From Apostichopus japonicus (Eukaryota > Echinodermata > Holothuroidea > Aspidochirotida > Stichopodidae), in assembly GCF_037975245.1 (NCBI RefSeq), contig NC_092583.1:6627764-6691763 (forward strand): 64,000 nt of DNA, read 5' to 3'. Positions 1 through 64,000 of the stretch are shown here, in pieces. The notes beneath the pieces are model-generated. The model worked only from the letters and a program-made list of their open reading frames with translations. It was not told where the DNA came from and did no database searches. The first letter of the stretch is position 1. Each line of letters opens with the position of its first letter. A program made the translations under genes and the position numbers.

Positions 1-261
1 CAGATTTTATCCAGAGGAAAACCAAAAACAAATTGATCAAAGATTTTTTGAGGTACAAGAAGTTGCAAAAGCTGCTGACTAAAACATTTCACAAAATATT
101 CAATGTCACATGTAAACTGACACTAATTTTTTTTAGACTGAAATAATGTATGGAACTTCAAATTCAAACACCATTGATCAATATTGGACAAAATGACTGG
201 AAATAGGTGATATATTGTGATTCAATCAGACAATAACTGTTCCAGTGGCAGTAATGCAACG

Positions 262-692
262 TCTTTATATAAATAACCTTTCTAAGTTGCAGTCTTCAGA
301 ACTCTGCAGCTAGAACTGAGACTGGTATTACTTGTAGAAATAATCCAGATTCTCTCTCTAATCTATACTCTCTACACTGGCTGCCAGTCAAGTATAGAAT
401 CCTTTTTAAGATATCTGTATTGGTCCACAATTGTTTGTCCGGGAACTCCCCCGTGTACCTGAGTAAATGCATTGTTCGCTATGCCCCTACTCGACTACTA
501 CGCTCTAACGCTGCTAACTTGCTTCGTATCCCTAGGTGTAAAACTGAAATGGGTTAAAGGCACTTTGAATATTGCGGCCCCTATATTTGGAACTCGCTTC
601 CCTTAGACACTTGTGGTATCACATATCTAGCTAATTTTAAATCTAGCCTAAAGACTGTCTATTTTAACTTAGCTTTTGTTGAGTACTTGTAA
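262..692 (+). mobile_element. LINE 3' fragment (non-LTR reverse transcriptase C-terminus), degenerate
   Basis: From 297 to 692 one frame reads as the C-terminal end of a non-LTR retrotransposon reverse transcriptase. It has the LQNSAAR-type segment (297-317), then LHWLPVKYRI (from 372), a Y-rich middle, and the PYIWNSLP block near 570-605, ending at a TAA at 690-692. There is an internal TAA at about 554-556. Just upstream, the KLQ segment near 280 lies in a different frame, so there is a frameshift. The element is 5'-truncated and dead. These motifs are typical of the CR1/L2/RTX kind of LINE, but the clade cannot be fixed from this fragment. It is unrelated to the neighbouring genes. Confidence 0.8.
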
Positions 693-2936
693 TGTCTTTG
701 TACAGTGCAGTTGAGGTTTTTTTATTACTGGCACTTTATAAGTTGTCTACTATACTATAATTTATCACTGTTAGAATACCATGAATTTTGTGCGGTAATT
801 TGTATCTGCACATTTTGTTACACACCCTGTGATTTCATCATCAAAAGTTAATTGTAAAAAATTTCAGTTCCAAAGATAAAAATACTTTTATGGCTAGGAC
901 AAAATCTAACTCTTTATTCCTGGGCAATACAAAGTATTCCAAAGAAATCGCAGCAATGAACTTTGCCACTAATTTGTTGTGTTACTCTGCCCTTGTCATT
1001 CTTAGTGAGTTCATTCTAAATCAGTCTTTTACTGGTAACAAGATAACTTTCAGATATATATCACAAACCATGCTTAAAATTCTGGCTAAGCACAGGATTA
1101 ATTCCAATCGGCATTGAGCATCAGCAATTTTTTTGTCAATTTTTGATTTGTTATACACATCCTGCAAATAGTAGTGTAGTCCTGGGTCCTATGGGGCCTT
1201 ACAGGTTTGCCAGGCCTCCGGAACTGGTACTACAAATGCTGTGATTAATTCATACTGCTCCTAATGTTAAACTTAAGGTCAAGGACACAGGTTTTCTGGG
1301 ATCATGGGAAACAACACCAATAATAATTATTTAAGCATTGAGGATGTTGTAGACCAGCTTTCTGCCAAGGTTAGGCATCGTTGGTAGTTTTCGTAATTAC
1401 GTTTATAGATAAATGGTACAATTTTATTTTATAAATTTTCATTTTCTCTGACTTTGCCTACTGAAATATAATCCAACTTTCCTCTTGTTTTGCTTCCCTC
1501 TGAAGGAAGTTCTCAACTAAGGAAAAATTGCAAGGATGATGGAAATTGGGACTACTTGCCAGATAAGACACGAAATCATACTAATATAATTGAGGCATAC
1601 TTTAATAGTATCATTGATGAATTTGATTGTGTTTCCCGACTATACACAGCAATATTATGTGTACATTGTAACCAAATGTAAGCATATAGTTGACCTTCAA
1701 AGCATTTCTGGCATTAAAATGTTATAGTGAACAGAGTTGGGACCTTCCATGCTGTAATGTTAAGAGGTTGAAAAACAATGGAGCAGATGTTACTTTGGAT
1801 TCAACAGTGATCTATAGGCTGAATAAGGGCCTATTTAATCCTTGGCTCCTGGACCCTAAAGTTAATTGTTGGCCCACTGTGGGGATGGAGAAGAGGAGGG
1901 GTGCATAAATCAATCATTCTCACCTTTGACTTGCATATATTGCAGATTTCAAGTCTGTGCAGTAGTGAAAAGGTTGTTAGTGTGTGAATTTTTTTCGTGA
2001 TTGCACTGTCATACTACTGCCGTGAAAGAATTCATAGCCTGGGAATTAAATGCTTTCACCCAGTGATGCAGAAAATTTACATTGAAGATTCTCCTGTAGT
2101 TTATATACCTGTTTGATGACCTTGGATGCTAAGCTGATTAGAAATTGACCAGATTACTGCAGTTACCGTTCCCTACGAAGGACATTTTATCAAGATAAAA
2201 ATAGACAATCTTGTGCTCGATCTGTACTTGTATATTCATGAACATCATCAAGTGGCAATTTATGCAAAAATTTACGGCAGGCACAAAGTAGGGTATTGCT
2301 GTTTCTGCGATAAGATCATGAACACTACTGAACATTATATTGTATAAAATGAATGCTAAACTTCTCTGTAGAACAGATACTATACAGTATAGATACTGTA
2401 CTGTTCAATTACATATGTTGAAAAGTAATTGATACAGTAATTACATGGTTTTGAAGTAGACCATTTGACCAAAACATGTGTCAATCTCACTTAAAGTTTA
2501 GTTTTAATAAATAATTTAGTTTAGTTAAATAGTAATTATCAAGGGTTAAGCCAAAAGTTGTGCATTTGAAACCTATCTTTGTGTTGATTGTGGATGAACA
2601 CTGACTTATTCCAGGCATTCTCTTAACAATGAGTGTAAAAGATTACAAGGCAGGAGTGTAATTGTTACACCCGTTCCTACTCCTGCCAGTTAAGGTCACC
2701 TTCTGATGTACGAGAATGTGTACTTCAGCCTTTGACACTTTTTCATTGCTGAGAGAGGTGAAGGCCCCTCATTCATCCTCACTGCAGTGTAACCATGATG
2801 AATGAAGTTGTTTCCAAACCTTTGAAAGGACAGATCCAAACCCCAGGTCACAGTTTGCAAACCAGAACTAGTAAATCCAATACTCTTGTCTACAACACTG
2901 CAAAGTGCAGATTAGGAATAGGTCAAGAGAATCTGG

Positions 2937-3008
2937 TGCCTGGTGAGGATTTGAACCTGGAACTTAATGATTGTGTTGTGGACACCATAACTGCTACACC
3001 ACACCTTC
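2937..3008 (-). repeat. tRNA-like sequence (SINE head or tRNA pseudogene)
   Basis: Read on the minus strand, this has an A-box-like TGTAGCAGTTATGGTG and, about 35 bases later, a B-box GGTTCAAATCC. These are the two internal RNA polymerase III promoter elements of a tRNA. The stems do not all pair, so it is more likely a tRNA-derived SINE head or a relic than a working tRNA gene. No recognisable SINE body follows. Confidence 0.45.
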
Positions 3009-5254
3009 TCCTATGCAAGGATGACTTTATGCCGAAGTTCAGCGTTTGGTATGTCATAGACCTCAGAAAAAAAGACAATTTGAGTTTTAATATTGTTTCT
3101 AAAGCAAATCTAGTTTCACAGATGGCAAAATTTTTACCAATTGCTCATCCCAATCATGATGCTTGCACCTCTAGTTTTCTTCTCCTCAGTTGGCTGAACA
3201 TATAACAAAACTGAAATACTCTCTCTTACATCCAAGATTTGGGTAATATTAGGCTAACAAAATGCTACCACTGCCTCCCCCAAAGGGGCTTTGAAATACT
3301 GTACATACACAGTGAAACTAAATTCCGCTCTTGGAATGTATTTCTGTGTTTAAGTTAAAATAGCTACAAGAGAAATGTCTGAAAGCAAAGCAGCTTTAGG
3401 TCTTGTAATACCTACAGAAATTAAATTCCTCTTTCAGTGTTTTTGTGCTTAACAGTTGCTAAGGGAGAACAAGAGATATCTCATAATCCTATAATTTCTG
3501 GGGCTCTTCCCCCTAGAGTCCTAGACCCCCATCAGGGCTTTGAAATAAATTCCAGAGAAATGTGTCATTCATCTTTCATGTATTATTGTGATCCAAACAT
3601 ATTCCTCTTGCACCCTCACTCTGCCCAGGTGTCGTGCACTTTATGCACATGCATTTTTGCACTTGTAAAATATCTGCCCCAACCTGTTTGCTTGCCTCCC
3701 ACTTCCCCTACCCTACCCTTCCCTCCCCCCCTTCACAACTCTGGACCTTCTGGTGCTACCTCTGGCTATGTCTTAGACTAAATTGTTCAGTCATTTTAAT
3801 TGATGAAGCTCAGCTACTTGTTATTTCTCAAACTAGCAAAAATAAAATATAGCCTAAACTGATAGCAGTGTTTTTTAATGGTTCTCCAACATGTCAAAGC
3901 TAATGTGTGCAAAAGTCATCAATTCACTACAGTCCGGAATGATTTAGAAATGATACAAACATTAGCTTACAGCAGATTAATGCTATTACATAAACACATG
4001 TATTCTATAATGAATTGATTGTTATTGGAATATCCTAGAATGGTTGGTTGGTTCTTTGACTTTTCTTCATTCATTTTATTTTCTTGTAGCAGCAGCACAA
4101 ATGTAATATAAATAGTTGAATGAGAAAAAGTCAGATTGTTATGAGAAGGATGTCTGCTAAAAGCATTTCATGAGCATGGAAAGTCTCCTAGTGGAGAGAA
4201 TTCAAGGGCAAATAGTGATGGAAAGTAGAGGGAATTTGAGGGAAAATAGTGGTGGAATAAATGAACTGTCTAACTTAGCATTAGTTAGACAATACCTGTA
4301 CAGCAATCAGTATATTTGTCAGTTAATTTTTAACAAGTGTTATCTTTTCAAAGCAATGGCACACAGTAGATGAATACAAACATTACTAAACAGATGTGAA
4401 GTTTTTCCCCTTTTGTGTGTGCAGTACATTGACTTGTCCCACAAACAATGAATTTGTAAATTAACTTGCATGTAATTACTATTTTGACAAATTTGAGTGA
4501 TCGCAGAGATGCAGTATGGTACATCCTCTTCTGCTTACAGTAGACTGCTTGTTTAGTATCTTTAAAGCAATTTGGTGAACAGTCCTGTTTTATTAATAAA
4601 ATATACTTCTTCATACCATCTTTTTAAGCCTATATTGACTTCTGTAAACAATAATGGCTGCATGTTAGATTACTATTTGAGTTAGCAAATAGTCTGCATT
4701 AGCCGAGAATGGTAATCTCTCTGCATAAGTAAGTATCAGTGATCACATTTCTTTGAAGTACTGTATATTGGAATACTAATTATTACATTCCATCAAACTT
4801 CCACTTCACATTTCATACAGTAAGTGACAGATTTGCACTGATTTTAATTGGATTGAAGTAGAATGTGAAGTAGAATGTGATGTTGAATTTAATATTTCAA
4901 CATGTAGAATGAGATGTTGAGTGCTTGGAACAGGGGTTTAATACTGTCATACTAAATATAAATTTACCATTTGAATTCCTGAACCACTTTTAGACTTACC
5001 TCATGCTCTGTGAAAAAATACAAATAACTATATATGTATGTATAATTCAAATTGTAGTTATTTGGAAAATCCAGAACAGTGGAAACGAACACGGGCCTAC
5101 CCTCATTTCATTAACATAAAGTACGTTCAGAGTCTGGCTTTCGAGATCCGGCTTTTAAAAGAATCACAACTGATTTCGAGTTGGTTAGCATCATGTTTGA
5201 TCTCTAGAGTAAGGCAAAATATGTCACCAACACAGAACCAGTATTGGTGACAAA

Positions 5255-5352
5255 TGCCTACGGTGGAATTACGACCTTCCTTACCGGTTTCGAAGCTCTG
5301 GACATACAATCCGCATATAAAGCGGGAGGCCCGGATTCGAACCCCGGTGGAG
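5255..5352 (+). repeat. tRNA-like sequence with a good T-arm
   Basis: The plus strand has a T-arm-like CCCGG-ATTCGAA-CCCCGG at about 5328-5346, preceded by a possible anticodon arm (CGC/GCG stem near 5311-5323). The D-arm is poor. This looks like a tRNA-derived relic. It is followed after about 50 bases by a TA microsatellite. Confidence 0.35.
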
Positions 5353-5408
5353 GCTGGAAGTTTTTTCACTATTATTGATTTTCCAACTCATTACGATTTC
5401 AATTACAT

Positions 5409-5433
5409 TTATATATATATATACATATATATA

Positions 5434-5467
<34 letters not shown>
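5409..5467. repeat. TA dinucleotide microsatellite
   Basis: A run of TA with a few C interruptions. It is bracketed by an imperfect inverted repeat (GATTTCAATTAC on the left, ATAATTGAAATTGTAG on the right), so the TA tract sits in the loop of a possible cruciform. Confidence 0.85.
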
Positions 5468-5470
<3 letters not shown>

Positions 5471-5499
5471 GAAATTGTAGTGGGTATTCAGTGGGTATG

Positions 5500-5800
5500 T
5501 GTAAAGAGCGTGGTGGACAATTGGCGAAGGCATCAGACTCTTGATCCCAGGATTACTGGTTCGATTCCTGCCTATAGTTCATTACGTTGTGTCTTTGGGC
5601 AAGATGCTTTATCTCAATTGTCTCTCTCCACCCAGTGGTTAAATGGGTACCTGTGAGGTAACTTGTCATTGGGCGCAGTATGTAACTGCAGCCGTCTGGA
5701 GGGATTGTCTCTGGAACAAGTTATCATTGACCAGGGGTAATATAACTTCTGTAAAGCGCTTTGAGACCTATTGATGGTATAAAACACTATATAATATATA
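5500..5800 (+). mobile_element. tRNA-derived SINE with conserved 3' tail
   Basis: The tRNA-like head (about 5507-5572) carries a B-box GGTTCGATTCC at 5559-5569. The body contains a TTGGGCAAGATGCTTTATCTC block, an AAATGGGTACCTGTGAGGTA block and a GTAAAGCGCTTTGAGACC block. It ends in a GGTATAAAACACTATATAA tail. Head, body and 'GCGCTTTGAGAC...TATAAA..CTATATAA' tail match a SINE design widespread in marine invertebrates and other deuterostomes. It appears full length and only moderately diverged. The exact family name would need a repeat library. Confidence 0.75.
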
Positions 5801-8080
5801 GATACATTGAATCCAAAATGGTTTAGGTGAAACCTTCACTGGAGATAATGCTCAACCAAAGGAAGCACTTAATAAATCAAAACTATGAAGTAAACTTTAG
5901 AAGTACATTTATTATTACAAACTTGTTCAGACAATTTGCATATTGGCAACATTATGCCAACCATATATTGTTTCATTTTTCATTCGCGCAGTGCATTTCC
6001 AACATTTTCACATGCACAAATTTTGTGTTATGGTATGATAGTCTTGATCATTGTACAGTTTGAGACTGACGAGTGTGCTTGGACTTGTCCATCTATACAA
6101 AAAATAATTGTATTAATAAATGTGCTTCTAAAGTTTACGTATAATATATTGTTTGGTTTCATTTCCTGTGCATGTGGAATCTATTAATCTAATACAAGAA
6201 GTAACCTCAAGTAAGCCAAGGATATGGGTGGCTTTGTTATGGTTATATATTATGAAGATAAAGAGGCATGTCCCTGTGCCAGTGCAAACTATGTCCAGTA
6301 AAATGCCTGAAATGATTTTCAAATAGATAACATTCAGCTGTATACTTGTGCTGTATACTAGTGAAATATACGGAGCAATATATACTGACTTTCTCAAAAA
6401 AAATTTCACTGTGGCAAGGTTGTCTCTAAAGCTTTACAATAAACATGACCTTCATAAAGCTGCCTCTCAACTGATAAAGATAGATTTAAAGTAGCAGTAA
6501 GGCTTTACTACTGAAGTCAGAGCACTTGCTAATCTTTTTGGGCCCCATGATAGTTTGATATGGCCTTGTGATTATAGCTTGTAAGAAATGTACCATTATG
6601 TTAAAGGTACTGTAACTTGAAAAAGTATGCAAAGTGGTTATTTTGCATCACAAATATTACAAGACATGGATGCATTTGCCACTTACATGTCACATACATC
6701 AAGCTATATCTTAATAGTAATCACCTTGCAGGGATTATGCTACCATGTCTGTCAAGAAGCTTTTGAAGTGACTGCGCTATTAAAGTTAAGTATCAGTTTA
6801 CAGGTGATCTTGTCAATAAGAGAGGCCCTCAGATGATTTGTCATTGACTTAAAGAATATTTAACCAATACCAAAAGAAAGGATTAAAGGAAAGAAATGAA
6901 TAAAAAACAAGATAAAAAAAGAGGGAGAAGACAAAATGGGAATGTAATATTTCTTAGAAAGTGCTTGGCATATTGTGAAAGAAATTTTTCTCAGAGAAAG
7001 TAATCGATTTCCTGAATATTTTACTTGTATCGTTGGATTTAATTCTCAGTGCCTGTTACTTGTAAACATTTGTGGATTTATCTGCAAACCTTTCACCAAC
7101 AACATTTGCTGTTTTATTATCACTGTACATACTGTAGTTAAATTCAGTCTGTTAGTTTATCTTTTATGTAAACTGAATTAATTCTTTATGAAGCTCTGCA
7201 AGCTTGGATGATTGCATTTATTCCATTCAACTAATGATGTTGTCTGCTATTTAATTAGCTAATAGTACTGAAACATGAGGCTCTTTCTAAGAGAGGATTT
7301 TATTGGGGTTGCTCCATGGAGATAAAGTATCCATGGATTTAGCTTTTTGTTTAAATGTGACACAGATCTGGTACATGGTGAAAATAAACCACATCAACAG
7401 GTTTTTGCTTAATCTGGATATAAAGCAACTTTACAGCTTGTTTAAAATGAGTGAAAGATCAACGTGCACATGTCACTCTTATTGTGAACAGAAACTTGTT
7501 GAATAAAATCTGGTTTAGTTGGAAAATGATGTTTTGAAAAAGAAATCTTAATGTTTCCTGTTGTGAGCAAGACAATTTGAAAGTTTTGTTTAAAATTACA
7601 AATTTTCCACATGCTTGATCACCCGTTGCTGTATTTCTCTGTTTTCAGTGATTGAAAATTGCTAATCACATAAGATTGTTGTGGCAAACATGAAAATTCA
7701 CCCTTTTCTTTCTAATACCTTCAAGCAACAATATTGCTCAACTTTATTTTGATGACATGTCCCTGCTTTTAAAATAATGGGGCACATAAAGATATTTTAT
7801 ATTTGATTTTGCAAAGATTTATTTTGAAAATTAATATATATATTTCAAAATCATAAGCATAATATACTTTAAGCCCACATAAACATAACAAATTGAAGCT
7901 TTTGTGGTGGTCTATATTCATTCAGTTTATCCCTGTAGTGGGATGGTAACAATTCTGTATGTCAAATAATGAAAAGTATATATAACAGTTTCTTCACCGT
8001 ACATTTCTAATTTCTAATCGCTTGTTTCCAGGAATACTGATGAACTCTGACAGGCTATATCTCAGACGTTACCTTTGAAT

Positions 8081-8240
8081 CCTCCCCTCCCCTCCCCTCC
8101 CCTCCCCTCCCCTCCCCTCCCCTCCCCTCCCCTCCCCTCCCCTCCCCTCCCCTCCCCTCCCCTCCCCTCCCCTCCCCTCCCCTCCCCTCCCCTCCCCTCC
8201 CCTCCCCTCCCCTCCCCTCCCCTCCCCTCCCCTCCCCTCC
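8081..8240. repeat. Perfect (CCTCC)32 microsatellite
   Basis: One hundred and sixty uninterrupted bases of the pentamer CCTCC. The minus strand is a run of GGGGA units, ideal for stacked G-quadruplexes; the plus strand is a polypyrimidine tract. It lies about 1.4 kb upstream of the first recognised FLACC1 exon. The open frames through it on both strands are artefacts of the repeat. Confidence 0.97.
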
Positions 8241-9672
8241 TCCCCCTGCCCACCCATTCCCACCCCCTCAACATTTCATACATAGAAGCTACTGAGACAG
8301 TATTGTGAAATACACCTCAGTTAGACACCTCAAGAATACAAATTCTAATCTCTTAAATGAATCCAAAAATTTGCTCAGAAAAAGTAATCTTTTTTCGTGC
8401 AAAACTTTTGCTTGTCGATGAGAAATCGCTTAATTGCGAAAGAGAGAGAATGACAAGTGAAGTGTTGGACTATTTTAATGTCCTTAAGATGTTAAATTGG
8501 TCTGTGACCTTGCAAACCATTGCAATAACCTGTCATTTGGGCATTAACTTGTCAATTCTGACAACATCGACTGTTGAATTAACTGTCATATTTGAGAATT
8601 GTTACTTGTAAGATATATTTGATTCATCTAATTGAGATGAGTAGATGAATTAAGAGATCTGTCTCCAGGCAGAAAATGCTGTTAATGTTGGCATTGTTAA
8701 CATTGCTTTAGAGAAAGTAGTCTCCATTGATCTGTTTTTTTCTATACTCTGTACTACATACAGTATAATTGTCGCATTGTTGAGCCTGCAAATGAATTCT
8801 ACAGTACAGTATGTTTTTCAGTCTCTCTCTAATTGTGTCTGTTGTAATTCTCTACAGTTGCTTGTGTGTGGTCTAGCAATGTTTGTCTACTTCTAGACAA
8901 GTAATACTCTTCTGTTGTTCTCTTATGAAATTCAACTTTTTTAGTAAGCTGTATGTATAAATATTGGAGGGTCTGACAATTTGATCTGCTAGGCCTAAAA
9001 CATCAGTCCCTCTAACTTTTCATATTTACCTACACAGGTTTTTGTTGTAGATAAACAATTTGCTCTCTCATTTTTGAGTGAGATTAAATTAAGGGTAGGC
9101 AGTACTTTCATCTGACATTACTGATACTGCTGTTCAGGTGAACCGCTAGTCAGTTTGAAGTAAATTCCTACAAATAAATATGATTTTATGTGAAATAGTG
9201 TATCTAGGCTGGATCAATAGACATTGCAGAGTTTCAAATATATATATTGGTAATGACACAAAGCTTAACACTAGCAATCAATTAACCTATAAAAACATCA
9301 CCAGAGATTCACTGTTCTGCATTGGCAGTCTGGAAGCTGACAAAAATGAAATAAGACTTCTGGATGGTTGTATATTTCAATATATTGCTATTAAAGATAG
9401 AACTTTGTGAATTTTATTCTGGAACCTATACTAGAATATGTAGCAAAGAATTGATTGTAATTAGAACACGTTTCCCCTCTTGTGAAGTAGTACTAGTGTT
9501 TCTTTTTGTATAAAGCAGGTCTAATGTACAAAGTATTTTCAGAGTTCTTATTTGTACTTTATGAAAGTTTTCCATTTCGCTACATAAATGATCTGAAATT
9601 TACTGAATCTTTAACATACAGTGTTCTGTATAGTTTGTTTACTTGCACTGCAAATCTCTTGTTTCTTTACAG

Positions 9673-9779
9673 ATCTTGTCAAATATGGAAAACAATGGAA
9701 GAACACCAACACAGCTTGCTATCATAAGTTGAGGCTCTGTAAGGTGAAACTGGCAGTCAAATCCTGAGAGGTTGTCAAG
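9673..9779 (+). other. FLACC1: FLACC1 5' UTR part of exon 1, with a short upstream ORF
   Basis: A strong acceptor (GTTTCTTTACAG ending at 9672) suggests that an upstream non-coding exon is spliced in here; I cannot locate that exon. The leader contains a 15-codon upstream ORF (ATG 9685, stop ending 9732) that closes 47 bases before the main start. A TGA at 9765-9767, in frame with the main ATG, rules out coding extension upstream. Confidence 0.6.
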
Positions 9780-9964
9780 ATGAGTAATTTTAATGTGACA
9801 ACTCCAAATGCTGCTTCAGGCTCTGCCATCTCCCTGGGTGGAGAATGGACTGGTCGAGACCAAATGGAAGCTAACAAATACAAGAGCACTATATTTCAGC
9901 AGATGAGACTTAGACAGAAGGGAAAACAAAGGAAATCAAAGAATTATGATAATGGCCGCCCAAA
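9780..9964 (+). CDS. FLACC1: FLACC1 coding exon 1
   Basis: Start ATG at 9780 has A at -3 and an in-frame stop just upstream. Encodes residues 1-61 plus two bases: a Ser/Thr/Ala-rich start followed by a strongly basic RQKGKQRKSKN segment. The donor is AA|GTGAGA, leaving phase 2, and the AA is completed by the G that opens exon 2. Confidence 0.8.
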
Positions 9965-9989
9965 GTGAGACATTTTTCATTAACATTTT

Positions 9990-10565
9990 TGGTTGCCCAT
10001 GCCAAAGGCAGGTATTGTAACCTATGCATTCAAGTCTGTGTGTATGTGTGTGTGTGTGTGTGGATGTTCCGTGTGTCTGTGTTACTCCTGTAGCTTGTAA
10101 TAGCTAAATATAATGAGAGAACAGATTGCTGTCTTACTTGACACACAGTTGCTCCATAGTGAGTAAATAAACCCTACCATTGTGGGTGTGGTCAAAGGTC
10201 TTTTAGGGTCGACAGAGGACAAAGTCTGTAAACCATGGAAACATGTTAACTCCAAAAAAACATGGACAAGCTTCTAATGTTATATATTGATCTGCTGCAG
10301 GGAGTAGGGCAGACTGTAGCTAAAGAGGCAGGTCAAAGGTCATTTAGGTTCAGCAGAGATCAAAATCTGTAAACCATGCAAATGCAGTATGATAACTCCA
10401 AAATCCTTGGACAAGCTTGTAATGTAATACAACATTGTAATCTACAACAGAGAGTAGGAACAGACTAGAGCTATAGAAGGTCAAAGGTCATTTAGGTTTA
10501 GCAGAGATCAAAATCTGTAAACCATGCAAATACAGTATGATAATTCCAAAAATGAATGGACAAGC
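9990..10565 (+). repeat. Dispersed repeat with ~145-bp internal repeats and DR1 motifs (FLACC1 intron 1)
   Basis: Begins with a GCCAAAGGCAG block and a TG-rich stretch. Three related units follow, starting with GTCAAAGGTC at 10191, 10332 and 10480 (spacings 141 and 148). Two units contain a perfect nuclear-receptor direct repeat AGGTCAAAGGTCA (10330-10342 and 10478-10490). The same family recurs at 33950-34470 and, inverted, at 38345-38620, always in FLACC1 introns. Confidence 0.75.
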
Positions 10566-11354
10566 CATAGGAACTCAATTTTCATGAATAACAAAACTTT
10601 AATCTCAACATCTACAGTATTTTTTCAGCATGTGCCTCAATTAAAATCTCTTTTGTGAGTTTACAGTCATTATAAACCTTGAGCTACTGTATACTTTATG
10701 AAGAATTAGGGGCAATTAGAGTTCACCTCCATAGAGATTTATTTTGCATAAGCACAGGGCAGTAAGTATCTTATAATGAGGTTTTCTCCCCGGCTTACGC
10801 TGAACATTAAAGTAATCTATGGTAATTTATAAGTTTCTTTAAAAACAGCATTGCTTTTTATAATCAGCTCATGTTTTTAATGGTGATATCCCACAGTACT
10901 ACTGTACTTGTTGGTTGTATGAGTGAGCAAAGAAAACAGCCCATTAGGATCTTCCTCCTGCACTAGAAACTAGTAACGATGGTAGCATCATGTCTCCATT
11001 CAGGAGAGTCATTTCACAAGAATCATTTTTTTAATATGCTAGCCAATGTTTGGAATGAAAAAATCTCATGCTTAGCAGTGGTGTTAATCTTTAATGATAA
11101 ACAAGTTGTAATATTGTTCATTAACTGTAAACATTACAGTTGTGTGTTTTGTCCTGCAAGTATGTATAATCTACATACAGTAGTTTTACTCAGAGTGAGT
11201 TTGCAAACAAATTGGGTTTTTTGAATTAGAATTTGTTAGTGATCAGCTGGTATTGACTGCTCACTATCCTGGTAAAGAAGTGTCATGATGTTATTTCAGT
11301 GACATTTTTCTGTGTCTACACATTAAACCAACCTAACTATGATAAAACAATTAA

Positions 11355-11430
11355 GGGGTGAGGGGGCAAGGGGGTGGGCAAGGGGTTGGGGCAAGGGGGT
11401 GGGCAAGGGGGTGGGCAAAGGGGTGGCTAA
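11355..11430 (+). repeat. G-rich short tandem array
   Basis: About six imperfect units of GGGGGTGGGCAA type in FLACC1 intron 1. Runs of three or more G occur every few bases on the plus (sense) strand, so a quadruplex in the pre-mRNA is plausible. Confidence 0.75.
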
Positions 11431-12000
11431 TGGGGAGAGTCAGACCTGTAGGTGCTTGCATCCTGTAACCTCTTGGAAGCATGTGAAGAATGCATACTGT
11501 TGATTTTGCGGCATTAGTGCTTGCAACAGTTCAAGTTACATGCCTTGTAAATGGGGACAAAACAATTTTACCTTACTTTTACCAAATTTCCTCCTGCATG
11601 GGAGAACATCCTTTTCCAAAAACAAAATCTCTAAAATTAATTGATATGCTTACAGCAAAGCCTACTTGTTACTTGTTATTTTGGGCAAATACTGTAACTT
11701 TAGGCAGTTGATAATCCACAATATATGAATGCATCTTATATGAGATACATTGTGTGTTTCATATTTTTTGCATTCTCGCTTCTCTGCGGGTTCATACAGA
11801 GCAGTACAATATATGTACAAAGTACACATTACTATGAAACTGCCATTAAGGCCAAGGATAATTCATCATATATCAATTGACAAACAGGTTGTCCAGATCA
11901 CTGGAGCATCTCCATGGCAACATTCCTAACAAGAATGTCATTGTGAGCATACAATCTTGATCCTTCTATGCCTGTAATCAAACCACCAGTATATATATCT

Positions 12001-12070
12001 TGATCACGTCATGTATGTATTCACATGGATAATTTGATCACGTCATGTATGTATTCACATGGACAATTTG
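12001..12070 (+). repeat. Two-copy 34-bp tandem duplication
   Basis: TGATCACGTCATGTATG opens both copies (12001 and 12035), which differ at only one or two positions. It lies in FLACC1 intron 1, shortly before exon 2. Confidence 0.85.
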
Positions 12071-12293
12071 ATTACATTCTCATTGTAAGCTCACAATCCC
12101 AGTCAGGGGTTTAGTGTATGTTTTTCATCACTTCCACTTGGCATCTTGGATATTGATAAGCAATGTCTAAATTAGTAACAAACAGCAAGATGAAATAACA
12201 GTTTGTGATAGAGTAATTGTTGAACATGACAGGTGTATGGTACTGTTGCTGCATGTTATGTAGAACTTCCTGTTGTTTGAACTCATGTCACAG

Positions 12294-12492
12294 GTCAACA
12301 CCAGAGACATCACAACTCTACTCTGAAGGTGAATCAATGTCACGCACCCCTCCACCTAAGAGTGCACCACCAGGATCTAAACCAAGGTGTGACAGGCACT
12401 ACGAAGTAGAAAGGAAGGCAGGAAGAAAAGTCCTGGAGCCACACCTGAAAATTAAGAGATCTCCTAGAGTAAAGCCTGATGATATTCATGAA
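12294..12492 (+). CDS. FLACC1: FLACC1 coding exon 2
   Basis: Acceptor CATGTCACAG|G. The first base completes the split codon from exon 1. Encodes residues 62-128: a proline-rich RTPPPKSAPPG stretch, then basic residues, ending in PDDIHE. Donor GAA|GTAAGA, phase 0. Confidence 0.8.
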
Positions 12493-12570
12493 GTAAGAGT
12501 GACCTCATTTTAAGTTGATTATTAAAGTATTAAATTAAAGTTTTTAAACCTAAAGGCCCTGAGTGTAAAT

Positions 12571-12890
12571 TACACTTGGTGGTGTTTGACCATGTGGAGC
12601 AATTAGATACAAATATGAAATAACTCCACATGAATGTGTTCTTGTTCTGGGTCAGCACTAAAACAATCAACTTTATAAACTGGTCTGGTTTGGTAATGTC
12701 ACATCAGCTTATAGCTCCCTTGTTTCTTGTATTTATGGAACTTACACTTGGTTGTGTTTGTCCATGTGGAACAATTATACAAATATGAAATAACTCCACA
12801 TGAATGTGTTCTTGTTTTGGTTCAGGGTTTGGTTTGGTAAATGTCACATCAGCTTCTAGACCCATTGATTCTTGTATTTATGGAACTTTT
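12571..12890 (+). repeat. Two-copy ~172-bp tandem duplication
   Basis: TACACTTGG opens copies at 12571 and 12743. Both share CCACATGAATGTGTTCTTGT and end near TTCTTGTATTTATGGAA. The copies differ by substitutions and small indels. It lies at the start of FLACC1 intron 2. Confidence 0.8.
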
Positions 12891-15540
12891 GTTTATTGGA
12901 AATATTTATTTAATAAATGGCCAAAAATAAAAGGCAACTACAAAAGTAAATGATAGAATCGCTTTATATGTTTAAAAATTTTTTGCAGCAAAGTAAATTT
13001 GTGAAACATTTTAACTCAAACTATAATTTGATGGACAAGGTTTATATCAAACAAGACACTTGTAAGTGAGCTCTTCAGAAGAAACTTACTGTACCCTACA
13101 TGAAAGCATTTACAGCTTGAAAGTAGGGCAGAATACCTTTCCATAACAGAGCTGCTCAAGTCACCAGATGCTGGTCTTTTGGTGCCCCATTGTTGGATGG
13201 CAAAATCGACATTAGTGAAAGAGTTGTTACGATGTAGAAATGGTAATTTAATGATGACTGCATAAAACCCGAGAAGAGAAACTGACCTTCATCAAGACCT
13301 TCAATCTTGTCATCATGTACATTACACACACTTTGAATTTGAAGAATAATAATAACTTGACCTGCACTCAAAAAAATTATATTTAATTTAAGTGTAAATT
13401 TGGTTACCACAAATGCTGAAAAAGTTAAAAGTTTTATCCTGAATAATTATGAATTTCTCATATGCTGTCTGACGTAAGGAGAGCACCTGGATTACTGTGA
13501 GAACAAAAGAGTGTTATGTGTGAAGGACAGCAGATGACCAGAAAAATAGCAGAATTGTTTAATAATGCTAGTAATGTTAGAAAGAAATCCCATACATACT
13601 GTACTTAATACAGCTATACTGTCAATACAGCTATGTCTGTTTGATAAACTACACTACTGTACTTGAAGCAATATCTTAGCATATGCTCAACATACATATA
13701 TCAGTATCTTTTTAGTTTTGTGGAAAATGTGGAAATGTTTTTCTTATTGATTAGCAGTATCAAAATAATTCTGCTTTTGTAAATTCTACTCTGCACCTGC
13801 CAAGCTCATTTATACTGTAGGTTCTAAGATTGCAACTTCCTGTCAAATCGATCAACAATTTTGCAGGTTTGGCCATAGCACTTTGACATTTGGTATATAT
13901 GCCTAGAGGTCATTTAGGACAGTAAGAATATGTTAGAAAGTGCATTGAGTCACAACTAGCGAGCATACAGGTTGTCTTGCACTCATTACAGCACTTAAGT
14001 TGTCAACAGAACCTATAGAGCAACAAGCGACCCAATAAAATTGTCCATCTGTACTTGGAAGTAGTAGTAAATCCTTGGTATATGGATAAAAGTTATCAAA
14101 CATTTCCCCAGCTACTTATCAGGATTAATTTCTATAGAAAGCCTTTCACATCAAGAAAATATCTTGCAGTTGAGGGAAAACCAACAAGACAACAGTGTAT
14201 ATTACATTACAAGCAACTTTGCTCTTTGTATCATATATCTAGCTAAAACTAACATTCAATATATACAGTATTAATCTCAATACATCTGTATGGAAATGTT
14301 GTATTCAGGATTTGGAAATAAACTGATATGAATTTATACCATTCCTTCATCTTAACTTTCTTCTCTCCATGTATGCACTCCAATTTGCTTGTCTTGACAT
14401 TATGGCTTTTCAAAATTTGATGACATTTTTTAATATTACAGTACAGTATGTCCTGGTATGTTTACATTCCAAATTACTCAATTTGACAGAATTTCTGGTA
14501 GTGGACTTGAACACCAAGTTACTATAAAGTACCAAAGTCTATTATACTGTATAGTTCATATTTATTTACTGCGTAACAGTTAAAATGGACGTAATTTGAA
14601 CAAATAAGCTGGTTTCAATGCCAGATAGTACTAAACGACCAAAAGCACACAGCTTTAAAAATTACAGTAAGCTGGATGATTGATACAATTAAGCTGTAGG
14701 TGACATACTGTACTGTACTGTATCGTTATGCGGTTAGTGCACGTACACTGTAGCATGTAAATAATTAACCTTGTATCCAACTCCTGTCTTTACAACTACA
14801 CAGAGAGCATCACAGATTAAATTCATTGTACCATTAGAGACACATTTTGCTAATGAAGCTATCGCAACATTGATTGCTAAAGGAATTCACAGATCCTTTC
14901 TGACTATAACCTCTCTTTTCAAATTATTGTAGACTGAAAAATTGCTGATATCTTCTGTAAGATTCTGCTGAGCTCTTAATTAAATGTAATTGTGGTCAGT
15001 ACTAGATCTCATTATAGATACTACGGTATTTTAATGAAAGCCTAAGCTTTACTGTATATTGTACACTGAGAAATATCTTCAAATTTTCTAATTTGGCTGC
15101 GAGTACTCACGGTTTGCATTTACTCCTGTAAGCTCACCTTGGCCTTGGTTTTCAGTGCCTATAGATTCTTGAGAGGAGGATTATATGCATAGAATTCAGT
15201 GGGTACTTTAGCTAATCCAAGTTAAGGGTTTTATCTTTAGTATTGTGTTATATCATACATTATTGTCTTAAAAATCTCAGATTCATTCAGAGAATGTCGT
15301 TGCCATAGCATCAGGAATTAAATGGATTGTTGAGTATTTATGTATACACATCTGAAGTGATCAGAAAGTTCACTTGGATCAATGGAAAGGTGTTTCATTC
15401 ACTATTGTACGCAATAGTTACACAGATCAATGGATAACACCCACACATTGCAGTACAACACTTTGAAAGAGAGATGTTGTTAAAGAGCTTGAACAAGAAA
15501 TAATCAACTTTTAATGCCTGTCTCTCTCTCTCTCTTACAG

Positions 15541-15668
15541 GTGATTCGGGAGTATCCTCTTGGGTCGGGGATGACCATGACAAAGAGTAAGAGCAAGGTA
15601 GCGGTCAAGATAAATACAGGGCTTCCACTGGACCCGCCACCCGCCCCCAGAATAGAACGAGTTGAAGA
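15541..15668 (+). CDS. FLACC1: FLACC1 coding exon 3
   Basis: Very strong acceptor: a TCTCTCTCTCTC tract, then TTACAG ending at 15540. Encodes VIREYPLGSGM..., residues 129-170 plus two bases. With the end of exon 2 this forms the HEVIREYPLG stretch that resembles the conserved pre-coil segment of FLACC1. Donor GA|GTAAGT, phase 2. Confidence 0.82.
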
Positions 15669-17949
15669 GTAAGTTGAGCATTATCAGACAAACTTATTAA
15701 ATGAAGAAAGCTGTTTGGAAGACCATACAAAATTAATAAAATGAAACTGACCACAATTACCCCTCTCATTCATCTCCGTTCCATTTTCCCCTCCCACTTT
15801 AACAAATGGCAGCAATATCCCAACAGCAATAAAATATATGACTAGAATCCAATCAGCCCTTCATACAGGTTAGAAATGATGTTATATGGTGCAAGAAAAC
15901 CATGTCATGGCTAGTGAACTGTACTTAACTTTATAATGACCAGATCATATCATTTTAAATACTTAAAACTTGTACAAAAATTTCACCTGTATGTCATTTA
16001 GAATTAAGGTGGTATTATATCATAATTTACATTTAGAAGCAATTTACTTGATAGTGAACACACTTTAAATCTTTGTATCTGATTAAAAAGCAAATGGATT
16101 CAAACCACAGTTTTGACTGTGATTATAGTGTTTGTTGATCTTTGGGCAATTAATGTATACACTATTCTAATTTGTAAAAGATGCAAGTCGTAAATGTTTA
16201 TCTTATTTAATCCAGATTCCTGCAATTTCCTTTAGAGGCTTATCTTGCATGATCAGACTAAAATAATTTGTGATCAATGTAGATTTATACCATGTGTAAA
16301 AGCAAAGACAACTCCAAAACTGTAGTTAACAACACACTTAAAGGTTTTTTCAAATTGAATATCTAAAAAACAAATTAGTTTTGACAGAATTGGCATGCAT
16401 TATGGTAATTTTCTTTTAGAAAGTTAACTTGATTAATTCAGTAGCCCCTTTGAATGTATATTGAAGCATAGTTTGAAAGTAAAATTCAGACGGTTGGAAT
16501 ACAGATCGTTGCTATTAATATCAATAGCTATGTAAAGTTATTGAGGAAAAGACAAATTATCCAGCTTTAGATGCGAGAGCTACATCAACATGTTTCTGTT
16601 CTCAGGGTCATAGCCTGGGGGTGGGGTGGGGGGGGGGCATCTGCCTCCCCTGAGATTTTCAATTCCTAAATGAAAGTAGGCCTACGATAGTGTGAATGCC
16701 TGGACAGTATGCACTGTTTCAGTTAGTTTCAGCAAAATGTTCATATCATTTCTTCTGATTTCATTAGTCAGTAGTGTGCAACGTCAAGATTCTAGACAAG
16801 TATCGTTACTATCGTAGGGATGGTGTTAAAAAAATACAGGTTTAAAGTATTTTAACTGCTCATCACGTATATATGCACAATCACAGATGTAGTGACCGTG
16901 CGTTTGTTTAGGTGTTTCAAGTTTTTTTTAAATAACAATAAACTTAGAGAGCTCCTAAGATTTAGATTTGTATGAACAGTGTAGCATTCTAACATGAAAG
17001 CGTTGCTGCTGTATACTGATTACAGGTGATGTTGCCCCGACAACACAATACACAGTAAACACCTGAAGTCAATGTTCTTTAGGTTTTAAGCTCTTTAGTC
17101 TCGTAACTAATGCACACCAATGGTGTGTAACAGTGATACAACAGCTGAACCATCGACCAAAAACAATCGTTGATGAGATTCTCAAAGGCTACACCCCTGT
17201 AGTACTAACTTCGATATTGACAGTTCAGCATCCAATTCCAAAGTATCAGTTAATCATCATTTCACAAATTTGAGGATCTTTAAGAAGAGCTACAATATTT
17301 GCATCTAGACATTGGCTCATGTTATAATTTTGATACTGAAATCGCATAACAATTTTCACCTAAAAAGCCATTCTAGCAACAATAACATTATAAAGAAACT
17401 CTAGGGAGTAAACTGGTTCCTGTAGAGCAAGTGGGTCACTGATAATGATCTTGTTGACAGTTTTGTGTTTATAAACCTTCATTGCAGAATTCAGTGCAGA
17501 ATTTTCGAAGAGTTAGTTCCCAAGTAGCAGTTCCTTGATTTAGCATTCTGCAAAACATTAGAATATACTTGAATAAGTAATAAACTATTTGAAGCTTGCT
17601 CTGCATATACTGTCAAGGCAAGTAACCACTAAGAGGGTCTACACCCTGGTTTGTAAAAGGAAACATCTTTCATGTGATATTAAGCCAGCGGGTAATATTA
17701 TAATCAGTATTACATTTAAACTCACCGCAATGAAACGTACATAATATCATGTGTTGTAAATATTCCCCTTGATTCATTTAACTAGTCACGTACTGTATAA
17801 TTATGAATTTTGCTTTGTATTGCGTTTCACTACAGTCTGTCCGTCATTATGTCAGTTTGTCTACTGTATAATTATAGCTTCAAATATATGAAGATTTCAC
17901 TTTCTGAATTGTCTGGTAAATTCTCCTATCTTAATATTTTTCTAAGCAG

Positions 17950-17979
17950 GCAGCTTCCAGCTGATGATGGCCATGAGAG
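17950..17979 (+). CDS. FLACC1: FLACC1 30-base microexon 4
   Basis: Acceptor TTCTAAGCAG and donor AG|GTAAGG enclose just 30 bases, encoding EQLPADDGHE-type sequence. It enters and leaves in phase 2, so including or skipping it keeps the frame. It could therefore be an alternative cassette exon. The evidence is the phase fit and the two good splice sites; no homology supports it directly. Confidence 0.6.
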
Positions 17980-20900
17980 GTAAGGTCCTTGAAATTCTTT
18001 CCAATCACTTAATATAATTAAAATTATCTCGAGGCACCTGAAAACTGGTTACCAAATGTATCAAATTTTCACAGGGGACACGATGTGATGAACGAGTATT
18101 TATATAATTTACAGTACTAGTCGTATTCATTTGTGAGTTTCTGAAAGTGTGTATGTATGCATAGCTCTGCAATACATGCAAACGTGCTTGCATACATAAT
18201 ATTAAATAGAAATTAGTAAAAAATCAAAAATATTAGTTTTGATATGAAGTAGATCAAACATACTATCAGTGAAGGTCATATTTCAGTCTTTGTTCATTTT
18301 CAATATATTTTGACTATTTTAGTCTATATAATATATCAAATGACTGAAAATGGTGAGTTGATGTTAACGTGGGATACTACTGTATGTACGGGACTAATAG
18401 CCACAGCATTGTTAACACATTGTATCTCAAATCAAGCCATTTTCCTAAGCTTCATATTATCAAGGTTAATAAGGTTGTAAAGACAATTTTCTTGATAACT
18501 TTGTAACAGATTGTAGATATATCTCATTATAAACCACAACAGGATTATAGGGAAATGTGGTGGCTTTTAAGTTGATGGCTTTAAAAAGATGCTGGAAAAT
18601 GCCCAGTCTCTTTAGGTTAAAACCACATCCGCATAATATTTTGTATCATAGCGAATGTGTGAAGTTTTCAAATTTTGTGGTATTTTCCGAATGGATAGCG
18701 CAACAGTTGTGTGAATGATGTCATCGCAGCAGCTCAGCTGGAAATGTTTCTTTTTGTCTTTATCTATTTCTACAAAAAAAGTTACATTTTGGTGATATTC
18801 TAAATACAGAGATTCTTGACAGCTACATGTAGGCAAACATTCCAGATGTTTCAGTTTTCTTGGATAATTAAATCAACAAGAAGATTATAAAAGGAATGTA
18901 GAGCTTTTGAAGAACAATTTTGCTGCATCTAGTGATCAACTCCAGACAAGAATAAATTAGGGTTTACCCAGCCAAAAAAAGTTTCATTCAATCAACCTTT
19001 ATCTTGAGTGAGGGACAAGATACAGTATTGAGACTTAGTTTGCAACTATCACTGCAGAATATTTTTCTTTTCCACAAAAGTTTCACATTTTCTGCCACCA
19101 GAATATCCCTTAAGTTTGCCCTTTTTGAGTTTTGTGTTCTGAAGATCTGATTTCATTATACCTTGATGGATACTTTTCCACAAATTAAAAATGTCATCTT
19201 CTCAAAGAGTGATTGTTAATACCAATCTGTGACATAACAAGCTTTCTTGCTTTTCATGAACTCAAATAAGTGGCACAGTTTATGATGTTATAATTGGCCC
19301 TACTAAATTGACTTGGAAAATTAATTTCTGGTCAGTGTTATGTAAGAGTCATAAAAGTATTGAAAAAGTGTTTGGTGGTTAAAATTGCACAATAGATGGT
19401 AAGTGTTTAGTTTTTATTTATTGGTATTACTGATCTGGACTGTGGCTTAGCAGATGTCTAACAAATTTGTTGCTTTGATATATGCCAGCTAACACAGGAA
19501 ACATCCACTGAATCATATAAATATGTAGAAATCTCACTGTACTGTTAGTAAGGTAGTATCCTTTACTTCACCTGATGTTACTAACATTGATCTCATTCAT
19601 ATGCTAATTTTCTTCACCATGTCATACTCACACCGTACTTTCTTGCCTCTCCAACACATCTGATGTGTTCCATATGACAACCTCTTTCTTTTAAATTACA
19701 CGTCACCATCTAAGTAAATTCAATATTAAGAGCAAACTGTCATTTAATGTATGAAATTTTTTAAATTGCTGAAAAGCCTAGTGATTTTAAGTGGAATCTA
19801 GCCATTGGTATCAAAGTTCTGGTATTCTGTATTACGTTCTTAGAATATCTTAATTTTCAATGTCATTATTCACATAGAGAACACCAGAATATATATGGAG
19901 TTACTAACTTAGAATATTAAATTTGTTCCTCCCGAACCTTTGTCCTGTACATACTCCAATCTACCTAGCTTACAACCGTTGGTAACATGTTTTGACTAGC
20001 GTAAACATTAAACCAGATTATTTCAGCAGATCATCACCCATTGATGATTCTAATTAGTTTTAGAGTACTTCAAGACTCACCTACTGCCTGCAATCTTCTC
20101 GTCCGTATCTATACTCAATCCTGATAAGGCCTGTTCCTTGAAAGCTTATAAGTCAGTTTTGTCAGGTTAGAGCTCTATAAGATAAATAACGGGTATGTTT
20201 GTCTTCTGTTTTGCTATCATTTGCCAGTCTTTGTATCTTGCTTGATAAGCTGTCATGATCTGATATTTATTCAAGTTGTTGTCTGCTTCAGAGAATCTTA
20301 ATCTAATGCTGCAATCTGTGAGATTTAAAGAGATATATAAAAGACATCATAAACTGAGCATATTCATCATTGTGTTTGCAGCTCTGCATCTGTGAAGCTG
20401 AATATATTAACTCTGTTTGTTTGAAATGAATGTTTCCAGCAATATTGAAACATGAAATATGGATTACATAGCTAGGTATAACTGAGACATAAATAGACAT
20501 ATTGCAAGGCGGTGGGGGGGGGGGGCAAGGTGGGGGAAGAGGTTAGTCATCAGCTTGAATCAAAATGAATTCAGCTCTCCTCTCTCCTGCAGTGGTTGCC
20601 TCAGATTTCCCTGGACAAAATCACAAAGTGACTTTAAGTTTTCTTTCTCAAGTTAGAAGTTAATAGGAAATTATTTGAACAAAATATTGTCAACTAAATG
20701 AACCATACTTTATCCATACTTCATCCATCACGGTATCTTATGCAAACAGACTTAGAAACTCTTTGCTAAACACTTCTTACATATTTTAGAAGCCGTAAAT
20801 AGTGGATGTGGTTTTGTAAAGAAGTACGAGTAGGTTCATCTTGAATGGTCAGTTAGTACTGAAGTTATAATTGTAGAATACTACTTCCATCTAAATCATG

Positions 20901-22756
20901 CTTGAAGCTTAATCATTACCTTAATTAGTTTTCATGTTAAACGTCTCATCTTTTCTTCATTTGCCTCCTAGCTGAAACTCTCTGTAGTATTCACCAATCA
21001 CATCATCAATACTCACTACTGGATCATATCAGTCAACTTTCCTCAAGGAATCCTTTTAACTGCCCTAGCTCTCAGACCATTATTCTCATCACAAAAAATA
21101 AATATATATAAATACTCTTAAAACACTTCAAGTCATGTTTTTCGGACTACAAAAAAGCAAATAACTTTTGGAAGTTTTGTAAAAGAATCAGTTCAAGAAA
21201 TCAGAAACTGTGTTAAATTTGACTCACATTTAGTAAAGTAACCATCTCAAGGTAGAATGTTTTCCGTTTATATGTTATTGCTACATATACATGGTACGCT
21301 CACAGTAGATGTACAGTACATATCATGACAAGGCCTTTTGTTGATTCCATTATGATTCCATATTCCTTTATCCTGTTAATTTTTGGGTATTTTGTAACTC
21401 ATTAAGGCCTCGTTATGCATTCAACCTTGAGAGGCTAAATGTTATTTCTTTCATAACATTGTGTAGTAATACTAAAAAAACACAAACGTGACAATGTATT
21501 GTTTGGCCAGAAGTTTGGCCCATTTGAAGAGTTGAAGAGAATTAAATATTCACACAAAAACTAGTGTGGGTTTTTAGACATTGGTTTGTTCTTGTAATAT
21601 CGTTAATAACAGAATACGTAATGAGGCTTTAAATGAATTATTTCAACTTCTCATATTTTTTTTATCAACTGTCCTTAATCTTAATATTTGATTTATTCCT
21701 GTTTCTATTTTCTGCTATTATTCTCCTTTTTCCAGTTTCCATTTTGTTAATGTTAAGTGCTTATTTGTTACAGTCTTGCTCTTGCCACAATGTTGTAAAA
21801 AAAAAAATACTCTCTGGTGCTAAAATTTTATAAATATTAAGAGGAAATAAATAAACCAATTAGGATAATTCAGGGTTTTCTCAATTAGCAAGTCACTTAT
21901 CCTTTCATAGTGGCAATTTTTCCTTGATTTCTAGCTATGTACATCAGCTATTTCCCCCTGCATTCCATTCATTTTCTGCCAGCCAATTTCCTTGTTGTAT
22001 ATATTTTTTTTTACATAAACTAATTATTAAAACAAACAAATGGATTGAGGAATACTACTTGTTGAAAGAATAGTTAGTATTATAATTTGTCAAAAATTTG
22101 TTGTACAGATCAGCACATGTGTTTCCATTAGTCTTGTTAGTGCTATTGATTTCCCTTGTGTGCTGTGTTTACAGTCCATGGCACATGTAGCTAACATGAT
22201 TAGTGTAATATAATTTAGTATGTTATGAAAATTGTCATTTATTAGTTTAAGCAATATTATATTAGAAGCATGCATTTTCTTGTCTGGGTGGAGTATCCCC
22301 TGAGGGTATAGAAACTACTGTGGCATCGTTCAGATTGATTTTAGTATAGCTAGATACTTCATGTTACTTGGTTAGTATTAAATTTTGATTATGGTGGCAT
22401 TGATGTTGTAGGTCAGTTTATATATGTGTTGTATGTTGTGTTGAAATTAACTTACACTGTAGTGTTAGAGTAAACCCTTCATTGTGCACACTATCACATG
22501 TGTGCTGAATTTTTTTTACAAGGAAAACTGAATGGACATTATAAATTTAAAATAAGAAATATATTCTTCTATAAATACATATTTCGTACAATACTTGAAA
22601 TCCACTCTCTGCTACTTTCTGGGTCATATCGTAAAAAAATGGATATGAGCTCTGGTTACACTGTACAGTATGCAAGCATGGAACTTCATCATGCAAGGTA
22701 TTGTGGCTTCTGACTAGCAATATCTAGCAGAAACTGGTTATATAGGGATCACCACC

Positions 22757-22830
22757 AACCAAGGACTAGCTCAGTTGGTAGATCACAGGACTTGCAATAT
22801 GGACAGCATGACTTGCTTGCATTCTGTACG
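22757..22830 (+). repeat. Partial tRNA-like sequence
   Basis: GACTAGCTCAGTTGGTAGA is a good tRNA D-arm/A-box (about 22765-22783), but no acceptable B-box follows at tRNA distance. Probably the 5' half of a tRNA-derived element. Confidence 0.4.
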
Positions 22831-23420
22831 TAGCCAAAACTCTCTTGTATTTAGCTGTATTTCTATCCATGTGAATATTTATTCCCTGTACTTAAAGTCA
22901 TTGATAATTTCTTATACACACTATATCTTGTGTTCATCATTAATGATTCTCATTTTCCACTCTCTTTGTTCTGTGTGGTGTTGCACTTAAAATCTATGTT
23001 TCAATACTCGATGCAATAATGTTTCTGTTGGCACACGTTTTTCCCAAATTTCTGAGTTCTTCCACATAATGCACTGAAATATCTCCCAACTCTAGCACAA
23101 TGTAAATATTGCTCACCGAAGAAATTGTACCCGAGTGTATCAAAGACAAGAACACATTGTCCCATTTCCAAGTACAATATAAAACAAACAAGTAAACCCT
23201 AATTCTCCGTCGGTACCTCTAATTGTGTCCAAACTGTTCACTTACAATGTATGTATATATTAGATCCTCCTGCAAGCAGGAACTTGCGAAGAAGTCTCAT
23301 TGGCTTATCAAACCCGCAAGCTGACCGAAGTCAGTCTCTTACATTCATATTAAACGCCCATGATTATGAATTGTTAACTGTCAACAACTCTGTAACTGGA
23401 CGACATACAGTACATTAATC

Positions 23421-23490
23421 TGGGAGTGACTCGAACCTGGGACCTTATGATTGAAAGGCACCGGCGTTAACCACTGAGCTAACACTCCAC
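23421..23490 (-). repeat. tRNA-like sequence, A and B boxes intact
   Basis: On the minus strand, GGAGTG pairs with CACTCC to close an acceptor-like stem. TTAGCTCAGTGGTTAACGC is a good D-arm with A-box, and CAGGTTCGAGTCACTCCC carries the B-box. The T-stem has mismatches and the anticodon loop is not canonical, so this is a tRNA-derived relic rather than a confident tRNA gene. Confidence 0.5.
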
Positions 23491-23727
23491 GTGACTCAAA
23501 ATATAGAAACAAATTCAGAAATTAAGAAGTTAATCATTTTGAAATAGTACCTAATGTAAAGCTGATTGTCCTTTTAGTCAATATATCAATCAAAACTTCA
23601 TAATGGGAATATCTACATTCCTATTAATGCTACTGATTATTTCAAAACTATTATTAAAGCAGGCAACATGTCTGTACACTGTAGTACTAGTCCTTTTGTT
23701 GAAAGATACTCCATTATGATCTAACAG

Positions 23728-23910
23728 TAAGATGATATGGAGGAGTTCATCTCAGATGAGTGGCTTTAGTAGTGGAATGGGTTCTCTGTTGGGGGCATCA
23801 TCATCGTCTTCACCACACAGTCATACAGGTAGCAGTCCAGATAGACCCTTCTCTTCCTCTGGTCGAGGCACTTCTCAGGAAAGTCCTGCTGTATTTCATA
23901 ACTCACTCTC
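23728..23910 (+). CDS. FLACC1: FLACC1 coding exon 5, serine-rich
   Basis: Acceptor CTAACAG ends at 23727; the first T completes the codon split after exon 4. Encodes about 60 residues, roughly a third of them serine (GASSSSSPHSHTGSS and similar). It is a likely disordered linker before the coil. Donor TC|GTAAGT, phase 2. A second acceptor-like CTCAG at 23745 would create an immediate stop in this frame, which supports the chosen one. Confidence 0.72.
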
Positions 23911-24644
23911 GTAAGTCTGTTCACTCTCTCACATAATTATCAATATACTAAGTATAGTGCATGTTTGGTCAAAAAAAATCATTGAAATGTTCAAAATGTG
24001 TCAAGAAATTGGTTATTCCAGTATAATTTAACAAGCCTGATCTTCACTTCTGCTTTATGCATAAAATTATGAAATGATTGATTGTCTCTGTGTTTTAATA
24101 TGACACTGCACTTTGTGCTGTTTCTTCCTATTTTTGCATTATTTTCTGTTTGCCTGTGCACAGCCATACTGTATCAGTGTGATGCACACTATTCCTGAAT
24201 TCTAATATAATAGCTAACAATGTTATGTATATACTGACCATAGGTTTGTTTCCCATGGTGTAAAGTAAGAAAGGGAGATTACAATGTGTATGACCCCATG
24301 TCAGCCACAGGATGTGATGGAGGGGGGGGGGGGAGAGGATTATATTTGAAATGTAATTGGATTGGCAATGTATTGTACTTTGTTGCTACCAATAAACTGT
24401 GACACTATATAATCACATCAGTTCCCGGGTATAAAAATACTCAAATTTTGATTATAGACAAAGATAATTACTAAAAGCCCTTTAAATTCTTGCCAGTAAT
24501 GTCAGTATACATTTTGTCAGTAATGATTCTCTTCCACAGCGACAGTATTTAGCATGGTTAAATTTCAAGTATTGCTTTATTTCGATATATTTCATTACAT
24601 GCTTGTATCGTATTATTATTATTTATTTTGTTTTTGGGTAACAG

Positions 24645-24738
24645 AGAAGCTTTGATCGTGCAATTACAGCAACAAGTATCAGATCTGAGTCTTTTCCTCG
24701 GAGAAGAAAGACTAAATCACAAAGCCACAAAGGAGAAG
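24645..24738 (+). CDS. FLACC1: FLACC1 coding exon 6, start of coiled coil
   Basis: Acceptor GGGTAACAG|A. Encodes EALIVQLQQQVSDLSLFLGE..., residues 242-273. This is the first clear heptad pattern and resembles the start of the FLACC1 coil. Donor AAG|GTATTT, phase 0. Confidence 0.82.
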
Positions 24739-25397
24739 GTATTTACTGTAGTACTCTCAACCTCTTTAAGAAAAGATGCACAATGGTTTCATTGCTAATA
24801 ATTTCCTCTTGATCTAGTTTTTCATTTTTTTTTTATAACATTTTTTCACAAAGAAGATTGAGAAGTTGTCATCAGTACTTTGGTTGTTAAATGTCTTTTC
24901 AAATAGTGCAATTAAGAGAGAGCTTATTAGAATTTGTTGTTCTTCAATCCTGCTGTTAATGAAGAAAAGAAAAGAAAGAGCACACACAAACATTTGGAGT
25001 GTCTCTCCTTTAAAGCACAGTCTGTTGCAACCTAATTTTATTATATTAGTTCTTAACTATTCTGGTGTTTTGCAAACATGTTTAGTGAAATTCTCTGAAA
25101 ATATTCTCCTGGCTGGTTTCTCAGAAACATATTAATATCTAGTGTTCTAGAAAGTGAGAAGAATAGAGTCATTGTACAGTCATTAAGCTTCACTGTTTAA
25201 TTTACAACAAGAGCTGAAAATTCACATTCATCCCTCTGCTCTCTTTGTATGCGTGTATGTGTGTGTGTGGGTGTGGGGGGGGGGTTTACAATGGAGGTGG
25301 GGAGGGAAGGGAAAAATTGTACCTTTGACATTTAACTGTTTAGTATTTTACACCAAACTGGCACTATAGCACATTAGCATGGATATATTGAGGGTGA

Positions 25398-25529
25398 CAG
25401 GGCCCTCACCAGGCTGTTAATATTAGATATCTTTTCCACCAATCTTGTCGTATTTGTCCTTTCCTTTAGGCAGGCTGTAAATATCAGATTTTTTTTTTTT
25501 TAACCAATCTTGTCGTATTTGTCCTTTAG
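25398..25529 (+). repeat. Tandem duplication of the exon 7 splice acceptor region
   Basis: CAATCTTGTCGTATTTGTCC occurs at about 25440 and again at 25505, each followed by CCTTTAGGCAG. CAGGCTGTTAATATTAGAT (from about 25411) is likewise copied as CAGGCTGTAAATATCAGAT (from about 25471). The upstream acceptor (AG at 25468-25469) lies exactly 60 bases before the real one. Its use would add 20 codons in frame, the last of which is TAG. Confidence 0.85.
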
Positions 25530-25689
25530 GCAGCAGCTGTCATGAACCAGAAACTACAGGAGCTTGATGAGAAGCATGTACAGAGGTTTCAAAAGATGCA
25601 AGAAGATTATGAAGACAAGATGGACGTGACGAGACAGGTCCACGAGAAAGAGAAGGAACACCAGAAAGCAGCAAGTGATATGCAGCTTG
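25530..25689 (+). CDS. FLACC1: FLACC1 coding exon 7
   Basis: Acceptor TTGTCCTTTAG|G. Encodes AAAVMNQKLQELDEKHVQRF..., residues 274-326: a highly charged coiled coil in which Glu/Lys/Gln dominate. Donor CTTG|GTGAGT, phase 1. Confidence 0.85.
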
Positions 25690-26915
25690 GTGAGTCATTG
25701 AATATTATATCAAGAGGTGTTTATTAAACCTCAGATTGTAACTGTATCGTATGTAACGTACTGCTGAGCTGGATGCATGAGAGAGAGAGAGATTGTGACA
25801 CATCAGGTGTTACACAGGTAGATTAAAGCAATAGAACCTAGTTTTTAATCATAGCTGAATATAATTAGGTGGGTTTTCATCTAAGAGTAGTGTGCACTTT
25901 TCAGTGACGGCTGTTTGTTCCAAAATGTTTGCAAACGTGGGCAAAAAACAATTTGTGGTGGGTTGTGAGATTCTTCCTGATGTGGAAAAGTATATGAATA
26001 GTTTTTGGAGCTTGCCGACAGAGGTTGATGAACTCATTCTTTAGCATTTGGTCCGTAAATCCAAGCAAACTGTCATGTACTCTGAGCATTGATTCTGAGG
26101 TGTGGGGATCTGATGGGTCATGGCTCCGTCGTAATGGATGATCTTGGCTTGTGGGCATAAAAGTTTGTGGACTGCCAGTCTAAATGGTCAAAAAGATGTG
26201 TGATATACATTTAGTGAAATTACAAAACACACATTTCTAAAACAAATTGAAGGCATTTTATATCTTGGTGATGTATTTCCCTTCCCCCATCTCTATTGAT
26301 AAAACTGACCAGCCTGTTTTGTTCACACAGTTCTATGATGTCACTTGAATCAGGTAATGATTCCTTCCATTGAAGCCATCAATATAGAAATGTGTGAGGC
26401 CTTATTGATTATAATGCTAAATATTTGTAAACAAAAATGTTTCTCCCAATATTTGCTATCAGTTGCAAAATTTGAATTAATGGATTATGAGAATCTAGTT
26501 GTGAATAGTACCTACGTAAATATGGTTTACAGTACATGTATGTTGCAAATACATAGAAATAAATGGGAAGAAGGAAATATATTTATATTAATTTTATGTA
26601 CATGGTGTATGTGTTGATTATGATCAGTCTTGAGCACAGGAATCACTTCAATGGTAGTGTTAGAACATTCATCTAGAGGAAAACAGTTGACATAAAATTG
26701 CATCACAGTAGCAATGGCCAAAGCTAAGTAGTTGAGCACGCTAATGGATTAAACATTGTCGTAACCCTCACCCTTAGTTGCTACTTTCTCTAGGGAATAA
26801 ATGAACTTTGCAAGATCCAGCAGCCTCCTATATTTTTGAAATTATTAAAAGGAAGTATTTTTTCCCAGTGAAATGAACTGGGTCAGTCTTTTATTGCTGT
26901 GCCTAATAGACTGCC

Positions 26916-27617
26916 TGTAATAAGTTAATTTAGAATCTTCATTTATGTATGCAATGTACCATTGCTGTATACCCTATGGTTTGTATTAAGATCTTCAATG
27001 CCAAGGCAAGGCCTATGCGTAGTCTTTCCATCTCTTCTCTTCCCGAGAGTTTTGGATATCTGTGGTTGTCACGCAATCTAGAGTATGCATTATAACCAGA
27101 AGATTCACATTACACAGTGAAGCTTACACGGCACTTCACAATGATATAATTTAATGTAATAAGTTACTTTAGATATTTATGTATGCAATGTACTACCTTT
27201 GCTGTATACCCTATGGTTTGTAGTAAGATCTTCAATGCCAAGGCAAGGCCTATGTGTAGTCTTTCCATCTCTTCTCTTCCCGAGAGTTTTGAATATCTGT
27301 GGTTGTCACGCAATTTAGAGTATGCATTATAACCAGAAGATTCACATTACACAGTGAAGCTTACATGGCACTTCACAATGATATAATTTAATGTAATAAG
27401 TTACTTTAGATATTTATGTATGCAATGTACTACCTTTGCTGTATACCCTATGGTTTGTATTAAGATCTTCAATGCCAAGGCAAGGCCTATGTGTAGTCTT
27501 TCCATCTCTTCTCGAGAGTTTTGGATATCTGTGGTTGTCACGCAATCTAGAGTATGCATTATAACCAGAAGATTCACATTACACAGTGAAGCTTACACGG
27601 CACTTCACAAAGATATT
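26916..27617 (+). repeat. Three-copy tandem repeat, unit 234-237 bp
   Basis: ATTTATGTATGCAATGTAC opens copies at 26941, 27175 and 27412. Copies are about 95 percent identical by eye, with a small deletion in copy 3 (a CTTCTC segment missing near 27508). It lies in FLACC1 intron 7. The 101-codon open frame through copy 3 is not supported as coding. Confidence 0.9.
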
Positions 27618-29207
27618 AAAGGAAAGTCACCAAAAGTCCAAAGTTTTGTCAGCTGTGATATAGAAACTTTATTACTGCCCTGCCCGCCGAGCACTAATCG
27701 CAAGCTAGATACTTTTATCACGTAAACGACGAGTGGTTAGAGGCATGTAATCCCATGTAAACAGTACACTTTAGATTGCTCACCAACGTATGACAGGATC
27801 ATGTGAAGTGTCTATAGCCTTTCCAAGGGACACATAATACTATAAAACGTGTCGTGACATTGTTGTGATCATATGGTCACAGTTTAGATGTAAAGGTAAT
27901 GTTGAAAGGAACTCAAGGTGATCGGTATTTGTGCCCAAGCTCTATGTCAGGTCAGTTTTCTTAACAAGTACTGTATTTATTATATATTGTTATAAAATAA
28001 TAGCCATATGCTTACTTTAGTTTACAAATACCAGAGAAGACCATTAAAGATCCAGGTTTTTGGTCCCTATAGTGTTATTGGGTGTAGACCTGCAAGTACA
28101 TCAACCTCTACAGTGTTTCCATAAAGAGAATCAATACTTTAATGGAGTCGTTGTTTATATAATCTGTACTGTAAAGAATGTGTTTAAATGCAGTAACATC
28201 GTCCAATCTTAAATTGTTGGAGAAACTCTTGGATGATTAGATCTGTTGGTACAGTGTATATATAGCAAACTGTACAGTACAGCTTAGCTGTGTTCATGGC
28301 TGCTGTAAAAATTATAAGTTGAATGTTATTAGGTTGATATCACACATTTGGATACAATTTTCCAAAGAGTGTCATCTTTTGGTGACAGATGTACAGTACA
28401 GATTCATTGAGATTCAAAGTGAAAAACAGTAATTTGTCTGCAATATCTGCTATGATGGTTGATATAGGTACAACTCCATCTTGGATTCTAGTCATGGTCA
28501 TCAGTAAAACATACACATTATAAGAGAAAAAATATTTAATATTATCTCATCAAACTTGGATGAAAAGTGCACTTCTTGTTTCAGAGAAGAAAAACTAACA
28601 TTGAATACCATGTCCCCACTATTATGGGTATAGTATGCAAATTAACATTGTTTATTCAGTTAGTACATTCATACAGTATATATATACAATAAACTGGCAA
28701 CGTAAGGTCACTTAGTGCTGCTTTTCGATTCAAAGAAGAAGAAAAAACAGAATTAATGTGAACACTGCAACACTAAATTTGTGCATATATATGCATGTAC
28801 AGAAAGCAGTTTTGATATTTTGTCCACACAATTTATAACATTCTCAGTCCATGAAGTTTGTGTTCATATTTTACAGTACTATTCATTATATATTCAACTT
28901 GTATTGCATGTAATAGCACGTTTTGCCTGATTTGCTAAGTTTAACTCAACATATGCACATCCATTGTGTATGTCTCACACGCAACCACTTAGCTACTATA
29001 CAGGTTGCGTCTTACGTATGTCAATCATTAGAAGAGCTAATTGCTCTGTGGGATTGTTTCCATCCACTCAGACATATGAATATTCCTGATTGCTGAAGGA
29101 TTTCGATAATCCATAGAGATTCTGCATGGTTATTAAAATTTGTGCGAGTGTGGTACTTATAAAAATATAAAGCATATATGAAAAGAGGTCACCTGCTTCC
29201 TTTACAG

Positions 29208-29360
29208 CTCGTATGAAAGGTGAACTAGAGTTCCTGCAGGGTGCCTTCGAAGCTTACAAGAAAACATTAGTTCAAGACATGGAAGAAAAATGGAAGAAGA
29301 AAGAGAGAGATATGAAGCATCAATTTCAAGAAGAAATGGATAATGCTCTTCATCAGCAGA
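29208..29360 (+). CDS. FLACC1: FLACC1 coding exon 8
   Basis: Acceptor CTTCCTTTACAG|CT. Encodes ARMKGELEFLQGAFEAYKKT..., residues 327-377, and includes the DMEEKWKKKERDMK run. This is the segment most clearly shared with FLACC1, which has an aromatic residue then DEMEEKW at the same place in the coil. Donor CAGA|GTAAGT, phase 1. Confidence 0.87.
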
Positions 29361-30584
29361 GTAAGTATTTAATATTAACTTTGCTGCCTCTGAGCCGGTC
29401 ATAGAGGGTGCGCAGTGTTCAAAGGTTTCCAGTTCATTCTAGGCACGGTAGAACGAGGGTGCTAAGCTTATGGGGAGACAGGTAAGCTCGTCACTCGTAA
29501 ATATCCAAACCAGTAAGTTTTAGGCTTTTTTAGTAAGATCATCTAAAAGTAATACACTTTTGTGGACAGAATTGTTCATAATCATACTTAAAATGATTCT
29601 CCATACAATGATACAAGCAACTACTGAATTTCTAACCAAATTATTCAACTGAACACTGAGCTCTTATTTATATTTACAACCCTTTGCATGCAAGCCGCAG
29701 TGGATGAAAGTACAGTATCACTTGATCCAATGCACACATCTATAGGTGTTTTCTGAGACTTATTAGATAAAAATTTCCAAAGACTGGTAAAGTGCATCTC
29801 CAAAATTTAATCAAGTGTGTTACAAATACAGATTATGTGGATCACCAAGAATTAATCGAGTGAATGGTATGTCCAAAGAAACTATTCAAGTGTAAGCGAC
29901 AGCCTGTTCTCATCAAGTGTGTTGAACTACAGTATGATAAAGTTCATGTAGATATGATTAGTTACACATTTAACCAATATAAATTCATCGTTGATTCTTT
30001 GTATTTTACGACAAGAAAGTATGTGTGCCTAGTCATGTGTTCCCAATAACTGGTCCAATTTTGCTATTCTTTTGTAATTTTTGGGATTTTGCCTATCATT
30101 TTCTGCAAGCACTCCAAACTTGATTAACAATAGCCATTTTAATAATAGCACAGCATAGCAACTGTTTGTGCAGTAACCAGACTTGTTTTTGCAGTTCTAA
30201 ACCAGAAGTTTAGAAGGAAGCAATTGTTTTTGGTAGGAATAAGGAAAAAGTTGTAGAAATGACAAAAATTGTTTCCATATATATTAGTCTTCTGTACTAT
30301 TCATGTTGTACATTGTGTTGAAAGTACTCAGCCCCTGACCTTTAACAATGTATGTGACCTTGTGCTAATAACTCAACAGTGTAATGATCAAGTCAATTTA
30401 ACTGCATGTATTTGTACTGCATAGGTAGTTTTCAAAGTAGGATTTACTTTTGCACTTGAAATACTTGTGTAAAGACCTTGCTGAGATCAATATGATGGAA
30501 GAGAGTAACGTAGAACTAGAGAAATAATGAGATGCATTTTAAATCAAGGTAGGTATTCACAACGATCAATTCAGATGCAGATTT

Positions 30585-32015
30585 ACTGCATTGTTAGGCA
30601 CAATCAAAACAATGCAACGTTCTAATCTTGTTTACAGTAATAACAATATGTATTGTTAGGCACAATCAAAACAATGCAGCGTTTTAATCTTGTTTACAGT
30701 AATACATGAATCACAATATGTATTGTTAGGCACAATAAAAACAATGCAATGTTTTAATCTTGTTTACAGTAATTCATGAATCACAATATGTATTGTTAGG
30801 CACAATCAAAACAATGCAACGTTCTAATCTTGTTTACAGTAATACAGGAATCACAATATGTATTAATTAGGCACAATCAAAACAATGCAACGTTCTAATC
30901 TTGTTTACAGTAATACAGGAATCACAATATGTATTGTTAGGCACAATAAAAACAATGCAACATTCTAATCTTGTTTACAGTAATACAGGAATCACAATAT
31001 GTATTGTTAGGCACAATAAAAACAATGCAACATTCTAATCTTGTTTACAGTAATACAGGAATCACAATATGTATTGTTAGGCACAATAAAAACAATGCAA
31101 CATTCTAATCTTGTTTACAGTAATACAGGAATCACAATATGTATTGTTAGGCACAATAAAAACAATGCAACATTCTAATCTTGTTTACAGTAATACAGGA
31201 ATCACAATAAAAACAATGCAACGTTCTAATCTTGTTTACAGTAATACATGAATCACAATAAAAACAATGCAACATTCTAATCTTGTTTACAGTAATACAG
31301 GAATCACAATATGTATTGTTAGGCACAATAAAAACAATGCAACATTCTAATCTTGTTTACAGTAATACAGGAATCACAATATGTATTGTTAGGCACAATA
31401 AAAACAATGCAACATTCTAATCTTGTTTACAGTAATACAGAAATCACAATAAAAACAATGCAACGTTCTAATCTTGTTTACAGTAAAACAGGAATCACAA
31501 TATGTATTGTTAGGCACAATAAAAACAATGCAACATTCTAATCTTGTTTACAGTAATACAGGAATCACAATATGTATTGTTAGGCACAATAAAAACAATT
31601 CAACATTCTAATCTTGTTTACAGTAATACAGGAATCACAATATGTATTGTTAGGCACAATAAAAACAATGCAACATTCTAATCTTGTTTACAGTAATACA
31701 GGAATCACAATAAAAACAATGCAACGTTCTAATCTTGTTTACAGTAATACATGAATCACAATAAAAACAATGCAACGTTCTAATCTTGTTTACAGTAATA
31801 CATGAATCACAATAAAAACAATGCAACGTTCTAATCTTGTTTACAGTAATACAGGAATCACAATAAAAACAATGCAACGTTCTAATCTTGTTTACAGTAA
31901 TACAGGAATCACAATAAAAACAATGCAACGTTCTAATCTTGTTTACAGTAATACATGAATCACAATAAAAACAATGCAACGTTCTAATCTTGTTTACAGT
32001 AGTACATGAATCATA
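30585..32015 (+). repeat. Minisatellite with two unit lengths (70 and 51 bp), FLACC1 intron 8
   Basis: More than twenty units share ACAATGCAACATTCTAATC and CTTGTTTACAGTAATACAGG. Long units are 70 bp. Short units are 51 bp and lack the 19 bases between two CACAAT copies. Left-hand units are mainly long, and the right end (31690-32000) is wholly short. Because 51 is a multiple of three, the short block yields a 132-codon minus-strand frame with a 17-residue period; I do not consider it a gene. Confidence 0.95.
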
Positions 32016-33949
32016 ATATATGATAATGGCAAAAAGAATATATATCATATACTGTACATGGAAAGATTCAGTGCAGATGACAAAATGTAGATCATTAATG
32101 TTAACCTAAGGCTAGACAGGCTGAACAATACTTGAGATATTGATTACTGGATACTGATTACTGGATATGCACGGTTGCCAAGGTAATGATCAATTGCTGC
32201 AGGTCATCAAAGTAGTCTGTAGCGCTAATAACTAATCACAAATATCTCAGCTCGGGTCAAAAGGTCAAATACAGCATGGAGAATACAGTTCTGTATCATC
32301 AAGAAGTTAAGAATGGATGTTCGCTTAAAATAACAAGGATCAATAATAATATGATAATCATAATGTCACCTTATTTCTGGAGAATCATGGTATGTTAGCT
32401 TGATTGCATGCTAATTGATAGTAAATCCTACAGCAACATTATCATGTACACTACTAGTGTTGCTGTCACAGTTATACTCATTACTGATACATTAATTAAC
32501 AAGTGTAATTTGTAAATCTACTTAATATAGTATCTGGCATGTGTTAGTACCAGACAACAGCTATTCCTCCTCATCAGAGACAAGGTGGCCATGGAGACCA
32601 CCTAACTTATCAGGTTGTACTCCATACTGCTGTGCCTATTAGAGCCACAGTACCATGAAACCGAATGGTTTGTCATAGCGACTGGTTGTGTTTGCAGTCT
32701 AAAATACTCTAACACTGAAATACTCACTGTAAGTAAATGTTTATGTACAGTGCTGCATGAATGCGCTAACATTCAGACACTTTAAACCTTTCAGTTTCCA
32801 AATGAATGTATCACACTTACCTGAATAGCCCATGACGCCTGTAACACTTAGCCTATATATAGTCTAGCCAATGTGATTTGAAAATCATACGTGGGTGTTT
32901 TGTTATTGCCATTAACAATAATAATCTTCTCCAAAATGGAAACTTGGAAATGAAAATGATGAAAATTAATTGTTGAATGACAAATCAGATAAAAATATAT
33001 AAAATGCATCAGCTTCACATGGACAATTTACAAGAAAAGCAATCTTTCTTTTTATGTATGTTTTTCAGTACCCCTTTAATAGTTTCGTACACAAAGTAGA
33101 TCAAATCAATGTATGAGTGCTGCCTCTCTAAGACCTCTCTATAAAGAAAGATGTTTTTCTAGTTTATGAAATGAAGATTTTCTTGCAAAATTATGTTGTT
33201 GTATCTGTGTCTACTGAAGACTTATTCTACAGCATTTTAACCAGTCAATTACTATAATAGTTTAAAATTCAGGAGCTTGTGAAAATAGGGACATGTATGT
33301 TATTATGTGCTGTGACGAATGATGTAATCCAACCACTGTCTTGCAACCGTATGTCCATATGTTTGGTGATTTATCCAATGTAACCAGACTTTTATAATTT
33401 TTGCATCATGAATGCTAATTCTGACGTGAAAAGAAATAAACTCTCCCTTTAACCCTCAGAGGCAGGTGCAGTTTTTTTAATTATAAAACATCTTCACATT
33501 TCATCATGATGATAAACCTCTAAGGGCTTTTTCTCTCTGCTTTCACTGCCAAATGATAGCTTTTTATAGAAATTTAATATATAAATTCATAACAAATTGC
33601 CTCACAGTTGCCTCCTACAATTTTGTTTTGAAGCTTGAATAGGCACCGGTCAGCATTGATACTGTCTCGCGATTGTTTAGAAGTATATTGTCTAGTTTAG
33701 CGTTAAAGTTTAATAGTTGGAAAGAACGATTCACTAGCGTCTATGTGTGTGTGTGTGTGTCATGTTAAGAGTTTAGATCAAATTAGAGGAAAGGTGCTTT
33801 GCAGAATATTACAGTTTAAGGAAGAAATATAAACTTGTAATGTACTCCAAATTAATGGTGCTAAGCTTTATCAATCTTGATGATTTGTTGGCTTTAGGTT
33901 ACAATCATCTCATATGATGCTTTAACCAAGATATTTTTTATTCCTTGCC

Positions 33950-34470
33950 TTAGGCAGAAGGAATCTATGTGATGGTGATGAGGTGGGTGCGTGTGTGCAT
34001 GTGTGTATGTGATACTTGCTTGTAAACACAATAACTCACAAAGTTTATGGTGGATTAACTTCATACTTGGTTAGTGAGTCTGTCATATTGAGTACAAGTA
34101 CCATATTCTTTTCTGTGAAGTTCAATGGTCATTTGAGGTCAACAGAGGTCAAAGTCTGAATACTTTGTAAACAGGATAACTCAAAAGGTACATCTACGTT
34201 GAACTTCATACGTGGTATACAGATGCAGCTTGGTGACTACAAAACCCTATTGAAATTGGTGTAGGTCAAAGGTCATTTGCAGTCAACATTTTAGTCAAAG
34301 TCTGAAAATCTTGTAAACATGGTAACTCAAGAAGTACATCTTTCCTGACCTTCATACTTAGTGTGTAGATCCAGCTTGGTGAGTTCTTTGCAAGAACCCT
34401 ATGGAAACCCTATTCATATTAAACAGGTGTCAAAGTTTGAAAACCTTTTAACGTGATACAGTAACTCCCA
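33950..34470 (+). repeat. Dispersed repeat with DR1 and DR4 motifs (FLACC1 intron 8)
   Basis: Same family as the repeat in intron 1: a CCTTAGGCAGAAGG start, a TG-rich stretch, a CTTGTAAACACAATAACTC block, then GGTCA-rich units. A perfect DR1 lies at 34263-34275 and a perfect DR4 (AGGTCA, ACAG, AGGTCA) at 34136-34151. Confidence 0.75.
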
Positions 34471-35306
34471 AGTTAAAGCTGCAATTAATCTGTGAATTCC
34501 CCAATGCTATGATTTTATTTTGGTGAACATAGTTTGATCAAATTTTATAGTTCAGTTTAGCTTTTTGAAGGGGCTGTAAAGGTCTTCAGCAAAACATACA
34601 GTCATCCAGGAAATGAAATCTACTTCAAAGAGCTGTAAGTCTGCTTTGAACACACTCAAATGGCTCTTTACATCAGTTCTCACCCTCTGAGCTTCAAGGG
34701 GTCCATACAGTAGGTATCTCAAGTGGCACACAAATTGGCTCCAGGGGTCTACAGGTTATATCAAATGGTCTCAAACTTGACTGCATTCCCTGTGATTTTA
34801 TACTAGATGACTTTGGCAGTAGGTTGTGAAAATGTTTCAAAGTGTATGAACAATGCCATGTAACTTGGTAGCAGAGCTGATTTGGTAGCTCAAAATTGGT
34901 AAAAGATGTTGTCCTTTTATTCATACATCTATGTGTCTTTATTTCACATAGGAAGACAGGTCTTTCTGAGTATTGAAACATTTTGGAAGAAAAATTCTAT
35001 AAGTTTGCAAAATCCTTAACAGTAAATGAAATGGTTGATGCCCACAAGAGAGTGCTACAAAGAAGAGCTGGAAATCTCTGATCTTTTCTGGTTCTCACTT
35101 TATTCTTGGATGAATTTATCTCACTTCTCTAGATTAATTAGATAGTTATTATGAACTTTCAGCAAATTATATGGCAAAGAATCACAAAGCTAACTGGCTT
35201 TCTGGTTACAAAATATCTCACAAAACATTTTTCTGTTTGCTTTAAAATGTAAGTTCAATTCTCCATAAACTTAAAAGATATTTTCTTTGATTTCAATTTT
35301 TTCAAG

Positions 35307-35410
35307 GGACTGAACTGTTGGAACAGAAAAATGTAGAGAAAAAAGCCATGAGTAGAGAGTTTCAGAAACAGATGCAGGGTTTGGTGAAGGAACACAAGAA
35401 AGATATTGAG
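35307..35410 (+). CDS. FLACC1: FLACC1 coding exon 9
   Basis: Acceptor CAATTTTTTCAAG|GG. Encodes RTELLEQKNVEKKAM..., ending HKKDIE, residues 378-412. Coiled coil. Donor GAG|GTAAAG, phase 0. A 123-codon minus-strand frame overlapping this exon is a shadow. Confidence 0.8.
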
Positions 35411-37483
35411 GTAAAGTAATATAAATGGATATATGTGCTCTGGTAATGTACTCTTTCATATGGAAAAGTTGTGTTTCATAATACTGAAAGTACTGCAATG
35501 AATAACAGTTGATTGAAGTCAATCTATAAATGTTGGTAAAGTTAAATATCTCTGCATTAAATTGGTACCTTCTGGTAAGTATTATCAATATCCAAGCAGT
35601 ATGAATAATCAAGTTAAAAAAAAATAATAGAAAATATCGCATGAATAATGATAAATTTGATTGGAATTAAAGGATGTTGTATGACCTTTATTCCAAGTCA
35701 GCACTAAATGTACTGTATTTGTTAATTCTACAATTGTGCTGTTTCAAAGTGTTTAAATATTTTTATATTTAATGTTTCGATAGGAAGTCTGTCTGTTAGG
35801 GAAACGGACAGTAAATTTGATTGGTGATGATGGTAAAATCTTGAATAAGATTAAAAATCTATGACACTGAAGATGGAGGTACAGAGCGAAATGATTAGTT
35901 TTCTTGTTGTGTTGTTTGATGATCTGTGCTTACGTAGTACATCATATGTGAAACATCTATATTGTGAGAAAACAGAAGAGGAAATCAGGAGAGGCAGGTG
36001 GATGTCAGCAATAGGTTGCTAAACAGAAGGACACTAGGTCTGAATTCTTGTATTATAAAACAAGTGACCCTCAGCAACCAATCATTATCTGCACTCTGTA
36101 AGGTTATTGACGTTGACTCAATGCGTCATGTGAGGTACATGGGTTTCTCAAGGCTCTTGGATGTAGATGGTAAAGGTTTTTATGTTTTCCGTAGATGTGA
36201 GAAGATTTATTTTACATAAATGTTGAAGACTTCCAGGCTATTTCAACACCTGTTTAATGTGAAAAAAAGGAATGGACGGACATCTTAAGGATACTTTCAA
36301 AGATTATGTTGGGCAAGACGTAACACTTAACTTTTTCTATTAAAATCTGTGTCTTCATGTCAAAGAATAATGTCATCTATTTAGTTCTGGTTTTAATCAT
36401 TGTCTTCCTAATATTAATCAAGTGTTAATATTCATTAACTAATGGGTACTGTGAGAGTCTACACAATATAACAAGATGTCATAAGTTTTAAGGAATGTTA
36501 TGTGATGGGGAGGAGTTCTTTATTTAATAATGACAAATGAGTCAAGCTTTTATAATTTGGGTTGGAGGGGGAGGTGGGTAATATTGGCCTAGATGGCACA
36601 TAAACACAATGCTAAGCAGGCACATGTATGTATAAATGTGAAGATATCTGAAAAGTTTGTAATTTACACTTCATATAGAGAGGTCATCCAGTTTACATGT
36701 TACTGTATGCCTATTTTGAGTGTTTAAGCATAAATTCAAAGACCAAAAGGGAAACAGTGGATCTCTGCTGGACAAAAAAATCTGACTTAAATATTTCAGC
36801 CAGGGTTTGAACTCATGACGTCCTAGATTTCATTCACTCATTGCTATAATTTCTATCTTTATACTTTTGTTAATTTTACAATTGACATGCAATAGACACA
36901 TGTTTAAATAGTCTTACACATATAGAGATAAACCTTGAGGCTCAAAAGACATAATTTGTCTAAATTATGATCTTGGAAGTCTGTAGAATAATTTTGAAGT
37001 ATCATTTTCTGTATGTAATGAATAAGTTAACAAAGTCCGGTTTTGTATTAAAGACCCAGTTAAGAATGATTTTAATTTCAGGTGTAATTGCCATCCCATA
37101 TTTCCTTGTTAAATTAAGAGTTTATTTTGTATCTTTATGATTGTAGGTTGGAATCTGTCCTATAATATGTGTTAACTACATTGCTATTGTTCATAATAGT
37201 CCACTAAATGTCACTTGGAGATGTCTTTTCAATCTGTGTATATTTTATTCAGCGTTTCTATAACATATGCTTTTAAGAAATAAATCTTATGAAAATTGGC
37301 ATGCAAATTTAGTTGGCATATGACTTCATTTGCATACTGTACAATGCACAAAGAATTTCTGCCAAACAACAAATGTTGAACTTCTGACCTAGCTACAGAA
37401 TAATGGCCATGTCTACTGTTACAGTTACCACTGTAGCTTTGAAAGCCAAAGTTGACACCTGATTCATATGTTGTCATCCTCAG

Positions 37484-37645
37484 GCAATGGTGAAGAAGTT
37501 TTCCTCAGCTTCATCAGATGTCGAGAACCTTAGAAGGGCCTTAGATCAATTGAAAGCTGTAAGAGAGGAACTGGATCAGACCATTGAGAAGCTAGCTCTG
37601 ACTGATGAGATTCTACAGGACACGAGACAACACTTACAGGAAGCT
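37484..37645 (+). CDS. FLACC1: FLACC1 coding exon 10
   Basis: Acceptor GTCATCCTCAG|G. Encodes 54 residues (413-466), phase 0 at both ends. The LKAVREELDQTIEKLALTDE segment has leucine-rich heptads and resembles the equivalent FLACC1 block. Donor GCT|GTGAGT. Confidence 0.85.
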
Positions 37646-38344
37646 GTGAGTTGTGTAATATTTTATGACAGCATTTATACAGGCTTTTGCTTGCACTTGC
37701 TTGTTCACAAGAGGTTTTGAGAGTTACACAAGAGTTTTCATTCATGTAGATTTTAAAAAAATGGAAGCTTTTTCAATTAAAGTCATGACACATAGCTGAT
37801 CCCTTTAATAGCAGAACAGTGATAAGACCAAATAGCAAGAAACACTTGGCAAGTTAAGAATTTAACGTTCCTTCCCGTAGATGAGTCTCGGTGTAAGAAC
37901 AATGTTATTTTAACTGTGTTGGTAATATTTATTTATCAAGTAATGACTCAGCTCTCCTTGTTTCTTTTCTGTTCCCCATATGTCCTTAAAAAAATCCTAA
38001 TAGAATAAACAGTAAACAAACAATAAACGAGTGGAAACTCTGAATGTCTACATAAAACATTTCTATTTCCTTCTGGTAGCCTCTAGAGTTATTTTCCTCA
38101 ATCATAAATCAACTCTTGATATTGACATTGGGTAGCTACTTCAAACCCTTCTCTTGTCAGTGCAACATTAAGCTATTGTTTAACAAAAACTATAGTGTGA
38201 CCTTTTTTTTGAATAATGTCCCTCCAAATTGAATTTTCCTTGAGAAAACAAAATTACCTCTTAGACAATCTGATATGAGCCTAGAGAACCAAAAGGCTTA
38301 GTTGTTCTTTGCAATGTTTCATAGCAGAACATCAAAAGGAACAC

Positions 38345-38620
38345 TGCACTCAAGATTTCCAAGTTTTGACTGCAAATGACCTTTGATTTCTACTATAATA
38401 ATAAAGTTCTGGTATTCATTACGATGAGTGTGCACACTAAGTATGAAGTATATTACAGCTCTACTTTGCAGTAAATTCTGTTTACAAGGTGTGTAGGATC
38501 CGTAGGCATAGCATGAACTTCATCCAACCTTTACTCTTTGATTTACCTTCTTTACTCAGTTGCAGACTTTGACCTCTGACTTCAAATGACCTTTGACCTT
38601 CTACATAAAACAATAGGATT
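38345..38620 (-). repeat. Inverted copy of the DR1-bearing dispersed repeat (FLACC1 intron 10)
   Basis: On the minus strand this reads GGTCAAAGGTCATTTGAAG, then AGAGGTCAAAGTCTGC, then an ACTTCATACTTAGTG block, as in the other copies. It contains a perfect DR1 (TGACCTTTGACCT on the plus strand, 38587-38599). Confidence 0.7.
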
Positions 38621-39717
38621 ATTGTACTAAGTTTGATTCATATGCCATGTATGAAATTTTGCCTTCAAAGTTTTCAAGATTCCATTGTTTTCAACATATG
38701 AATTCTGGTGATCTCAATTAACCTTTCACCTCTACCAAAGAAATTCATCACTATTGCTTCCAAACATACAAGTATAAATAGGTAATCAACTATAAAACTT
38801 TGTCACCTGTGATCTAACTACTATCACACTGTTATTGACATCCTCACAGCCTTTTCCTTCATGAAACAGTAACTTATCTGCCTCATTGTCTGAATATTTT
38901 GAGAGCTGGGTATAGTAAGGTACCTTGAAATGATTTACAAGATGCTTTTAGCATGCTAACATTGAGAGGCACTACTGATTTGACTTTCAAATTTCACTCA
39001 ATCTCTCAATTTAAAATGCTTTGGCCTTTTGAATTTGAACATTGGTCAGAGTTAGAATAAATACTGACACATTCATCAGAGAAGTTTGTAGAGACTTATG
39101 TACAGTCCCTTTACATTATTTATCAGTTTTACTGCTTCAAGTGAGCCTAGATTGATAATAATAACCAAATCTTATGTTTATTCCAATTTGACAAATTAAT
39201 TTGGTTTTTCAAACCGAGAGGGACATTCCATCTCACCTTATTTGATGTCCAAATTGATAAAAATTATACCAGAAAGCTTTTCAGAAATACAAAAACATTT
39301 CTATTCAAATCATATGGTTAGCTCATTTACATATCATGATTATTCCTTGTTGCAAACCATTGAAAAAATATGATTTTAAAGATATGATTGAGAAGGCCTC
39401 ACTACTATACAATATGTGAAAATTAGTGAGTCAGGTAGAGAATTTTAGCATATTATGCTGATTAATTTACACCCTTGTTGCAAACTGATCAAAGATATGA
39501 TTAAAATGGCCTCTGTAATACAATGAGTGAAACACATAAAGGTCCTCTCTTTCAACAGCATACTAATGAGTCTGAATAATGGCTTTCAATACACTGAGTT
39601 TTGTTTACAAACATTGTGATTATCTAATGTGTATATGGAGGACCAATAAATGAAAAAGTAAACTGTCATTAATCTTCATCCTTTTCCTTTTTTTTCTCAA
39701 AAATATTTTCTGCATAG

Positions 39718-39927
39718 AATTTAAAAATCTTGAACTACCAAGACAACTTTCAGAACAAAGTTGATGAGGTGGATGATAAATACAAAGAGAGGATACATCA
39801 GCTGATGCAGGACAACACTGAACTAAGGAAGAGATACATGATGAAATGTGACGAGTTATTCAATGAAAAATCTAACACAGAATTTAAAAGAGTGGAAAAA
39901 GTCACAAGTACAAAAGAAATGTTACAG
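39718..39927 (+). CDS. FLACC1: FLACC1 coding exon 11, end of coiled coil
   Basis: Acceptor TTTTCTGCATAG|A. Encodes 70 residues (467-536), phase 0 at both ends. VDEVDDKYKERIHQLMQDN followed by ELRKRYMMKCDEL aligns with the last coil segment of FLACC1. Donor CAG|GTGAGT is nearly ideal. Confidence 0.87.
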
Positions 39928-40243
39928 GTGAGTTTGTAGCTTGTTTTACATAATGTTTTGTACAAACTGAAACTATTGTACATCTGGGATTACTCTTTTC
40001 AAACATTTTAGACAATTACAGCAAGCCCAAAATGTTTTATTTTATTTATTTTTAAGTTTGGCGAAACGTGAAAAGTCATAACAGTACCATGTGTGGATCA
40101 CTAGTATGATACAATTTCATCTGTAATTATTGAAGAGATCTTTTGGACATATTTTTGTAGTTTCAGGTCAGATTAATTGATTTGAGAAGCTTGTGTTTTC
40201 TAAAGCTCTGTATCGTGTGGCCAAACTGCACAAGTAGAACCTT

Positions 40244-40318
40244 TAACTAGTCGATTGCCCAGTGCATTTGTATGCAATGGAAGCTTTAACTAGTCGATTG
40301 CCCAGTGCATTTTTATGC
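40244..40318 (+). repeat. Two-copy 43-bp tandem duplication
   Basis: TTTAACTAGTCGATTGCCCA occurs at about 40242 and again 43 bases later. It immediately precedes the 41-bp minisatellite in FLACC1 intron 11. Confidence 0.85.
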
Positions 40319-40380
40319 AAGTTCTCCTGGCATGTTCACATGCTTGTGAGATCTTTAACACGATAGTGTTACTTTAATTC

Positions 40381-41047
40381 AATGTGTCTTAAACTTTTGC
40401 AGATTATATTACTTTGGACTTAATGTGTCTTAAACTTTTGCAGATTATATTACTTTGGACTTAATGTGTCTTAAACTTTTGCAGATTATATTACTTTGGA
40501 CTTAATGTGTCTTAAACTTTTGCAGATTATATTACTTTGAACTTAATGTGTCTTAAACTTTGCAGATTATATTACTTTGAACTTAATGTGTCTTAAACTT
40601 TGCAGATTATATTACTTTGAACTTAATGTGTCTTAAACTTTTGCAGATTATATTACTTTGAACTTAATGTGTCTTAAACTTTGCAGATAATATCACTTTG
40701 AACTTAATGTGTCTTAAACTTTGTAGATTATATTACTTTGAACTTAATGTGTCTTAAACTTTTGCAGATTATATTTCTTTGGACTTAAAGAGTCTTAAAC
40801 TTTTGCAGATTATATTACTTTGAACTTAATGTGTCTTAAACTTTGCAGATTATATTACTTTGAACTTAATGTGTCTTAAACTTTTGCAGATTATATTACT
40901 TTGGACTTTATGTGTCTTAAACTTTTGCAGATTATATTACTTTGGACTTTATGTGTCTTAAACTTTTGCAGATTATATTACTTTGGACTTAATGTGTCTT
41001 AAACTTTTGCAGATTATATTACTTTGGACTTTATGTGTCTTAAACTT
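40381..41047 (+). repeat. 41-bp minisatellite, each unit carrying a 3' splice-site-like motif
   Basis: About sixteen units of 40-41 bp. Each reads AATGTGTCTTAAACTTTTGC then AGATTATATTACTTTGGACTT, with small variants (TTTTG/TTTG, GGACTT/GAACTT). Every unit keeps a pyrimidine stretch ending in AG; one has GTAG instead of GCAG. It lies in FLACC1 intron 11, 780 bases before the real exon 12 acceptor. Confidence 0.95.
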
Positions 41048-41829
41048 GCAAGTAAAGTAGTAATATTTTTTACAATGATCCCCAATACTGCAGATCTGTT
41101 AGAATTCTTAAAAGATGGAAAATTTTGTTTAATCACAGAAACATGTTCAAGCAAACACTAAGGCCTCATCTTAGACATATAAATGTCAATAGCACAATAC
41201 CCTGTTATAGAAATTTTATTCATTTATGCAGAAAATTGCAAATGAGGTACAATGTTTCACAACTGCTGTAAATCAGTTATTTGAATTCAACTTTTAGTTT
41301 GTTTTGGCAGCAGCAGATGTTTCTTTTGTTTGAGTTATTACTGTAAATGTTACAATAAGTATGTTACTTCCAAGTAATTAGTATTTTGAGATAACAGCTC
41401 AAACCCCCTCCTCCCTAACCCTCGCCACCACCCAACCCTTTGAAGTGCTCCTGTGAGCATTAGCAGGTTGATTTTATAACTTTTTTTAGTCTATTGATAT
41501 GAAATTCCATGTTTATAATGCATTAACATATAGATGAAATATCACACCTTTGTTTTTGAATATTTTATGACTGAAAATATCTTGTGATTGCTATAATTAT
41601 TTTGCTTGTCTCCAATTTCACTCATGAACATGCTGTCATTTTAAGCCAGCAGGAGGCCTTTTCTTTTGGAACTTAACATTCTTCTCCATCGTATGTTCCA
41701 CGCATTTTATCCTCACATTGCTTTGACTTACACGTGTCACTGCAAAATTGAGAAAAGCCCCAAGACAATCTACAGTATGAAAGGTTGGAATAAAATCATT
41801 TTTTCTTGTCAAAACTCTTTTGATTGCAG

Positions 41830-42135
41830 ATGATAATTCATGCCAAGAATCGCTCTAACGTCAACATGGCAGTCGGTGACAGTGAAACTATCAATTTGAA
41901 GCAACCACTGATTAGACCTTTCAGTGCTCCAATCACAAGAGGAGAAACAAGATCTGCTTTTATAAATGCTGGGGAAGCAGAGCATTATAATGACGATAGC
42001 CAATCAGGAGACGACTTATCCGAGGGTAGAGGGAGACCACACACAACGGTCGGAGGTGGTCGTAAATTAAACAGGCAATCCTTGGTGGAAAGATCCTTTA
42101 GAGCAATAAGAGACTCATCCCTACAATCACTATAA
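41830..42135 (+). CDS. FLACC1: FLACC1 coding exon 12, C-terminal tail and stop
   Basis: Acceptor CTTTTGATTGCAG|A, phase 0. Encodes residues 537-637 and the stop at 42133-42135. The tail is polar and not coiled. It contains LIRPFSAPITRGE and a glycine/arginine patch (EGRGRPH...GGGRK). As far as I recall vertebrate FLACC1 ends soon after the coil, so this tail may be a lineage-specific extension. A possible polyadenylation signal AATAAA is at 43063-43068. Confidence 0.83.
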   Translation: MIIHAKNRSNVNMAVGDSETINLKQPLIRPFSAPITRGETRSAFINAGEAEHYNDDSQSGDDLSEGRGRPHTTVGGGRKLNRQSLVERSFRAIRDSSLQSL

Positions 42136-42184
42136 AAACTAGAAATCAATACATGAGTCTTCCAAGTATCATTTAATGGTAAAG

Positions 42185-42262
42185 AGCAAAGATATTCAAG
42201 GCTAGAAGAGAATTCTGTGGTTACCGGCCCAGCACCCTACCAACTGAGCTATCTAGCCTTTA
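42185..42262 (-). repeat. Partial tRNA-like sequence
   Basis: On the minus strand, AGATAGCTCAGTTGGTAGGG is a good D-arm/A-box. The downstream half has no clear B-box. It falls in the FLACC1 3' UTR region. Confidence 0.4.
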
Positions 42263-45200
42263 GTTGGTGATAAATCTTTTCCAGAAAACACATCATGCAT
42301 TTTAATCCTTGGAGACTTTTTTAGTGATATAAGGAATATTTTATACTATTGATTAACTTTAATTTTTTATTTAATTTTTTATATGCAAAATATGATAGGA
42401 TAAGTACGTATTACGAACAATTAGCAGGTAGCTATAACAAAAAGCCCTGCAGTTCAACTACAGCAAAGTACTAATATCTATCTCAAGTCACACCAAAGCT
42501 CTATAAATTGTAACAGCATGTATGCCAGTACAGACCAAAGGCCATGTTACAGGGCCATCCATCAATGAGTTATGCCAAGCTGCACATTATAACACCATTG
42601 GCAGATGCAATTTATTTCATTGAAGTGATTTGCCTCATTTGTGATTGGTTATTGTGTATATAGAGAGGTATATACAGTTAATTTCCAGTGAAGTTAATTT
42701 AAATAAGTAAATGAATAATGTAAAATGGGATTGGAACCAGTGAACTCTGTAGTTTATTTAAAAACAATCCTTGTAAAAGGTTTAGCCTTGATAGCTGAAA
42801 CCTACTCTGTCCACTTTACTGTGTCCACAGGTCTGTCTGTTTCTTCACAGGTTTTATCTTTTTCAACTTTCTTTTTACTTCCAATACGACTGGATAATCA
42901 CGATTGCTTCACAGTTACAAGTTGTAAATTTGTGATAAACCCTCTAAGAGTTCCAGTTTGAAGAGCAGGCTGTAGAATGACAAGTGTATTTAACCTTGAC
43001 CACTCTAAGCTCTGCTGATCTAGACAGCTTGTAATGTGAAACACTTTATAACTGATAAAAGGAATAAATTTTTTCTTAGAGACCAATTTAGAATGCAAGT
43101 CCGTTTACTCCAGGAGGTGATAAAAGGTGTGATTAGTTGGAATACTCGATCTAGAATAAGAAGATATTGGAGGACAGAGTTTCAGGTTTGCCAGAGCTTA
43201 TTACCATAAAACATTTTATTTAAGAACAGAGGTATAGGAAATAACTTGTGCCTGCTGTTAACAGTAATTCCTTAAAGTGGAACAGGAAAGAAAATACATT
43301 TCTTTTTCATATGTACTTTGTACGTTATTAACTGTAGAACCAGATTGTGGTGGTAATTAATCTCTGTTTATAGAGATGCTAATCGACTTAATTATGCAAG
43401 AATGAATTTGTCAGTATCCAGTATGTCTTTCATTTAAAAGTATCTATTTCTTTTCTTGGATCTTGAAATTATGAATATTTTAAATAGATTTTTATCAAAC
43501 AAATGGTCACTTTTTATTAAATTAATTTTGGGAAAAGCAAAAGCATTTTAATACTTTTAGCCCCCCCCCCCCTTATTTAAAAAAAATCTGTTTATCATTA
43601 CCAATTTTGTATTACAATGTGACATGTTTGTTACTGTTGCTTCAGTCACTGCAAGAATACTTCCCTTTGTGGGCCTGCAAGTGAAAATTATCTTAAACAT
43701 AATACCAAATAGTAGTAGAAATATTCTAGCGAAATATATAAGTGCTAAATAAATAGAGACCTGCAAATGAGGTGTAAATTTTCATGAATTTTGACCTGTG
43801 AGGCAAAAATTATATTTTTCTATTAATTTTTTGCTCTGTTGTTATTTTTTTACTTCTTTGTTTGATTTAACTACAGTCATGCTGTATTGGTTTGGTCCAG
43901 GGAAATAGAGCTTAAAGTTTTACACATATATTTTAAGAGGAATCATTATCGTTTTATGACATATAGATTTGATAAATAAAAGTCCTTTTAGAATGGAAAC
44001 TCTCCAATCAAAGTGACATCATACAGTATGTTCAGGTATGGATTCTTAATTTGAGCAGGTAGTGTTATTTTGTTTAAATGATATCAAAACTTGCAAGCTG
44101 GTACGTATTTAATTCTATAAGCTATAACCTCAGTAATTATTTCTTCAAATTAGTCATTTTACCATTATATTAGGTAAGTCCCTATAAACCCTGACTTTCC
44201 AACTACACAATAAAATTTAAGGTAACTATAAGCACAACCTTGTGTGAAGACATACTGTTCTGTAATTATGTTTAATTCTCAAGTTGAACATTTTTAGCTG
44301 ATTATTATAATATAATATAATATAATATAAATAATTTTAACAGATTACAATAGCTGTAAGATTTTGAAGTGGAGTTTAATTGACAAGAATTTGTAAAGAT
44401 CAGATATCAATCTAGTATTTTCCTTCTCTGTGTTGTTGACTCAGATTTCATACACAAACTACAAAAATTTGTCACTGGACATATTTCTCTTTCATCTGGT
44501 TTATACTTGTATTTATGTAAGATGAATATATTAATTTGGTAGATTCATTTGAAAATTACTTGAATTTGTAATATCTTTGTAGGATTCTTTGAGAGAGATT
44601 TTGCAGGCCTTTACCCTTATTCATAGTTTTTTTTGGTGAATGCTAACCTGGGCATCTCTAGCATCTTTAAAGACCATATCATATATATGAGGTGCCTCCC
44701 GAATAGATTACATAATTGTGGTTAAGGAAATATTAAGAAGACAGAGACAATTTTTACAACATCCTTTAATGGTCCTCACCACAGGAAGGATGAAAAGTGA
44801 CAGTGAATGAAGCACTGTACCTGCTCATCCAACTGTGTAAAGATTGTCATGAAACTGTCAAGTATTTATTCGCCTCAAGCAAAACCAGCTAACTAAATGA
44901 TTTGCTAACAAGGGCCTCATTCTCTTTATAAACCATATACTGCAGGTAATATTCTTTGGGGTACCAAACTCATAGAGTGATCCGGAAACCTAATGTAAAT
45001 ACATAGCACTAGGTTTGACCTTTCTATACTGGAAAGCTTGAAGATTGTGTAAACATATATAAGAAAAAAGGGAAATATATCCACGGACATTCTTCACTAC
45101 GCAGCATATTAGACTGGGGGGTAAAAATCTGAAAAAGGCATCAATATTGTCTCTGCATATGATAAAACAGTAAAGCCATCATCAAAGATCTTTCTCACTC

Positions 45201-45449
45201 GCTGAAACATTTTAATAAATTCTTTCCCTATGAAAGGGCTGGGAGTTATTCGTTGTGTCTAAACCTCTAGGATGGTATGTATGGAGCCAATATGATGACC
45301 AGTTTGTTTTGAACCTTTGAAAGATGCACCTGAAGTATTAGTTACAAGACAGGTATTGCTGTTTTCATTGTGCAATTGTATTTGTCCACATTTGTAAATA
45401 TTTCTTTGTTAAGAATAAAGTCAGAAATCTCTTTACAGTATTCTCTGTC

Positions 45450-46310
45450 TGTTTTTATCATGTTGATCTGTTTCTATCAGGTTGATCTGTTTTCATGTCG
45501 ATCTGTTTCTGTCATGTTGATCTGTTTCTATCATGTTGATCTGTTTCTATGTTGATCTATCTCTGCCATGTTGATCTGTTTCTATCATGTTGATCTGTTT
45601 CTATGTTGATCTGTTTTTGTAGTGTTGATCTGTTTATATCATGTTGATCTGTTTCTGTCATGTTGATCTATTTCTATCATGTTGATCTGTTTCTGTCATG
45701 TTGATCTGTTTCTGTCATGTTGATCTGTTTATATCATGTTAATCTGTTTCTATCATGTTGATCTGTTCTATCATGTTGATCTGTTTCTATAAGGTGATCT
45801 GTTTCTATGTTGATCTGTTTCTATCATGTTGATCTGTTTATATCATGTTGATCTGTTTCTATCATGTTGATCTGTTTCTATCATGTTGATCTGTTTCTAT
45901 GTTGATCTGCTTATATCATGTTGATCTGTTTCTATGTTGATCTGTCTCTGTCATGTTGATCTGTTTATATCATGTTGATCTGTTTCTATCATGTTGATCT
46001 GTTTCTATGTTGATCTGTTTTTGTCATGTTGATCTGTTTATATCATGTTGATCTGTTTCTGTCATGTTGATCTGTTTCTATCATGTTGATCTGTTTCTAT
46101 ATTGATCTGTTTCTGTCATGTTGATCTGTTTATATCATGTTGATCTGTTTCTATCATGTTGATCTGTTACTATCATGTTGATCTGTTTATATCATGTTGA
46201 TATGTGTGTATCATGTTGATCTGTTTCTATCATGTTGATCTGTTTCTGCCATGTTGATCTGTTTTTATCATGTTGATCTGTTTTTATCATGTTGATCTGT
46301 TTTCATGAGA
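45450..46310 (+). repeat. 19-bp minisatellite, about 48 units
   Basis: Consensus CATGTTGATCTGTTTCTAT, mixed with shorter units that lack the ATCAT or GTCAT part. The TGTTGATCTGTTT core is nearly constant, while the intervening TCTATCA/TATATCA/TCTGTCA varies. Intergenic. Confidence 0.95.
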
Positions 46311-49300
46311 ATTCCCCTCTAATATCATAGTTTATTCTGTGACCAATCAAATGGTGAGTTGGATCAGCGTTCTAAATGTCACAAACTGAAAATATGTTTT
46401 GTTTTAATCCCAAGAGTTATTTCTCCCTTTCAGATAGCCAGATGCAAAGAGGGGTTTGAGCATCAAATATTCAATGCTGACAAGCTGTTAAGCTGTATGT
46501 TTAATCCCTAGTACACAGAGCTTACCTCTCATTCACCCAAAGTTCTGGTTAAACCATCTTATATAGGCATTTACAAAATATCACAACTAGAACCAACCAA
46601 AAGCACAAGAATTACAGCTGAAATTATCTATGAATTTTCTTATTTATTATATTACAAAATGTGTTATTTGCACTAAGAATGCAATCTCTTGAGATGATTT
46701 TGGCCATGTGCTTGTTAACTGCATTACAAAATAGATATATTCTTGTGTACAAGTATAATAAACATTCCTCCCTCAAAGATTCCCTTAACAGATAGTTATA
46801 CAATATATTACTTTAAGCAAAGTATGTTTCTGTCATCTAACCTGCCTCTAACCTGTACATGTTGCATACTTCATGTTGAAAGTGACCCCCAATGTGATGA
46901 CATTGTATGAGGCCACTACAACACTTACTAATGGGGGCCAGTATAACCTAGCTGCATTGTGAAAACTGACACTGATTCGAAGTTGCTTGCTGTTACATGA
47001 ATCAGGTTTTTTTCGGCTCATTTTCCCTACTCAAGCCTCATTCTGGTTTTAATGCGATCCTAGATGCTAATTTGGTCAATTTAAGTTGCTTGTTATGACC
47101 GCATTAAGTTCTTAGCCATATCAGTTTCATATCAAAGATGGTTGTTTTTTATTCTTTGTACACAGAAGATTTTTGGGGGGAGGGGAGAGGTAGCCAAGAT
47201 ATTAAGTTCTTACATACATTTCTTCCAAAATAATGTTTATGGCTAACCATAGCTGCATCAACAATATTATAATTTAATTAGCATTTACCAAGAGAGTACA
47301 CCCCCTCCGCCCCCCTTTCCCGAAATACTGCCATCAAGTTTCTGACTTGTGACTAGCCACCCTGTGTGATCTTGGTATTGCACTGATCCAATCAAATATA
47401 AACAATTCTACTTCTTGTAATGTCCGCCTTCATTTTGCTCCTTGGCATTTTATCTTGAATATTTCATCCACCTAAATGAAGGGCAATCCTTAAACATCTG
47501 TTGGTCTGAGATCGTTACTGATGATGTAAAGTCCCTTTTATGTGATACATGTGAGCAGCATCTCATAACTACGTTAGGTCTCTTGTCAACCCCATACCCC
47601 CACCTCTTCCTCCCCCCCCCCCCGGGTACTATGCTAGTAGTGATGTAAAAGTACTGTCTCATTTGTTTCCTTCTGGTATGAATATATTTAAATAAGTGGT
47701 CAATTGGGTACTAGAGCATAATCAAAAAGAGCGGAATAGAAAAATTGAATAAAACAGGTTGTAAAAAAAATGAGATTATTAGTTGTAGTCTAATATACAA
47801 AATTTATTTGTATCAGCACTGATCAGACAATGCTTACATAAAACGAAACATGATATGCAAAATGCTATCAATTTCTGTTGTATTTCAAAGATGGTGCAAA
47901 ATGATGAAACAAGTTTGTTTCATTAAAACAGTTATCTTCAGCAGGGATTGTTTATATACACATAGCTTGACACCTTACCTTATCAGTGATAATATACTGG
48001 ATTTCAGCCGCTGGCAAAATGAACACGTACAATGTAATACATTCTTGTCCTAAGACCACAGTAGCTTGTTACACTGAAAAAATGATTGATCAAAGCTATC
48101 TTTAACAAAAGTGCAACATTTTCCATTTAGGCTTCATTTATGAGAAAGTAAGGTATCTAACACCATGAAATCTATCTGGTTGAAACACTCACCGCGCAGG
48201 CTTCGTATTAAGTGCAAAGCCAAGCTAGGCAAACTTTCCAATCTGAAAACCAGAGGTTAGTGGCCTTGGAAATTATGCACAGCTGGTTGATCTTAAGGAG
48301 AACATTTTTTAATCCAATAATTTCAGTGACTACTGGGTGTGAAATAGCACTGTCAAGAAATACTTTCCAAATGGAAGATATATTGCATCTGGAAAAGGTA
48401 AGAAATTTCAGGGCAGCAGCTTACAGCTTATCAGTATCACCCACAAATTAAGCATACTAAATATTTGCTAGTTTCATGAAATATTATTCTAGAAACTCAA
48501 CTCTTATAAGCTTATTCCTAGATATTGAAATATGCCAATGGAGCTCTCCAGCTTTTCCACAGAGAGCACTGTCATATTCATCCTAATGTGCACAATCTGT
48601 ACTGCTTACAGATCTAGGAATCTAATCAACACGAAGGAATGAGAGCGCTCACCAGCAAGCAAACATGCTGGATAAACTTGCATACAGATGCGCAGGGTAA
48701 TTGACTAGATTGCAGTTAAGCTGTAAAGAAAAAAAGTGCTAAATAAAACACAAAGTGCTTAAAACAATTAGCTCACTTGAAACTTTTAAAATAATTCTTC
48801 TTTTCCTAACCTTAATTCTTCAGTGCCCTCTGTCATATCACTGGTACAGTGATCAACTGACTACCATTATGATCTACAGTCAGTGACTGCACGGTTTCAA
48901 GTTATGACAGCGCCCTCTGTTAAGTTTGGATGTGGCTGGAGGGCCCCATAGAAAATTAACATAATGTGTGAAGAGAAAATACTTTGATGACACAGAAATG
49001 AATATACCCATTTGAAGCAATGAGGCTTAGCAATCGGGAGGTTCAGGCTTCGCTACCATCATCCGAGAGCAATCTACCGTTTTCCCATTTTTAAATTTTT
49101 AAATTGGAAGCCACCAACATGTTAAGTTGTAATTCAATAGCCCTTGAGGGTTTTTCCCACATTTGTGGTCACTTAAGCATCGTTAATATAAATGCTGATT
49201 ATTATATGTTTATTATTACCCAAATTTAAATTTTTCAGCAACTGAAAGTTGTAATCTTTTATTACAGATCAGAAATTGTTTTTAAATACATCTGCACTTG

Positions 49301-49928
49301 TACCCCATATTACTAGTTTCAATACCAGTTAACTACTGTACGTACGCTAATGTGTTGTTTAATATGGTTTAGCATGCCTAGCTGTAAATAATCTCTCACC
49401 TCAATTGCCACATTTGCCACCCAAAAAAAAAACTTCAATAATACCTGATTGCAACTACAAAGGCTTCCATATATGAAGGAGAAAAGTGAAATGTATTTGG
49501 GTCGCAAAAATGACTCAATGGTCTCTGTATTATGATTGTATTTCGATAGTAATGTGACTACACAACCCAGGTAACAACTCATTTATATCAGGTGCAAATT
49601 GTTGGTGTGTCTGTTGCATTCTGTTGTTAGTAAATCAACATACAGAATTGCATACTTGCAAGTATGTAACTTTTTACTACTTTAACTGAATTTGTAGAAT
49701 AGATTTCAAAACTCTGGTTTCTGGGAATACTTAAAGTAGCAACCATATAATAATCCAAGGTTCAGAAGATATGATGCAAGTAAACATCTGACTATAGATG
49801 CAGTTCCTTCCAGGATACCAACACTTGATGAGGATCTTGAAAGATTCTTGATTTCATTTGGACATCATTTCCAACCCATAATGCTGTGAGTGGCACACCA
49901 CCCATTGCAACCTTTGATCAGGTTAATG

Positions 49929-50041
49929 TTAAAAGAATTTTACACCTTCGTTACCATCGAAAGAGATCAGTTCAGCCTTCTGTTGTCTCTGTAATGTCTT
50001 CAAAGCTCTTGATAATAACCAGTCTTCAAGTCCAGAAAATT
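49929..50041 (-). CDS. VPS25: VPS25 coding exon 6 (last)
   Basis: Acceptor GTGCTTTCAG|AA. Encodes FSGLEDWLLSRALKTLQRQQ and then KAELISFDGNEGVKFF, followed by TAA at 49929-49931. This is the C-terminal part of the second winged helix, and the GVKFF ending is diagnostic. Confidence 0.95.
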
Positions 50042-51040
50042 CTGAAAGCACAATGTAAAATCCTCTAAAATTTTAAAACAAAAGCATTTTGACATGTGTG
50101 GGAATGTCAAGCCGTAAGTTGCTTCAAGATCTGTCTATGTCAAAATTCCACTTCTATATTATGAACAACTTTCTTATTTATAGAATTTCAACTTGAGTTC
50201 ATGTACAAAAGGCTGAGGCTTGTGGGTTGTTTCAAGACACTAGTGAGGTCTACAGATAACACAACAGGGTATGTCAAGAGCAATTCTTTATGAACTGTCA
50301 ATTTAAAAGCAATTTTAGAAAATGAACATGACTGGTGACAAGAAAGGTGACACTCAAAATCAGCAGTCCCCAATGTTCACATATTGGAGCCTCTGGGAGT
50401 ACTTTATGCTAGCAACAATATGAAAAAAAAGGGTGCTCAAATGTCTCAGACAAATTACCGTGTCTTGAATACAGACATTGCTAGATTAGTTGAAATTCAG
50501 TTCTGTAAAATGTGTTGGTGAACATTATTAAACTGAATAATGAAAAATGAAAATCTATCCCACTATATATTTGAATGCAATCAACACCTTGCTTAGATAA
50601 CAAGTAGATTGCAAGTGATAATACTGAGTTGATGTTATTTGGACCAATACTGCAATTCCCAAATTGGAAAATAGTATAATAAGTACACTTGCTGCGGGCC
50701 CCATCTCACATCAGCAAGAACAACTAACTATTAGCCCTCTTTGTGGACAAAAGCCAACAATTTGGTCAATTAATGGGACAATGTTTACTAGAGTAAGTAA
50801 ATTACATTACTATGGTCATTGGCATCATGTGCACAACAGTTATAAGTAATGAAACAAATATATCGGCCAAATATATCCAACGCACTACCTTACAAATCCT
50901 AATTAAAACTTTCATCTTTCTTATTACTTCACCAGAGATTGGTGACAGCAACCCAATTCCTAGGTTAGGGTGTGGAGGAATTGAACGATATATGAATTTG
51001 TCCCTTTTAAACATTCAAACATTGATACCATAAGTTTACC

Positions 51041-51150
51041 ATAAAAGATTTCAATAAAAACTGGCCACAATTATATCTTACTGGGGATCTCCATTATAAA
51101 AGATTTCAATAAACACTGGCCACAATTTAATATTAATGGGGATCTCCCAT
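51041..51150 (-). repeat. Two-copy 54-bp tandem duplication in VPS25 intron 5
   Basis: ATAAAAGATTTCAATAAA starts at 51041 and again at 51095. Both copies continue through CTGGCCACAATT and GGGGATCTCC. It lies about 115 bases downstream of the exon 5 donor on the minus strand. Confidence 0.85.
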
Positions 51151-51263
51151 TCAAGTTTTAAATCATAAAGTTAAAGAGTATTTCAAGGTTGGCATAAAAT
51201 GTGAACCTTCCATGTTGGACAACAGTCATTACATATCTAACATTATTGCACAGTAATACCTAC

Positions 51264-51339
51264 CTTCTCCTTTTGTGTCATTTCCATTTGCAATTTCATA
51301 TAATGTACAAACTGTATTCTTCATTCCATGTTTTATTGC
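51264..51339 (-). CDS. VPS25: VPS25 coding exon 5
   Basis: Acceptor GCATTTTTCAG|G, phase 0. Encodes AIKHGMKNTVCTLYEIANGN and then DTKGE. The TVCTLYEI segment matches the conserved FTLYEL of the second winged helix. Donor GAAG|GTAGGT, phase 1. Confidence 0.95.
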
Positions 51340-51534
51340 CTGAAAAATGCCAAAACAAAATAAACACATCAATAGTAACAAAGGTATAAATATGTTCAAT
51401 TATCTTTCAGTTTGAGCATGATGACACATAGCATTTCTATTTCCATTTTGCATAATAGGACAATACTTATGTACAGTACTGACAACACTGGTATCAGCAG
51501 TTGGAAAATACATTCCACTATAACGAACAACTGT

Positions 51535-52569
51535 TTGGTCTCCAAACTCTCCCCACTCAGCAAGTTGTAACTCACCCATTTACATATAAGGTCTCCCCAC
51601 TCAGCAGGTAGTACCTCACCCATTTATATAAAAGGTCTCCCCACTCAGCAGGTTGTATCTCACCCATTTATATATAAGGTCTCTCCACTCAGCAGGTGGT
51701 AACTCACCCATTTATATATAAGGTCTCCCCACTTAGCAGGTGGTTACTCACCCATTTATATATAAGGTCTGCCCACTCAGGTTGTAACTCACCCATTCAT
51801 ATATAAGGTCTCCCCACTCAGCAGGTTGTAACTCACCCACTTATATATAAGGTCTCCCCACTCAGCAGTGAGTAACTCACCCATTTATATATAAGGTCTC
51901 CCCACTCAGCTGGGGGTAACTCACCCATTTATATATAAGGTCTCCCCACTCAGCAGGTGGTAACTCACCCATTTATATATAAGGTCTCCCCACTCAGCAG
52001 GTGGTAACTCACCCATTTTTATATAAGGTCTCCCCACTCAGCAGGGGGTAACTCACCCATTTATATATAAGCCTCCCCATCCAGCCCTTTTATACTCACC
52101 CATTTATATATAGGGTCTCCCCACTCAGCAGGGGGTAACTCACCCATTTATATATAAGGTCTCCCCACTCAGATGGGGGTAACTTACCCATTTATATATA
52201 AGGTCTCCCCACTCAGCAGGTGGTAACTCACCCATTTTTATATAAGGTCTCTCCACTCAGCTGGGGGTAACTCACCATTTATATATAAGCCTCCCCATCC
52301 AGCCCTTTTATACTCACCCATTTATATATAGGGTCTCCCCACTCAGCAGGGGGTAACTCACCCATTTATATATAAGGTCTCCCCACTCAGATGGGGGTAA
52401 CTTACCCATTTATATATAAGGTCTCCCCACTCAGCAGGTGGTAACTCACCCATTTATATATAAGGTCTCCCCACTCAGCTGGTGGTAACTCACCCATTTA
52501 TATATAAGGTCTCCCCACTCAGCTGGTGGTAACTCACCCATTTATATATAAGGTCTCCCCACTCAGCTG
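51535..52569 (-). repeat. 44-bp minisatellite made of VPS25 exon 4 end plus its 5' splice site
   Basis: On the minus strand each unit reads CTGAGTGGGGAGACCTTAT, then ATATAAATGG, then the intron start GTGAGTTACCACC. I count 23 junctions. The one at 52538/52537 is the real exon 4 donor and the other 22 fill almost all of intron 4. All 23 keep GTGAG or GTAAG at the junction even where neighbouring bases vary. A ~218-bp block of five units is itself duplicated (starts at 52071 and 52289). Confidence 0.93.
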
Positions 52570-52626
52570 GTGTCCTCCACATTACCATACACCTCGTCTT
52601 GGTTTTGTCTGACCATTCTATATTAC
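52538..52626 (-). CDS. VPS25: VPS25 coding exon 4
   Basis: Acceptor ATCTTGCAG|GT. Encodes NIEWSDKTKTRCMVMWRTP and then AEWGDLIYKW, residues 84-113. The WRxPxEWGxLIYxW signature of VPS25 is intact. Donor TGG|GTGAGT, phase 0. The last ~31 bases of this exon are the template of the minisatellite that follows. Confidence 0.96.
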
Positions 52627-53823
52627 CTGCAAGATATAAAATATCAACTATCCATCAAGAAATTATTGTAGTTATAGAAGTTATAGAATAACTGTTTTTA
52701 CTGCGAATGTCACCTGGAAAAATCAATATTGTGAAGCTATTTAAAGGAATCGTTTAGTGAAAAATGGGATCCAGTCCTTTCGGTCATATACCCAATAGAC
52801 TGCCACGTAAAAATTCCTTCAAGAGTGTTGGGTTATAACTGAGGTCATTTTATACCCTTTTTATTTCTGCATACAGTTATTTCTGTGTTGTTAAATCTAA
52901 TGATGCAGTCGTCAGGTTTACCAACGCAGCCATTAGTTGTCATTATTGGCAAAATGGATATAATATATTTATATACCATAGGAAGCCCACACATGTGTTT
53001 CTATAGAAGGAATGAAACATCAATAGGGCATTGTTCCTATCATTTTAATGAGGAGGGGAGTTATTCAGGTAATCTAGGGTGTTCCATAGCATTTTGAATA
53101 ATACTGTAATTGGTCTTTAGAAACCAGTATTGTTGTTGTTTGAACTTTCTGTCAAGGCATGCTATATTGCTGAAAAAGTCCGGTCATCTAAATGAAATGA
53201 GACAAGGTTGGACTGGAGATACTTTGAAGTTTACTGAATGCTATGTATGCTCTAATCATACTGTACTTGGAGCTAATTAACTTCATATATTGTACAGAGC
53301 AGATCAAAAATCAAACTATAAACACTACAAAAGAAATTTAATTTCTAGGAATAAAGATGACAGAAAGATCCACATCAGAACAACATCATTAAACTGTGGC
53401 CTACGCTGGAATGTGTCAGCGACAATGTTACTTACTTGGCAACATACTATCAAGGTAATGTTCAGAATGTGGGTTTACCACCATAGAATTTAAAATCCAT
53501 TTTAGGAATCAAAATCTCACCTTGCCTATGGCAGATGAATATGTGAAGTAGTCTTAGATTTTGTATCCTAATCTCTGTGACCTGTCTAACAATCAGTTTA
53601 TTAAATTATAGGAATGGAAGCATTCTAAACTTGATATTAATGAAAATATCTTCTCAAATCGTGAAGCCTTTTGAACAGTTGATAATCCTCCATCTGCTTG
53701 GCTGAACCAAACGAAGAAATCCACTTTCTTCCAATGACCCTCCATGTGATTGGCTGAAGCAAAGGAAGAATTCCACTTCTTCCAAACACATCAGTAAGTT
53801 ACTGTTTGTTGCAGCATTCTCAC

Positions 53824-53877
53824 CTTTTGCACTCAGGGCATCCAGTATCTTGGTTACTTCTTCTTCAGATAATTTTC
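53824..53877 (-). CDS. VPS25: VPS25 coding exon 3 (54 bases)
   Basis: Acceptor TTGGTATTCAG|GA. Encodes KLSEEEVTKILDALSAK, flanked by split Arg and Gly codons, residues 66-83. It matches the helix of the first winged-helix domain that precedes the GN-EW motif. Donor AAAG|GTGAGA, phase 1. Confidence 0.93.
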
Positions 53878-54024
53878 CTGAATACCAAATTAATTAAAGA
53901 AATAATGCATAATTGTAGTATTGTACAAAGTTACCCAATTGTTACATGGCTTCACCAAACACAGGGCCGTGTGGGGATAGAAACGTACATGTATACAGCA
54001 AACATTTGACACCATATCAACTGA

Positions 54025-54690
54025 AGCAAAGATCCCACAGACCACACCAAATTAATAAAAAGCAAGACCAATGCAGAACACATAAGAAAAAGTAAGGAAC
54101 ATACAATCCACACCATCTTAAACAAAGAAAGGTCCATATAGACCACACCACCTTAAACACAGAAATATACAAAAAGACTACCCCATCTTCAACACAGAAA
54201 TATACATATATAGACCACACCATCTTAAACACAGAAATATACATATAGACTACACCATCTTAAATGAAGAAAGGTCCATATAGACCACACCATCTTAAAC
54301 ACAGAAATGTCCATATAGACCACACCATCTTAAACACAGAAATATACATATACACTACACCATCTTAAATGAAGAAAGGGCCATACAGACTACATCATTT
54401 TAAATGAAGAAAGGTCCATACAGATCACACTGTCTCAAACAAAGAAAGGTCCATATAGACCACACCATCTTAAATGGAGAAAGGTCCATACAAACAACAC
54501 CATCTTGAACAAAGAAGGACCATACAGACCACACTGTCTTAAACAACACCAAGAAAATAAAGATCATAGCACCTTCCAAGAAACAAGGATCATACACCCC
54601 ACATTAGCTGCAAAACAGACCCCACCATCTTCAAAGGAACAAGAACAACACAGACTACATCACCTTTACAGACACAAAGCCCATACGACC
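54025..54690 (-). repeat. ~35-bp minisatellite in VPS25 intron 2
   Basis: Units on the plus strand read TATAGACCACACCATCTTAA then ACACAGAAATATACA, with frequent variants (AATGAAGAAAGGTCCA in place of the AGAAATATACA half). The core is regular from 54100 to 54545 and the flanks are degenerate. Confidence 0.88.
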
Positions 54691-54719
54691 ACAAAGAAGA
54701 ACCTATTTGACAAGGATAC

Positions 54720-54865
54720 TCTGTATTTTGCTGTTATTGAAGATAGGGCTGCTAACTGCCTCTTTGACATCTAGGGTATAAATCTTGTGATGCTTGTGAT
54801 ATGCCAGGACAAGATCACACCAGGCTGTAACTTGTTTTTTCTGTGTCTCTAAATTAGGCTGCAGC
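54720..54865 (-). CDS. VPS25: VPS25 coding exon 2
   Basis: Acceptor TTTCTGTTCTCAG|G. The first base completes Thr17. Encodes LQPNLETQKKQVTAWCDLVL and continues to SSPIFNNSKIQ, residues 17-65. This is the core of the first winged-helix domain. Donor CAGA|GTATCC, phase 1; it is weaker than the others at +3 to +6, but the phase and homology fix it. Confidence 0.95.
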
Positions 54866-56310
54866 CTGAGAACAGAAAAAAAAAATGTGCAAAATATTAT
54901 AGATACAATCATACAAGTTCATGCAGAGAACATGCGATTCAATTTTACTGTAGTTACTAACATTGATGTATATTAATTGAGTATGACACAATGACCTTGC
55001 TGATGCAAGGTCAAATGCTGAAGAATTCTTCTGTGTGTTCTGTACTATGTGTTCTACAACAGAAAATCCCCTTCAGTATTTGTCTTGAAACCTTAAATCA
55101 TACCAAAGATAAAGCAACAACAAGACAGCTCACACCAACATGATTTGCAAAGAGTTTACAGATTTTCACTTGTCAAAGGTCACAAGTGGAAGATAGATGC
55201 TTTTTCAACCTGCAATTTTCATTGTGGAAAAGATCGACTTGTAAAAGTGGCATTTCATTTTGCCACTCTTGGTGAAGCATTTAAATTAGACTACCTCTAG
55301 CAGGGGGCTGTGTCAGTCTGCCATGGAAAATGTACTCTTTCCGCCATATAGAAGAATGGCCATTCCCCCATGGCATAAAGCACTTATTGTATATGCACTG
55401 TATATTGCTTAATTTACTTCACTCTATCTAGGCCCTCAAAATCCACAAACTCGGTCATTTAAATCAACAATCCGAATTGGTCCTTTTAAGAAACAGTCAG
55501 CCTAATTTAATTTGATTTATTCAACCAACTATTAATTACATATTTGAAGACAGTGTATCGACTCTTACGAACTTACAATTTAAACTATTGAATCAACCTG
55601 TACATTAAAGACTGTGTATCAATTCCCCAAATTTTGTTTAACTTCAATTCAGTCTATCCAGCGAACTGTCACATTTGAAGATGGGGTACCCATACTGGAA
55701 AGTCAACCTTTCACACAAAGATCTTTGGCATATGGAAATGTACGCCAATAAATTGGCGTACGGCGTACACTACTGCCCCAAGGAAAAGTACGACAGTTGG
55801 CGTATCGCGTAAGCGTGGAGGAAAATTCAGCCGCAACAGTGCAAGTGACGCAACATGGTTCAGACCATCGAGTTTAATAAATCTGGAGAAACTTTCACAC
55901 AATAAATACGCGCGTACCATGCATGGAGGGTCATGTGATGTGTTCCAGGGTGGTACTCATATTACTATCCCCATTACACATGATGATTTCACCCAAATTT
56001 TCATTACATGAAAACCTCCAAATATACAATTACAGATATAAGTTATATGGTCCGGAAAGTGCCATTTCCTGCAATCTGGGAGGCATTATTGACCAAAATT
56101 TTTTGGGTACGCTCCGCGCCAACTGATGGTGGCGCTCCACTTAGATAGTGTGGTGTACAAATACAGAACAAAACCACATCCACCTTGGCGTATTTCTTTG
56201 GTGTATGTTAAAAGTACTTTCCAGAATGGTGGTGTACATATCCTTCCACGTGATTCAAAGAAAGTTTCACCAATACACCAGGGGAAATTCCATTCTTAAA
56301 ACGTATTTTT

Positions 56311-56366
56311 CGGCCATAGGTTTTGAGCCTTTCTGCCATGGCGGAAAGGATCAAAACCTATGGCCG
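56311..56366. repeat. 56-bp near-perfect palindrome in VPS25 intron 1
   Basis: Arms of 27 bases, starting CGGCCATAGGTTTTGA and ending TCAAAACCTATGGCCG, are separated by two bases (AT). Only two arm positions mismatch. A large DNA cruciform or RNA hairpin is possible. It also creates the chance 123-codon plus-strand frame around it. Confidence 0.92.
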
Positions 56367-56559
56367 AATGGTATGGCAGAATGTATCCACTCCAGCCTAC
56401 CATGGCTAAACATGAATCTTGTAACCAATTTACTATTTGGCACTCTGCTGCAAAACTGGAATACAGCAGAATTCTCCAACATCTGGAAATTTCTGTTTGG
56501 GCCTCACATTAGGCCTTAAAGAAATCTTTAGTTTATGTTAGGGAATTTTTGCTTTGTGA

Positions 56560-56925
56560 AATTTGCACATAGCCTAAGGGCATTTATCACTGCATAGGCT
56601 TGGCCTAGAAGCCTTTTATTATTAACTAGGCCTATATTTATAATAATAGCCTAGTAACAACCCTAGGGGCCCAGAGTCCAAATTCCAATTATTTTCACAT
56701 AAGGTCTAGGCCGACTGTATTCGTTATGTATATATTGGAGCGCTTGTCGTCTAAGTTAGCCCTACTTAGCCAAAATTCCTGCATGTATAGCCTAGGCTAC
56801 TGTAACGGCGCTAAATTAGGCCAAGCCTAGCCTACAGATTACAGATACTGAGTTAGGCCTAATTACAGTAGGCCTAGGCCTAAGTTAGACTAGGCCTACT
56901 GTACTGTAGGCTAGAGAAAAGTTTT
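56560..56925. repeat. TAGGCCTA-rich low-complexity region
   Basis: The palindrome TAGGCCTA and its fragments (GCCTAG, CTAGGC, TAGGCT) recur throughout these ~365 bases, at least five times as the full octamer. There is no fixed period. It lies within VPS25 intron 1, just downstream of exon 1 on the minus strand. Confidence 0.75.
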
Positions 56926-56950
56926 TTCTCCTGATATCATGACAACTCAC

Positions 56951-57000
56951 GTGAAGAAGGGTGGAAATTCGTACTGCCACGGCCACTCAAATTGGGCCAT
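56951..57000 (-). CDS. VPS25: VPS25 coding exon 1
   Basis: Start ATG (57000-56998) in a strong context, ACAATGG. Encodes MAQFEWPWQYEFPPFF plus two bases of Thr17. Donor AC|GTGAGT, phase 2. The FEWPWQY...PPFF signature is diagnostic of VPS25. Confidence 0.95.
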
Positions 57001-57440
57001 TGTACTTAATGAACGCTTCAAAACTTGTCATTAAGATTTTTTCTTAGCTGTGAATAGCAATGTTACTACAAAAATGCCTGAAAAATGATCAAAGATGGGT
57101 AGGCCTGATTTTACCAACACACAATACCATGTAATACATTACAGGCGCGGCTTCGATGTTTTCTCGCGGAATTGGTGATCCGCGGGTGTATAGAAGTGAA
57201 ATTTTACGTACAGTTCACAAATCAGGCCAATCTCTATGGGCCTGATAGACTCACTGGAGGATATCAACTGAGTTCAAATTTTGTAACGTAAGCATGTATA
57301 CCATGGTCATTTTAATAAGTTTTTATCCGATGCCACAAGTTAGCCTAATAATGTATCTTTCTTGGCGGCGCCTCCCAACGATATTGAAAAAGTGAAAGCG
57401 TTTCAATACAAAGAAAGAAAGGGGAACAAAAGAGAGTGAT
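57001..57440 (-). promoter_or_regulatory. Presumed VPS25 5' UTR and promoter region
   Basis: Upstream of the VPS25 start, the sequence has locally higher CpG content (GGCGCGGC and CTCGCGGAATTGG around 57145-57185). No TATA box is placed with confidence. The limit is arbitrary. Confidence 0.35.
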
Positions 57441-57444
57441 GGTG

Positions 57445-57472
57445 TCGGGGGGGGGGTGGGGGGGGGGGGGGA
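57445..57472. repeat. Poly-G tract
   Basis: Two runs of about ten or more G separated by a single T. It is next to the LINE remnant. Confidence 0.9.
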
Positions 57473-57520
57473 GAAAAGAATAGATATTAATACATAAACA
57501 AGTCTGATTAAAAATACTCT

Positions 57521-58046
57521 TCAAAGTTCAAAGAGATGAATCTTCAATTTAGATTTAAAATGATAAAATTCGTCAACTGAGGTAAATAAATGTGGAAGCT
57601 TATTCCATGGGCGTGGTGCACAGGTCGAAAATGCACGTTCATCATAGAAATTATTACGTGAGCGTGGTTGATTGAGCCAGAATTCCCCGTTGTAGCCAGG
57701 CGCGTAGCCAAGGAGGGCGAAGGGGGCAGTCGCCACCCCACCCCCCCCCCCCCTTGAGCATATTTTAAAAAAACATAATGTTATTAGGCTATGATATCGC
57801 TAGGGAGTATTTTCAAAAGAGAAAATGCTAAGATGCAACTTACAAGGCCTGCACGTGGGAAGTGCCATTTCCAGCGATCTGGCAGGTATGCCAAAATTTT
57901 CTTGTACGCTTCGCGCCAACCATGGTAGCGCTACGCTTAGATAGTTTGCAATGCCTAATCTACAGTTTCGCCCCTCCCTTGGCAAATTCCTGGCTATGCG
58001 CCTGGTTGTAGCTACTACGTAAGTCTACACAAGTTTGTAACATAAG
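57521..58046 (-). mobile_element. LINE 3' fragment (reverse transcriptase C-terminus), split by a MITE
   Basis: On the minus strand, the frame from 58046 to 58005 (QTCVDLRSSY) continues across the inserted MITE into 57688-57521. There it carries the DERAFSTCAPRPWNKLPH block and the FKSKLKIHLFEL end typical of non-LTR reverse transcriptase C-termini. Only the last ~70 codons remain. The element is 5'-truncated and is older than the MITE it contains. Confidence 0.78.
57697..58004. mobile_element. hAT-type MITE, 308 bp, with 8-bp target duplication
   Basis: Terminal inverted repeats are CAGGCGCGTAGCCAAGG (left) and, reverse-complemented, CAGGCGCATAGCCAGG (right). The 8-bp direct repeat GTTGTAGC flanks it at 57689-57696 and 58005-58012. 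CAG-starting ends and an 8-bp duplication are hAT hallmarks. It has no transposase and contains a C-run (57741-57753) plus a module shared with two other places (see findings). Confidence 0.87.
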
Positions 58047-58520
58047 CCGACATGGTACCAGCCGAGTCCATGATTACAACAATATTGCATACACTATAGT
58101 CGAGCATAGCCGAGGGGTAAATATTGAGGGGTATTTATCTGCACATCACACTTGGGTACAGGACTTTTGCCAGGAAATTTCGATGAGAAATGAACAATTC
58201 CATTTTTGCTTATTTTTTTTTAATTATAATTAGTGTGGAGAGCGTGACGTCATATCAATATCTGGAGATTGTGATGATTGCGAAATTGAATTGGAATAAG
58301 CATATCGATTGTGTTCAAAAAGATTCTATATTGCTTCAGAGAGCAAAATTTTTATAATGTAACGCTTATGATAATTTAAAATCTTAGTATCTCGTTGATC
58401 TTAATGCCATACATGTAGCGTACTATCAGTGGTGACATTGGTACAATGGGTACAAGATACTCTATGTAAATGTCAAGTTGCGGTAATTAACAGTAAAGCT
58501 GCTCGATTCAAATAAGGTTT

Positions 58521-58690
58521 TCGCCACAGTAAAATTTCTCGACACAACATTTTGTCGCCGAATGAATTTGCACGGCATCACACGATTATTTTTAGTCGTC
58601 ACGAAATATTTTCTCACCACACTAATTTACGACGTCACATTTCAAGTTTACATTGTCACATTTTATGTTTACACTATCACCCAGTGGCGG
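58521..58690. repeat. Degenerate ~22-bp periodic TCAC/GTCGTCAC repeat
   Basis: Variants of TTTCTCACGACAC and ATTTTGTCGTCAC recur every 20-24 bases (TTTCTCGACACAACATTTTG, TTTTAGTCGTCACGAAATA, TTTACGACGTCACATTTC). The array is strongly diverged, but the period is visible. Confidence 0.55.
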
Positions 58691-58750
58691 ACTGGCCACA
58701 CGGGCATTTGGGCAATACCCGGTGGCCCGGTAGGCCGGTAGGCTGGGGAG
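58682..58750 (+). mobile_element. hAT-like terminus (CAGTGGCGGACTGGCC...)
   Basis: CAGTGGCGGACTGGCCACAC is a typical hAT-like 5' end. The matching 3' end is not evident nearby, so the element is truncated or the assignment is partial. Confidence 0.45.
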
Positions 58751-58858
58751 CCTGGTAGAAATGACAGCCCATTTTCACAGTAGTTAATAGAATACAGACG
58801 GGCTGTGTAGAAATATTTTTTTAACTGTGGGTATCAGCTCATGAAATCACCATGTTCT

Positions 58859-59801
58859 CAGGCGCGTATCCAGGGAGGGCGTTGGGGGTAGTAGTACAGT
58901 AGTAAAGGCGAATTAGTCGGCCAAGCTTAGAACTTTATTTTAATTACCAAAGAGATCATTTTTAAACTTTTCATTTCCGCTACATCATTGCTATTTATTT
59001 TTCTTTCAGTAGGTTCCCGAAAAATTCTCAGCATATTGCCCGAATTTTCAGGGGGAAAATTGTTTGGGGGGGGGTTGCAGCCCCCCTCCCCCCGCCTCCT
59101 ACGCCTGTGTGTGTAGTAATTGGTTTCGAAATATCTGATATCGGAAATATCTGCTATTTTTCATTTCCTTCAACCAAGTGTTATAATAGCCGTTATAAGA
59201 GGTTGCAATATTTCTACACCAATAAATTAACTCTGTCTGAATTTTCCAAAATTTCCTCACCAACATTTTTTCATCATACTTCCCTCTACTAGTGCAATTT
59301 TGACCTGTCTGTTAGGGGTTCAAGGAGGTTTTTCTATATTGGTTGTCCATAGATTGAATTTTTTGCAACATTATGGGTATGTGTTGCAGTGATTTTATTC
59401 ACGAGAAATGTGAATTTTCAAATTCTGAAAAAATTTGGGGCTTAAAACCTTGAAAAGTGGGGCTTTCGGATATTGTGGGAGTGACGTAGAATCACCTACA
59501 AAAGCAATGAATGATCCACAAGACATGCGATGAGGTAGAACATGATGTGTGACAGGTGACAATCTTCAAAAAGGTTATGGATGGAAAAAAAAAACTATTG
59601 GGAAATACTTGGTTCTCAGGCAAAAGTGTACATCTGGTTGCTCATTTTCAAGCCCGAGAAGTGCCATTTCCGATGATCTGGGGGTTATAAAAACCAGAAA
59701 TTTTCTTGTACGCTCCGCGCCAACTGATGGTGGCGCTCCGCTTAAATAGTAATTCGCGCCTCCCCCCCCCCCCGGGTTAGAAAATCATGGATACGCCCCT
59801 G
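58859..59801. mobile_element. hAT-like termini, probably composite or rearranged
   Basis: A left end CAGGCGCGTATCCAGGGAGG starts at 58859. A right end, reverse-complementing to CAGGGGCGTATCCATGATT, finishes at 59801; another candidate right end finishes near 59107. The flanking 8-mers do not match in either pairing. This is therefore likely two or more related MITEs merged or decayed rather than one clean insertion. Confidence 0.5.
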
Positions 59802-59937
59802 AGTATAGGATGACTTTAAAGGTGCAAACTTTATACATTGTTGACCATTAACATGCACACACTGCTATCTGTCCAAGTTACGTTTACAAAACACTTTTAA
59901 TTCTTTAAGAAATGACCCTTTAAGCAAGTGACGATTC

Positions 59938-59992
<55 letters not shown>

Positions 59993-59997
59993 ATATC

Positions 59998-60030
<33 letters not shown>
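59938..60030. repeat. TA microsatellite
   Basis: Nearly pure TA with a few C. It directly abuts the left arm of the large palindrome. Confidence 0.9.
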
Positions 60031-60036
<6 letters not shown>

Positions 60037-60168
60037 AGAGAAAACCAAAGAAATAAGATATGACTCATAATTGACAAATAAGGAGTAAGTTTTAAAAAAA
60101 TTTCTAAAACTTACTCCTTATTTGTCAATTATGAGTCATATCTTATTTCTCTGGTTTTCTCTAATAAT
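60031..60168. repeat. 138-bp palindrome with 64-bp arms
   Basis: The arms (60031-60094 and 60105-60168) pair with a single mismatch (60048 with 60151) around a 10-base loop. TA microsatellites bracket it (59938-60030, and 60200 onwards after a short unique stretch). A third, partial copy of the right arm and its flank lies at 60322-60394. Confidence 0.95.
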
Positions 60169-60198
60169 ATTTTCTTTTGGAGTAAACGTGGATTTTCG

Positions 60199-60303
<105 letters not shown>

Positions 60304-60321
60304 GATATAGAAAAAAAAAAT

Positions 60322-60396
60322 TCTAAAACTTACTCCTTATTTGTCAATTATAATTATAATTAATTAATAATATTTTCTTTTGGAGTAAACGTGGAA

Positions 60397-60471
<75 letters not shown>
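60322..60471. repeat. Partial palindrome-arm copy followed by TA microsatellite
   Basis: 60322-60394 repeats the start of the right arm (TTCTAAAACTTACTCCTTAT) and the flank (TATTTTCTTTTGGAGTAAAC), with the middle replaced by TTAATTAATT-like sequence. A TA run follows to 60471. Confidence 0.85.
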
Positions 60472-60480
<9 letters not shown>

Positions 60481-61799
60481 ATTTGTTTAGCCTTAAACTG
60501 GTCGAATGCCCTTCGAATCATAAAAGCTACGTTCATTAATGTGTTTGTTTGTTTATTTTTGCTTGTTTATTACCTTTCTCCTTCTTAATTAGAATCATTT
60601 TATTTGTCCTTTTCCGTTGGGTGGCGACGGAGGCCCCAGCCAGTTACCCCAGACGTGAACATAGTTGTTTTTACCGTATAGGTTATTTGTTAACGAAAAG
60701 AAATATCGGACACACAATGTTTGCAATTTCCATTTAAAGGCTATTATGTTTATTCGTTGCGATCGAGTATTATACCGAAATATTTTAGATGCATCAAATA
60801 AAAAGGAATTCTGAACTTCAATGGTTTGCTTTAAACAACCACAAATGAAATTCTATATAACCTAAGCATACGTAAGTAGGTATAAATATAAGTATTTTGT
60901 ATAAATTCACCTAAGGTAGAGCCTTTGCGAGAAAAAAAAAATTATCCACTCTCAACCGTCCCAGCCCCTTGCATTGAGCCTGTAACCAAGTGATTTTGAA
61001 GTTGTGATAATAATGTCACTAGCCAAAGCTAATTGTTCGTCACAAAGTCCTTATTTCACAATTTTCAACATGCATGAATAATTTGAATGGTTTGAATCTC
61101 CAGCCTAGAAACAGTACCGGCACTTTTGGAAACGTTTGGAACATAGTAAGGTTAAGCATGTTAAACCTTATTACTACTTAAAGAGTAATAATAAATTACC
61201 ATTAACTGAAGCAAAATAATTAATAATAAACCTGTCCCCATTTACATATCCTCCCATACCTCACAGTCTTCCTCACACCCATAGCCCCACCCCTCCTTAA
61301 CAAACTATGGAAATTGAAGTTTCTGATTGGTCAATGCGAATACGTCATCGACACCTAGTCACATCATAGTTCAATTACTCTACGGTGAACTTATTCCGAG
61401 TTCATAATCTGCGACTTGGAGGCTTAGAAGTTACATACTTATGTTACATGCAGTAAAACAAAATATGATTTGTTGTACTAACATACGCTGGGGAAAGCAG
61501 CAAGGCTCACGTTCAGTGATATAAACTGTAGTAGTCCTCTTACCTATATACATATACTAATACAATAATAACACATGCTGTTTATATGTATTTCACTTCC
61601 TATACCAGATACCACCAAAGTAATAATACAAATGGTCTGTATGAGTTCTAAAAATAATCTCCAGTAAATCCAAGTTCAACCAGCCTAGAATAATACCAAA
61701 ACGCTTACTATAACAACATCTTCAGCTCCGATATTGAACTCCAATACACATGTCTTTTACCACAAGTTTGTACCACTGTGTCGTGCTATAAATCAGTAC

Positions 61800-61921
61800 C
61801 ATGTGCTATTAGGATTACAGTAAGAACTGAGGATATGTCTAACCCCAACAAATCCAGTTTGATACATTTTTGAGGGGATTACACAAATTCTCAGTTCTTA
61901 CTGTAAACCTAATAGCACATG
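61800..61921. repeat. Inverted repeat, 32-bp arms, 58-bp spacer
   Basis: Left arm starts CATGTGCTATTAGG, and the right arm ends with its complement CCTAATAGCACATG. There is one mismatch in 32 and no target-site duplication at the borders. It could be a small MITE or a hairpin RNA source. Confidence 0.88.
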
Positions 61922-62029
61922 CTATGCCGATGTATCAGATTTATCAGCACAATCCAATTTTTACTTTGGCACAAAATTTACAAATTAACAGTAGTTACTG
62001 TAATCTCTGTGTGAATCGGTTGGATATTA

Positions 62030-62036
<7 letters not shown>

Positions 62037-62080
<44 letters not shown>
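62037..62080. repeat. TA microsatellite
   Basis: TA run about 190 bases downstream of the cystine-knot gene stop codon (minus strand), just past its candidate polyadenylation signal. Confidence 0.88.
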
Positions 62081-62084
<4 letters not shown>

Positions 62085-62100
62085 TATACAAAGAAGGCTA

Positions 62101-62106
62101 TTTATT
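62101..62106 (-). promoter_or_regulatory. Candidate polyadenylation signal AATAAA for the cystine-knot gene
   Basis: TTTATT on the plus strand is AATAAA on the minus strand, about 165 bases after the stop codon at 62272. A reasonable 3' UTR end. Confidence 0.4.
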
Positions 62107-62271
62107 AAACTTCTGCTATGTAAGTATGGTAGGTCCAGGTTAATTGGTGATCACTTTTGAAAGAAAAAAAGGAAAGGGTTAGTTCCATCTTTTAAGCAAA
62201 TACTGTTAGATTAATATCACTAACTACCCATACATTTTCTGTTCAAACTGTATCCATAGTATACTTATAAT

Positions 62272-62449
62272 TTAGATCGTTGCGTCAGCGAGATAAGTGA
62301 TTGAGTTTCGCTGGTATTGGTGACAGCAACATCCAGATTCGACCTTGATCAGATCCCATCTGATTGAACACTGGGAAAACACCAAGGCATTTTCATATTT
62401 GTACTGTTGAACGCAATTTCCACTGCATTTCGGAAAATCGTTACCTGGT
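62272..62449 (-). CDS. Neurotrophin/Spaetzle-like cystine-knot ligand, last exon
   Basis: Acceptor CGATTTCACAG|A. The first base completes the Thr codon split at the end of the upstream exon, and 58 residues and TAA follow. The sequence has FPKCSGNC, VQQYKYENAL, then SQC, then WDLIKVESGCCCHQ. With AIC at the end of the previous exon and DPC before it, the order is C...C...C..C...C.C. This is the neurotrophin and Spaetzle knot order, including the W-x-x-I-(K/R)-x-x-x-x-C-x-C finish. Two extra cysteines (SQC and the middle of CCC) could pair within or between subunits. It should be a secreted dimeric ligand; the receptor is unknown. Other cystine knots (glycoprotein-hormone alpha-like) fit less well. 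Confidence 0.6.
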
Positions 62450-62929
62450 CTGTGAAATCGAACATTTAAATATGAATAACATTTTGTAGTGATAACTAAT
62501 CGATGATTTTGGAGATAACAAATAAAAGGGCAAGTAGAATTCCTAATGACAAATATCCACAACAACGATGACAGTCAATCAATCAGGAACACGTTATATA
62601 CTTAGTACATGAACAATTTGACAAAATAGGTTAAATGAAATTTAAATTAGAGAAACATTGTTTTACTTTATTCTTCTTTATGTTGGACCACAAAACAAAT
62701 TAACAAACTTGATTTACATAACTCATCTTATTCTTTTTTTTACGCAACACGAACAGATCTCTTGAAGCGAAATAAAACACACCAATGGCTTTTGAAGAGT
62801 CTAAATCTTACGAATAATTCAGAAACTCCGTGACAGGAATCACGTGAATGGAATCAAACCATTAGTCTAGCTGTAAGAAGAAACAACTTGAAGTTCTCCT
62901 TGTTACCCCTGCAGGCATCTGAGATGACT

Positions 62930-63345
62930 CCTAATTTTCCAGTCATCTTAAGTTACTCCTATAGTTATCCGGTCTTCTGGAAGTATATAGGCTCCTGATT
63001 ATTCAGTCATGTGGACGCACTACTCCAGTCATCTTAAGTTACTCCTATAGTTATCCGGTGTTCTGGAAGTATAGGCTCCTGATTAATACAGTCATGTGGA
63101 CGCACTACTATATATTTATCCAGTCATCTTAAGTTACTCTTATAGTTATCCAGTCTTCTGGAAGAAAAGGCTCCTGATTATTCAGTCATGTGGACGCACT
63201 ACTATATGTATTTATCCAGTCATCTTAAGTTATCCTATAGTTATCCAGTCTTCTGGAAGTAAAGGCTCCTGATTATTCAGTCATGTGGACGCACTACTCC
63301 AGTCATCTTAAGTTACTCCTACAGTTATCCAGTCACAATACAATC
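62930..63345. repeat. Four-to-five-copy tandem repeat, unit 83-96 bp
   Basis: AGTCATCTTAAGTTACTCCT starts copies at 62941, 63027, 63122, 63218 and 63301. Unit length varies because some units carry a TATATTTATCC insert. It fills part of the intron (62450-63762) between the two cystine-knot exons. Confidence 0.92.
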
Positions 63346-63762
63346 GAGCTATAACTATGAGGGTATAGCGCTTCCTGATATATGTGCCCTACTCTAAGCT
63401 CCAATCCACCCCCTCCCTTCCACCATCTCAACCTTGTTCCCTATATACTTATTGAGATACTTATTGACGGGGATGTACTGTGATATGGTTGATTACGCTT
63501 ACATACGAAAATCAGTATCATCAGTCCGAGTGGCAGAGGTTATGAAAGGTATCAAGTCTTGCAGAACAACATCAAATAGCAATCTTTTATTCGTCGATCT
63601 TTTCAATGTAATATTTTTTTTTTAATGTATATTGACCCCAAAAATTATTACCCGTCTTGTATGTCAATGGCGGATGTCAATTCTTTAATGTCATTGTCAC
63701 ATTTGAGAATTCTTCAAGGTAAATGGAGTGAGAAATAACGCAATGGAGTCGCTGTTACTTAC

Positions 63763-63897
63763 GTGCATATGGCCTTGTGGAAAGTCTGTGGCCACAGAAC
63801 AAGGACAAAATCATTCTTGATAGTAACGCCGTAGACAATGCCGCTGAACTCGTGTCTGATTGGACAGGGATCTATAAACCTGAAAGCTGGGACGATA
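63763..63897 (-). CDS. Neurotrophin/Spaetzle-like cystine-knot ligand, penultimate exon (gene continues past window)
   Basis: Acceptor TTATTTTGTTACAG|T, donor GCAC|GTAAGT, 135 bases, phase 2 at both ends and so consistent with the last exon. Encodes IVPAFRFIDPCPIRHEF, then a beta-strand-like stretch GIVYGVTIKNDFVLVLWPQ, then TFHKAIC. DPC would be knot cysteine 1 and AIC cysteine 2. The signal peptide, pro-region and any cleavage site must lie on exons beyond position 64000, so the start is not visible. Confidence 0.58.
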
Positions 63898-64000
63898 CTG
63901 TAACAAAATAAACCATACATACTCGTGTTATGATAACAATCTCGTAATACTGGCAATGTGTATGGCGTATAACCAACTGTAATAATGTAAACCCCTTCCG

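Follow-up and report, generated by a model that had tools for sequence, protein, structure and literature searches.

Known minisatellites at exon-intron junctions

Tandem repeats that contain a real splice donor are an established kind of element in human genes, and the array in intron 4 of the VPS25 gene of Apostichopus japonicus fits this kind. In ABCA7 the VNTR of intron 18 begins with the donor of exon 18, which forms its first two bases. According to PMC5954066, its unit is 25 bp long, the hg19 reference holds 23.7 copies and people carry about 12 to 427 units, and the VNTR is tied to Alzheimer risk in humans. Splicing from the second donor keeps one unit in the mRNA, which is out of frame and introduces a premature stop (2 +/- 1%; PMC5954066). 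This one-unit isoform is described there as subject to nonsense-mediated decay (NMD), and transcripts with premature stops as rising with cycloheximide. With a longer array exon 19 skipping goes up and expression goes down; one-unit retention is unchanged by array length and, according to the authors, is not the cause of the expression loss (PMC5954066). The same paper gives 14 +/- 6% for a cryptic acceptor of exon 18 and 12-45%, depending on tissue, for exon 19 skipping; in 90% of BA10 cases these forms together outnumber the canonical one (PMC5954066).

Three further human examples are described more briefly. A 31-bp VNTR in CBS, c.1444_1467+7(16_21), is numbered across the exon end in PMC2630376, and is listed as exon 13-intron 13, with raised homocysteine, in PMC1395315. 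By this notation 24 coding and 7 intron bases are repeated 16-21 times. In IFI6 (6-16) two downstream repeat units act as donors (PMC4526556, excerpt), and the minisatellite paper by Turri et al. 1995 is cited, as seen in their excerpts, in PMC2572611, PMC2915984 and PMC3618361. Finally, CBS 844ins68 is one extra copy of the intron 7/exon 8 junction (PMC2630376, same portion).

The VPS25 array resembles ABCA7 in that the first unit holds the real donor of the upstream exon and that retention of one unit shifts the frame and adds a premature stop. The ABCA7 unit, however, starts from the GT on and includes 0 exon bases in its 25 bp, whereas the VPS25 unit of 44 bp includes 29-35. The ABCA7 array is polymorphic over its range of about 12 to 427 units, whereas the VPS25 array is known from one assembly. 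In repeating exon bases VPS25 is like CBS and unlike ABCA7, and the make-up of the CBS unit, as its notation gives it, is much like that of the VPS25 unit, although gene and unit are different. IFI6 shares with VPS25, going by the title of Turri et al., a minisatellite that gives multiple splice donors in one transcript; the IFI6 decoy units yield three mRNA species, whereas the VPS25 decoy products are all predicted to be truncated. CBS 844ins68 likewise involves a choice between near-identical sites, but from its excerpted description it is a single duplication at the other intron end where the more distal site is used. Among the literature matches listed, we found no junction minisatellite from an echinoderm, and a printed account of the VPS25 array was not found among those listed from the open-licence literature.

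The VPS25 gene and the array across its exon 4 donor

The window analysed here is a 64-kb stretch of DNA with 35% GC and 0 N. Its minus strand encodes a complete six-exon VPS25 gene, of which exons 2-6 were joined by script and exon 1 by hand. The exons and the features of the array are as follows.

56951..57000, minus strand: VPS25 exon 1, coding part, MAQFEWPWQYEFPPFF + AC, which joined to exon 2 gives the annotated protein
54720..54865, minus strand: VPS25 exon 2, from exon joining
53824..53877, minus strand: VPS25 exon 3, from exon joining
52538..52626, minus strand: VPS25 exon 4, 89 nt, with a Pfam ESCRT-II match; the final 29-35 nt contribute the exon bases of the repeat unit
51264..51339, minus strand: VPS25 exon 5, 76 nt and not a multiple of 3, from exon joining, with a Pfam ESCRT-II match
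49929..50041, minus strand: VPS25 exon 6, coding part with stop, from exon joining
51548..52572, minus strand: 44-bp minisatellite identified by TRF, 23 donor-bearing copies and a partial 24th
52533..52537, minus strand: donor 1, GTGAG, the exon 4 donor, needed for the annotated protein
51571..52493, minus strand: 22 decoy donors, GTGAG or GTAAG, the GTRAG sites in the array
52048..52493, minus strand: 5-unit block of period 218, twice in tandem (227/228 aligned, 3 mismatches, 1 gap)

At these exons AG ends the acceptors and GT starts the donors. The predicted protein is identical to the annotated VPS25-like protein of A. japonicus (100%, 175/175 aa), and the next-best match reached 82% among the best 120 of 437. 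PDB chain 3cuq_C (VPS25) matched residues 3-175 with an E-value of 4.7e-65. Pfam ESCRT-II was matched by exon 4 (E 1.1e-10) and by exon 5 (E 0.00032, below the curated cut-off). Similarity to the ESCRT-II subunit thus covers the full length and places the product in VPS25. The part of the protein encoded by the repeat is ordinary among 14 aligned deuterostome proteins; its stretch AEWGDLIYKW has one different residue in the nearest relative (P0002). Conversion of exon 4 by the array was considered, and the 14 aligned proteins gave no sign of it. The A. japonicus annotation may be based on protein similarity alone.

TRF described the array with a period of 44 bp, 23.4 copies, 88% matches and a score of 1589. 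On the gene strand it begins inside exon 4 (CACCAGCTGAG...), crosses the donor at 52537 and enters intron 4, and its periodicity ends at 51548 after a partial copy. TRF and exon joining agree with the sequence-only reading, which had placed an array in intron 4 behind exon 4 of VPS25. That reading had also counted 23 donors in series, 22 of them extra, and indeed 23/23 GTRAG sites are intact and follow one another on the minus strand, their first bases running from 52537, at the end of exon 4, down to 51575. They are spaced by 44 bases in 19 of the 22 intervals, the remaining three being 42, 43 and 41. Since the array takes in an authentic 5' splice site, with donor-like sequence in 23/23 units, we classify it as a junction minisatellite. 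The unit had been divided into about 31 exon and about 13 intron bases; this anatomy stands, but the measured exon share is 29 bases with certainty and up to 35 with CACCAG, which matches both sides. The 29 exon bases before donor 1 recur largely unchanged before each of donors 2-23, and the 9-mers at the 23 donors are distributed as TGGGTGAGT (18), TGGGTAAGT (2), ATGGTGAGT (1), TGGGTGAGA (1) and TGGGTGAGG (1). Donor 1 is among the 18 with the common 9-mer, in keeping with the earlier description of near-identical competing donors.

After manual merging of rows, and without a 30-base row at 44306-44335, arrays of period at least 5 make up 9.9% of the window, and one of ten tested VPS25 splice junctions lies in such an array. 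Random placement would lead us to expect about one junction in this tiny sample, and the location of the array alone is therefore unsurprising. A second minisatellite of 35 bp and 12.5 copies lies in VPS25 intron 2 (54108-54546) and touches no junction. On the plus strand a putative coiled-coil gene extends over about 24562-42135; its joined pieces weakly match Pfam BORCS7 (E 0.0007, 20.1 bits, below the curated cut-off of 27.3). An intron of this coiled-coil-like gene holds a 41-bp array of 16.7 copies (40369-41047, plus strand) with 16 acceptor-like CTTT(n)G[CT]AG motifs, that is, decoy acceptors and not donors; an apparent exon with its acceptor ending at 41829 follows about 780 bp downstream. 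At 30590-32018, units of 51/70 bp carry 23 TTGTTTACAG motifs, acceptor-like on the plus strand.

Donor choice and the products of decoy use

For the frame check exons 2-6 were joined by script for each of the 23 donors in turn, and the full reading frame was obtained from donor 1 only. Exon 4 measures 89 nt via donor 1 and 1051 nt via donor 23. As the sequence-only reading had proposed, splicing from donor 2 lengthens the mRNA by 44 nt and puts it out of frame, and a stop follows shortly after the start of exon 5 (...YINGQ*). With donors 3-23 the reading frame closes within the array, on a TGA created at donor 2. Some decoys add a multiple of three bases, which makes no difference given the early stop. 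The premature stops of all 22 decoy products lie 72-993 nt upstream of the exon 5-6 junction. By the usual rule NMD acts on stops that precede the last junction by more than about 50-55 nt, and all 22 decoy products are therefore NMD candidates.

The 129-aa donor-2 product, used as a query, matched 85 proteins with a top identity of 92%. This top match is the normal VPS25-like protein and the only one of the 85 named as A. japonicus. A decoy isoform, for which a match near 100% would be expected, was absent from these 85 proteins; NMD products are rare in protein sets. One ORF from a 1116-base contig (P0167) was considered as a decoy product (88% over 44% of the query) and rejected, since it reads intron 1 and exon 2. 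It spans these at about 54700-55260 on the minus strand, with W at stop codons of the window frame, as would result from decoding TGA as W, and it further departs from the window in some other residues and by a frame shift at a T run. It is probably genomic DNA from another A. japonicus sample.

We consider it likely that the array is a tolerated, still-changing junction minisatellite in which donor 1 is used and minor leakage is cleared by putative NMD. The spliceosome would mostly take donor 1 because exon 4, measured from its acceptor, is shortest with this donor and because this donor would be transcribed first; a small fraction would use donor 2 or later ones, and the resulting mRNAs with premature stops would go to NMD. 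Such a clean-up is suggested by the frame arithmetic together with the ABCA7 precedent. By the same analogy, the extent of missplicing at ABCA7 may count against an orderly use of donor 1 in VPS25.

The energy and folding models give donor 1 no clear advantage in U1 pairing or in accessibility. A stronger donor 1 was rejected, since its estimated U1 duplex energy of -10.4 is shared by 15/23 donors and three donors do better (-11.5). A more open donor 1 was not clearly supported either, its accessibility rank being mixed (2/23 in the shortest folding span and 22/23 in the two longer spans). The two GTAAGT sites pointed out previously are present, but they are not stronger than the common donor (-10.3 vs -10.4 kcal/mol as a duplex-energy estimate). 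The weakest array donor has -9.2, and all array donors exceed the donor of VPS25 exon 2 at 54720 on the minus strand (AGA/GTATCC), which is weak with -4.0.

The candidates left to account for the choice of donor 1 are its position and the unique 5' portion of exon 4, and exon definition combined with the order of transcription is likely to lie behind this choice. Multiple U1 occupancy is said by Eperon and colleagues to tend to favour intron-proximal sites, a preference that would run opposite to donor 1 in VPS25. In PMC5389562 multiple U1 occupancy affects 5' site choice without compromising efficiency, and PMC5585400 reports that, when SRSF1 is bound immediately before two donors in competition, the intron-distal donor is suppressed. 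Both reports count against a positional choice of donor 1. A natural contest among 23 donors that is settled by position alone, with the most upstream site winning and array length acting as a dial for VPS25 dose across animals, appears to us rather improbable.

An output control of VPS25 by NMD is a possible function on prediction. Here a regulated share of decoy transcripts destroyed by NMD would set the VPS25 dose and would be tuned by copy number. Every decoy does produce an NMD-type stop, and longer ABCA7 arrays are associated with reduced expression and increased skipping of the following exon; however, the VPS25 donors show no sign of selection, and one-unit retention in ABCA7 is independent of array length and excluded by its authors as the cause of the expression loss. 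We regard such a control as unlikely. Under the preferred reading of a tolerated array, long alleles may still reduce VPS25 output.

The unused donors might also be bound by U1 and so aid definition of exon 4 or block early polyadenylation, which would make the array beneficial. Recruitment of U2AF and U2 to an upstream acceptor increases when a 5' splice site lies downstream of it (PMC8724738), and an AATAAA is found at 51337 on the minus strand, at the start of exon 5 and about 240 nt past the last decoy donor. This site is unremarkable, however, among the 5 AATAAA and 5 ATTAAA of the scanned gene region, and the donor columns are conserved no more than expected. A U1 platform of this kind seems very improbable.

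Constraint, history and meaning of the array

In the sequence-only reading the preserved donors pointed to constraint, and a comparison of the GT positions with the other unit positions was suggested. For such a column test we aligned the 22 donor-to-donor units to their consensus and omitted the piece after donor 23; 20 units were used for the column count, as units 6 and 11 were dropped for their complex block change. Among 44 columns 18 were variable and 26 invariant, with 22 distinct column-state variants in the 20 units. Invariance of both GT columns is expected by chance with P = 0.34 and that of the four core donor columns G1 T2 A4 G5 with P = 0.11, in a test of little power, so that the comparison lends the proposed constraint no support. 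Selection on the donors is not evidenced by their intactness, though at this low power it is not disproved either. In the exon-derived part, codon reading indicated that 8/9 variant columns alter an amino acid or create a stop, so that coding constraint is not apparent in the copies.

Purifying selection that preserves all donors, for example if mutated donors were worse than intact ones, could draw on the 23/23 intact donors and on an excess of variants in a 10-column spacer (12/22 distinct variants with P = 0.001 when this window is the one chosen; 10/20 and P = 0.007 with a 3-base deletion counted once). A spacer more variable than the rest was rejected, however, as the contrast drops to P = 0.12 once any 10-column window is allowed, and the GT and core columns gave the non-significant values above. 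We hold such selection to be extremely unlikely. Under the preferred reading the decoys would be tolerated and would evolve neutrally.

The array also retains traces of its history. Each copy of the 5-unit block contains one GTAAGT donor (first bases 52405 and 52187) and the complex change, and since the two GTAAGT sites occupy corresponding positions of the duplicated block they probably represent one mutation. Private variants were absent from the 13 exon-proximal units (the first 15 minus two block units) and numbered 12 in units 16-22, with the split at unit 15 chosen after the fact; they correlated with position over 20 non-independent units (Spearman 0.73, P = 0.0002). The part next to the exon gives the impression of recent copying or homogenisation and the distal part that of greater age, from which we infer that the array is still active beside the real exon. 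Its copy number probably differs among animals. The minisatellite probably began when 44 bp spanning the exon 4 donor were duplicated in tandem, and unequal exchange or slippage would then have enlarged it. The similarity of ACCAGCTGAG between exon and intron, invoked previously for the origin, is a circular argument because the intronic ACCAGCTGAG itself belongs to the second repeat copy.

The near-identical 5-unit block, present twice, is also a possible place for a misjoin, and the array is known from one assembly only; an assembly artefact would mean that the true array is missing or much shorter. A 75-aa ORF across the distal array end, used in a protein search for a second sample, gave one candidate and no match, although non-coding ORFs are often missing from protein sets. 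Against an artefact, the units differ by many variants, including private ones in the distal third, and the matching A. japonicus protein is located on an 18.2-Mb contig. HiFi reads of 14.7 kb, the mean length reported for an assembly of this species that is not necessarily the source of the window (contig N50 17.2 Mb; PMC10344927, excerpt), would moreover span an array of 1 kb. An artefact is thus very unlikely in our view.

Donor choice is usually studied with a few engineered sites. VPS25 offers 23 donors in near-identical surroundings, exon bases included, in which strength is nearly constant and mainly position differs, and the array is in this respect a natural splicing experiment more than a novel kind of element. 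It extends to an echinoderm a type of repeat that is tied in humans to Alzheimer risk (ABCA7) and homocysteine (CBS), and suggests that more such junctions may exist in minisatellite-rich genomes.
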